NCBI GenBank assembly: GCA_030068145.1 | Contig: JAPJBO010000225.1 | Location: forward strand, 124,001-188,000 | Length of the DNA: 64,000 bases | Direction of reading: 5' to 3' | From: Diplonema papillatum | Lineage: Eukaryota > Euglenozoa > Diplonemea > Diplonemida > Diplonemidae | Part shown: piece by piece, positions 1 to 64,000 of the stretch | How positions within the stretch are numbered: position 1 is the stretch's first letter | How the letters are laid out: the number at the start of each line of letters is the position of its first letter | Notes under the pieces: generated by a model | Told to the model about the DNA's origin: nothing | The model's input: the letters and a program-made list of their open reading frames with translations, nothing else | The model's database searches: none | Program-made: the position numbers and the translations under genes

Positions 1-1597
1 CAGAAAAGAAAGCTCCGTTGGTCAAACAGCCAAGTACCAAAGTCCCACAGAAGTTGTTCCATACTTCCATTTTGATGCCACAAATTCGTTTGCCACCCGA
101 CCTGTTTGGTACGAGGGAACCCCCAACGAAAGGCACCCCGCTTTCGCGATCCCCTTCCCCTCTGTCCTGGGTGCGCCGCAGATAATCTCGTCGCAGCTTG
201 CGCCCTCTGTTCTTCCAACACTTACAAAACACTCCTGTGCACCTCCTTCTCTCCTTTTTTTTTTCCTTCCATTTCCACAGAAAGAGACTTGCTGTCCTTT
301 AGCTTCTTTTCATCCAATCCGCTTCCCTTTGCGTTCGGCTGCTCATAGCAAAAATATTGCGCCTTGCGTCAGTCTGTGTGCTACCTTCAACGATAACGGA
401 AACTAAGAAACCTGTGAATAAGGGTTCCCTCCACGCTTTGTTGTGGGTTCCAATCAGTGTGCGCGCGATCAGCCGGCTTGCCGGCTGATTACATTTCGAG
501 CCCTTTTTTTTTACCCGCAGACTCGCACGAAATCAGCCGATTTTCAACAGTCACCACCCCACGGAGCGGAATCAGCTTGACGAACCGGCAAGATGTTGTC
601 GTACACCCCTTCTGATCGGCAGACCTTCCAAAAATCAGCCGGCTGATTTTCAGCCGGTCAGTTTTTCAAGAATTTTTTTTTTCCGGCTGAAATCAGCGGC
701 GATTATCAGCCGCTTCTTTCCTTAGCGCGAACACTGGTTCTAATGAGAGGTATGCTCTACAGTGTGGCGCATACGGCCCATGATGAAGCATATCGGAAAA
801 CTTGCTGTACATCGGTGCAGGTTGAAGAAACGGCCGGAGAATGTTCCACCCGCGGGGACCACTGGAAGCCCACACAAAGGACCCATCTCTGGTCAAAAGT
901 CATCAGAAGCCCAAAACTGGTAGCCAACCACCCAGGTTGTTGTCTCCCGGGAAATCACGCGCAGTGGCGCGCTACGAACAGCCGGCTGACAAACCAGGCT
1001 ACATCGCTGCAGCTCGCGAGATTACTTCCTCACGCTTTTTCCCCTTTGACGCTATACACGCAACCCCCCCGCACCGCAGCAGATCACAGTGCAACACTAG
1101 ACACTGAGCCCACCATTCGGAAAGAACGCCCTCGCAGCGGCAACTGACTAGCCGGAACACACAAAACTACGACACAGGCTGGGACTAAGAGGGGGGCGCA
1201 GGGGGGGGAGCCGAAAGGGGGGGGACACTACCCCGTCCCCACCCCCACCCCCGAATATCCCTCGCCGGCTCGTTCCCGCGCTGCCCCTTCTTCCTTCACC
1301 CCCCGCGCAGGGGATCGCGCCGCCCCGAAAGAGGAGGCGAAACGCGCTGCAGCTGAAGGAGCAGGGGCAGGCGGCGCGGGGCATCGCACACACACACACC
1401 ACACACACACACACACACACACTGGGCTAGACTCCGCTCAGGGGTTACCCATTACTGAGATCACACCACCGCTTTCGGAGCAGCGCAACCCTTCCGGGGC
1501 GAGGAGCCACCTGCCGCAAGGGGGCGCGAGTGCATAGACAGACACACACGCACACGCAGGGGGGGACCCTCTCTCCTCTCCGTTGTGCCGTGCGACC
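1..1597. other. Upstream region of the dynein gene
   Basis: No gene is supported here. Several short inverted motifs built on GCCGGCTGA and its complement cluster at about 470-720. A G-rich and C-rich stretch lies at 1185-1330, and a short CA microsatellite at 1388-1423 sits about 175 bases before the dynein start codon. The motif around 975-1010 (ACAGCCGGCTGACAAACCAG) recurs with small changes at 17435 inside a dynein intron, so part of this region is dispersed repeat. The promoter and 5' UTR of the dynein gene should lie here, but I see no clear TATA box or initiator. Confidence 0.5.
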
Positions 1598-1837
1598 ATG
1601 GCCGGGAAGCTGAAAAGCAGTCTCCGGCCTAAACAGCAGAAGAAGACGTCCAATGGGAACGGTTTTCCCGCCGGGGACGCGGCGACGCCGGTGCCGCCCG
1701 CGGGGCCGCTGCCGAACGGGCAGAATGGGCGGGCGCAAGGGTTCGGTACCAAGCTGGCGGTCAGCCTCGGCGCCAACGGCGGCACGAGCCAGAAGTCCTC
1801 CGAGGCGTCTCCCACAGCGTCCGACCACATGGACCCG
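1598..1837 (+). CDS. Dynein heavy chain exon 1 (N-terminus)
   Basis: Codes for residues 1-80. The ATG at 1598 sits in a good eukaryotic context (CGACCATGG). The encoded start is low-complexity and rich in Gly, Ala, Pro and Ser, as is common for dynein N-termini. The exon ends in Met-Asp-Pro and is followed by a GTATGT donor, phase 0. Joining to exon 2 keeps frame. The first exon is poorly conserved in this family, so its assignment depends on reading frame, start context and donor, not on homology. Confidence 0.65.
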
Positions 1838-4800
1838 GTATGTGTTTCTGGTCATCCGCTGCGTGTCCCAAAAGAATAGTTGAGTTGCAGCTCTTGACAA
1901 AGATAGATGGCAAAAAGGTGGCTTTTTCTCACGAACGGGGGGGGGTCGGTCCTGCTTTTGGCTTTGTAGGTTCTCCCGACTCCCCAATTCGTGGTCAGCA
2001 CAAACTCAAGAGGTCTAGTAAACTATTCCCTGCAGGATTGGCATACTTTCAAGAAAAAAAATGGTACAGCACCATCACCCAGGCCAATGTGCAATCCGAG
2101 GCACTCAGGGGCCCAGCCTTGTCGTCGCGTTGCGCTGTGTTGAGCCCATTCCTGAGTGAAAACCGTACACCGCGAGAGTAGGAGAAAGTAGAAAGGGAAA
2201 CTAGAGTTTTCGTTGACCGCACTACCCTGAGCCCAAATCCTGGACGTGGATTCAGGTGGCAAATTTGGCAAATGATCATGATCAGAAGGTCCTACTTGGG
2301 CGGTTCAGTTTCCTCACACATTGCATGTGGCTAAGGACGCAACGGGCCGTTCGCGGTCCAAATTTGGAAAATGGGTCGGTGACCAAGCTAATGCCCTGAG
2401 TATTAGCACTTTCACAAAAATTAAGTGCGCTCGGCTAAGGCCGGCGCGTGGCGAGACTGGAGGCAGCAGTTAAAGTTCGGGGAACAGCAAAGTTCGGGCG
2501 AAGCTAAGTTCGGGCAATGCTAAGTTCTGGTGAAGCAAAGTTCGGGTGAAGCTAAGTTCGGGCGAAGCAAAGTTCGGGCGAAGCTAAGTTCGGGTGAGCA
2601 AAGTTCTGGTGAAGCAAAGTTCGGGCGAAGGTGAAGCTAAGTTCGGGCGAAACAAAGTCCGGGCGAAGCTAAGTTCTGGGTGAAGCAAAGTTCGGACGTT
2701 CTGGTGAAGCTAAGATCGGGCGAAACAAAGTTCGGCGAAGCTAAGTTCGGGTGAAGCAAAGTTCGGGCGAAGCTAAGTTCTGGTGAAGCAAAGTTCGGGC
2801 GAAGCTAAGTTCGGGTGAAGCAAAGTTCTGGTGAAGCTAAGTTCGGGCGAAACAAAGTTCGGGCGAAACAAAGTTCGGGCGAAGCTAAGTTCGGGTGAGC
2901 AAAGTTAGGTGAAGCAAAGTTCGGGCGAAGCAAAGCTCGGGTGAAGCTAAGTTCGGGCGAAACAAAGTCCGGGCGAAGCTAAGTTCGGGTGTAAAGTTTG
3001 GCCTCGTACCCGGGGCCCAGCACGGGGGGGGGCCGCCCTGGGGCAGCCTTTTCCCGCCGCCCCCCCCTCCGGTATTTCTCCGGGGGGCTGAGAAACTCCG
3101 CAAAAAACGCAAATTTTGGGCACATCAGGCCCCGAAACGACAGCAAACCTCGAAATAATCTTCGACCGGAAAAGTGTCATGGGCGGGGTTTGAACCCGGA
3201 CACACCGGCCTGAAGGCCGACACCCGCTCACTCTGCCACCCATATACATTTTCCCAGGGGGAGAAAAAGCCAGCTCCGCGCTATTATCTAGTTCAAAACA
3301 ATACACTTTTTTAGTGTAGAGAAAAGTGGGGTTGGCTCGAATAGAGGCTATTCACATTGCATGTTCATAGGACCTCCAGTCTCGAAAAACCTGAACTCTG
3401 AACAACGAGCAATAAGAACGCCGTTACAGGCAACTGGCTGCGCGATTATCGCCGGAAAACACACGAAAAAAGGACTACACTACGGCACCACAACGTTCAA
3501 AATGTACATGGTGTCGAAAGAGGTTGTTGACAACGAATGGGGAATAACTGAAACAGATCGCCACCATTTTATTTGTGTTTCCGACGATCCCGAATGGGCG
3601 GACAGAGTGGTGTCTTTCGACCTTTTTTTGTATATGAACTTCAGCTTATTTTTCCCACTTTTCCCCGGCATCGAAAGAGGTTGTCGACAACAGTCAACGA
3701 AAGGAAATACTTGGAGAATAACAAATGCTGCGATCAGTTTCGGGTTATGCCATACGAAAGGGCGCGGATCGCACCAGACAAAATCCACACTCTCCCCAAA
3801 TACAGGTTGCCGAAGGGCTCTTGCACGAAGCGAAGCCAGCGTCCAGCACGTTTCCAAACCTGCCACCCCGCGCGCTGGAGCCGAAAGTGCTGCTTCCGTT
3901 TGTGCACGTACGAGGGCGGGTACCCCGGAAGATCGAAATCGAGCGGAAGCGCAGGCAATTCGAGTCGCAAGACGTCGAGCAGCTCTGCCGCATCGCTGGA
4001 CTGTCCCTCGACGACGTGGGAGCCCGAGGGGGGCAGACCGTCCCAATCGAGGTCTTCGACGACACCTCGTTCGACCCCAGGACACCGCAGGTATTTTTAC
4101 ATAAGCGCCAGCTTGAAAGGAAATGCTCGACGATGCTGCCCGACAAAGAACAGAAGCGATCAAAAGTGCTGTAACTACCGAACCACGTGCTGAACGGACG
4201 TGAGGTCATGCGGGTCTACCCCCACACGACAAATCACACAAACACAACAGGTCAAATGTCCTGAGTGAGAAAACAACACACGGTGGTGTAAGCGAAGAAC
4301 AAATCAGATTGTGTTTGTATTGTATTTGCCCCTTACCTCTATATTTCCCCCCTTCCATTCGGAGTCGAAGCAGGTACGTCGAGTATTTTGTTGTATAGGC
4401 ACCTGCTTTGTAGGAAATGCGGGGAGACTGCCAGTTGCGATAGATCAAAGGAGGTAAATGTGCTGTAGCCCACACGAAACACAGGTAAATCTGGGTTTAG
4501 TGGCGGGCGTAAGCGTTCAACAAAAAAGACCCCCATTTGTTTGCTTGTGCTCGGAAGCGAAACTCGCCTCCTTTGACATTTCGCAAGTGGCAGCCTCTTC
4601 AACTATTTCCTGCAAACCGGGTGCTTATCATCAGCCTTATCAAAAATACTCGAGGGACTGCCTTGTGCTCATGTCGAAGGAGGCTAGAGGCGCGGTAATT
4701 GTTGATTAGTGTTGGTCGCCGACGAAAACACGAGAGCTAAAACGCGCAAAAAAAGGGGGAAGGGGAAATTCGAAATCGACCGTGATGATATATGCACTTG

Positions 4801-7800
4801 CAACCCCCGTTCACACAGGAGTGGATGCAGCTCGCGCACGAAGGTGTCGACGCCTCGATGCCCGAAACGCACTTCTACGTACCCGCCCGGGGGCTTCGGA
4901 TGATGCCTTCGGGTGCCTGGGGCTACGAGTACTGCAGGGTGGTCGACTGGAACACCGAGCTGAACACCGTGCGCGTGCTTTGGGGCGCGTCTCCGACGGA
5001 AGCAGGCGACACAGCGTCGTGGCTCCCGCGGGTGCTCGTCGTGTTCCTCGCTGAGGATCCCACTAAGTACGTGCAGAGGCTGGTCCGGGCAATCAGCATC
5101 CGGGAGAAGATGCTGAAGTGGTTGAAGTACCGCCTGTGCTGCGACTCGATGCCGACAGACGAGATGTCGGCGGTCAACACCGAGGTCCTCCAGCGGATCA
5201 CCGACATAGGCACCAGCATCCGGTCCCTGCCGCCGGAAGAGCGGAAGAACATCAAACCCCAGGAAACCGCGCTGATCGAAGAGTTCGTGCTCGAGTGGAG
5301 GCGGACCATGAACAAGGTCAGCCTGGAGCACAAGCTCACGCTGCAGGCGGCAGCCGCCGAAGACACGGACGACCAGCCCGATCCGCTGGATCCGCTCTTC
5401 CAAGGCCTCACCCCCGAGGACATCCGCAACGGTCCCAGCGACATGCCGACCGTCCAACCCCTCGATAGAGTGTCCGCCGTCCCCCCGGGCGCCCGGCAGG
5501 AGTTCGTCGTCGCGAACAAGAAGTTCAACTTCTGCACGTACTTCACGCAGCCCGAAGTTGTCCGCGCCCTGGCCGCTGTCCGAGACGCGTGCCAGCAGGT
5601 TCTGAAGGTCTCCCTCTTCAGCCTGCCCAAGGAGCGGCACATGTCTCTCCAGCACTTCGCGAAGATGCAGCTTGAGTACATCGAAGAGCGTGCGGCGTAC
5701 CTCAAGCACGACTGGAAGGAGAAGCTGCGCTCCAGCATCGTCCAGCACATCACCGGCATCGGGAAAGGCTGGCTCAACCTCGACGAGAAGTCGAAGGACA
5801 TCTACGACGTGTCGAAGCTCAAGAAGTTCCTGACCACGGTCAAGTACATGATGGAGGACACGCTTAACTTCTTGGTCCTGGACTCCATCCGCTCCTTCGC
5901 CGAGTTTATCGAAGACGTTTCGAACTTCAAGGTCGAGGTGAAGGACATGTACACGGTGCAGAACTCGTGGCCTGGGTCGGACGATCCCGCAGCCATACAG
6001 AAAACCCCGCTGTTCACGCTCGAGTTGGTCGAAAAAGACGCGGATTTCACGTACTCGACGCCCATCGACAAGTTCGAGGAGATCATCCTCAACATCTTCG
6101 AAAAGGCCGTGCAGTCGACGCACGACGTGCCGCAGCTCGAGAAGTTCGTGATGACGTGCTACTTCTGGCCGGACGAGAAGGGGCCCTACTGCGGGTCCGT
6201 CCCGCCGAACGACCCCCGCGTCGTGCAGACCCGGCAGCGGGTGGCAAGCGCGATACGGCGGAGCCTCGCTCCGTTGGAGGACTACAAACGGACGTACTTG
6301 AAGTACACGGACGTGATCCGTCTGGACAAAGCGACCTACATCAAGGACTTCCAAGCGCAATGCACAGACCCCGAGATGAAGAACCCCACGGAGGACATGA
6401 CAGCCGAGATCAAGAAGCACGAGCGGAAGAAGAAGGAAGTCCGGAAGGAAATCCCGCACTACATGGAGGTCGGCAACTTCTTCGTCGACTGCACCACGTT
6501 CCGCACCGCGATGGAGAAGAAGCACGACGAGCTCAAGAAGGGGGTCGAAGACCTGATCAAGGACCTCGCCAAGGAAAAAGCCAAGAACATCCGCGAGAGC
6601 TTCACGAAGATCAACGCGACCCTCCAGCGCCCCGCGCAGACGGTCGAGGCCCTGTTCAACACGCGCGGGTTCATCAAAAAGGACATCCCGGAGCTCGTGT
6701 ACCAGCCGCCGGAGGGGATGATCTACAAGATCGAGGACATGAAAATGTACTACATGATCTTGGAGCAGTTCCAGTACCAGCTGAGCGACGAGGACTTCAA
6801 GGGGAAGTGGGAGGCGATGTTCTGGCCGAAGAAGCTCGAGAACCAGGTCGACGCGGTCACCAAGCGGCTCGACGCCGAAGGCGAGAAGCTGCACGACGCG
6901 ATGGTCGTCGAACAGGAGGCCTTCAAGAAGGAGATCGAGAAGGTCGCCCGCGACGTTCAGAAGTTCTCCGCCCAGACCGACCTGCAGGTGAACGTCGCCT
7001 CCCTGGCCGCCGAGGTCAAATCCCTGCAGAAGCGGATCAACGACTCACGCGAGCTCTCCGCCGACTTCAACCGCAAGCAAGAACTCTTCAGCGACGAGGT
7101 GGTCGGGTACCGGCAGATCCTCGAAATCGCGAAGGAGTTCAAACCCTACGCCGACCTCTGGATCACCACCAACGAGTGGCAGAACTGGGTGGAAGGCTGG
7201 CACAAGGACCCGTTCCACTCCCTCGACCCGGAGGAGCTGAAAAAGAGCGTCGATCACGCGGACCGCGTGATGACCTCGCTCCGCAAGACGTTCAAGGACA
7301 AGCCGCAGATCAAGATCGTCGACGAGATCCGGATGCAGCTGTCCGACTTCTCGCCGCTGGTGCCCGTCCTGCAGTCCCTGCGGAACCCTGGGATGAAGGA
7401 CAGGCACTGGTCGGAGCTCGAGAAAAACCTGCCGCACGGCACTTTGGACCCCGAAAACCCTTCGGAGAGCATCCAGACCCTGCAGGACTGCAAAGACCGA
7501 GACCTCGTGTCCCACAAGGACATCATCGTGAAGGTCTGCGAGGTTGCTGCGAAAGAGTACGGCATCGAATCCTCGCTGAACGACATGTACGCGAAGTGGA
7601 AGGACGTTGCCTTCAAGATCGAGGCGTACAAGGAGACGAAGACGTACATGATGAAAGGCGCCGACGACGTGCAAGCGCGTCTCGACGAGGACGTCAACCT
7701 CACGCAGCAGCTTTCGTTCTCCCCGTTCAAGGGGCATTTCGAAGATCAAATCCTGGAGTGGGACCGGTCGCTGACGCTCGTGTCGGAGATCCTCGAGCAG

Positions 7801-9628
7801 TGGCTCGAGTGCCAGAGGAGCTGGCTGTACCTGCAGCCCATCTTCTCGGCGGCGGACATCGCGCTCCAACTGCCCGTTCTGAGCAAGAAATTCGAGAAGG
7901 TGGACCGCACGTGGCGGAAGATCATGGGCCAGGCGTTCCAGAACCCAAACGCGTTGGACTTCTGCACGAAGACCAACAAGCTGCTGGACCAGCTGGTGGA
8001 CGCGAACAAGACGTTGGAAGTCGTGCAGAAGGGCCTCAACGACTACCTCGGGGAAAAGAGGCAACTCTTCGGTCGCTTCTACTTCTTGTCCGACGAAGAA
8101 CTGCTCGAGATCCTGTCCCAGTCGAGGGACCCGAGAACAATCGACGACCACTTGCCGAAGCTGGTCGAGTTCATGGCGAACTTGACGTGGGGGGACGGTC
8201 CGAACGAGATGACCGGCTGGGACTCGGCCGAAAAGGAGCACATCCCGTTCGTCTCCCCGATCCTGCCAGGCGACCGGAACGTCGAGGTGTGGCTCAACGA
8301 GATCGAAACGGGGATGAAGCTCGCCCTGCACGAGCGCATCACCATCGCGAACGCCGCGTACGCCACGACGCAGAGGAGCAAGTGGGTCCTCGAACACCAG
8401 GGGCAGGTCGTCATCGCGGTCGCCCAGATATACTGGACGCTCGAAATCGAAGACGTCCTCAACACAGAGGGCCTCCCGGGGCTCGACCGGTACGCAGCGA
8501 AAACAGAGGAGCAACTACTGGAACTCGTTGACGTTGTGCAGTCTCCGTTGACTCGCATGCAGCGAGTGAACATGGGGGCTGTCATCACGATCGAGGTCCA
8601 TGCGAAGGACACGACCAAGAACATGGTCACGTCGAAGACTTCGGACATCACGGACTTCGACTGGATCAAGCAGCTGAGGTACTACTACGACGTGGAGGAC
8701 GCCCGGTGCAAAATAAAGCAAGTCGACGCCTTGTTTGTGTACGGCGGGGAGTACCTGGGCAACACGATGCGGCTGGTCATCACGCCGCTGACTGATCGCA
8801 TTTACCTCACGCTGACCGGCGCCCTCGCGCTCTGCCTCGGCGGCGCGCCAGCGGGGCCGGCCGGTACCGGGAAGACGGAGACGACGAAGGATTTGGCGAA
8901 AGCGCTGTCGAAGCAGTGCGTCGTGTTCAACTGCCAAGAAGGGTTGGACTTCCGAGCCATGGGCAAGTTCTTCAAAGGCCTCGCGATGACCGGCGCCTGG
9001 GCTTGCTTCGATGAGTTTAACCGGATCGACGTCGAGGTGCTGTCCGTGGTGGCGCAGCAGGTTTTCGTTTCTCTTACTCTATGGCACCATAAAGTCCAGA
9101 AAAACCATGGTGAAGAAAGAAAACCAAAAATACCGTCATTTAAAGGCATGAAAAGACGCTGAAAGTAAATAATGTTGTCGACAACTAAAAGCAAAAGAAT
9201 AAACCAAAACTACGCATTTCTTTCATTCTTATCGAAAACGATCAGGGAAGATTGGATGCTAAACGAGTACGAACACTTTGCAAAACCCCCGAGAAAACAA
9301 CGAATATTCGCCCCTGTGGCACTGGCTCTCCCACGAGTTTCTGCATGTCCAGGCATTAGGGAAGTCGCTTTTCGACTGAGAACATGAAGGGCTGAAATGG
9401 AAAAGGTTTTGTCGATAGCCAGTGGGATATCGGGCAGTCGATCCTGAGTGCCGCCGCAAAAGCTGCCTTCGGAGAAAATTTTGCAACCCGATTGTGACTG
9501 CAGTGCCGCGCTTTAACTGCCAGTAGCCCTGCATGACCTGCTTTTTTCACTGCTGGTGCTCCCCATTACCCTTGTGTCTATACACATATTGCGATATCCA
9601 GCTCCTGAAGCCACAAACAATATATACC

Positions 9629-9672
<44 letters not shown>

Positions 9673-12593
9673 CGACAGGTATCTGACCTGCAAGAGGCGC
9701 TGAAGCGGCAGCAATATCGCATCGAGTTCGAAGGCTCGGAAATTGTCGTCGATCCGACGCACGCGGTGTTCATCACGATGAATCCAGGGTACGCAGGGCG
9801 GACAGAGCTGCCGGACAACTTGAAGGTCCTGTTCCGTCCGGTGGCGTGCATGATCCCAGACTACGCCCTCATCGGCGAGATCAGGCTGTTCTCGTACGGG
9901 TACAAGGACGCGCGCCCGTTGTCGAAAAAGATGGTCCAAACTTTCCAGCTGTCGTCCGAGCAGCTTTCCACGCAGGACCACTACGACTTCGGCATGCGCG
10001 CCGTCAACACTGTCATCACCGCGGCCGGTATAAACAAGCGGGAGGACCCCACAGGTGTGCTAGCTTCGCAGTTGTCTTGATTTGTTTCTAAGTACTGATG
10101 TTGAGCCGGTCCGTCCCTATCTCTTGAAACTGCATCGAAGTGCCTGCCGCTGTTTATCACAGTGAATCACGGTCCACCACGGTCTATCAGGTCCATCCCT
10201 AGTCCCTAAAGCTGCATCGAATTGCCCGGTGCTATATTCTTCGGTCTATCACGGTCTATGGACCGGCTCAGATGTACAGTTTAGTAGCACTCTTGGACAT
10301 GCTACCACTGGGAAACAAACCCATCGAGAGTGTTACACCCTGTGCATGCGAAACACAAACCCCAGCATACTTTCACGGATATCGTTCACTCTGAAAAACC
10401 CCCCACCTCTAAACAACAGGGGAGGAGCGGCTGCTGCTTCTCCGGTCTTTGAGGGACAGCAACGTCCCGAAGTTCTTGCACGCCGACATCGTGCTGTTCG
10501 AGAACATCATTTCGGACCTCTTCCCGGAAGCGCAGCTGCCGGTGCCGAACTACGGGTGCTTGATGGAGGGCATCGGCGAAGCGATCAAGAAGCTCGGCCT
10601 GCAGAGCGTCCCAGAGTTCATCAAGAAGTGCATCCAGCTGTACGAGGTCACCGTCCTCCGGCACGGGCTCATGCTCGTCGGGCCCTCGGGCGGCGGGAAA
10701 ACGTGCAACTACAAAGTGCTGCAACACGCGATGACGTCCATAGCCTCCAGGCGGCATCAAACGGAAGACACCGAGCGGTACTCTAAAGTCAGGACGCACA
10801 TTTGCAACCCGAAGAGCATCACGATGAACCAGCTCTACGGCGCGTACGACGACGCGACGCACGAGTGGAGCGACGGTATTCTCTGCGTTCTCTTCCGGAG
10901 AGCGGCGAAGGAGAAGACCGGCGCGAAGCAGTGGGTCGTGTTTGACGGCCCGGTCGACGCTTTGTGGATCGAGAGCATGAACACCGTCCTTGACGACAAC
11001 AAGAAGCTCTGTCTGGTCTCCGGCGAGATCATCCAAATGTCGCCGTCGATGACGATGTTCTTCGAAGTCGAGGACTTGGCGGTGGCCTCTCCGGCTACAG
11101 TTTCCCGATGCGGGATGATCTACATGGAGCCGTCGTCGTGCACACCAATGACAGACCGTATCCAGTCCTGGGTGGAGCGCTTGCCGAAGATTTACGCGGG
11201 TTCTGCCGCTGTTCTGAAGCAGAAGGCAGTGACGTACTGCATCCCCTGCATCGACTTCATCAGGTGGCGGACCGCGGAGTACGTGCCGACGGTGGACAAC
11301 AACCTGTTAGACTCCGTGTTCCGGATCATGGACGGGTTCTTCGCCATCTTCACCGCCCAGGCCAGCGGGACAGGCGAGCTGCCGGATGACGTGGCGGCGG
11401 CCATGCAAGCTTCGCTGCTGCCGCATTTCTTCCTTTCCGTCATTTGGGCCGTCGGAGCATCGTGCACCGCCGATTCGCGGCCGAAGTTCTCGGAGTTTTT
11501 GTACAACTTGATGCAAGAGAACAACGAGTCCGTGCTCGCCGACATGCTGACGGAGTTTGAAGGGAAGCCAGTATCTCTGTACGACCAGTTCTACGAGTGC
11601 GACGAAGATGCCGGTACTGGTTGGAAGCATTGGCTGCAGACAGTCCCCCCGCCCACGATCGACCCGAAGCTTGGGTTTGCCGACTTAGTAGTGCCGACCA
11701 AGGACACCGTCCGCAACAACTTCTTCTGCAAGCTGATCGTCAAAGCCAACCACCACCTTATCGTCACCGGCCCTACCGGAACGGGGAAAACCACCAATGT
11801 GCAGAACATGCTCATGGGTGAATTACCGGAGAAGTACTCAGGTGCGCATTCGTCTCAGAGGGCTCAGAACTACAGAACGGGGATTTTTTTTCGTCTCACA
11901 ACGAAACCCAGATTTACCTGTGTCCAAGAACAAGTTAGTATTTCCACCCAGTAGAAAAGGACTTCGTGTCCGTTGACGTCAACGCTGAGAGATCCGGTCT
12001 AGCGCGGGTAGGAAAGACGCGCAGGATTGCGCCATGTACTCCTCACCCGAAAGATGAATTTTTTGAGCCAAAAAATCCGGGAACTGGACCGTTTCTGTGC
12101 CAACATGTTTCGTAATCATGATAAGAAGGCGCCGAGTGAAGTGTCGCCGTGACAGAAGGAAGTGCGAAAGTAAGGATGTCTCCACTGCTTCTTTTGACCT
12201 CTTTTGACTTTCATGAAATGTGCCACGCAGGTCTGTTCCTGACGTTCAGCGCGCAGACGCAGGCAAACCAGTGCCAGAACACGCTCATGTCGAAGTTCGA
12301 GAAGAGGAAGAACGGCCTCGAGACAACGACCTGGGGTCCCACAGCCGGCAAGGTATGCAGTGAGTCGAAAGGCCCCTCCCCACGCCCTCCCTCAAACACG
12401 GTCAAACTAGTGCATCACGATGCACCACGCACCCGTGGGCGGCCATAACTGATCAGTAGCTACAATGCAACCACTGCCAGTGGGTGAAGATTTTGATCGT
12501 TGGTGTGTGTGTATTTGACCAACAGGTCCACCCCACGACGCGAAGTCCTCTTCGGTCTGAGTTTGTCCAGAACTTCACTTGATCCCTCTCTCG

Positions 12594-12624
<31 letters not shown>

Positions 12625-15600
12625 AACCTTTTCCTCAACCTCGATCAGATGTTCGTGGTGTTCGTCGATGACGCGAACATGCCGATCAAGGAGCAGTACG
12701 GTGCGCAGCCGCCGATTGAGCTGCTGCGGCAGTTTTTGGACCACGCAGGGTTCTACAACTTCATGCCGCCCATCAAGTACAACGAAGTCATTGACGTCCT
12801 CCTGCTCTGCTCCATGGGCCCGCCGGGCGGCGGCCGGCAGAGCGTCTCGAGCCGGTTCCTGCGGCACTTCAACCACATCGCGTTCACGGAGTTGGACGAC
12901 GACTCGATGATGCTCATCTTCAAGACCATCATGGCCACCCGGTTCGCGTCCGCCGGCATGTCCGCCGACATAGTGACTGCCGTAGAGGCCATCGTCGCGT
13001 CAGCCATCGAAGTCTTCTCGTTCGCGTGCAAAAACTTCCTCCCGACCCCGAACCACGTGCACTACACTTTCAACCTGCGCGACATCTCGAAAGTGTTCAC
13101 TTTGATATACGAAGTCGAACCCAAGGTTATTAAATCGGTCAACGACCTGTATAAGCTTTGGGTCCACGAGAGCATCCGGGTGTACAAGGATCGTCTGATA
13201 TGCGAAGCGGATAGAGGCGTGTTGGAAGGTGAGTTGGACAGAGTGTGCAAGGAGAGATTCGGAGCCGAGGGCGGGCTGAAGGAGTTAGTCACGGCGGAGA
13301 GGCTGGTGTACGGGGATTTCATGGTGCCCGACATCGAGAGCCGCGTGTACGAGGAGGTGACGGACATGCACGCCTTTGTCACCAGCATCTCGCAGTTCTT
13401 GCAGGACTACAACGAGACAGCGGACTCCGTGCGACCGCCGATGCCGCTGGTGATCTTTCTAGACGCCGCGGAGCACGTGTCGCGGATATCGCGTGTCTTG
13501 CACATGCCGAGCGGTCATGCGTTGCTGCTCGGAGTTGGAGGGTCGGGCAGGCGCTCTTTGACAAGACTCGCCGCGTACATTGCAGAGCTCGAAGTGTTTT
13601 CTTTGGAGATCACGAAGTCGTTCACAATGAACGATTGGAAGGACGCACTCCGTCGGTTGATGATGGACGCGGGGATGGAAGACAAGGGTACCGTGTTTTT
13701 GTTCACGGACACGCAGATCGTCAAGCCGCTGTTCATGGAGGACGTTGCATCGCTGCTGGGCACTGCGGACGTGCCGAACTTGTTCGAAGGCGTCGACTTG
13801 GACAACATCTACAACTACTTCCGGTCGATCTGCCAGGCCGAGCGCCTGCCGACGACGAAGCTGTCCATGTACTCCCGCTTCGTGAAGCAAGTCCGGCGCA
13901 ACGTGCATATCGTCCTCGCCTTTTCGCCTCTGGGCGAGGCGTTTCGAACGCGCATGCGCCAGTTCCCGTCGTTGAGCAACTGCTGCACCATCGACTGGTA
14001 CGACCCGTGGCCCGAAGAGGCCCTGTACTCGGTCGCCAACGACACGTTGCTTAAAGCCAACTGTCAAGTCTCTGCCGACCACGAACTTCGGGTGTGCCCA
14101 CTGCTTTTTTTTTGCGTACTAAACCACAAATAAATGCTAAAAAATCGGTAGTTGGCAGCGTACTACGTGAAACTTACCAAAGCAGGTGACTTCTGCTCGT
14201 GCGCACAAACAAAAAAGGGAACGCAAAATTCCCCCACCAAGGAAGACCTGGACTTGACCCAGGTGAAGTGGAAAGACGTCCCCGATCCGGAGGAGCCTAT
14301 CGGACCGAACAAGGCAGTGCCGGGGGAACGATGCGTGTTCTACCCGAATTGGTGTATAAGCACCTGCTTTGTAGGAAATACTTGAGGAGACTGACGAAAT
14401 AGTTGACAACCGATGCGCCGTACCGAAAAAGCAGGACCGACCCGTGATCCAAAAACCGATGAGTGAGAGTGACACGGCCGTACTTCGCTTCACACGCTAC
14501 CCACTACCCACAAGCCATGAACTTAACGCACACACCCACACAGGACACCGTTTTCAGAATGTTCTCGATCCTCCATCAGAGTGCGAAGGACCTCACCGAC
14601 GTGTTCTACGCGGTATGCGGAATACCAATTCTGTCGCCGCTCCCCGCTCTAGTCGACGATTTCCACCCCCTTCTGGGTTAAACCGCGGTCAACGTTCCTT
14701 TTTAGCTGCAACCATTATGCTATCGGAGGAGGCAGTTAGGTGCTGGTTGTCGCATCCTCCTTTTAAACACACAGGAGCGTCGGCGGATCACGTACGTGAC
14801 GCCCACGTCGTACCTGGGGCTGCTCGAGGCGTTCCAGCAGATGCTGGCGGAGCAACGGAAGGAGATCACGCAGAACAAGCAGCGGCTGCAGAACGGGCTG
14901 ACGAAGTTGAAGGTCACCGAGGACCAGGTCAGCGAGCTGCAGGCGACGCTGAAGGCGCGGCAGCCGGAGCTGGTCAAGACGCAGCAGGAGGTCCAGGTGA
15001 TGATGGAGCAGATCTCGATCGACAAGGCCGAAGCGGACGTCGCGCGCGAGGGCGCGAAGTCCGAGGAAACCGCCGCCTCCGAAAAAGCCGCTATCTGCTC
15101 CGGCATCAAGAAGTCGGCTGAGGAGATGCTCGCCGAGGCGCTCCCGGCACTCGACGAAGCGAAGAAGGTGCTGCGGAACCTGAAGGTGCGCGACCTGCAG
15201 GAAGTCGGCAAATACTCGGCCCCGCCCGCCGGCGTCCTGCTGGTGATGCAGGCCGTGCTGACCGTCAAGGGCAGGGGCCCGAACAAGGTGACCAAGGGCG
15301 GCCAAAAAGAGGAGGACTGGTGGGGGCCGTCGCGCGAGGAGCTCCGCGACGCGTCCGGCCTGCACGAGTTCATGCTCGCGTACGAGGCCGAGAAGATGTC
15401 GAAGGCGCTCGTGACCTCCCTCCAGAAGTTCATCGACGACGAGAAGTTCTCCCCCAGCGAGGTGAAGAAAGTGTCGGTCCCGTGCGCCGGCATGAGCCAG
15501 TGGGTCCACGCCATGTACAAATACTACCACGTCAACCTCGAAGTCGAGCCGAAGCGGAAAGAGCTCACCGGAGCCGAAGCAGAGCTGCAGGTAGTCGAAG

Positions 15601-18600
15601 AAGCGCTCGCTGTAACCCGCCAGAAACTCGACGCCGTCGAATCCAAAATAGCCGACTTGCAGGCCAACTTTGACAGCGCAGTCGCCAAGCAGCGGGACCT
15701 CCAAGCCGAAGTCGCGCAGACGGAAGCCCGCTTGGATCGCGCCGCTCGGTTGATCGACGGCCTGTCGGGCGAGAAGGGCCGCTGGGTCGAACTCGTCGCC
15801 ATGTACGAACAGCAGGAGCTGTCGATCCTGGGCGACGTTTTGATCGCGTCCGGCTGCGTCGCGTATCTGGGCCCGTACACCTCGGAATACCGCACCCGGT
15901 ACGTGCAAAAATGGTGCGCGGAACTTGACGCGCACAAGCTTCCCCGTTCTGAAAACTGCAGCCTGATCCGGACCTGCGGAGATCCCGTGGCCATCCAGCA
16001 GTGGGGGATCCAAGGGTTGCCGAGCGACAGTCTGTCGACTGAAAACGCGATCATCCTCAGCAAGACGTCGCGGTGGCCGCTGATGATCGACCCGCAGGGC
16101 CAGGCGAACGCCTGGATCAAGAACATGGAGGGGAAAGGCAACACCGCCTCTGGCGCCCCGCCCTTGGTCGTCTGCAAGGTGACCGACCCGAAGTACGCGC
16201 AGTCGCTGGAAACGGCGATCCGGCTCGGCGCTTCGTGCCTGATGGAGAACCTGGGCGAGGACTTGGACCCGCTGCTGGAGCCCGTCCTCCTCAAGCAAAC
16301 CTACCTGGCCGGCAGCACGGTCATGATGAAGCTCGGGGAAAACGCGATTCCCTACGACGACCGGTTCAAGCTTTTCATGACCACGAAGCTCCCGAACCCG
16401 CACTACACCCCGGAAACCTCTGTGAAGGTTTCGTTGCTAAACTTCTTCATCACCCCCGGCGGCCTCGAAGACCAATTGCTGGGCAAGCTGGTCGGAAAGG
16501 AGAGGAAGGACTTGGAGGACCAGAAGAACAACCTCACCCGGCAGAACGCGGCCATGATGAAAGAACTAAAAGACTTGCAAGCTTTGATCTTGAAGATGCT
16601 GCAGGAGTGCGAGGGCGAAATCTTGGACAATGAGGAGCTCATCGAGACGCTCGAAAAGTCAAAGGTGAAGTCCATCGAGATCAACAAGGCAGTCGAGGAG
16701 GCGAAAGAGACGGAAGTCGTGATCGACGTCACGCGGAACAAGTACCGCCCCGTTGCCTTCCGCGCCGCCATCCTCTTCTTCTGCGTTGCCGCGCTTGCTG
16801 CGGTTGATCCGATGTATCAATACTCTCTGACGTGGTTCATGAACTTGTTCATGAACGCGATCGAAAAAGCGGAGCAAGACTCGGATCTCGAGCAGCGCCT
16901 GACCAACCTGCTCGAGTTCTTCACATTCGGCTTCTACACCAACGTGTGCCGCTCGCTGTTCGAACGACACAAGCTAATGTTCTCGTTCTCCCTGTGCACG
17001 ACGATCATCCGCGAGCAAGGAAACGTCGATGCTTTAGAATATCGATACCTACTCACCGGCACAACGGGTACCGGGGGCAACGCCACGAATCCAGCACCTG
17101 ACTGGATTACCAGTGGCATGTGGCAGGACGTGCAGTTCGTAGCAAGCACGTTGGATGCCTTCGCCGGGTTCGACGCTCACTTCGCGCAGGAGCATGAGTA
17201 TTACAAGTCGGTGTTTGACTCTGCGGACCCGCACTTGGAACCGATGCACGCTGATTTCGAGTCCAAAATGACACCGCTCATGCGGCTGGTCTTCGTGCGC
17301 GTCCTGCGGGCGGACAAGGTCGTCCTTGCCATACAGAAGTTCATCACAACGTATCTCCCGGAAAAGTACATTATCGCACCGACTTTCGACCTCGAGTATG
17401 CACCCCCCCCCCCCCTCCCCTGTGACGAGCTACGAACAGCCGCCTGACAAACCAGACTCACACCGCAGTCCTGTCTGCAGACACTCAGGTTCCACGCTGA
17501 TGATGGTCCGCCTTATGTGTCCGTGGCTTAAAGGACCGAAACACGGCGCAGACGGGACCAGTGCGGTGTTGAGCACATACCCATTCCAAGCACGTTCTTG
17601 CAATCCCCCCCCCCCCCCCCCCGCTAGTCCCTCAAGGTTTCATGCCCTACCTGCGGAGTCTTACACTCCCCGTGACCCCTTTACCCTTTTCCTTTTCCCT
17701 TTTCTACTTTACACTCTCTTCGAAGAAGACTTGATGCTAGCATCAAACATGCAGGAGAGGCAGTGTCCTGCCTAAACATTAATCTAAGTTTTTCCCCCCT
17801 ATCTTATTCGCTTGCCTCACCACCAGTGACAATCAGGGCGGGGGTCCTGAGGTTTTTAACTGATTGCTCAGACACAGTTGTAGGGGCCTCCTCCCCGTGA
17901 CGGATTCGCCTGTGGGTAGCACGGGTGATCCTGGCTGTACCGCTGTCCTGTCTGCAGACACTCAGGTTCCGCGCTGATGATGGTCTGCCTTCGGTGACCG
18001 CGGGACCAGTGTGGTGTTGAGCACATATCCATTCAAAGCACGTTCTTGCAATCCCCCCCTTCCTACTTGCTGTGTCACCCGCCCTCCTTCCACGAATAAT
18101 CCAAACCAAACCAGGTCGTCGTATAAAGACTCCGACGCCGCGACACCCCTCATCTTCGTACTGTCGACCGGTGCAGACCCGATGGACGAGCTACAGAAGT
18201 TCGCGGCAAAAATGCGGATGCAGAACAAGATGCACCCGATATCGCTGGGACAAGGGCAAGGGCCGCGGGCGCAGGCGTTGATGCAAAGCGGGATGGAAAG
18301 AGGCACGTGGGTGGTGCTGCAGAACTGCCACTTGGCCACCAGTTGGATGCCGAAGCTCGAGTCGATCGTCGAGGGGTTCAACCCGGAAACGATGAAGAGG
18401 GAGTTCAGGCTGTGGCTGACGTCAATGCCGTCCAAAACGTTCCCTGTGAGCGTGCTGCAGGTCGGCGTCAAAATGACCAACGAGCCGCCGAAGGGGATCC
18501 GCGCCAACATGACGAGAAGCTACACCGGCTTTACCGACGAGTGGCTCGACAGCAGCTGCAAACCCGAAGAGTTCAAACGCCTCCTCTTTTCCTTGTCGCT

Positions 18601-21600
18601 GTTCCACGCAGTGATTCAGGACAGGCGCGTCTTCGGCTCGCTGGGCTTTAACATCCCCTACGAGTTCAACGACTCCGACTTGAAATGCTGCAATAGGCAG
18701 CTGCATAAGTTCATCGATATGTACGATGAGGTCCCCTTCCCGGTACTGCACTTCCTCACGGGGCAAGTCAACTACGGCGGAAGGGTAACCGACGATTGGG
18801 ACCGGAGATGCTTGATGACGCTGTTGGATGACTACATGACCGCCAAGGTGTTAGAGGAAGGCTATTTCTTCAGTGCGAGCGGGACGTACACAACGCTCGT
18901 AGCGGGGAATAAACAGTACTACTTAGGTTTTCTGGAGACGCGGCCGCTGAACGTAAAGCCCGAGATGTTCGGCCTGCACGAGAACGCAGACATCACCAGC
19001 GCCAGGACGCAGACGTTCTTGCTGCTGGAGCTTTTGCTGTCCCTCGAGACTGGAGCTGCGTCTGTGGGGGGGAAGAGCAGAGAAGAGCTGCTCGGGGAGA
19101 CCGCGGCAGGGATTCTGTCGAGGACGCCGCCTGAATTCGACACGCGGGCATTCTCCGAAAAGTTCCCGGTGCTGTACGAGCAGAGCATGAACACGGTGCT
19201 GGTGCAAGAGGCCGTCCGTTACAACAAACTGCTCAAAGTCACCGCTAAGTCCCTCGCAGACTTCACGCGAGCCCTGCGAGGTGAGGTTGTCATGGCTGCG
19301 GACCTCGAGGAAATGGGCAATTCCATCTTCGCAAACCAGGTATTCAGTCGTCTACACAGTGTACAGAATTACTCCAGACAACCATAACCGTAACTGTAAT
19401 GAGATTCTTTGCGGAGGACCCTTGATGGCACGCTGCAGATCTGCTGGACGCGGTTTGGCCAGTCCGCCTACCGCCTTCTGCCTTTCTTAATCAACAAGGT
19501 GCCTGGCCGGTGCTGGTCTTTTAGATTCGAAGAGTTGTTACTCAGAAAAGCCAGGCGTTTGGGGGAAAGTGGACTCCCATCTGGGTAATGTGTCAGAGAA
19601 CACATTAGTGGGGGGGGCTCCACACAGCGGGCTCCCATTAAAGCGTCAAGCTCAAAATGTAGGTCCGCGGCGAGAAAGTCATACAACTGGTTTTCATGCA
19701 ATCAATTCTCTCAGTACCGTGGGGTCCCGTGCACCCGTACACTTTCGCGTTGTCTGTCCCCACAGTTTTCGATTCGTCACGGACTTCGGGATTCCGAGTG
19801 TCTTGTTTGGGACGAGCGAAAGGAGCCTCCGTTTCATAATGAGAAGCCCAAACAGACGCTTTCACCGGTGAAAGGTAACTGCGTACAATACGGAAGAGTT
19901 GAAAGTGGAACATGCGAGTTTGTCATTGGCGTAATATCAACGACAACTTTCTTGGGTTTGCAATGCATACCCCGCAGAAACTCATCTTGCACGAGCACGG
20001 GTGACAGTGCCAGGACTCCGGCCATTCGCCTCTTGGTCCTCGCAATGCTGCGACTTACCTTTGCTCATGAAGTTCTGCGGAGCTGCAGAGGGAACGTGAG
20101 TGTTCGTGCACACTTAGAGACTGTCGCAAACGCCCCATTCAAATTTAGACTGTCGCAAACGCCCCAATCAATTTTAGATGGTTCACTGAAACGAGAAGAG
20201 TGCAGAGCTCCAGTACGCCAGTTTCCAGCATAACGGAACTGCACTAAATACGTGAACACGGCGGGTGCCACGATGCCCTCCACGTGCGTGCGGTGTCCTC
20301 TTTTCCTGAAAGAAATATAAAATGAAGCAGCGTTAAAAGAAGTGGTGAATCAGGCAACCGGATCTTTTACCTTATCGCACACCATCACTGATAGGTTGGG
20401 GCTAATCCGTTACGTCGCTTGCCAGGCAAGCTTCGACTCTGGAAATGCTTCAGACTTTTTGCACCACTCTTCTCTTGTTGTTACGCTGGCGCACAAAGCG
20501 CCGCCATTCTGCTACCATTCTGAAGTCTTTCTACCACCACCACGCACCGTTCAGGTACCGGCCAAATGGGCCGCGGCAGCGTACCCATCGCTCAAGACGC
20601 TGTCGAACTGGTTCGAAGATCTCTTGCTTCGCGTGAAGTTCATTAGAGTATGCCTGCACACATTTCTCCCATCTCAACCAGTGTGGCAGAGAGTCCGATT
20701 CCCGGAAGTTTACTAGCAACATGCCGCGTCGTCCAGCCGTTTTCAATGCTCGTACTGTTGACCATTTTTAACGAAATAATCAAGTAACTTCAACTCCACA
20801 GTCTGTGAATCACTAGCAACACTTGAAAATGACAAGCATGGGTTTTGACATACCGTAAACGGGAATAAGTTGGATCGGACGAAACGGTCCAACTCACCTG
20901 TTTTGGGCTCTCGCGGTCCAACTTTTTTCGGGAAGTCCTGTGTGCTTGGAGACATTTTGTGACTGGCCACTGAACAGCACTCGCTTCACCTCTGTAGTTT
21001 GGAAGTCGCGCATGAGCCCGCCGCCAGGAGAGTTCTAGACCGCTGTGTCCATCCAGCAACTCGCAACGAAGCACCCTGGCCATGGCCCTGTGGTAGGCAA
21101 TCACAAGCTCTTCCTTGCGTGGAAGGATGTTTGATCGCGACCGTAGTTCGCGATATTTTTCCTGTGGAGTGCGAAACCTTGCCGTGGTGAAGTGCTACAT
21201 CCTGTGCCTTGTTCTTGTCGCGCACTTCTGCTTGGATCGCCAACGCCTGCTTGTTTGTCACCGCACCGTTTCCCTCATGCCCCTCGGCCCAACCCCGCCT
21301 AAGTGGAAACGTGCCTGGGCGGAAATATGTTGGACCGGACAGCTGGTCCAGCTGTTTTGGTCGTCGCGCGGTCCAACTTTTGTCCGGTCCAACGTTTTTC
21401 TGCGCAGGGTCACGTGTGGCCCTATTTACGCTCTTTTTGGGCAAAATCCAAGATCCTATTTATTTACGTTTTTTTCCGCCTGTTTTTGCACCCGTTCTGG
21501 ATCGTAGCTACACTGAGAGAGTGAAAGATTTCGGACGGAGGAATGTCGGACTCTTCGCGCTTTCGCTTTCTTTCTGTCGTCTGTGCTAAGGAGGTTGTAC

Positions 21601-24600
21601 CAGCACTGCCGCTAAGATCATCACCATCATCACAATCGGAATGGGAACCGATAGTTTTTCCACTTTGGGGCCATTCGCCCGTCCATTTTTTTCGAAAAAG
21701 CACAATTTTCTGTGCGGTTTTTTGCTGTTTTCCGCAATTTTCGGTCGTCCCCTGCGAGTTTCGAGCGAATTCGACATGAAAAAAAAAATTTTTTTTCCAC
21801 CTGCCCGCCGACTTTTCTACACTGCTTGTAGGCTACTTTTCTTCACTGTGGGCGGACTTTTCTTCACTGTGGGCGGACTTTTCTTCACTGTGGGCGGACT
21901 TTTCTTCACTGTGGGCGGACTTTTCTTCACTGTAGACATTTTTGGTTTTCCGTCGCAATTCCGACACAATTCCGGCACTTCCAACACGATCTCAGGGTGA
22001 GGATGCCAAAGACAAAGGAAGATGTTGCGAAACTCGCCGCCGAAGCTCGGGAAAACGAGTTGCTGGGCACGGCGAGCCAGGCAAAGTACGAACAGCGCTA
22101 CACTGGCCTGATCTCGTGCACGAGAACCTTGCGCCGGATCTGGGCAAAGGACCCAAAGGTCCTGTGCCACAAGCCGTGCCCACGGTCGTGCACAACATTA
22201 CAGTAGGCAGCGGTGCCGTACTGAACTTCAGCACTCAAGACGCATCCAGGTGCAGCGTTCATTTAACACTGACTCGTGCTCTTCTTCGAGTAGATCAGTG
22301 TGCACTCCAAACCCTTGTTTCTTCTTTCATCACAGATCAGGCGTACGCAAATACGGCATCTGTCGCATCGTTCTTGTCCCTAAAAGTAGCCTCTCGCAGT
22401 GTGTCAAAGTTGTCTGGCAGGTGGAAAAGCCATCTTCTTGCCTCGGGGGCCCTCGTGGCAATCCGGAAAACTCTCGTGCAAGAAAACAACTTTTCTCTCG
22501 GGCAAAAAATAGCTATTTTTTGAGCTACCACGAGCTACCAGAGCTACCAGTAGCTGGTAGCTAGCTACCAGCTACCGTAGCTGGCCCCCACACTGCCCGG
22601 ACCCCCCCAGACCCACCGAGTGCGGGAAAAGTTTGGCGCTGGTACCCGAGTGGGCGCCCCCCCCGCCGCCCCCCGGCGAAGCAAAAGTTCGGGCGGAGCT
22701 AAGTTCTGGTGAAGCTCAGTTCGGACGATAATGAGTTCGAGTGATCCTAAGTTCGGGCGGAGCTAAGTTCTGGTGAAGCAAAGTTCGGGCGCAGCTGAGT
22801 TCGGGCGAAGCAACGCTCGGGCGAAGTTAAGTTCTGGTACGGGCGCAGCTGAGTTCGGACGAAGCAAAGTTCGCACGAAGCTGAGTTCTGGTGAAGCAAA
22901 GTTCGGTTCTCGTAGCAAGTTTGGCCTGTGATGGCAAGCTCGGCCGCCCGACTCCGTTTCCCGGGGTGACCCAAATACCGCGAGATACTGAGAAACTCCG
23001 CCAAAAACGCAATTTTCGGGCACATTTGACCCCGAAACGCAACAAACCTCGAAAACAATCTTCGACCGGAAAAATGTCATGGGCGGGGTTCGAACCCGGA
23101 CTCACCGGCCTGAAGGTCGGCGCCCGGTCACTCTGCCACCCGCATACCTTCTGCGAGGAAAAAAAAAGCTTGCCCGGCTCTTTCCAAAAACACTTTTTTC
23201 ATGAAGAAAAGCCGGGTTGGCCATAGCTGTCAGCCACAAGGTTGCCACATTGTGGCCCCATTTAGCCACAAAGTAGCCACAAACCTTGTGGCTACCTTTG
23301 TGGCTAATTATGCAAAATTTTGGTATCACGGAAAACCGCGTGGAACTAGCTTTTTCGGCCAGAAAATGCATCTGAAAAACATTTTCTGATGATTTTGACA
23401 GGTTTTTGGGCCAGCATTTTGGTGAGCTGCTTCACCCTGGGCTCGGCATCCTGGTTGCGCACCCTGGGGTACCATTGGTAAACGGATTACTAAAACTCTA
23501 CTGCTACTAAAGTAGTAGTAGGCATTATGCACACAGAATCGTGCATAATTCAGGTTAGCGAGAGTGACAGACCCGTTCTACTTGCACAGCGCTTACCATT
23601 TCTGTCCTAAAACCCTCTGAGAGGGCCTCTCAACCAGCGACCGGCGCTCTCCGAGCCTCTTCAATGACCCCAGAGGAGGAGTGGGAGAGAGCGGCAACCA
23701 ATACCGCCGCAGCCAATCAGATTTGAATGATGCTAGAAAGCTGCAAAGAAAAGTGTCAGCCGTCTGATAATAGTCAGGAGCTGGCGGATGGTGACTGAGC
23801 TTGAGCTCCCTGCCGCGGGCCTGCGGCTCGTGCTGCCCGGCAGGCTGGGACCGGTATTGTCGGAAAGTCAGCCACCAGAAGCCATTTCCCTTGTGCCCTG
23901 GCTGGGGTGCTACAGGAGCCCGCGAGGAATTTCCAAGACGTGTGAGAGATTGCCCCCGCTACTTTTCTCGGATACTTTTTCATGGCTCCTTCTTGAACTC
24001 TTTCGGACATTGATTGCAACAAGTGTAACAGTGCCACTCAGTAACAGCTGTTGGGTACAGGGAGTCAGTCACACTGTCAGTGTGCTCCTGCTGTACTATG
24101 CCTGCTGCCGTGTAGTTGCGCTCAACGGCCGGCAAGCAAGCAAACTCGCTGGTGACGGGGTAGCTTGCACACCGAGCAGAAGAGCCGTCGTAATTGTGAA
24201 ATGCTCTGCCGTTTGCTGGGTCGTTGCTGTCCTCCTGCGTATCCCAGAATATCAGCGTGCTTTGTCGTCGTTACTAGTAACCTTAGACCACGGTTGTCAC
24301 CAACTGCGTGGTTTGGTCCTTTGGCAGGAAAAGTTGGAGACTATGAACCCCGCAACTGAACGGGTTTGCGGACAAGAGACCCTTTGAACTAAATTGATTC
24401 CTTGCCTGCTCCAAAACCTGTCAACAGAAGCATTGGCAGGTTCGTACTGACTGCTGTCTGAACTATCAACTTCGCTTTCGACGGGTTCGTCTTCCTCCGG
24501 TGCACTCTCCGACTCAAAATGTACTAGAATTATGGCATTGGCATTAGTTTTGCGACCGTGTTGGCACGATGCGGCAGTTTGTTGTTGTTTTCTGAACTTT

Positions 24601-27600
24601 TCAAGCCTTGAATTGCTTCGGTGTTGTACGAAATTACTGATAGAGTTGCCAACGTTCTCGCTGACTCGCGGCTGAGGATAGGGCGAAGCAGCTTATCCAG
24701 ATTCTGGCTCAAAAACCTGTCAAAATCGTCAGAAATTGTGTTTCAGATGCATTTTCTGGCCGAAAAAGCTAGTTCCACGCGGTTTTCCGTGGTACCAAAA
24801 TTTTGCATAATTAGCCACAAAGGTAGCCACAAGGTTTGTGGCTACTTTGTGGCTCCCAATTAGCCACTAGTGGCTATCTTGTGGCTGACAGCTATGGGTT
24901 GGCTCGAATAGAGGCTAGTCACATTGCATGTTCATAGGACCTCCAGTCTCGAAAGATAGCTCGTGAATGGGAATTGACCCGTGCCGGGTGTGTTGCCGCC
25001 TCAGTCAGACAAGTTTGGAACAGTGGAGGGTGGTTGAAAAGGGCTAATTCCCATTCTCGAACACAATTTAACTTTTTGCCCATTCTCGAACACTCGCTAA
25101 CTTTTTGCCCATTCTCGAACACTTTTTAACTTTTTGCCCATTCTCGAACAGTCGCCTAACTTTTTGCCCATTCTCGAACATTGAAAATTGCCCAGGGTGG
25201 GATTCGAACACACCACCCATACATCCAAAAAATCCCAGCCATTTTTGGGTTCGCCATTTCCGATTCCGATTTCCGTCGGATCCGTTCCTCGAACAAGGTG
25301 CCAGCATTGTGGTTGGCTGCTGCGTCCCGGCTCGGTATCCTGGTTGCGCACTGGGCCATTGACACCGCAGACTACGGGTAAACGGTTTTCTAAAGGCATT
25401 GTGCACACAGATTCGTTCATAATTCAGGTATGCGCGAGTGACCAGCCCGTTCTACTTGTAGCGCTTCCTAATTCTGTGCCGAAACCTCTTCAGAATCAGA
25501 GCCACTGTTTTACCACGAGAAGTAGTAACCAGCGACGTCACGAATGACTCCAGAGGAGGAGCGGGAGCATAGCTGTCAGCCACAAGGTAGCCACTAGTGG
25601 CTAATTGGGAGCCACAAAGTAGCCACAAACCTTGTGGCTACCTTTGTGGCTAATTATGCAAAATTTTGATACCCAGGAAAACCACGTGAAACTAGTTTTT
25701 TCGGCCAGAAAATGCATCTAAAACACAATTTCTGATGATTTTAACAGGTTTTTGGGCCCGAATTTGGGTAAGCTGCTTCGCCCTGGCCTCGTATCCTCAG
25801 CCGCGAGTCAGCGGCAACGTTGGCAACTCTATCAGTAACTTCGTACAACACTGCGAGTAATTCAAGGCTTGAAAAGTTCAGAAAACAACAACAAGCTGCT
25901 GCATCTTGCCAACACGGTCGCAGCACCAATGCTAATGCCATAGTTCTGGTACATTTTGAGTCAGAGAGTGCACCGGAGGAAGACGAACCCGTCGAAAGCG
26001 ATGTTGATATTTCAGACCGCAGAGTCAGTACGAAGCTGCCAATGCTTCTGTTGCCAAGTTTTGGAGCAGGCAAGGAATCAATTTAGTTCAAAGGGTCGCT
26101 TGTCCGCAAACCCGTTTCAGTTGCGGGGTGCATAGTCTCCAACTTTTCCTGCTAAAGGACCCAAACCACGCCGGTGACAGCCGTACTAGTAACGGCGATG
26201 CACTGATATTCTAAGATACCCAAGGTTAAACAGGACAGCAACGACCCAGCAAACGGAGCATTTCACAATTACGACAGCTCTTCTACTCGGTGTGCAAGCT
26301 ACCCCGTCACCAGCGAGTTTGCTTGCTTGCTTGCAAAGTGCACAGAGCTCGCAACTTCACACGACAGCAGGCATAGTTACTATGATAGTACAGCAGGAGC
26401 ACACTGACAGTGTGACTGACTCCCTGTAACAGCTGTCACTGAGTGGCACTGTTACACTTGTTGCAATCAGCGTCCGAAAGAGTTCAAGGAGGAGCCAAAG
26501 ATCCGAGAAAAGTAGCGGGGGCAATCTCTCACACGTCTTGGAAATTCCTCGCAGGCTCCTGTAGCACAGGCCCAGCCAAGGCACAAGGGAAAGTTGAAAG
26601 TGACTGACTTGCGACAATACCAGTCCAGCAGGGCAGCACGGGCCGCAGGCCCGCGGCAGGGAGCTCAAGCTCAGTCACCATCCGCCAGCTCCTGACTATT
26701 ATCAGACGGCTGCCACGTTTTCTTTGCAGCTTTCTGGCAGCATTCAAATCTGTTTGGCTGCGGCGGTACTTGCCGCTCTCTCCCACTCCTCCTCTGGGGT
26801 CATTCAAGAGGCTCGGAGAGCGCCGGTCGCTGGTTGAGAGGCCCTCTCAGAGGGTTTCAGGACAGAAATGGTAAGCGCTTTGCAAGTAGAATGGGTCTGT
26901 CACTCTCGCCAACCTGAATTATGCATGATTCTGTGTGCATAATGCCTACTACTACTTTAGTAGCAGTAGCGGTTTAGTAAACCGTTTACCAATGGTACCC
27001 CAGGGTGCGCAACCAGGATGCCGAGCCCAGGGTGTAGCAACTAACCCGTATTCTGGCCCAAAACCCTGTCAAAATCGTCAGAAAACGTGTTTCAGATGCA
27101 TTTTCTGGCCGAAAAAGTTAGTTCCACGCGGTTTTCCGTGATACCAAAATTTTGCATAATTAGCCACAAAGGTAGCCACAAGGTTTGTGGCTACTTTGTG
27201 GCTAAATGGGGCCACAATGTGGCAACCTTGTGGCTGACAGCTATGCCCTGAGCGTGCACACATTCGAGTGACATTGTGACAGAAACGTCCACGTTTTGCT
27301 CCAAGCTTTGGCTCCAAGCTTTGGCTCCAAGCTTTGGCTCCAAGCTTTGGCTCCAAGCTTTGGCTCCAAGCTTTGGCTCCAAGCTTTGGCTCCAAGCTTT
27401 GGCTCCAAGCTTTGGCTCCAAGCTTTGGCTCCAAGCTTTGGCTCCAAGCTTTGGCTCCAAGCTTTGAATCCATGATTTGGGTCCAAGGTTTGTGTTCAAC
27501 TTTTCAAGCTCTAAAGTGTCTTGCAGATCACACCAGTTGCTGACTTCCTTCGTTTTGAAATTTAGCTCTTGTAAGATTTGTTTGCTAATGCTGCACCTGA

Positions 27601-30600
27601 GTGGTTTCTTGCTCTTTTCAATCTTCTGAACCTTGACCCGGCTCATTCCCGTTTACTGAGATGAGTCGGTATTCAAAGTGTTGTCGTTGTAGTTCGGCAA
27701 CCTACTTAAAAAACTGACGACAACACTGTTGTCAACAGTTGGCATGAAACCTGTCGCAGCAAAAAGTGGGTTTCGAGTGCGAGATGGGGCCAGAGTAGCA
27801 GAAATTAGGGTTCGAGTCAGCTTTGACCACGGCGCACTGACTCGTAACTGAGAACGGTACTCAAAGGATGGCACACCCAGTAACGGGCTGAGCCTGTGCC
27901 AGGCTGCGGTGACACTCGGGTTCTATCCGGGCGAACTCCCTTGTGGGAAAGTTGTGGGTGCACTGGCTGGAGAGGAGGCGTTGCCAAATCTGTTACTATC
28001 TAATATCTGGACGCGTTGTTATTGCGGCCATAATGCGGGCCATATCGGTCCCGTATTGGGCGAAACCCTATTTCTACCACTACTGTGGTAGTACACCACC
28101 GAATTTCACCCAGAATTTGAGTCCAAATATCAAGTGCCAAAAAATCTCAAAAACTACACGCCATGTGTATTACGTGGTAAAAATAATCGCATGTGTATTA
28201 TGGGGATTTTGAAATTTGCCGTGTGTATTAGAGGTAAAAGCCCAAAAATTTGCACATTTAGCCACAATTTAGCCACAACATTGTGGCTAAAGTTGTGGCC
28301 CAATGGGCCACATTGTGGCAAGTTGTGGCTAACCAGCCCTGCTTGAGGCAAATGTCTCGGGGAAGTGACATTTTCACCACAAAAACTGGAATGTTCGAGA
28401 ATGGGCAAAAAGTTAAATAGTGTTCGAGAATGGGCACAAAGTTACCGAGAATGGGCAAGTACGTGCGCTCGGCTAAGGCCGGCGCGTGGCGAGACTGGAG
28501 GCAGCAGTTAAAGTTCGTGAGTTCTGGTGAAGCTAAGATCGGGCGAAACAAAGTTCGGGCGAAACAAAGTTCGGGCGAAACAAAGTTCGGGTTACTGGGG
28601 GGGGCCAATTACAATTGAGTTCAATTGTAATATAACGATACACGGCGTGGAATTGGGGGGTCTCAGACCCCCCCCAAAAACACTAGTGTATTACAATTGA
28701 AGTGCAGCTTGCCTGTTAGAAACACGTTGTTGTCGGGACTAAATGACACAGTGAGTACAATGCAACTCCGAGCAAAAACTGAAGGGAAAACCTTCACACA
28801 ACAAGCGAAAGGTTCGAGCTCGCAGTTCGGACTCCGAGCCCTGATTTCTCGTGCATCGGGTCGGAAATACCCAACTGGTGCATGCCGTGGGTGTTTCCAC
28901 CAACACCTGGCAAGACTCCTGCTAAGACTCTCGGCAGGAGAGTGCCCTAACTTGGGCCTAAGGTTCACTTTTTCTGGGGCCGTTGCTCAGTATCAGAGTT
29001 TCCAACAGCATGGCGACCGCAGTCCGACGAACTTACTGCTTTCTCTTTTTGACAGAGAGCGCTGGCGGCAGACGGATAAACCGATAAATCTGGGGATAAC
29101 AAGATGTCCCATCCGATGGGCCATCGCCCCCATGCCGACGATTGGCAGTGTCTCCGGCTGGCTCCGAAGCTCAACTCCGGAGCTGGCTCAGCAGCTCCGG
29201 AGCCACCGCCACACTGCGATTGCCGGCCCATTGCCATATTTGTGCTTCATGATCCCCGCACACAGCCAGCTCCAAGACGTTGGCACGAGCAACGGCACCA
29301 GCGACATCAGCATGATCATGCTCAAAACCTTTGAAAGACCCGGGTTCGGAATGCACACCAAACCTCGTTTTAAGATTTCTTCTCCGCTTTGGAGGTCCAA
29401 CATGACTTTTCCAAAAAAAAGCCGAAACGAAAACGGCCCTGAAACCGCCTCACTGACTGGCTCACACTCAACGGCAGTGCGAAAGTGTCAGCCGTACAGT
29501 AACATTACAATTCAATTGTATTATACGGTTGGGATGCGCCGATTCCCCGAAAAAAAAGTTCAATTGTATTATACGGTGTTCAATTGTATTATACGGTTCA
29601 ATAGTAATTAGCCCCCCCCGGTAAGCAAAGTTCGGGTGAAGCAAAGTTCTGGTGAAGCAAAGTTCGGACGAAGCTAAGTTCGTCGAACCTAAAGCAAAGT
29701 TCGGACGAAGCTAAGTTCGGGCGAAACAAAGTTCGGGTGAAGCTAAGTTCGGGTGAAGCAAAGTTCTGGTGAAGCAAAGTTCGGGCGAAGCAAACTTCGG
29801 GTGAAGCAAAGTTCTGGTGAAGCAAAGTTCTGGTGAAGCAAAGTTCGGATGAAGCAAAGTTCTGGTGAAGCAAAGTTCGGGCGAAGCTAAGTTCGGGCGA
29901 AACAAAGTTCGGACGAAGCTAAGTTCGGCGAACCTAAAGCAAAGTTCTGGTGAAGCTAAGTTCGGGCGAAACAAAGTTCGGGTGAAGCTAAGTTCGGGTG
30001 AAGCAAAGTTCTGGTGAAGCAAAGTTCGGGCGAAGCAAAGTTCTGGTGAAGCAAAGTTCTGGTGAAGCAAAGTTCGGATGAAGCAAAGTTCTGGTGAAGC
30101 AAAGTTCGGGCGAAGCTAAGTTCGGGCGAAACAAAGTTCGGACGAAGCTAAGTTCGGCGAACCTAAAGCAAAGTTCTGGTGAAGCTAAGTTCGGGCGAAA
30201 CAAAGTTCGGGTGAAGCTAAGTTCGGGTGAAGCAAAGTTCTGGTGAAGCAAAGTTCGGGCGAAGCAAAGTTCGGGTGAAGCAAAGTTCGGGCGAAGCTAA
30301 GTTCTGGGTGAAGCAAAGTTCGGGCGAAGCAAAGTTCGGGCGAAGCAAAGTTCGGGTTCTGGTGGCAAGTTCGGCGCCAGTACCCCGGCAGCCCCCCCGG
30401 GCTTCCCCCCCCCGACTCCGTTTCCCGTGGTGACCCAAATGCCGCGAAATACTGAAAAACTCCGCAAAAACGCAATTTTCGGGCACATTGGACCTGGAAA
30501 CGCAACAAAACCTCGAAAACAATCTTCGACCGGAAAAAAAAAAGCTTGCCCACTTTTTCATGAAGAACAGCCGTCTCTAAATCACATTGCATGGGAATTG

Positions 30601-33600
30601 TCCCAGTTGAAAATGTGTCTCCAGTCGGGTAAGTCGTCAAAAAACCCCAACCGGCGGAATTGATAATTTCACCGGTGTTCGAGAACAAAAAAATGACCCC
30701 AGACGGAATCGAACCGCCGTTATTGGATTTGGAATCCAAAGTGCTACCGCTACACCATGGGGCCTGGTGTTGGGCGAAAAAAAAAAAGGTGTTTTTTGGA
30801 GCGCGGGACACTGTACTCGACATGTTAGTACAGCGGGGCTGCCGGTATCCGGTTGCTTCCGGAGCGGGAGCCCAAAAAAATGCTTCTTCAGCACACAGTG
30901 AACGCCAGTCTCACTGCGACCTGGGCTGGCCTGCTAGCAAGCAGGTCCGACCAGGTAAAAAAACCCGCGAGTTTTTTTTTTTTTGGCCATGTTGGTACAG
31001 CGGGCAATGAAACCTGGTAGTTTCCCCCGGCCGGGGTAAACACCATTCTCACACTTTTTCAACAATTCTTACCATTCTCACACGGTTGCAACAAATTCTA
31101 CCATTCTCACACAGTCGCAACAAATGCTACCATTCTCACACAGTCGCAACAAATGCTACCATTCTCACACAGTCGCAACAAATGCTACCATTCTCACACA
31201 GTCCAAACAATTTCTTACCATTCTCACACAGTCGCAACAAATGCTACCATTCTCACACAGTCGCAACAAATGCTACCATTCTCACACAGTCGCGTGTACA
31301 CACAAAATGATTAGAAAGCTACAGGGCAGTGTGAGGTTTAGCTACAAAAAGCTACAGCCATAGCTGTCAGCCACAAGGTAGCCACTAGTGGCTAATTGGG
31401 AGCCACAAAGTAGCCACAAACCTTGTGGCTACCTTTGTGGCTAATTATGCAAAATTTTGATACCCAGGAAAACCACGTGAAACTAGTTTTTTCGGCCAGA
31501 AAATGCATCTAAAACACAATTTCTGATGATTTTGACAGGTTTTTGGGCCCGAATTTGGGTAAGCTGCTTCGCCCTGGCCTCGTATCCTCAGCCGCGAGTC
31601 AGCGGCAACGTTGGCAACTCTATCAGTAACTTCGTACAACACTGCAAGTAATTCAAGGCTTGAAAAGTTCAGAAAACAACAACAAGCTGCTGCATCTTGC
31701 CAACACGGTCGCAGCACCAATGCTAATGCCATAGTTCTGGTACATTTTGAGTCAGAGAGTGCACCGGAGGAAGACGAACCCGTCGAAAGCGATGTTGATA
31801 TTTCAGACCGCAGAGTCAGTACGAAGCTGCCAATGCTTCTGTTGCCAAGTTTTGGAGCAGGCAAGGAATCAATTTAGTTCAAAGGGTCGCTTGTCCGCAA
31901 ACCCGTTTCAGTTGCGGGGTGCATAGTCTCCAACTTTTCCTGCTAAAGGACCCAAACCACGCCGGTGACAGCCGTACTAGTAACGGCGATGCACTGATAT
32001 TCTAAGATACCCAAGGTTAAACAGAACAGCAACGACCCAGCAAACGGAGCATTTCACAATTACGACAGCTCTTCTACTCGGTGTGCAAGCTACCCCGTCA
32101 CCAGCGAGTTTGCTTGCTTGCTTGCAAAGTGCACAGAGCTCGCAACTTCACACGACAGCAGGCATAGTTACTATGATAGTACAGCAGGAGCACACTGACA
32201 GTGTGACTGACTCCCTGTAACAGCTGTCACTGAGTGGCACTGTTACACTTGTTGCAATCAGCGTCCGAAAGAGTTCAAGGAGGAGCCAAAGATCCGAGAA
32301 AAGTAGCGGGGGCAATCTCTCACACGTCTTGGAAATTCCTCGCAGGCTCCTGTAGCACAGGCCCAGCCAAGGCACAAGGGAAAGTTGAAAGTGACTGACT
32401 TGCGACAATACCAGTCCAGCAGGGCAGCACGGGCCGCAGGCCCGCGGCAGGGAGCTCAAGCTCAGTCACCATCCGCCAGCTCCTGACTATTATCAGACGG
32501 CTGCCACGTTTTCTTTGCAGCTTTCTGGCAGCATTCAAATCTGTTTGGCTGCGGCGGTACTTGCCGCTCTCTCCCACTCCTCCTCTGGGGTCATTCAAGA
32601 GGCTCGGAGAGCGCCGGTCGCTGGTTGAGAGGCCCTCTCAGAGGGTTTCAGGACAGAAATGGTAAGCGCTTTGCAAGTAGAATGGGTCTGTCACTCTCGC
32701 CAACCTGAATTATGCATGATTCTGTGTGCATAATGCCTACTACTACTTTAGTAGCAGTAGCGGTTTAGTAAACCGTTTACCAATGGTACCCCAGGGTGCG
32801 CAACCAGGATGCCGAGCCCAGGGTGTAGCAACTAACCCGTATTCTGGCCCAAAACCCTGTCAAAATCGTCAGAAAACGTGTTTCAGATGCATTTTCTGGC
32901 CGAAAAAGTTAGTTCCACGCGGTTTTCCGTGATACCAAAATTTTGCATAATTAGCCACAAAGGTAGCCACAAGGTTTGTGGCTACTTTGTGGCTAAATGG
33001 GGCCACAATGTGGCAACCTTGTGGCTGACAGCTATGCTCAGTGAGGGTCGGTCACTCGGTGAGGCTGCAACCACGCAGGCGGCGAGGGTGATGCAGCAGG
33101 GAAGCCTGGGGCGCCAGAGTCACGACGGTTCCATGAAGCGAAGCCAATCAGGACCCCAACCGCAGAGCGAAGAGCGCTCGAGACAGTGTGGGCCCGTAGC
33201 CCCGGCTGGAGCTCTCATTGCACTCCAGAGCCCCGGGCTGAGTCAGGTATTTGGCCGGTACCACCACTTACCAACACTTGGGCAGATGCTGCAGTGTGGA
33301 CTGCCGAAGCCACCGTTTAGACCAGTCACTCCCCGTCGGACGGGCCCCCCAAAAAGCCCCTCGGGCCTTCTGGGGATTCGCCACAAGAACGCACTCACCC
33401 GCCCTTTGGAAGATAGTGGAGACCATTATCAAAGACCGCCCCACGTTCCTCCATCGATGGACTCCTCAGTCCGGAGGCTTCCGGTAGGGAGAGGCACAGA
33501 GAAGCAGCTCTGCACCGTGACGGCGGCAATCAACCGGAAAAAAGGCCGATTCACATGCTGCTCGCCTTCGACCTGGCGCGCGCTTTCGACGGGCAGCACG

Positions 33601-36600
33601 CTCCCGGCAGGCGGGACTCCCGGGAAGAGCACGCCGCTCAGCACGAATCAACCCCGACTACTTTACGCGTATTCCCCGGGTGAGAGTGCCCAAACTTGAC
33701 ACATTGCAATTCAAGTCACTTTGGCCCTTTGGAAAGTTTGGGGTCTTATAATCTTAGAATTTGAGTGGCGTCGGTTCAAACCCGCCTCTCTGGTCTTTGG
33801 TATTTGTTGCGACTGTGTGAGAATGGTAGCATTTGTTGCGACTGTGTGAGAATGGTAACATTTGTCGGAGCTTGTGTGAGAATGGTAAAATTTGTTGCGA
33901 CCGTGTGAGAATGGTAAGGTTTGTTGAAACTTGTGTGAGAACGGTAAAAATTTGTTTTTTGTGTGAGAATGGTATTTGCCCCCCCCCGGCCCTATTTTTC
34001 ACAGTTCTCTTCGGGGGAGAGGATTATTACTATAGCGGAATTTTTCCCCGCAAATTTGGCAGAGAGGTGGGTAGGTCCCTCCCCCACCCCCCCCCGAGAC
34101 GAAGAACGAGGTGCACACAACACCGCGGTTAGTCCCTCAAGGTTTCATTCCCCACTTTGGGAGCCGTACACTCCCCTCTTTACAACTTTCTATTTTCTAT
34201 TTTGCATCCCTTTCCTAGACGACATCTTCCTCGAAGAAGACTTGATGCTAGCATCAACCATGCATGAGAGGCAGTGCTCTGCCTAAACATTAAACTAAGA
34301 TTTTCCCCCCCAGATTCTGGTGGTGAACCCACTCACATACGGATGCGGACGCAGGTTCGGAGCTAGCGGACGATAACGGACGCAGTTTCCGAGCTAGCGG
34401 ACGATAGCGGACGCAGTTTCCGAGCTAGCGGACGATAGCGGACGCAGTTTCCGAGCTAGCGGACGATAGCGGACGCAGTTTCCGAGCTAGCGGACGATAG
34501 CGGACGCAGTTCCCGAGCTAGCGGACGATAGCGGACGCAGTTTCCGAGCTAGCGGACGATAGCGGACGCACTTCCCGAGCTAGCGGACGATAGCGGACGC
34601 ACTTCCCGAGCTAGCGGACGATAGCGGACGCAGTTCCCGAGCTAGCGGACGCAGTTCCCGAGCTAGCGGACGATAGCGGACGCACTTCCCGAGCTAGCGG
34701 ACGATAGCGGACGCAGTTTCCGAGCTAGCGGACGATGCAGTTTCCGAGCTAGCGGACGATAGCGGACGCACTTCCCGCAGTGTGAGACTTAGCTAGCTAT
34801 TTGGCCAGCTAGCTATTTTTAGCTATTTATAGCTAAAATAGCTAAAATAGCTGCCCAGACGACTGAAAATATGTTCACGTCTTTTTCGTCAGAGAACCTC
34901 AGGTAGGTGCCCAAAAATGCAAAAAAATTGCGACGAAACCAGATTTTCTGCCTCGTTCTCGTTTTCAGAGTCGCCCAACCCCCCCCTGGTACCCCCCCGC
35001 CCTCTCCACGGCGTGTGCAGGGTATCGATTTCCTGGCTGGTGACATTTTCCCGCTGGTCCATGGGACAATTCCCATTATAGTACACTTCCTTATGTTTGT
35101 GCCCATTCTCGAACACTATTTAACTTTTTGCCCATTCTCGAACACTCGCTAACTTTTTGCCCATTCTCGAACACTTTTTAACTTTTTGCCCATTCTCGGT
35201 AACTTTGTGCCCATTCTCGAACACTATTTAACTTTTTGCCCATTCTCGAACATTCCAGTTTTTGTGGTGAAAATGTCACTTCCCCGAGACATTTGCCTCA
35301 AGTTTCACCGCGAGAACAGCTGCGTTCACTGATTCGAAGACGGTACCCTTGCTAACTTCAGGCCGCAGCCTCTTCGGCATCTAAACTCGGGTTCTTGGTT
35401 GCTTCAAGCTTCTACACGTGACGGTGGTGTGCGAGCTACAAACCCGGCACAGACTTCACTGAGTTTGCTCGTCTTGCTTGCAAATTGCGCGGCGGCCATT
35501 GAGTGACCTTAGTTCACTGACCTACACCAGGAGAAGCAGCTTGCAACTTTGCAGCAAAGTGATTCAAAAAATTTGACCGAAATTTTTTGGCTCAAAATTT
35601 TTCGGTCAATTTTTGGGTCAAATTTTTTGGGTCAAAAATTTAGGACAAAAATTTTGGGTCAAAAATTTTGGGTCAAAAAAGTTAGGACAAATTTTTTTCA
35701 GAGTTGAAGTGGCGGTTACACTTGGCACATGGCTGCATGATGGCAGGAGAAATGGCTCCTGCCATGCGCCCTGGCGGCTCGCCGGCAATTCCAGTCTCTC
35801 TCTCAGCCTGCCAGCCTGCGGCAGGGAGGACAAGATCCAGTCACCATCCGCCAGCTCCTGATTATTTTCAGACGACTGGCACTTTTTCTTTGCAGCTTCT
35901 ACTGTAAGAGTAGCATCACTCAAATCTTGATTGGCTGCGGCGTTACTTACCGCTCTGAGTCTCTCCCGCTCCTCCTCTGGAGTCATTCGTGACGTCGCGC
36001 CCGTCGCTGGTTACTACTCGTGGTAAAACGTAAAACAGTGGCTCTGATTCTGAAGAGGTTTCGGCACAGAATTAGGAAGCGCTACAAGTAGAACGGGCTG
36101 GTCACTCGCGCATACCTGAATTATGCACGAATCTGTGTTTAGAAAACCGTTTACCCGTAGTCTGCGGTGTCAATGACCCAGTGCGCAACCAGGATACCGA
36201 GCCGGGACGCAGCAGCCAACCACAATGCTGGCACCTTGTTCGAGGAACGGATCCAAATGGCGAACCCAAAAATGGCTGGGATTTTTTGGATGTATGGGTG
36301 GTGAGTTCGAATCCCACCCTGGGCAAATTTCAATGTTCGAGAATGGGCAAAAAGTTAGGCGACTGTTCGAGAATGGGCAAAAAGTTAAAAAGTGTTCGAG
36401 AATGGGCAAAAAGTTAGCGACTGTTCGAGAATGGGCAAAAAGTTAAATTGTGTTCGAGAATGGGAATTAGCCCCTGGTCCATGTAGCAAACCTTTTTCGA
36501 CGAGTTTTTGCTCGTTTTCAGCTCCGATGAAGAGATCCGTGAAAAATAGACCCGGAGACGAAAAACTATGTGCGTGGTTCGGGGCCCTTTACAAGTTGCA

Positions 36601-39600
36601 GGGCGCCGGGCGTGGAAGCCGCCACGTGTGGATTGAGAAGGACGGAAATCGATCCCCTGGGTGGTGGCATTTTCCCGCCGGACCACGCGGCAGGCCTTTT
36701 TCGACGAATTTTAGCTCGCGATCAGCTGCAATGAAGAGATCCGTGAAAAATAGACCCGGAGACAGAAAACTATGTGCGTGGTCAGTAGTTTTTACAATTT
36801 GCAGGGCACCGGGCGTAGAAACCACCAGCCTGATCAGGTGTGCATTGAACACGGACGGTATCGATCCCCTGGCTGGTGGCATTCTGTTGCTGGTCCGCGT
36901 AGCAGACCTTTGTCGACAAAGTTTTGCTCGCGATCAGCTTCGATGAAGAGATCCGTGAAAAATAGACCCGGGAACCAAACACTACGTGCGTGGTCCGTGG
37001 GTTCTTACAGGATGCAGAGCACCGGGCTTGGAGACCACCCGGTGTGCATTGAGCAGGACGGGTATCGATCCCCTGGTGGTGGCATTATGTTGCTGGTTCA
37101 CGCAGCAGACCTTTTTCGACGACTTTTTGCTCGCGATCAGCTTCGATGAAGAGATCCGTGAGAAATAGACCCGGGAATCAAACACTACGTGCGTGGTCCG
37201 TGGGTTCTTATAGGATGCAGAGCACCGGGCGTAGAAACCACCCGGTGTGCATTGAGCAGGACGGGTATCGATCCCCTGGTGGTGGCATTATGTTGCTGGT
37301 TCACGCAGCAGACCTTTTTCGACGACTTTTTGCTCGCGATCAGCTTCGATGAAGAGATCCGTGAGAAATAGACCCGGGAATCAAACACTACGTGCGTGGT
37401 CCGTGGGTTCTTATAGGATGCAGAGCACCGGGCGTAGAAACCACCCGGTGTGCATTGAGCAGGACGGGTATCGATCCCCTGGTGGTGGCATTATGTTGCT
37501 GGTTCACGCAGCAGACCTTTTTCGACGACTTTTTGCTCGCGATCAGCTTCGATGAAGAGATCCGTGAAAAATAGACCAGGGACCATCCAGTATGTGCGTG
37601 GTCCGTGGGTTCTTACAAGATGCAGAGCACCGGGCTTGGAAACCACCCGGTGTGCATTGAGCAGGACGGGTATCGATCCCCTGGTGGTGGCATTATGTTA
37701 CTGGTTCACGCAGCAGACCTTTTTCGACGACTTTTTGCTCGCGATGAGCTCTGATGAAGAGATCCGTGAAAAATAGACCAGGGACCATCCAGTATGTGCG
37801 TGGTTCGGGGGTCCTTACAAGATGCAGGCACCGGGCTTGGAAACCACAGGTTTGCAGTGGGAAGGACAGGAATCGATCCCTGGCTGGTGACATTTCTTGG
37901 CTGGTCCACCGTGACTCCACGTGGCAGACGTTTTTCGAATTCCTGCTCGCGATCAGCTCCGATGCGAGAAATGGACCCGGAAATGAAAAGGATTGTTTGT
38001 GGTGCGTCGGGTTTCCCCCCAGGCACTACGATACAAGTCTACCAGCATTGTTAGCAGAGACTGCCAGAGTGCAGCAAGCCAGACCCAGGTCCAGTCCTAC
38101 TGTGCAGTAGTCTACAGGGGGGAAGTCCGATGAAGGGGGGTAGCACGGTGTGAACCTCATGCTGATCATCTGCCTGAAAAATCCCGGTAAACTGTGGAAA
38201 ACGGCACAAAATCCGAGAAAATAGTCGGAATAGTGACATTTCCGTTGAAAATGCTCAGTCAGCTATTTTAGCTATTTTAGCTATTTTCAGCTATAGCTAG
38301 CTAGCTATAGCTAGCTATCAGCTAGCTATAGCTAAGTCTCACACTGCTTCCCGAGCTAGCGGACGATAGCGGACGCAGTTCCCGAGCTAGCTAGGTCTGG
38401 TGGAGTGACCTCCTGGGATAGCCTATTCTCTCACACATGGTGGCTATCTCGGGAGGCTACCCCATCGTACGTTAGACCCTTGTTTTTCCCCCTTTTCTGT
38501 ATTCCAGTGAAACTTGCAGTAGCAGCATTCTCCTAATGCAGGAGTGAGTAGCCGACGGAGAATTCCGCTATCGTCCGCTAGCTCGAAAACTGCGTCCGCT
38601 AGCTCGGGAACTGCATCCGCTATCGTCCGCTAGCTCGGAAACTGCGTCCGCTATCGTCCGCTAGCTCGGGAACTGCGTCCGCTATCGTCCGCTAGCTCGG
38701 AAACTGCGTCCGTTATCGTCCGCTAGCTCGGAAACTGCGTCCGCTATCGTCCGCTAGCTCGGGAACTGCGTCCGCTATCGTCCGCTAGCTCGAAAACTGC
38801 GTCCGCTATCGTCCGCTAGCTCGGAAACTGCGTCCGCTATCGTCCGCTAGCTCGGGAACTGCGTCCGCTATCGTCCGCTAGCTCGGAAACTGCGTCCGCT
38901 ATCGTCCGCTAGCTCGGAAACTGCGTCCGCTATCGTCCGCTAGCTCGGAAACTGCGTCCGCTATCGTCCGCTAGCTCGGGAACTGCGTCCGCTATCGTCC
39001 GCTAGCTCGGAAACTGCGTCCGCTATCGTCCGCTAGCTCGGAAACTGCGTCCGCTATCGTCCGCTAGCTCGGAAACTGCGTCCGCTATCGTCCGCTAGCT
39101 CGGAAACTGCGTCCGCTATCGTCCGCTAGCTCGGGAACTGCGTCCGCTATCGTCCGCTAGCTCGGAAACTGCGTCCGCTATCGTCCGCTAGCTCGGAAAC
39201 TGCGTCCGCTATCGTCCGCTAGCTCGGAAACTGCGTCCGCTATCGTCCGCTAGCTCGGAAACTGCGTCCGCTATCGTCCGCTAGCTCGGAAACTGCGTCC
39301 GCTATCGTCCGCTAGCTCGGAAACTGCGTCCGCTATCGTCCGCTAGCTCGGGAACTGCGTCCGCTATCGTCCGCTAGCTCGGAACTTGCACCAAGATTCT
39401 CTTGGTGCAAGTTTTCCGAAAATCTCTGATTCGCCACCCTGCCCGCCCTTGCCGGACTCCCAATGTCTGACACCGCATGGTCAGTTGTTTGAACAGCAGT
39501 TAACAGGTTCCCCGGTGCTGCGATGTCAACACTGCTCCGTCGAATGCACGAAGGATGGCCAGACGTTCCAAGGTCTGAAGGGACTCCGCGCGCATGAGAG

Positions 39601-42600
39601 ACGTTGCCACCTCGCGGGTGTGAGATTCTGATCCGCGTCGTTTGAGCCTCATCGGATTCTTGATTGCTGGCTGGTCTATATTTCACTCCGCACCCGTTTA
39701 CCCTGACTAACGGGAAAAACTCGAAGTGTCTGTACGAGTGAACGCACACTAACATGAGAGGATGAAGGCACGTATATGCCGCCTGGCCCTGTGCTAGGCG
39801 TAGTTTGAGGTTGTACTTATTTCCGAACAACCTACCACGAGCTTATCCACCCACACCCCCATTTTTCCCCTTTCTTTTTATTTACTTTTTCCCGCCCGAT
39901 GTCGCTGATGACTAACGGACCGTCGGACCCGTCCCAACGGGGGTGCTTATGGAAGCTGCAATGAAGGCTTAGACCGGTACGGGCTACATGGCAACCCCTG
40001 CTCAACATGTAGAACGTGGGGGGCCCTTGATCACATTGGCCCGATCCCTGACAAAGCTCGGCGTCTTTGTATCCTTGTTTGCGGACGATCTTGCAGTGGT
40101 CGTGACGGGAAATTCGGAAGCGGCGGCCAGAGCGGAGGCCCAGAAGGTGCTCGACCTCGTGTCCAAATGGACAGAGGAAAACCGGATGGCGCTCTCCACC
40201 GGCAAGACGGCAGCAATCATCGTCCACCCTCCGAAGGCCCGCCGACGAGCGCTTCAGAAACCCGTCTTCCACACGGAAAGGCAGAGAGTCCGCATGAGGG
40301 TCGAGAGGATTCTGAAAGTGGTAGGACCTACCGGGCTCTGCAGCGAGACCCCGGAAGAGGCATCGGCCGACAGCCAGAACCTGAAAGGGTGGTATCTGCG
40401 AGAAGTGGACGGAGAGCCGTTTTCGCAGGCGAAGCTTAAGAAGCAGAAAAGCATCGCGTTCAAGACGGCGACGTTCGCAATGCCTCTGAAGTTCGTGAAG
40501 TCGCACCCCCTACTCGGGATCACCCTGGACGACAGCTGGCAGTTTGTGGCGCAGGCGGAAAAGGCGAAGAAGAGATTCCGAATACGCGCGCTGCTCCTGC
40601 ACAAGCTGGCGAACACGGCGTGGGGGAACACGTACGGTGTACTCAGGCAAGCATACCAGACCTACGTACAGCCGGCGTGGACGTATGGAGTGGGAGTCTG
40701 GGGCCTGAGCGTCCCCCGGCAGACGGGGAAAGACCTGGAAGCGCTGCACTACAAGGCAGCGAAGTACGTCATTGGGTGTCCCCTGAGCGCGAAGAGAGAG
40801 GCGGTTTATGCCGAGGCTGGACTCCAGCCATTCGCGACTCTGGCGGCCTACGAAGCGACGCGGGTTCGACAGCTCCTGCTACGCTCGGCTCGAGCTCCCT
40901 CCGACAGGCTCGCCGGGACCTCAAACAGGTGGCAAAAGGAGACGGACAAGGTGGCCGCAACAACAGGACTCGCGAAAGCGAAAATCGTACGGACACAGTG
41001 CACGAACTCCTTCGCACCGTGGGAAGCGCCTCCGACGATACACATTGGATGCAAGCTGGACGGCGGGTTCAAGAAGAGCGGCGATGCTGCGAGAAATCGC
41101 CGAGCGGCAGAGGAGAAGATCGGCAGGCTCCCTCCCGCCGACGTAACCATTTGTACGGATGGCTCCCTGACTACCCCTGCCGACGGCCTCCCACAGGGCT
41201 CGTACGGCATAGTGGTAGAGACCAAGGAAGGTCTCACGACGCTCGCGAAGAACATCGGTCTTTGCCACTCGAGCTTCCTCGCCGAGCTGAGAGCGATCGT
41301 CGTGGCACTCATGGAGGCCTGCTCGTGGGCTCCCGGCGACAGGCGGGTTCTACTGGTACTCACCGACTCGCAGTCCGCTCTCGCCGCGCTCAAAGATCAT
41401 CAGCGAAACGGCGTCCTTGAGAGACTTGCGTGGCGGGCCCTCAAAATCCTCGCGACACGGTGGCAGGTGTATCTCCAATACGTGCCCAGCCACTGCGGGA
41501 TCCCAGGCAACGAGCGCGCCGACGAGGAAGCGACGAAGGCGCACGGCCTCCCCGCAGCAAAACCCGTGATCGACTACGACATGGTCAAGGCGATCGTGAA
41601 GAAGGGGAGAAAGGAGTACCGCTGTCAGAAGCTGAAAGCCCACCCGTACCACCTCCTGTCGCCGGGTCCGAAACCTTCAGTCGACAAACGCTGGAGCCGG
41701 CAGGAACAGGCCGCCATCTCGGCGCTGAGGGTGGGTGCGTCCCCAATGGTGTACGGCTTCGCCCAGACTGGAGGAAACTCCCCCCTGGCCGGCACATACG
41801 TCCGGGGACGCACGGCAAGGACGCACGACGGCCTCTGCAGCGAGTGCGGAGCGAAGTACTCGCTCGCGCATGCTATCGAAGGGTGCCCCACAGCCACGGC
41901 CTACTGGGACCTGGCCGGGTTAGCACCAGAGGACCGAACGACACGACATGTCGTCGGAAAGAACCCGCACCTGGCGCTGGGATACTTTGCCAGCCGAGGG
42001 CTGGTACCTCAGGAGTTCGCGGACGCGGTCTTGTCGAGCCGCCGAGACGACGCAATGGCTGAAGGGGGGTCAGGGTAGCGCCTTCCCGGTAGAGCGCCCG
42101 ACTCCGAAGGCGAGCCGCGCCAGAGAAGCCGAAGCGAAGCTCCCGCCGCCCGCCAAGACGAACCAAGAATTTCTGTTTTTTTTTTTTTTTTCTTTCGTCT
42201 TTCAATCTCCTCCTTGCGATTCTATCTCCCAAATGCCCCCACAACGGCACCGGGTCTCTTCCGCCCCACCACCCAGGAGGTGAGGGCCCAGACCAACACC
42301 AGATGTATGTACGGCATGCTTGAAAGTGCACGAACAAAAAAAAAGAAGGGACGACGCCAAGGAAACAGGAGAAAAAAAAAAAAGACACGGAGGGCGCAGC
42401 ACGACCCAAGCATGCAGAGACATAAGAGACTAATGGGCCTAATTGACTTCCCCCCTTCATCCCCTCCTCGCCCCCGTCCCCGCAACCCATTCTTTTCTTA
42501 TTGTTGATTTTATTACTTTTAACATCATAAATATCACAAGACTGACGCTCTCGGGGGCACCACAACAATCTCAGCATGATGAGAGGAAAAGCAGTGTCAA

Positions 42601-45600
42601 AACAGCAAAGCAGAGGCACAAACCGCCCTAAAGATTAGCGACACCCCTCTATTTCCTTCCCTTCTATGTCACTCGTACTATGTGCCTCTCTAAGGCGACA
42701 GTACGTTTGAAACCCTTTTTTTTATTTATTTTTTTTGTCTCCGCTATTGCTCTACCATTCACACCCTCCTCTACGCCTCATCATCCCATCATCATTTAAT
42801 CATTCCTTCTTTTTCCTCTTATCTACTCCTTTTTCCCGTTTTCACATTCCATCTCTTACATCCATCACTTCCTCCCCACTCCGCCGCAGCGCTCGTGCGA
42901 AAAACGAGAATGCTGGGGCAGAACCGCACGAAAACAGCAGAGAAGCCCCAAGCAAACCACAGCAAGAGGCGACACACGGGGAGGAAACCACCCCCAAGAA
43001 AAACGAAAGAGCGTGCAACTGCTCCAGCATTCCCTCCCTGAGCTTCCCCTCTCGGGCCACGGCACGAGCCAGAAAGAAGCTCCCCAACCGGACTTCTAAC
43101 CGGAGCCGACAACAAGGCACCCCGGAAACCGTTCCTCCTCCCGACCTAACGGAGCTAAAGGATGGCCAGGTACATTCATGTTCCCGATGTTTCCCTCTCA
43201 AAAGGCTAAGGCCCAGCCTCCGTTTGTTGTCCTAGTGAGCTCTATACTTCAAAAAAAAAAAAAAAAAAGCAACCGGATACCGGCAGCCCCGCTGTACCAA
43301 CATGGCAAGTACAGTGTCCCGCGCTCCAAAAAAAAAAAAAAAAAACATTCATTACGGGTGTGGTCGTGGTGTCGGTCGCAATAGTCGCTTTGCTAGCCAA
43401 AGAGAGAGATAGAGAGAAAAAGAGCGCCAGAGAGAAAAGAAAAGATAACGTTATCTTCCGGAAAAGAAGGGTTACGCGAACCCCCGAAAAAATAATTACC
43501 CCCCCAAAAAAAGCATTTTTTTGGGCTCCCGCTCCGGAAGCAACCGGATACCGGTAGCCCCGCTGTACCAACATGGCTTGTACAGTGTCCCGCGCTCCAA
43601 AAAAAAAAAAAATAAACCAACTGATTGATCGGAGCTGATATCGAGCAAGTACGTGCGCTCGGCTAAGGCCGGCGCGTGGCGAGACTGGACTCCAGTCTGG
43701 AGGCTCCACGTTCCACTGCCGCGCCGGTGAAATTATCAATTCCGCCAGTTGGGGGTTTTTGACGACTTGCCCGACTGTGGAGACACATTTTCAACCCCCA
43801 TTTTGACCTTCTGGGGGGGTCAATTCCCATTCACGAGCAATCGTTAACTTTTTGCCCATTCACGAGCATGGTTAACTTTTTGCCCATTCACGAGCATGGC
43901 TTAACTTTTTGCCCATTCACGAGCATGTTTCAAACTTTTTGCCCATTCACGAGCACCTTAAACTTTTTGCCCATTCACGAGCATGGCCTAACTTTTCGCC
44001 CATTCACGAGCATGGCCTAACTTTTCGCCCATTCACGAGCATGGCCTAACTTTTTGCCCATTCACGAGCATGCTCAAAACTTTTTGCCCATTCACGAGCA
44101 TGCTTCAAAATATTTGCCCATTCACGAGCATGTTGCAGACTTGGGTCCCAAACTTGGGTCCCAAACTTGGGTCCCAAACTTGGGTCCCAAACTTGGGTCC
44201 CAAACTTGGGTCCCAAACTTGGGTCCCAAACTTGGGTCCCAAACTTGGGTCCCAAACTTGGGTCCCAAACTTGGGTCCCAAACTTGGGTCCCAAACTTGG
44301 GTCCCAAACTTGGGTCCCAAACTTGGGTCCCAAACTTGGGTCCCAAACTTGGGTCCCAAACTTGGGTCCCAAACTTGGGTCCCAAACTTGCCCAAAATCT
44401 TGGTCACAGCGGACAGGACTGCAGATCTAACAATGTGGACTATAATGGCAAAATCTAAGGGCTTGGACTATAATGGCAAAATCTAAGGAACATGGACTAT
44501 AATGGCAAAATTTACTGGGGGGGGTCGAAGTCAGGAGGTACCTTGAATACAAGAGGCATTTTGGAAATCTGGAAAAAAAGTTGGATTTTTTCTTGGTCCG
44601 CATAACAGACCTTTTTCGACGGTTTTCTGATCGCGATGAGCTCCGATGAAGAGAACCGCGAAAAATAGACCCGGGGACCAAGAATTATGTGCGTGGTTCG
44701 TGGGTCTTTACCAGATGCGGGGCACCGGGCGTGGAACCCACAGGTTTGCAATGGAAAGGACGGAAATCGACCCACTGGTTGGTGACATTTCTTTGCAGGC
44801 CCGTGCAGCAGACCTTTTCCGGCGAATTTGTGCTCGCGTTCAGCTCCGATGAAGAGAACCGTGAAAAATAGACCCGGGGACCACAAATTACGTGCGTCTT
44901 TCAAGAAGAAGGGAGTTCCCGCGGTTTCCGGGTTTGCGGTACTTTTTTCCATTTCTTTTTCGGGAAAATTGCAGGATCGGCACGCCGAATAGAAGAGGTA
45001 CCTCTTGTATTCGACCCCCCCCAGTAAGAATCGTGGACTATAATGGCAAAGTTCCCGGCTTTGCGACCGCACAGGCTCATGCCTAATATGCGGCAGCCTA
45101 ACAAACCCGATGAAGAAAAAGTGGTAAAGGTGACCATGGCCATCTCCATTCTTCTCCGCGCCGGGAAGCTCCCGCACCGGCCCAGAGCTCAACCTTTTTA
45201 CAAAGGGAGCCGAGGGCCAGAACAGGAACTTTGACGCGAAAAAAAATGGCGAGGGGGTGAGCCCGAGAGGGGGCATTTTAGCGGGCGAGGGGTCACCTCG
45301 CGACGAAATCTCAAAGCTTGTCTCCCTTGATTCTCAGTCAACGACAACACAATCCTGGTTCAATCCTGGTTCTGCAAGGGGTACTGTTCAGGATGTGTCT
45401 AACTTGCTCTAAGTCAGTGAGTTGCAGTAGTTCTTGGACTCGAGATTCGATTTTTCAAATGACCAAACAAGGAAACCGTACACCGCGAGAGTAGGAAAAC
45501 GTAGAAAGGGAAAGTTTTTTTATGGTAACAACCGCGGTTGTCATTATCAAAAAGTGACGGTTGGCAGCGTACTGTGGAAATTACCATACAGGTGATACAC

Positions 45601-48600
45601 ATACGCACAAACAAACGGCTGTGCGTAAATAATAAGAGCCACGTCACTTTTTTTTGACCGCACTACCCTGAGCCAAATCCTGGACGTGGTTTCAGGTGGT
45701 AAATTTGGCAAATGATCATGATCAGAAGGTCCTACTTGGGCAGTTCAGTTTCCTCACACATTGCATGTGGCTAAGAAAAAAACTCAAAGGTCGAAATACA
45801 TCTGTCAGAGCAGGCCGGTGTCAATACCCAAAGTACGGTAATACCCAAAACGCCGTTTTAAACGGGCCGACTTTCATCATGGTCGGCGACGCAAAACTAT
45901 TAGGAAACACTTGAAGAAGGAAACGTAATTGAGAAAAACGGGATCGTCGGAAACACAAAACAGAACTGGACAGTCATGACATGCACGACTGAGCTGTTGA
46001 GAGATCCGTATCACCGAATGGGAGCGACAGAATTGAACTGATCCTGCTCTAAGCTGAACGGCTGAAAGTTTGAACTCGCCTACACGTGTAATGTGCACTC
46101 GGTAGCTTGAGCCAATTTGACTTATGGCAAGTTATGCTTGAATTCTCGTGATTGGGCAAAAAAAATAAGAATACTCGTGAAGGGCAAAAAGTTTTGAGCA
46201 TGCTCGTGAATGGGCAAAAAGTTTTGAGCATGCTCGTGAATGGGCAAAAAGTTTGAAGCATGCTCGTGAATGGGCAAAAAGTTAGGCTATGCTCGTGAAT
46301 GGGCTAAAACTATCGAGGAATGCTCGTGAATGGGCTAAAAAAAAAATCATGCTCGTGAATGGGAATGGCAGTGCTCGTGAATGGGCGAAAAGTTAAAACA
46401 TGCTCGTGAATGGGCAAAAACTTCGAGAATGCTCGTGAATGGGCGAAAAGTTCATGCATGCTCGTGAATGGGCAAAAAGTTTTGAGAATGCTCGTGAATG
46501 GGATTTGACCCCTTCTGGGGCTTAAAACCCATGGTTCACCTTTTTCTCGGTTGTGAGTTAGTTTTACACACGGAACATTTCCAACACAAGGTTTCTACAT
46601 TTCCTGTTGCACCCGTAATAAAATGACGAAAACGAGTGCCAGCCAGCATGAGCGAGCCCGCAACTCGCGCAAGCGCGACAGCGACAACAAACGGAGCACG
46701 AAAAGGAGGAAAGTGGCGGTGGATGAGGGGCGAAGTACTTTCTATTACTATCCCCAAACTTTTATACCATTCTATTACTATCGCAAACTTTTATACCATT
46801 CTATTACTATCCCCAAACTTTTATACCATTCTATTACTATCCCCAAACTTTTATACCATTCTATTACTATCCCCAAACTTTTATACCATTCTATTACTAT
46901 CCCCAAACTTTTATACCATTCTATTACTATCCCCAAGTTTTTATACCATTCTATTACTATCCCCAAACTTTTGTACCATTCTATTTCTATCCCCCCCCCA
47001 AATTTTTGTACCATTTGGTTGGTGTCCCAGCACTTGGCGTCAGTACCGAAAACGTTGAAGCGTTGTCCCACCGCACGAAACAAAGAGGCCCCTTTTTGCT
47101 TTGCCGCAAGTTTCTAAGCAAAGACGAAATCTCAAACTGCCAGCACGGAGTCTAAGTGGTTTCGGTCTCTCGTTTGCGGAGTCGACGACCCCGACATTCT
47201 GTTTTGCCCCGACTCCACCCTGGAGGGAGCTTCCGTGGGAATCCCACTCCAATCCTGTAGTTCCGCAGTTTGACGCTAATCAGGCTCAGATACGAGTCAG
47301 TACGCGTGCACGCAGCACGGTGCTGGATTCTGGAGTCTACGCTATATCGCCGAACAAAACCACTACTAATAGAATGGTATAAAAGTTTGGGGGTAGTAAT
47401 AGAATGGTATAAAAGTTTGGGGGTAGTAATAGAATGGAATAAAAGTTTGGGGGTAGTAATAGAATGGTATAAAAGTTTGGGGGTAGTAATAGAATGGAAT
47501 AAAAGTTTGGGGGTAGTAATAGAATGGTATAAAAGTTTGGGGGTAGTAATAGAATGGTATAAAAGTTTGGGGGTAGTAATAGAATGGTATAAAAGTTTGA
47601 AATAGTAATAGAATGGGCAAAAAAAGTTTCAAACGTCATATTTAGGACTTCACCTCGGATGAGGCTACTGGGGGGGGCTAATTACTATTGAACCGTATAA
47701 TACAATTGAACCGTATAATACAATTGAACTTTTTTTTCGGGGAATCGGCGCATCCCAACCGTATAATACAATTGAATTGTAATGTTACTGTACGGCTGAC
47801 ACTTTCGCACTGCCGTTGAGTGTGAGCCAGCCAGTGAGGCGGTTTCAGGGCCGGTTTCGTTTCGGCTTTTTTTGGAAAAGTCATGTTAGACCTCCAAAGC
47901 GGAGAAGAAATCTTAAAACGAGGTTTTGGAACCCGGGGCTTCCTAAGGTTTTGACATGATGATGTCGCTGATGCCGTTGCTCGTGCCAAATTCTTGGAGC
48001 TGGCTGTGTGCGGGGGATCATGAAGCACAAACATGGCAATGGGCCGGCAATCGCAGTGTGGGGGTGGCTCCGGAGCTGCTGTGCCAGGTCCGGAGTTGAC
48101 TTCGGAGCCAGCCGGAGACACTGCCAATCGTGACCGTGGCCCGGCATGGGGGCGATGGCCCATCGGATGGGACATCTTGTTAGCCCCAGATTTATCAGTG
48201 GTTCCCGTCTGCCGCCAGCGCTCTCTCTCCAAAAGAGAAGCAGTAAGTTCGTCGGACTGCGGTCGCCATGCTGTTGGAAACTCTGATACTGAGCAACAGC
48301 CCCAGAAAAAGTGAACCTTCGGCCCAAGTTAAGGTACTCTCTTCCAAGAGTCTTGGCAGGAGTCTTGCCAGGTGTTGGTGGAAACACCCACGGCATGCAC
48401 CAGTTGGGTATTTCCGACCCGGTGCACGAGAAATCAGGGCTCGGAGTCCTAACTGCGGGCTCCAACCTTTCGCTTGTTGTGTGAAGGTTTTCCCTTCAGT
48501 TTTTGCTCGGGGTTGCATTGTACTCACACTGTCACCGTGACTGTGTCATTTAGTCACGACAACAACGTGTTTCTAACAGGCAAGCTGCACTTCAATTGTA

Positions 48601-49388
48601 ATACACTAGTGTTTTTTGGGGGGGGTCTGAGACCCCCCAATTCCACGCCGTGTATCGTTATATTACAATTGAACTCAATTGTAATTGATCGTCGGAATTG
48701 TATTTGATCGTCGGAAACACAAAAACATTTCGAAATCTCAGCCATTCTGAGCCATCGAGCCACACACTGTAGCGAGGCCCAAATTTATTCAAAAAACGCG
48801 AAAATACTCAGAAGGTGTTTGGCACACGTATTACTGCTATTTTGCTGGGGTTTCAACCAACCAGCAAACCTCGCGGAAAATGAAACAACGTGAACACAAA
48901 CACAGGACTGGTACGAGGTGGGGACCCCTGTGGTGTTCTGGCTGTCCGGGTTTTACTTCCCGCAGGCGTTCCTCACCGGCACGAAGCAGAACTTCGCCCG
49001 TAAGGAGGGCCTGTCCATTGACACGATCAGTTTCAACACGATTCTGGTAGCTGATGGCAGCAATTTGACCCATCCGGACAAGGGCGCGTATGTGGACGGA
49101 CTATTCATCGAAGGCGCCCGCTGGGACAAGAACAAGAATTCGATCATCGAGTCGCGGCCGAAGGAGTTGTTCACGACGATGCCCGAAGTTTGGTTCCAGC
49201 CCGAAAGATCGCGAAAAAAGCCGGAGAACCAGTACATCTGCCCTTTGTACAAGACGTTGGCCCGGGCAGGCACCCTATCCACGACGGGACACTCAACCAA
49301 CTTTGTCCTTCCTCTCGAGATCCCGACGGAGCAGCCAGAGTCCCACTGGATCAAGAGAGGAGTCGCCTGCGTGTTGGCCCTCAACTAA
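1598..49388 (+). CDS. Axonemal inner-arm dynein heavy chain (DNAH3/7/12 type), 13-exon gene span
   Basis: Motor subunit of an axonemal inner dynein arm; it hydrolyses ATP to slide doublet microtubules in cilia or flagella. My exon model is 1598-1837, 3806-4090, 4819-9060, 9679-10054, 10420-11841, 12231-12352, 12649-14067, 14242-14262, 14544-14612, 14775-17395, 18115-19339, 20555-20647 and 48906-49388. These total 12618 nt, an exact multiple of three, giving 4205 residues, close to the roughly 4000 usual for single-headed inner-arm dyneins. Walker A motifs fall at about residues 1521 (AAA1, GPAGTGKT), 1802 (AAA2, GPSGGGKT), 2165 (AAA3, GPTGTGKT) and 2524 (AAA4, GVGGSGRR, the usual Arg variant of axonemal dyneins). 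The tail and linker precede AAA1, the coiled-coil stalk with microtubule-binding tip is at about 2750-3080, and the standard C-terminal domain ends the protein. All introns are GT-AG. The assignment to the DNAH3/7/12 group rests on motif wording around AAA1 and the C-terminus. The weakest point of the model is the 21-nt exon 8. Confidence 0.9.
2158..2340. repeat. Dispersed repeat, copy 1 (second copy at 45474-45775)
   Basis: The segment from the GAAACCGTACACCGCGAGAG motif to the TTGCATGTGGCTAAG motif recurs at 45474-45775 at high identity. The second copy carries an extra insert of about 130 bp (about 45515-45645). The insert itself resembles 14145-14230 in dynein intron 7. No coding content was recognised. 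Confidence 0.7.
2425..3395 (-). mobile_element. tRNA-like SINE family, copy S1
   Basis: On the minus strand, the unit starts with a tRNA-like head (about 3182-3247) holding an A-box-like TGGCAGAGTG and a B box GGTTCAAACCC. A body of about 180 bp follows, then a tail of some 30 degenerate 15-16-bp repeats of the AAGTTCGGGCGAAGC type (2470-2995), then a conserved end containing GTGCGCTCGGCTAAGGCCGG. The same order recurs at 22680-23213 and at 28448-30580. The head does not fold into a clean cloverleaf, so I call it tRNA-like, not a tRNA gene. Confidence 0.65.
3806..4090 (+). CDS. Dynein heavy chain exon 2 (tail)
   Basis: Codes for residues 81-175 of the N-terminal tail. The acceptor is TACAG before 3806 and the donor is GTATTT after 4090, both phase 0. 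The translated stretch [20 protein letters not shown] resembles a conserved tail segment of inner-arm dynein heavy chains. Confidence 0.85.
4091..4818 (+). other. Dynein intron 2 with a small inverted-repeat element
   Basis: Contains a motif (CACCTGCTTTGTAGGAAAT) at about 4400 and a degenerate inverted version of it at about 4604-4632 (TTTCCTGCAAACCGGGTGC). The first motif also occurs at about 14360 in another dynein intron. This looks like a short MITE of roughly 250 bp with imperfect inverted ends. No gene is seen. Confidence 0.4.
4819..9060 (+). CDS. Dynein heavy chain exon 3 (tail, linker, first half of AAA1)
   Basis: A very long exon coding for residues 176-1589. It covers the tail, the linker that swings during the power stroke, and the start of AAA1, the main ATPase site. 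Walker A GPAGTGKT is at 8854-8877 and Walker B CFDEFNRI is at about 9004-9027. The sequence after Walker A ([18 protein letters not shown]) is the wording typical of the DNAH3/7/12 group. The acceptor is CACAG before 4819. The exon ends GTGGCGCAGCAG, with a GTTTTC donor, phase 0. Long open frames on the opposite strand of this exon are shadows caused by GC-rich codon usage. Confidence 0.95.
9061..9678 (+). other. Dynein intron 3 with CAA microsatellite at the acceptor
   Basis: Spliceosomal intron. A perfect CAA trinucleotide run (about 9627-9672) lies a few bases before the acceptor CGACAG at 9678. The run is open in the frame of exon 4, so failure to use this acceptor would add polyglutamine. 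No other feature was recognised. Confidence 0.7.
9679..10054 (+). CDS. Dynein heavy chain exon 4 (second half of AAA1)
   Basis: Codes for residues 1590 to about 1715. It carries the highly conserved motif [17 protein letters not shown] of AAA1, followed by the [10 protein letters not shown] segment. The donor is GTGTGC after 10054 in phase 1. A nearby alternative donor at 10028 is also phase 1 but would delete nine residues that the family retains, so I prefer 10054. Confidence 0.92.
10420..11841 (+). CDS. Dynein heavy chain exon 5 (AAA2 and start of AAA3)
   Basis: Covers residues of about 1715-2189. AAA2 Walker A GPSGGGKT is at 10680-10703. The conserved [17 protein letters not shown] and [12 protein letters not shown] motifs follow. 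AAA3 Walker A GPTGTGKT is at 11769-11792. The acceptor is AACAG before 10420 and the donor is GTGCGC after 11841, phase 1 at both ends. Confidence 0.95.
12231..12352 (+). CDS. Dynein heavy chain exon 6 (AAA3)
   Basis: A 122-nt exon coding for the FSAQT segment of AAA3 (residues about 2189-2229). The acceptor CGCAG is before 12231, with phase 1 entry, and the donor is GTATGC after 12352, phase 0. The preceding intron (11842-12230) shows no other feature. Confidence 0.88.
12353..12648 (+). other. Dynein intron 6 with long CT polypyrimidine tract
   Basis: A pure CT run at about 12587-12624 precedes the acceptor CGATCAG at 12648, an unusually long polypyrimidine tract. Nothing else is seen. Confidence 0.7.
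12649..14067 (+). CDS. Dynein heavy chain exon 7 (AAA3 Walker B and AAA4)
   Basis: Codes for residues 2230-2702. It opens with the AAA3 Walker B stretch [12 protein letters not shown] and carries the AAA4 P-loop-like GVGGSGRR at 13531-13554, where axonemal dyneins usually have GSGRQS. The motif [17 protein letters not shown] closes AAA4. The 3' boundary is less certain: the GT at 14068 keeps phase 0, but it is a weak donor (GTCTCT). Confidence 0.9.
14242..14262 (+). CDS. Dynein heavy chain exon 8, probable 21-nt micro-exon
   Basis: Predicted by frame and alignment only. Seven codons (EDLDLTQ) flanked by AAG and GTGAAG fit the acidic stretch that dyneins have between AAA4 and the stalk, and they join exons 7 and 9 in phase 0. 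A longer version starting upstream is open in the same frame. However, the upstream part (14145-14230) resembles a dispersed repeat at about 45555-45625, which argues for the short form. Confidence 0.45.
14544..14612 (+). CDS. Dynein heavy chain exon 9
   Basis: A 69-nt exon coding for residues 2710-2732 ([17 protein letters not shown]...). This fits the helix that leads into the stalk in axonemal dyneins. The acceptor is CACAG before 14544 and the donor is GTATGC after 14612, both phase 0. Confidence 0.8.
14775..17395 (+). CDS. Dynein heavy chain exon 10 (stalk, microtubule-binding domain, AAA5)
   Basis: Covers residues of about 2733-3606. It begins with the diagnostic YVTPTSYL motif, then the first stalk helix (about 14830-15170), the microtubule-binding tip (about 15175-15530), and the return helix (about 15540-15790). 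AAA5 follows, with a conserved [16 protein letters not shown] stretch near 16000-16050. The exon ends FDL-GA in phase 2 at a GTATGC donor. Joining to exon 11 restores the expected spacing between the FDL motif and PLIFVLS. Codon usage matches exon 3. Confidence 0.95.
17396..18114 (+). other. Dynein intron 10 with an internal duplication
   Basis: About 110 bp containing CCTGTCTGCAGACACTCAGG occurs at 17473-17615 and again at 17942-18057. Between the copies, 17625-17805 matches 34130-34312 (shared GAAGACTTGATGCTAGCATC and GCCTAAACATTAA motifs), a dispersed repeat of about 180 bp ending in a T/C-rich tail. There are no coding signals. Confidence 0.65.
18115..19339 (+). CDS. Dynein heavy chain exon 11 (AAA6 and C-terminal region)
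   Basis: Covers residues of about 3606-4014. It contains [56 protein letters not shown] and EIFGLHEN-type motifs, all hallmarks of AAA6 and the dynein C-terminal domain. The donor is GTATTC after 19339, phase 0. Confidence 0.95.
19340..20554 (+). other. Dynein intron 11
   Basis: A 1215-bp intron with no recognised repeat family or gene. A short direct repeat (GACTGTCGCAAACGCCCCA) occurs at about 20119-20166. The acceptor is TTCAG at 20554. Confidence 0.6.
20555..20647 (+). CDS. Dynein heavy chain exon 12
   Basis: A 93-nt exon coding for residues 4015-4045. [19 protein letters not shown] is the family segment just after the AAA6 region. It supplies exactly the residues missing between exon 11 and the last exon 28 kb away. 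The donor is GTATGC after 20647, phase 0. Confidence 0.9.
21838..21940. repeat. 21-bp tandem repeat, about five copies
   Basis: The unit TTTTCTTCACTGTGGGCGGAC is repeated about five times (unit length 21) with almost no divergence. It is open in one frame, but the peptide is a simple repeat and I do not call it a gene. Confidence 0.85.
21997..22206 (+). CDS. Short ORF, possible fragment of a mobile-element protein
   Basis: From the ATG at 22003, this reads [20 protein letters not shown] and about 48 more residues. The first 40 residues look helical and protein-like, and the phrase [16 protein letters not shown] resembles the start of core-binding domains of tyrosine recombinases carried by Crypton or DIRS elements. 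That is a weak, memory-based resemblance. After about 45 residues the sequence looks random, so it may be a broken exon inside the dynein intron. Confidence 0.25.
   Translation: MRMPKTKEDVAKLAAEARENELLGTASQAKYEQRYTGLISCTRTLRRIWAKDPKVLCHKPCPRSCTTLQ
22680..23213 (-). mobile_element. tRNA-like SINE family, copy S2 (interrupted)
   Basis: Same order as copy S1: degenerate 15-16-bp repeats (22680-22915), body, then the tRNA-like head at about 23084-23146, here with a perfect B box GGTTCGAACCC on the minus strand. The 1.67-kb element at 23223-24895 is inserted in its outer flank, and the flank resumes at 24896-24956. Confidence 0.65.
23223..24895 (-). mobile_element. 1.67-kb terminal-inverted-repeat element, copy A (MULE-like, non-autonomous)
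   Basis: Begins ATAGCTGTCAGCCACAAGG and ends with its reverse complement. Inverted ends of about 100 bp are made of repeated AGCCACAA/TTGTGGCT units. The insertion is flanked by GGGTTGGCC (23214-23222) and GGGTTGGCT (24896-24904), a 9-bp target duplication with one mismatch. Copy S1 shows the empty site at about 3330. No transposase is visible. A duplication of about 9 bp and long inverted ends are typical of Mutator-like elements. Confidence 0.8.
25041..25568 (+). repeat. Left arm of a Foldback-type element (29-bp array plus unique arm)
   Basis: Starts GGGCTAATTCCCATTCTCGA and runs through about five 29-bp units with the core CCCATTCTCGAACA (to 25190). A unique arm follows that recurs in reverse complement at about 35990-36335. 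Copy B of the 1.67-kb element is inserted at its inner end. The matching right arm here is missing or displaced. Confidence 0.6.
25569..27244 (+). mobile_element. 1.67-kb terminal-inverted-repeat element, copy B
   Basis: 1676 bp with the same ends as copy A, in opposite orientation. It is almost identical to copy C (31360-33035), which has the same length; I noticed only a few substitutions (for example near 25746, 25856 and 26233). I do not see a convincing target-site duplication around it. The interior shares sequence with the arms of the Foldback element at 35064-36474, so the two families are related internally. Confidence 0.8.
27297..27470. repeat. 13-bp tandem repeat (CTTTGGCTCCAAG), about 13 copies
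   Basis: Near-perfect 13-bp units. Because 13 is not a multiple of three, all frames stay open and produce fake repetitive ORFs on both strands. The unit is a partial palindrome (CCAAGCTTTGG). Confidence 0.9.
28258..28340. repeat. GCCACA/TGTGGC-rich inverted repeat, remnant terminus
   Basis: Several AGCCACAA and TTGTGGCT motifs in opposite orientations, resembling the ends of the 1.67-kb family. It is probably a solo or deleted relative. It is followed at 28390-28447 by three 29-bp-type units (GTTCGAGAATGGGC). Confidence 0.5.
28594..29626 (+). mobile_element. About 1-kb MITE, copy M1
   Basis: The ends are inverted: the left end has GGGGGGGGCCAATTACAATTGA-like sequence, and the right end has the reverse complement of GGGGGGGGCTAATTACTATTGA with small differences. 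It sits inside the repeat tail of SINE copy S3. A second, inverted copy lies at 47666-48690 at roughly 90 percent identity. No transposase is visible; its longest open frames are not recognisable. Confidence 0.65.
29630..30360. repeat. Degenerate 15-16-bp minisatellite (AAGTTCGGGCGAAGC type)
   Basis: Around 45 units alternating AAGTTCGGGTGAAGC, AAGTTCTGGTGAAGC and AAGTTCGGGCGAAAC. Frames on the minus strand stay open and give repetitive peptides, which I do not treat as genes. The same array type forms the tails of the other SINE copies (2470-2995 and 22680-22915). Confidence 0.9.
30695..30764 (-). tRNA. tRNA-Trp (anticodon CCA)
   Basis: On the minus strand a 70-nt cloverleaf folds cleanly. 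The acceptor stem GGCCCCA/TGGGGTC has one G-T pair. The D stem is GTGT/GCAC with loop AGCGGTA. The anticodon stem TTGGA/TCCAA is perfect, with loop TTCCAAA. The T stem is GGCGG/CCGTC with loop TTCGATT. The anticodon at positions 34-36 is CCA, reading UGG (Trp). The following base is A, then a run of T gives a Pol III stop. There is no intron. The 5' half (ATGGTGTAGCGGTAGCAC) looks more like eukaryotic tRNA-Gln than typical tRNA-Trp. It lies antisense within the giant dynein intron. Confidence 0.82.
30797..30893. repeat. About 100-bp dispersed repeat (copies near 43270 and 43514-43612)
   Basis: A segment with GGAGCGCGGGACACTGTAC and GGTATCCGGTTGC recurs in reverse complement at 43514-43612 and partly at 43269-43330. 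Poly-A or poly-T runs lie beside each copy, suggesting retroposition. A partial copy lies near 30988-31004. Confidence 0.65.
31360..33035 (+). mobile_element. 1.67-kb terminal-inverted-repeat element, copy C
   Basis: 1676 bp, the same length as copy B and almost identical to it. It is nested within the Foldback-type element 31033-33982. No clear target duplication is seen, suggesting spread by duplication or gene conversion as well as by transposition. Confidence 0.8.
33040..33690 (+). pseudogene. LINE reverse-transcriptase fragment, frameshifted
   Basis: Short stretches in different frames match LINE reverse transcriptase wording: [10 protein letters not shown] (about 33413), then a [14 protein letters not shown] region (about 33468), then [12 protein letters not shown] (about 33557), which corresponds to the first catalytic Asp block. 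The frames do not join without shifts, so this is a dead fragment, probably of the same LINE type as at 39386-42078. Confidence 0.55.
34130..34312 (+). repeat. About 180-bp dispersed repeat (second copy at 17625-17805)
   Basis: Shares AGTCCCTCAAGGTTTCAT, GAAGACTTGATGCTAGCATC and GCCTAAACATTAA with the copy in dynein intron 10, and both end in a T then C run. Probably a small retroposon. Confidence 0.65.
34340..34780 (+). repeat. 31-bp tandem array, left (about 14 units)
   Basis: Units of 31 bp containing CCGAGCTAGCGGACGATAGC and GGACGCAGT. A larger array of the same unit lies in opposite orientation at 38345-39385. Next to both arrays, towards the centre, come inverted AGCTA-rich segments (34785-34856 and 38262-38340) sharing GCAGTGTGAGACTTAGCTA. 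Confidence 0.9.
35064..36474. mobile_element. Foldback-type element with 29-bp array termini and perfect 9-bp duplication
   Basis: 1411 bp, starting GGACAATTCCCATT and ending AATGGGAATTAGCCCC. TGGTCCATG flanks both sides (35055-35063 and 36475-36483). Left (35098-35265) and right (36330-36465) arrays carry 29-bp units with the core CCCATTCTCGAACA in inverted orientation. It is inserted inside a unit of the 203-bp tandem repeat. The interior includes a LINE-free unique region and an AATTTTTTGGGTCAA-type simple repeat at 35565-35700. Confidence 0.78.
36484..37985 (+). repeat. 203-bp tandem repeat, about seven units
   Basis: Units begin around GATGAAGAGATCCGTGAAAA and have a period of 202-203 bp, with three central units almost identical (36943-37552). 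Each contains GGGTATCGATCCCCTGG, which resembles a Pol III B box, suggesting a tRNA-related origin. Two further units lie at 44630-44890, and a partial one at 35010-35063 is the left part of the unit split by the Foldback insertion. The short ORFs in each unit are repeats, not genes. Confidence 0.85.
38345..39385 (-). repeat. 31-bp tandem array, right (about 27 units, inverted relative to left array)
   Basis: A near-perfect 31-bp unit (CCGCTAGCTCGGAAACTGCG with TCCGCTATCGT) runs from about 38567 to 39385, plus one or two units in the other orientation at 38345-38393 next to the AGCTA segment. Together with 34340-34780 it forms a large inverted pair around a roughly 3.5-kb core. Confidence 0.9.
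39386..39631 (+). pseudogene. LINE N-terminal zinc-finger fragment
   Basis: An open frame containing [20 protein letters not shown] and then LRAHERRCH, a C-x2-C ... H-x4-H finger of the kind found at the start of R2-, CRE- and ingi-like LINE proteins. It is followed after a gap by the reverse-transcriptase C-terminal part, so the middle of the LINE has been deleted. Confidence 0.45.
39988..42078 (+). pseudogene. 5'-truncated LINE: reverse-transcriptase thumb, RNase H, C-terminal zinc knuckle
   Basis: An intact 696-codon frame, but only the 3' part of a non-LTR retrotransposon ORF2. It starts just before the catalytic FADDLAVV box (40078-40101). The endonuclease and the first reverse-transcriptase blocks are absent. 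The RNase H domain keeps its acidic residues: CTDGS (about 41152), FLAELRA (about 41272), LTDSQSAL (about 41359) and [15 protein letters not shown] (about 41488). A C-x2-C-x8-H-x4-C knuckle ([17 protein letters not shown], about 41836) follows. RNase H after reverse transcriptase is seen in I, ingi and related clades. As truncated, it should be inactive. Confidence 0.85.
42160..43268. other. LINE 3' flank and poly-A-ended segment
   Basis: Contains a T run at 42176-42193, A/T-rich sequence, and an open frame (about 42840-43235) rich in Glu, Lys, Pro and Ser that ends in SCSRCFPLK just before a poly-A run at 43250-43268. It may be an N-terminal fragment of another LINE copy that ended in poly-A. 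I cannot assign it further. Confidence 0.35.
44136..44392. repeat. 13-bp tandem repeat (CTTGGGTCCCAAA), about 19 copies
   Basis: A perfect or near-perfect 13-bp array directly after the last 29-bp unit of the left arm. It resembles the other 13-bp array at 27297-27470 in length and in its palindromic CCAAA.CTTGG make-up. ORFs on both strands here are artefacts. Confidence 0.92.
44514..45035. mobile_element. Nested element with TTACTGGGGGGGG termini
   Basis: The left end TTACTGGGGGGGGTCGAA and the right end TTCGACCCCCCCCAGTAA are perfect inverted repeats, with further inverted similarity (GGTACCT, AATACAAGAGG) inside. The core holds two units of the 203-bp repeat. It sits in a tandem repeat of GGACTATAATGGCAAA present on both flanks. 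The terminal motif is shared with the 1-kb MITE. Confidence 0.65.
46729..47656. mobile_element. Foldback-type element with 30-bp array termini and 8-bp duplication
   Basis: Left array 46738-46995 (units of CCATTCTATTACTATCCCC plus AAACTTTTATA, 30 bp) and inverted right array 47372-47620. Outer ends GGCGAAGTACTTT and the imperfect reverse complement AGGACTTCACCTC are flanked by GGATGAGG at 46721-46728 and 47657-47664. The core of about 370 bp has no recognisable gene. Confidence 0.65.
47666..48690 (-). mobile_element. About 1-kb MITE, copy M2 (inverted relative to M1)
   Basis: The reverse complement of 28594-29626 at roughly 90 percent identity. The left end GGGGGGGGCTAATTACTATTG is intact. 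The right end, by the GTGTATCGTTATATTACAAT motif, lacks the terminal G/C run and continues into GATCGTCGGAA repeats at about 48688-48716. Confidence 0.65.
48906..49388 (+). CDS. Dynein heavy chain exon 13 (C-terminus)
   Basis: Codes for residues 4046-4205. [48 protein letters not shown] and SHWIKRGVA are the standard dynein C-terminal motifs, and the protein ends in Leu-Asn at TAA 49386-49388. It cannot be a gene on its own because it starts in mid-domain. It completes exon 12 without loss or gain of residues. Confidence 0.95.
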   Translation, partial: DWYEVGTPVVFWLSGFYFPQAFLTGTKQNFARKEGLSIDTISFNTILVADGSNLTHPDKGAYVDGLFIEGARWDKNKNSIIESRPKELFTTMPEVWFQPERSRKKPENQYICPLYKTLARAGTLSTTGHSTNFVLPLEIPTEQPESHWIKRGVACVLALN

Positions 49389-50081
49389 GACTGCTTCTCG
49401 TCTCTATCCGGACGTACCAAACAGCGAACAGCCGGAACCCTGTTCATTTTGTGCAACCTTCCTCGCGCGCTTCAGGGTGCGCAGTACCGTGTTATGGCCT
49501 CACGACTGCACGACTGAGCTCCCCCTCGTCTCGAATCGAGGAAGTCATTTTTTGGCACCCACGGCCCTCCCAAGCGAGACATATTATGCTGGTTCGGGGC
49601 TGCAAGTTTGGCAGCTCGCTTGTCGTGTGTTTGCACCGGCGTACCCGTAGATCCTATTAACATAAGAGCGGAAAACAAAACAAGAACACAAATTCGGAAA
49701 CGAAATCGAACCAATTTGACTTCATTCACCCCTTCTCGTAAAATAGTCTCCAATCTCTGCCCCTCCAGTTCGCTGCTGCTGCTACGCAGCCAAAAAGAGG
49801 AAAAAGACGGTGTCTGAAAGCAATGCTTTTTCTTCTTCCGCTCCTCGCAGCGACGTGGCTTGGCTCTGCCTTCTCCATTCGTTCGCCTATTGCCTGTCTG
49901 CATTATGGCATGAACGACACACGAAAAAACTCTGCTTCGATGAGGCGTCTGCACTGCGCGCAGTCTGAAAAATCTGCAATCCAGCTACGAAGCACTCCTC
50001 GTTCTTGCTGAACATTTGCTATGGAAACACTGCTGCCGGAATTTGTAAAAATGACGTCCGTTTGACAACGAACCAAGTGCT
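49389..50081. other. Intergenic region between dynein and the BLUF gene
   Basis: Should hold the dynein 3' UTR and the promoter and 5' UTR of the next gene. Open frames continue past the dynein stop but look random. No TATA box or clear polyadenylation signal stands out. Confidence 0.5.
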
Positions 50082-52892
50082 ATGAGCAGGACGTTGAGGA
50101 GGGTGCAGAAAGAACAAGCGAACTTTAACTCTAAAAACGATGCGCCGATGTCGGTACCGTCGCCGCCGGACATCAACCTCGTGGGGGGCCCTCCCCCGAA
50201 GGTGCGACCTTCCCGCCGCGACAATGAGAAAGAGAAGCCTAAGTCGAAGCGGCACCGGTGGCTGCGCCCGGAAGACTTTCTCATCACCGCGTCCATCGTC
50301 GTAGCAGTCCGCTCGTATCTGGAGCACACCCTCGGGGCCTTCGAAAGGGATGGGCGGATGTCGGTGCAGCAGCAGGAGCTGGAAGAACGTGCCATATTCG
50401 ACAACATGCACCGGCGCCGCGCAGCGCGAGCGGCTTCGTACGCGGACGGGGTTCCTGAGCTGAAACCGAGAGGTGATTGCCCAGAGATCAGGTTCCAGGG
50501 GGAGCCGGCACCGCCGCCGCCCGACCCAGAGGCCGACCGCCGCCCCAACGGCAAGAAGAGCAAGCTCGAATCGCACCTCCTCTGTACCGCCAATAAGGGC
50601 AAGTTCCTTTCCGCGGTCGCCCGCGTCGTCAAGAACCAGGAGCGGGGGACCCATGCCGCCGCCACGGCCGCTGCCACGGCCGCCGCCACGCTGCGACCCA
50701 TCGCTCAGCTCATGTACTGCTCTACGCAGGCCGTCGGGGTCACTGACACCGACGTGAAGTCCCTTGTAGCCTACTCTGCGAAGAACGAGGGGCTGAGCAT
50801 TTCCGGGAACTTGCTCTACAACCCCCCTTTTCTCTTCCAAACACTTGAGGGCCCGCCGGAGGCTGTGCGCGGGGTCTTCCGTGGCATCTGGCGGGACTCC
50901 AGACACCACAGCGTCACGATTCTGCGGGCAAAGATGATCCGGGGCCGGGGTGCCCCCGTCGGCCTGCGCCTGACACTGACCCACCAGTACCAAAGACTGC
51001 GCGACGGTGCCCTCGCGTCCGTTTTCGAAGCTTTCGGGCAGGTTTTCGGCGCGAAAACCGCGCTCTGCGGCCGGCCGCCGCCTCATGAATTTGGGGGGGC
51101 ACCGGGGGCCATGAGCCAGAACGCCGACGTATACCCCTTGGAGCAGCAGCAGCGGAAAAAGCTGATGCAACAAGTGGCCGGGGGAGAGTCGTCGTTCGAG
51201 GCACATGTCCTTGCACTCGCGTTCACCGCAGGCGCGGAAGACTTTGGCATGGTCTCCGACACGGTAGTCAAGCAGGTGAACCGGCTAGGAGGATGCCTTT
51301 GCTCTCTGTCGGTCAACCGTGTGGTCGCCTTATTCTCCCCTGCAACTGGGAACGCGGTTACCGCAGGAACTTCTGTCGCCAAAATGGTGAGGCGGTTCCT
51401 CGGCAACTGCCGTTTCGCAGCCGCAAAGGGAACGGTTCTCTGTGCAGGATCCACACCTCCCTTTTACTTTATCGGCCCCGGAATAGACCGGGCGTTGGCC
51501 TTGGCTTCCATCGCATGTACATGGAGCAGCAACGGGACGAGCGGCGTTGCCGCCATCGATGAAACGCTTTCGTACCTTATCAAAGGCCGGAACTTTCTTG
51601 ACGTCGTTTGGCAGGACCCAACAACCTCCGATCCACATGGCTTCTCACCAAGTTACTTCATCCTTCAAGAGCGGTTTCCGGTGGACCAAGTGTCATATAC
51701 CGCGTGTCTTCCACCTTCGTCTGAACTCGTATCTGACGAGGAGCCGTTCGATCCGGTTTCCACCACCGATTTAGTGCGCTTGACGTACGTTTCCATTCTT
51801 AGAGACCCACAGTTCCCCGCGCGGCTCCCGGACTTGATGGTTCCGGGTGGCGGCTTTCCCGGCACGGGAGAGCAGATCATCACTGAGTCGCTGCCGATTT
51901 CCGCGTCCGCTGGGCCGGAGAATACTGCTGCGGTAGACGGGCTTCCTCGCGCCCCCCTTTCCAGCAAAATAACTCTAGTTCAGACCGGGAACGGCCAGGT
52001 CCTCCTACACAGCCTCGAAGGTGTGTACGATGACCTGATCGGCGTGTTCGCTCAGATCACCAAGGCGGCCGGCCACTCCCACTGTTTCCTGGTGCGGGTG
52101 GCTCGCATAGAAGAGCACACGTTCCCCCTTCTTACGCCCACAGCACCAAACGAACCGCAAGTCGTTGCCGGTGATGCGTGGGGGTCGCTCCTCCGGGTGT
52201 TGGTCAAACTCGCGAGGGCTTTTGAACACCGCCTCCCTTCTCTGATAAAAATGCTCGCCGCAGCTCAGAAAAGCCCGTTGTCTATCGGGCTCCTGCCTTT
52301 GCCTCAGCGCGTGTATGCGGTCATAAAACCTGTGTCCAAGACCACGATGGCATCCGCTGAGCGAGCGCACGACCTGCTGATCCGGTGTGTCGTTTCGCAG
52401 TTGTGGCTTGACTTAGTGGAGGTGGCGCAGGGGGTCGTGGTGTCCTGCCGTTTGGAGCGCGCGCATTGTTTGGTTGCTCTGTGCATCCAGCTGTGTCGTC
52501 ATGTCGCGTGCACTGCGCGAAAATGCTGGCTTTCCATTGGTGCGTCCGTCGGTGGGGCAACCGCTGGTGTGCTCGGGAGGGATCATCCGTCTTTCTTCAT
52601 AACCGGCCCCGGTATCCTACATGCGTCTGATCTTGCCATGCAGGTTGCTGCAAAACCGAATGCGTTCGGTTCTTGTATGCTTGTTTGTCCCGCTGTTTTC
52701 CGGACCATCAGGTACACGAGCCCGCTTGACCCGTTGGTCGGCATTGGGAGCAACTGCCTCCGGCGGCTTTCCGCCTGGGACGTGTATGCCGTTTGCCATG
52801 AGTGGACCGATGCACCGACGAGATCGAAATGCGATCCTTTTCGGCTTTGCCACCGACCGCTCGTCCAGCGGGTGCCGTCAATCATGAAGTAG
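50082..52892 (+). CDS. Tandem BLUF / cyclase-like protein (photoactivated-adenylyl-cyclase architecture)
   Basis: A 936-residue intronless ORF. BLUF1 (about 205-300) has LMYCS, AKNEGLSISGNLLY, FLFQTLEG and RDSRHHSVTIL. Tyr212, Asn235 and Gln253 match the flavin-contacting Tyr, Asn and Gln by motif and spacing, so FAD binding and a blue-light response are plausible; the late Trp/Met is not evident. Cyclase-like 1 (about 370-505) has the class III fold signature (VVALF, FYFIGPGIDRALALASIA) but lacks the metal Asp residues. BLUF-like 2 (about 564-665) has LVRLTYVS but HSLEG instead of QxLEG, plus an insert of about 30 residues. Cyclase-like 2 (about 740-880) has LSIGASVGGATAGVLG and FFITGPGILHASDLA, again without catalytic residues. 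This F1-C1-F2-C2 order is that of Euglena PAC. I infer a photoreceptor or regulatory subunit. ATG 50082 is the first in frame; a basic, disordered N-terminus of about 200 residues precedes BLUF1. Confidence 0.8.
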   Translation: MSRTLRRVQKEQANFNSKNDAPMSVPSPPDINLVGGPPPKVRPSRRDNEKEKPKSKRHRWLRPEDFLITASIVVAVRSYLEHTLGAFERDGRMSVQQQELEERAIFDNMHRRRAARAASYADGVPELKPRGDCPEIRFQGEPAPPPPDPEADRRPNGKKSKLESHLLCTANKGKFLSAVARVVKNQERGTHAAATAAATAAATLRPIAQLMYCSTQAVGVTDTDVKSLVAYSAKNEGLSISGNLLYNPPFLFQTLEGPPEAVRGVFRGIWRDSRHHSVTILRAKMIRGRGAPVGLRLTLTHQYQRLRDGALASVFEAFGQVFGAKTALCGRPPPHEFGGAPGAMSQNADVYPLEQQQRKKLMQQVAGGESSFEAHVLALAFTAGAEDFGMVSDTVVKQVNRLGGCLCSLSVNRVVALFSPATGNAVTAGTSVAKMVRRFLGNCRFAAAKGTVLCAGSTPPFYFIGPGIDRALALASIACTWSSNGTSGVAAIDETLSYLIKGRNFLDVVWQDPTTSDPHGFSPSYFILQERFPVDQVSYTACLPPSSELVSDEEPFDPVSTTDLVRLTYVSILRDPQFPARLPDLMVPGGGFPGTGEQIITESLPISASAGPENTAAVDGLPRAPLSSKITLVQTGNGQVLLHSLEGVYDDLIGVFAQITKAAGHSHCFLVRVARIEEHTFPLLTPTAPNEPQVVAGDAWGSLLRVLVKLARAFEHRLPSLIKMLAAAQKSPLSIGLLPLPQRVYAVIKPVSKTTMASAERAHDLLIRCVVSQLWLDLVEVAQGVVVSCRLERAHCLVALCIQLCRHVACTARKCWLSIGASVGGATAGVLGRDHPSFFITGPGILHASDLAMQVAAKPNAFGSCMLVCPAVFRTIRYTSPLDPLVGIGSNCLRRLSAWDVYAVCHEWTDAPTRSKCDPFRLCHRPLVQRVPSIMK

Positions 52893-54293
<1,401 letters not shown>

Positions 54294-54435
54294 CGTTTTC
54301 CGTTTCCACCATTTGACGTACGCGATGCCTCCTAGTTCCACTCTTTAAGAGGTTGGACAGGGGTAGTATTACGCAAACATCCAGGCTGTTTCCCTCTCCG
54401 CTGTTTGTACTCCCCCTTCCCCCACCGTTTCCAAT

Positions 54436-55884
54436 ATGCCATCCGCCGCGCGGTCTCCTTTGCCTGTCCGGGAGCGTTATGACTTTAACTTCCCGTCGGC
54501 GTTGGTAGCGCCTTTCGAACGCTGCACGGGCGCTGTACCTGATTCGCGCCGGAACCTCCCGACGCAGACTCTCGCGTCGTTCTGCGAAACCCACTTTGGG
54601 GGCGTTACGGATGCGGCGATGACCCAGTGTTGCACACTCGTCGACCTGCTCGGCGTGCCGTACAGCTCCCTGTCCGCTTTGGAGCCTGTCAGGGCCGTGG
54701 CCATCCTCTACGCCCTGTGGGAGAAGAAGGCGGAGAAGGTGGCCGCCGCCATGGTGGAAAATCGGGTCGCCGTCCCGCCTCCCGAGTTGAAGGCAGCACC
54801 GTCGAAGGACGCGCCGGTGGCCTCGACGGCCGCGTCGAGCGCGACGGCGACGGGGTCTAGCACGGCCGGGGTGGGAGGCAGCGACGTTTCGGCACCGGAA
54901 TCCCAGACGGGAGGCTCCTCCTCAGGCGGCGGCGGCGACGTATCGCAACAGCTGGCGGTGATGGTTGGCTTGGTGCAGCGCCTATCCGCCTCTTTTGACG
55001 AGGTGAGGAAGGAGCTCGACGTCGTCAAGGGCCAGGTTGCAGGTGCGGCCCAGGCGGCCGCCCTGCCGGAGCGGCTCGACGGGCTCAAGGAGGGCTTGCT
55101 GCTGACGGACGGTGCGGTCACCGCGATGGTTCTCGTCGTCGAGGACGAGAGCGCGCTTCTCGGTTTCCCTGGGAGCTCGGACCCCGTTTCCCTTCCACAC
55201 CGTGCCCTTGCGCGACATTGGCGAATTGTGGATACTGCTGCTCCGCGAGTGCGCCTGGACCCGTCCACGACTGCTGGCCGACCCGAGGTGTCCCTGGAAG
55301 AGAGCCGACAGCCTGCGCGTGCAGTTCATCGCGCCGCGCTCGACGCCGCCGACGTTCGGGCCGTAGTGCACGATGGTGCCTCGTGGCCGGACCGCGCAGA
55401 CGCAGAGCCGGTTTTTCCCCAGCTCCTCGTGACGGAGCTAGAGAGGCGAGCGCCGGAAAACGTCCCGGCATCCACGGCCTACTGTCAGCTGGTGGCGTTG
55501 ACCAGGATGCTGCTGGAAGGCCGCGACGACTCCGCCGTCCTGACCAGAACAGCGGAGTACATGGAGTACTGGCGCGTCAGGGAGCGCTTGGGCTACCAGG
55601 CAGCGGACGCGTACGCCGACGCGCTCGAGGATCCGGACGAGCTGCCACAACGCCTGAAGCGCGCGATGCAGGCGGCCGAGACTGCTGCAACTTCGTCGAA
55701 GACGCAGCGTACGCGCCCCCGTTCGGGAGACGGAGGCCGCGCACGTCGGCCGACGACGTCGGCCAACTTTCGCTGGGGCAGGCGCAGTTCCAACAACAGC
55801 AGGGGTCGCAGCCCAGACGGCGCCAACAGCAACAAGGCCGGCAACACCACCGGCTACAAGAAGCCGAGCGCCGACCGCAAGTAA
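54436..55884 (+). CDS. Gag-like ORF of the putative mobile unit
   Basis: A 482-codon frame. The first 110 residues look like a folded domain (RYDFNFPSALVAPFERCTGA...). An Ala/Ser/Gly/Thr linker follows, then a heptad-like stretch (about 170-225), a helical region (about 320-420), and a basic Arg/Ser/Asn/Gly tail. This general plan is gag-like, but no known family is recognised. At about 55150-55370 another frame (nt 55112-55366) reads more naturally (PFHTVPLRDIGELWILLLRE), so the copy probably carries two compensating frameshifts. A continuation in a third frame runs to 56135. Confidence 0.45.
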   Translation: MPSAARSPLPVRERYDFNFPSALVAPFERCTGAVPDSRRNLPTQTLASFCETHFGGVTDAAMTQCCTLVDLLGVPYSSLSALEPVRAVAILYALWEKKAEKVAAAMVENRVAVPPPELKAAPSKDAPVASTAASSATATGSSTAGVGGSDVSAPESQTGGSSSGGGGDVSQQLAVMVGLVQRLSASFDEVRKELDVVKGQVAGAAQAAALPERLDGLKEGLLLTDGAVTAMVLVVEDESALLGFPGSSDPVSLPHRALARHWRIVDTAAPRVRLDPSTTAGRPEVSLEESRQPARAVHRAALDAADVRAVVHDGASWPDRADAEPVFPQLLVTELERRAPENVPASTAYCQLVALTRMLLEGRDDSAVLTRTAEYMEYWRVRERLGYQAADAYADALEDPDELPQRLKRAMQAAETAATSSKTQRTRPRSGDGGRARRPTTSANFRWGRRSSNNSRGRSPDGANSNKAGNTTGYKKPSADRK

Positions 55885-56135
55885 GCGCGGCGGCTGCGCT
55901 CGCACTCAATATGGGCGTCGACGTGAGGAAACAGGCCGCCATCGAACACTCGCTGTTCCTAATTCGGGACGGACACGAGCTGGGGCGTGCCATCGCTTCG
56001 AGCATTCCTCCCGAGGAGGCACATCTCTTCGCCACGGGTCCGAGAAATGTCGGGGAGGCCGACAGGCTCCTCGCTCAGTTCCAGACGTTTCTGGGGAGTG
56101 GTTCAGTGGCCACCAAGCAACAACAACGATCTTAA
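55885..56135 (+). CDS. Continuation ORF after a frameshift
   Basis: In the frame ending at 56135, the sequence VSAAAALALNMGVDVRKQAA and the next 60 residues look protein-like (amphipathic helices, LFATGPRNVGEADRLLAQFQ). It is probably the true C-terminus of the preceding ORF, or a separate small protein reached by frameshifting. Confidence 0.35.
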
Positions 56136-56155
56136 CTGCCGTCGGAGGATCAGTT

Positions 56156-56722
56156 GTGAGGGGAGCGTCGCGGCGGGCGCAACTTTCGGATGAGACGGAC
56201 GAGGTGATCCTAGGCATACGGGAACATGTGCAGAAGATGGGCACAGCGCAGGCGGAGACCAACTTGTACCCGCAGCACCTGACGTGGGCGGCAACCTATC
56301 TGCCGGAGAAAGCCTACCCTGCAGGATGGGAACAAGGAAAGACTAACTGGAAACAGAGAGTGGAGATGGTAGAGAGAGTAACAGGCGCTGGACCTCGCAG
56401 AGGGTCACCACCCAAGAAGGCACCGGAAGACGCGGTGAACACATCCCGCCCTGGAGAAATATGTGTGCAACACCGGAAACCACGCTGCAAGGACTGTACA
56501 AAGAAGCGTTTGCCGGCGGAAACCTGTTGCCGGTTCAAACAGCACCACCGTGAGGGGGACGGCCTGCGACCACGAATGCTCTTCTGCCCTGCCCACAGAT
56601 TGGGACGCTGCGGTGATTGCACAGCGGGCGGCCTGGAGATCGTGCATTGCTGCCAAAGGCATCACCCACAGAAAAACACAGACCCCCACGCACAGCCTGG
56701 GGGAGCATCTGCAGTAACGTGA
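56156..56722 (+). CDS. ORF with duplicated Cys/His motif
   Basis: About 188 codons. Two copies of the pattern C-x2-H-x4-C-x2-C-x9-C-C-x(2-4)-H-H are present: CVQHRKPRCKDC...CCRFKQHH (about 56462-56551) and CPAHRLGRCGDC...CCQRHH (about 56585-56664). The regular spacing suggests zinc binding, probably of nucleic acid type. The frame lacks a clear ATG and may be joined to upstream sequence by splicing or frameshift. I do not recognise the family. Confidence 0.45.
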   Translation: MRGASRRAQLSDETDEVILGIREHVQKMGTAQAETNLYPQHLTWAATYLPEKAYPAGWEQGKTNWKQRVEMVERVTGAGPRRGSPPKKAPEDAVNTSRPGEICVQHRKPRCKDCTKKRLPAETCCRFKQHHREGDGLRPRMLFCPAHRLGRCGDCTAGGLEIVHCCQRHHPQKNTDPHAQPGGASAVT

Positions 56723-56781
56723 AACCGGAAGAAGCGTGGACGTCTCTCGTACAGGAAGGCACCACGTTAAAACGGGTCCGC

Positions 56782-56782
<1 letters not shown>

Positions 56783-56817
<35 letters not shown>
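56783..56817. repeat. CA microsatellite 2
   Basis: About 17 CA units abutting the second copy of the 46-bp hairpin sequence, repeating the arrangement at 54137-54293. Confidence 0.95.
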
Positions 56818-56820
<3 letters not shown>

Positions 56821-56863
56821 TAGCAAGCTTGCTTGAGCGCCGAAGGCGCGTCTAGTGGAATCC
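56818..56863 (+). repeat. 46-bp palindrome-plus-hairpin sequence, copy 2
   Basis: Identical to 54248-54293. The following GTGGAATCCTATCCTGTCC (56855-56873) recurs inverted, with small changes, at about 57200-57220 just before the third CA tract. Confidence 0.9.
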
Positions 56864-57217
56864 TATCCTGTCCAGAGAAAGCGATGCCTCCTTCTTAACA
56901 CCACTCGAATCGAGGTTGGAAAAGGGGTAGTCACACGAACACAAGCAGGCTCACCGCTCGAACGCCCCCTACTTGTTTGTATCTCCCCCTTCCCCTTCTG
57001 TTGTGATGCGCCGTTTTCGCGGTCTATTCACCCTCCATCACGCACTGGCCAGATGCTCGTCTGTTTGTTTCCTTGCGCAAGAAGAAATGTTTCGATGGGT
57101 TCCTTTGTTTGTCTTTCCCTTCTTATGCTGTTCTGCGACTGAAGCCTGAGCCGCAGCAACCTGAGCAACGACAGCAACAACCAAAGACAACGTAACCTCA
57201 GGACAGGATGTAGGATT

Positions 57218-60756
<3,539 letters not shown>

Positions 60757-60986
60757 ATATCATGCAGGGTCAAAACCTTGTGTCTTTTTGGAAATGGCCA
60801 AAAAAAAATTTCCGGAAAAAAATTGGGTTTTGAATCTTGGAACAAAAACTGCGGTAATTTTTGCGGAAGTTGAGCATTTTTTTTTTTCCATTTTTTTTTT
60901 TTTTTGGGGGGCCATCGGGCCCCCCCAAGGCATCGGCTCTGCGGGAGCGTTTCAAAAAGACACAAGGTTTTGACCCTGCATGATAT
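60757..60986. mobile_element. 230-bp MITE
   Basis: Perfect inverted ends of about 34 bp beginning ATATCATGCAGGGTCAAAAC. Both flanks carry AAGTGATTGCTTATA-type sequence. The core is A/T-rich and non-coding. Confidence 0.75.
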
Positions 60987-60997
60987 TAAGTGATTGC

Positions 60998-61808
60998 TTA
61001 TATAACAAGTGTTTGGTTGGAATTCCATAAGGAACCTGGGGTTTGTACTACCTACGAGAAAAATCACGTGATCGGCAAACATCTGTCACATTTGTTTATT
61101 GAAGTCCGCCCCAAAAAATGCAGGTGTGCCCACGAATTTATTACTGTAACGGTATTTGTATACAAAAAAAACGTACTGGAAAAAGTCACAAAACTTTCTT
61201 CCAGAGTCCGCGGTACATATTTCCGGTACGTCTTATTTTCGGTACCTACCCACCCCGTGAACTTGTGACCCCTTCTTGGCGTTTCGGTTTCGGTTTTGAA
61301 ACCGGACCCAAAACCGAAACGAACCAGTACCCGAGAGGAAGCCGAACCCAAAACCGAATCTTCCAGAATTCACACCACCTAGGGATCGAGCTGAGGTTTG
61401 AGCAGGCGAACAACCATGTGGGTCACGCCATTCAAATAAGTCACAAACCCCGAAAAGAAAGGCTCGGGTAAAACCTGGGCGCGCGCGCGGACACCCAGGC
61501 CCATTTTTGGGGATGTCTCAGGTTTTACCCGGTTCAACACTCTTCCAATCACGGTATATAGAATCCACTTTGTCGTTTTCCTACAAACCAAGACCAGTTT
61601 CAATTTGCTCTGGGACAGGTTTGACATCATCTGATGGGCTGTCTGAAGCCAGGTACGTCGGCATGAGTTCGGCTGCATCAACCTTGGCTTTCGACATAAT
61701 TCTTTGTGGATTCGGTGGTCCTGGCTGCGGGAAGTCCAGATTTTCCCTCGTAGGTAGGCACAACACCAGGTTCCTTAAGGACTTACAACCAAACACTTGT
61801 TATATAAC
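60998..61808. mobile_element. About 810-bp inverted-repeat element
   Basis: The left end TTATATAACAAGTGTTTGGT, continuing through TAAGGAACCTGG and CTACCTACGAG, is matched in inverse at 61745-61808 with a few mismatches. The flanks on both sides carry further ACAAGTGATTG / CAATCACTTGT inverted motifs (60690-60756 and 61810-61880). No transposase is seen. A GGPGCGKS-like string near the right end is likely chance. Confidence 0.6.
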
Positions 61809-64000
61809 ACGCAATCACTTGTTATACATTTTCACTTGTTAGGTCACTTGTCATATAACAAGTGATTGTACATAACAAGTGCGTCGTGCATTCGTGACTA
61901 TTACGAGGGAGACGTGCATCTCTTATCTCTGTTACTTTGCTTCGACATAGATACCGCGGCAATTTGGTCTGTGTTGCTTCGCGTGCTATGTATACGACAT
62001 TTTACCAAAGCATTCAAGATCTCTCGATTTGAGCTACTTTCTTTTTAAAATGGTAGGTCCTCGACCTTTCATCCCACCCCGTCTCGTGATTTTGAGGCAA
62101 GTATGTGTTGTCGCCCGTTGTTTCATGTCCCCCGTGCGTGCGTAGTTGGACTTTTGGTGTTCTTGCGAGCACGTTCCGGTCAGTTGCCCTGGCCGTCTTT
62201 GTGTTGAAGGGACTTCCTGTCCAGTGTGTTTTCTGAGCATGAAAACGTACTCGCCACCATCCACATACAGCTACTCTCGCATGCTCACATGCTCTGCTGT
62301 TATGTTCCAGACGCTTGTGGCATCAAGACCGGTATTGCCTCTTCCTCCTCGCATCGGTGAAATCTTTTCCCAAGCACCCAGCGCTCCCCCCCCGTTTCAG
62401 TAAATTTTCTGCAGCAACAACGCACGTTCGGGGTTTCTTGTCCCTTTTTAGAGCGAGGCAACCAACCTTGCTGTCACGCCAGAAGACCGTATCAAAAAGA
62501 AATGGGGACCTGATCCCCAGCAAATCTCGGTTGGGACACTTCCCCGAACGAGCAGAAGGTGCCGGAGTGCGAAGCTTCCTGATTGCTCGGGTGCTGCAAA
62601 GCCACGTCCCAATTTCAAAGCATCAAGGCGGGGGTCGTGCTGAGCGGGTGGCAACTTGCATAGCGGGCGCGACACTGCTCGTCTGGCTCCAAGGTTGTCT
62701 TGCAAATGGTGTAAATATCGGAAGGTGGTCTGTAATATACACAACCGTACAAGAACTACATGCAATGTGTGATTTAGCCGAGAAAACTGATTCTTGCCGA
62801 TTTTCATTCAAGCCGACAACGACATGCGGAGATTTACGTCCCCACCTGTAACAGTCTCAACATTAGTTAGAGTTGATGCTGCTTGCAGGTGCCTCCTCCC
62901 AGCGTCAGTTCACCTCTTGTTGAACGCAGCAGTACGGGGTGCGAGGGTCGGAACTCAAATACCCACAACACAGCCCACAAGTTTATGTGCTCAACACGGC
63001 TTGCAAGTCAGTGGGGTCGACTTCGATGCCTAACTCGGTTGCCTGGTCCTGCCACTGGTGAATGAAGGAATCGGAGCGGTTGCCATTCACCTCTTTCCTC
63101 TCTACACGGCCCTTCTGCTCACAGGGCAGCAGCTGGATCCGGCAGGGGGTGACATGGACAGATCTGGCACGAGTAGCGACACTTCCTTTATGCGAGCACA
63201 AGAAGGCTTCTACGTTCTTCGGCGGTTGCGGCGCAGACTGTACGGCCAAGGGGTCCCATTGGTCGCAACAAAGTGTCCCTAAAGGTGAGTGGGTGAGGAG
63301 TCCCTGTAGTGTCTTCGCTCCGCTGTGCTTAGATTCGCAGCTGCAAAAAATGATCCCGCCCCCCGCCTTGCTTCTTCTGGTTGTTCGTCGCCGGGCCTTT
63401 GCAAACTGGACCACTCCTCGAAGCACAGCTCGAAGGATGAAAGTAGTAATACTGGTCGAAATGCTCCTTCCTGCACCTTGTTTTGTTTGCTTGCAAGCAA
63501 GCGCGTCTTCAAAAATACTCTCCACAAACCGACACAGCGCGAGCACTATCACCGGGGTGCTTCAGAGGACATGGCTATCGCAGGATGTGTAGGAGAATGA
63601 GCATCGGACGTTTTGCCAGTTCACTGCCATGTCACGCCCATCACTCACCCAAACTCAAGGGATGCTCTGACTGTTTCCTACCCGTTTTTCCTCTCCTGCG
63701 CTTCTCCTGATCTCCCCCCATATGGTTATGGGACGAATCAAATCACGACCTTTCAGTAGCGCACACCAAAGAAGAAAAAGACGGGGACAACAGCCCTCCT
63801 TTACTGAAAGGAGCTTTTTCATCCCCCTTTTTTTTGTCTACCCCGTCTCTTTGGATCACGAATTTTCGTGAATGTACATGAGTCCATCTCAAGAGGGTCT
63901 CGGGTGAAGGTTTTTTTGACTCTCCCCGCCCCCCACATTTGTGGCGAAGGCTATTTGCGAACGAAAAGCTTTCACTCTAGAAAAATACTGTAACAGTCTA
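61809..64000. other. Region without recognised gene
   Basis: Open frames at 62315-62851 (+) and 62983-63552 (-) are long enough to be exons but show no recognisable motif, and each overlaps other frames. They could be parts of a gene running out of the window. I cannot support a call. Confidence 0.35.

Follow-up and report, generated by a model that had tools for sequence, protein, structure and literature searches.

In a stretch of diplonemid DNA we find a gene, P0001, that we read as a strongly diverged relative of the photoactivated cyclases (PACs), one in which a BLUF switch would act through non-catalytic pseudocyclases; we give this reading about as much belief as doubt. Its first module is a BLUF domain (F1) that carries the Tyr/Asn/Gln triad of the photocycle. 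Behind F1, sequence profiles and predicted models make the four-part order F1-C1-F2-C2 plausible, with C1, F2 and C2 as decayed modules that are weakly supported one by one.

Results

Locus and host

The window, by which we mean the whole stretch of 64,000 nucleotides that was analysed, contains an uninterrupted single-exon open reading frame of 936 amino acids whose first start codon is the ATG at 50082. When the host's own genome was searched with P0001, one full copy and one partial copy of 61 residues were found. The features of the locus are as follows.

49826..49850, + strand: polypyrimidine tract with AG ahead of the P0001 ATG, candidate spliced-leader acceptor, identified by eye
50082..52892, + strand: open reading frame P0001, single exon, from ORF reading and own-genome search
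50082..50666, + strand: N-terminal extension (residues 1-195) without a convincing family match
50703..50948, + strand: BLUF1 (F1), residues 208-289, Pfam BLUF match; Tyr212 (50715), Asn235 (50784) and Gln253 (50838) kept; beta-5 Trp/Met replaced by Val/Leu
51195..51581, + strand: putative pseudocyclase 1 (C1), residues ~372-500, metal Asp and transition-state Asn/Arg not kept
51768..52130, + strand: putative degenerate BLUF2 (F2), residues ~563-683, His643 in place of Gln, low-confidence insertion where the first helix would be
52329..52796, + strand: putative pseudocyclase 2 (C2), residues ~750-905, catalytic residues not kept

The start of the gene (window 50020-50240) has an exact copy of 221 bases with sharp ends on another contig (L010 6889-7109, G000:C364), which is either a recent insertion or an assembly artefact. 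Upstream of P0001, several separate open frames, with introns not modelled, belong to a dynein heavy chain of the axonemal type (window 4792-19387, + strand), in agreement with the sequence-only reading, which had spoken of a protist with axonemal dynein. Against the PDB, one large exon of this gene gave 1394 and 1332 bits for two chains annotated 'Dynein heavy chain, putative', which may be kinetoplastid to judge by their names, and 985 bits for the best chain named 'Dynein axonemal heavy chain 1'. Between the dynein gene and P0001, an open frame at window 39988-42078 (+ strand) matches RNase H and, weakly, reverse transcriptase, and by its sequence is probably a piece of a retroelement.

The genome that we searched (G000) comprises 271,365,524 bp in 2910 contigs. 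The core of the kinetoplastid/diplonemid spliced leader, searched as a pattern, has 628 copies in it and its reversed control none, and all six of the loci read (L092-L097) carry the same 37-base exon, CCAACGATTTAAAAGCTA plus the core. The exon is scattered over many contigs, and the sequence downstream of it is of several kinds in the six loci, which may represent leader RNA genes together with reinserted mRNAs. No match to the light-harvesting family was found in the genome (the control was positive in 1 of 14 genomes). The genome paper of Diplonema papillatum (PMC10161547) describes an assembly of 280,293,864 bp in 6181 contigs, and also spliced leaders and genes clustered in a single orientation. 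The host is a diplonemid and not an alga, most likely Diplonema papillatum, although another diplonemid would also fit. A brown alga had been considered on account of G+C, introns and flagellar flavin receptors; a search for EsV-1-7 gave no match, with no positive control, and this host was rejected on the evidence of the spliced leader. An exact 27-base pattern for 18S rRNA had no match either, a result that carries no weight.

The first BLUF domain

F1 is a BLUF domain with the complete triad. It matches Pfam BLUF (PF04940, gathering cut-off 25 bits) over residues 208-289 with an E of 1.4e-18 and 67.2 bits (60-67 bits across runs), and it scores 43.8 bits with the BLUF part of an HMM built from bacterial PACs, where the best of 500 shuffles reached 4.3. 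For this HMM, as for the counts given below, 80 of 266 relatives were kept, 45 of which were taken to be BLUF-cyclases by match length; one of 254 aa (L017) was left out, leaving 44. The PDB sequences nearest to P0001 are the BLUF domains Slr1694 (E 1.7e-6) and AppA (E 3.4e-6). The predicted model has the BLUF order of strands and helices, with a block pLDDT of 65-82 over most of F1. The sequence-only reading had called for a Pfam hit within residues 205-300 and a ferredoxin-like fold, and had named Tyr212, Asn235 and Gln253 with an Asn-to-Gln spacing of 18; the profile match, the ferredoxin-like model and the alignment bear this out.

The beta-5 Trp/Met pair, present in all 44 bacterial PAC rows, is Val/Leu in F1 and Ser/Leu in P0002, a second BLUF protein of the host. 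Functional BLUF domains vary at these positions. The fact that Tyr, Asn and Gln have been kept in both F1 and P0002 while their surroundings changed greatly suggests, at the level of sequence, selection on the flavin switch.

Probable decay of the remaining modules

The sequence-only reading had described a BLUF-cyclase-BLUF-cyclase protein. Its open reading frame and BLUF1 stand, whereas C1, F2 and C2 are better described as weakly supported, decayed remnants than as full domains. No Pfam cyclase model matched C1 or C2 when P0001 and its parts were searched, so that the guanylate cyclase profile proposed as a check gave no support. Each of the two regions is picked up by a profile that misses the other. 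C1 scored 1.4 bits with an HMM of PAC cyclases (2 of 500 shuffles as high), and by hhalign it reached a score of 23.1 that none of 30 shuffles equalled, at a probability of 4.3% (94.3% for the positive control, P0002). An HMM built on the host's cyclases missed it (its score was reached by 69 of 500 shuffles) and also missed the P0002 control (128/500); with an HMM in which host cyclases are mixed with bacterial PACs, no shuffle in 500 was as high as that control. Searched alone against the PDB, C1 had no match up to E 10. C2, for its part, scored 2.9 bits with an HMM of 20 host cyclases (0/500 shuffles as high) and 1.7 bits with the mixed HMM (1/500). The PAC-cyclase HMM did not report it, its hhalign score was equalled by 28 of 30 shuffles, and its single PDB match, at E=2, was a rhodopsin-guanylyl cyclase fusion. 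Comparison of C1 and C2 with the cyclase of P0002 was not significant (225 and 123 of 500 shuffles, respectively). We do not claim C1 and C2 as an internal repeat, since 22 of 500 shuffles aligned as well.

F2 alone reached 15 bits with Pfam BLUF (E 0.027), under the cut-off of 25, and 2.4 bits with the PAC-BLUF HMM (1/500 shuffles as high), while hhalign aligned 6 columns (1 of 30 shuffles as good). The second half of F2 aligned to F1 with a score of 44, which was reached by none of 500 shuffles. In the alignment the photocycle Gln is His643. In the model, pLDDT is 78-89 in the blocks that hold the other strands and helix, and a low-confidence insertion stands in place of the first helix. In known BLUF domains the flavin adjoins this helix, and thus, judging from the model, F2 probably does not bind flavin.

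F1 is strong and C1, F2 and C2 are weak, yet for each of these three one test or more goes beyond shuffles, and the four positions are in order, so that the evidence leans towards the order of a Euglena-type PAC. The two AlphaFold models of P0001, F1-C1 and F2-C2, have a mean pLDDT of 61.6 and 54.7. In the former, the core of C1 shows a cyclase-like order (block pLDDT 63-83) and is joined to F1 by a low-confidence linker. When this model was searched with Foldseek, ranks 1-23 were structures of OaPAC or bPAC (best E 2.7e-15), with a whole-chain TM score of just 0.33-0.38, and BLUF domains and class III cyclases followed among the best 50 of 1643 matches. This fit to the PAC fold is partly built in, because the models rest on 28-row alignments in which 26 rows are bacterial PACs, taken from 43 listed rows.

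Aligned to PACs, both C1 and C2 are without the two metal Asp and without the transition-state Asn and Arg; in C2, the second metal position falls into an alignment gap. The C1 model has Thr382 right after its first strand (372-381) and Val-Asn-Arg at the hairpin tip (410-412), so that neither place holds an Asp. Given the loss of these residues and the missing Pfam match, P0001 should not be a light-activated cyclase. A working photoactivated cyclase, with catalytic residues that align elsewhere, would be in keeping with the probable module order, that of PAC, and with the uncertain register of C1 and C2. Nevertheless, it has to face all of these losses, and the Gly-Asp pair of residues 697-698 is situated ahead of the C2 linker, outside the hairpin; we consider such an enzyme very improbable. 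The label 'BLUF-cyclase' used by the sequence-only reading thus fits the order of a Euglena-type PAC but is misleading for function, because the catalytic residues are missing from both cyclases and F2 is without the Gln and the first helix, losses that this reading had not noticed.

Other BLUF proteins and cyclases of the genome

Pfam BLUF was found at three places in the genome: P0001, P0002 (L003) and P0003 (L005). P0002 consists of a coiled-coil start (recognised by eye), a BLUF domain (E 1.6e-21), a PAC-type linker that contains NPL, and a cyclase domain. By phmmer, its residues 106-310 match OaPAC (E 1e-21) and residues 106-306 match bPAC (E 4e-21), a span that runs from BLUF across the linker into the cyclase, of which it includes the first half. 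Its BLUF keeps Tyr, Asn and Gln, but with an Asn-Gln spacing of 20 instead of 18, and in the alignment to PACs its cyclase has lost both metal Asp. After a predicted splice there is an EF-hand motif (24.9 bits, cut-off 25; E 1.3e-5); a second candidate exon had no family match. P0003 has a BLUF domain (E 1.5e-9) with Val at the Tyr position. A genome search with P0002 returned itself and, at E 0.029, F1 of P0001, and nothing else. Since P0002 aligns with bacterial PACs across the linker and both domains, at least this one host gene looks, from its sequence, like the descendant of a ready-made BLUF-cyclase.

Class III cyclases are abundant in the host, with at least 146 places matching Pfam Guanylate_cyc, a lower bound as 150 of 166 candidates were scored. 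The metal Asp pair is kept in 18 of the 20 best of these matches (L100-L119). Among the places listed, none lies on the contig of P0001 (C225) or on that of P0002 (C10). Several matches on contig C21 have equal scores and regular spacing, and one match lies inside an open frame of 3886 aa (L118).

Discussion

Is P0001 a relative of Euglena PAC, or did a BLUF domain and a cyclase meet a second time? In Euglena, PAC serves as the light receptor of the flagellum, with the domain order F1-C1-F2-C2. According to PMC2781859, each subunit has two BLUF and two cyclase domains. P0001 resembles Euglena PAC alpha/beta in the probable presence of this order within one chain, in the BLUF1 triad and in its euglenozoan host, and differs in its cyclases without catalytic residues, in the degenerate F2, in a long N-terminal extension and in a host without a light-harvesting match. 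OaPAC and bPAC are active enzymes with one BLUF and one cyclase each. They provide the best structure matches of the F1-C1 model and the best sequence matches of P0002; P0001, unlike them, is tandem and, as its sequence indicates, catalytically dead.

The sequence-only reading had left open a distant PAC relative or an independent assembly. In the latter case, BLUF and cyclase would have been fused within the diplonemid lineage and the likeness to Euglena PAC would be convergence, which the weak sequence support for C1, F2 and C2 allows. Within the inspected part of the BLUF tree, F1 and the BLUF of P0002 do fall among non-PAC BLUFs, apart from the bacterial PACs, as an independent assembly would predict. 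However, they do so on very long branches (2.6 to 9.9 changes per column for the three host proteins), and for this reason we make no use of the tree places of the host BLUFs. Because of these branches, and as the trees hold no Euglena PAC sequence, gene trees cannot prove common descent with Euglena PAC. The alignment of P0002 with bacterial PACs over linker and both domains argues against assembly within the host, and so does the place of the host in Euglenozoa, a group where PAC is known. We consider an independent assembly unlikely. With a host that is euglenozoan like the euglenids, common descent is favoured, and the F1-C1-F2-C2 order is best read as that of a decayed PAC relative.

For the distribution of PAC, BLUF domains have been reported from Acrasis kona (PMC11589745). 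A 2009 statement (PMC2781859) places PAC in phototrophic euglenoids and kinetoplastid trypanosomes and describes it as absent from eukaryotes outside Euglenozoa. A diplonemid PAC relative fits the picture that this paper gives of PAC in Euglenozoa. The statement is dated, and covers neither the BLUF cyclase of Naegleria named by the sequence-only reading nor the BLUF domains of Acrasis kona. Among the open-access journal papers searched by their main text, no listed title concerns a diplonemid BLUF protein, and 'diplonemid' and 'BLUF' occur together solely in the Euglena genome paper. In its main text, the Diplonema genome paper (PMC10161547) uses neither the word 'cyclase' nor 'photoreceptor'.

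Loss of catalytic residues next to a kept BLUF is found in bacteria as well. In 18 of the 44 PAC relatives, from methanotrophs, Nitrosomonas and proteobacteria (L032-L037, L040-L050, L052), both metal Asp are lost and the BLUF Tyr, Asn and Gln are kept. These pseudo-PACs form one clade (99/99) with one partly changed row inside, and P0002, which alone represents the host in that tree, falls outside it on a very long branch. Like F1-C1 of P0001 they combine the triad with loss of both metal Asp, but they are single BLUF-cyclase units, far less diverged, and they retain the BLUF Trp/Met. The existence of this clade suggests, by sequence comparison, that the same loss occurred elsewhere too.

On our reading of P0001, F1 would still bind flavin and switch in blue light, and the switch would be passed to C1 and C2, which would have a cyclase fold, make no cAMP and serve as pairing or regulatory modules. 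Class III cyclases work as dimers, and a non-catalytic cyclase fold could therefore still pair; C1 and C2 might dimerise with the intact class III cyclases of the cell. P0002, with its coiled coil, BLUF, pseudocyclase and EF-hand, could be a second, Ca2+-linked version. Alternatively, P0001 may be a light-blind scaffold, a PAC descendant whose BLUF no longer senses light and which has a structural role, for instance within the flagellum. The beta-5 changes in F1 and P0002, the losses in F2, the missing Tyr of P0003 and the host without a light-harvesting match would all agree with this, and we regard it as quite possible, though we would not expect it. What speaks against a blind protein is that Tyr, Asn and Gln have been kept in F1 and P0002 amid great change, a point that the spacing of 20 weakens for P0002. 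Weighing these arguments, we favour with moderate confidence a light switch with regulatory pseudocyclase output.

If P0001 is indeed a PAC relative, heterotrophic Euglenozoa would also have a BLUF-cyclase, and the inactive C1 and C2 would be an example of a BLUF domain that retains its switch while the enzyme behind it degenerates into a non-catalytic module. Do diplonemids sense blue light, and is PAC older than euglenid photosynthesis? As a tentative and rather doubtful generalisation, diplonemids, which are colourless flagellates of the sea, might keep a family of BLUF-pseudocyclase photoreceptors, of tandem and EF-hand types, that read blue light without making cAMP themselves and control other class III cyclases through pairing; such a family would form a branch of PAC that is no longer enzymatic, and the same change would have happened independently in methanotrophs and Nitrosomonas.

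Mobile elements were also searched. Phage records gave no match to P0001 and viral contigs held no relative of it. One viral contig (IMGVR_UViG_3300037963_002018; L091 168-407) matches the linker and cyclase part of PACs weakly (24%, E 1e-6). Matches were found in 46 plasmid records with the whole of P0001 and in 221 with F1; in those listed (20 and 30 rows) F1 alone was matched, and most of the proteins carry the name diguanylate phosphodiesterase or BLUF protein.
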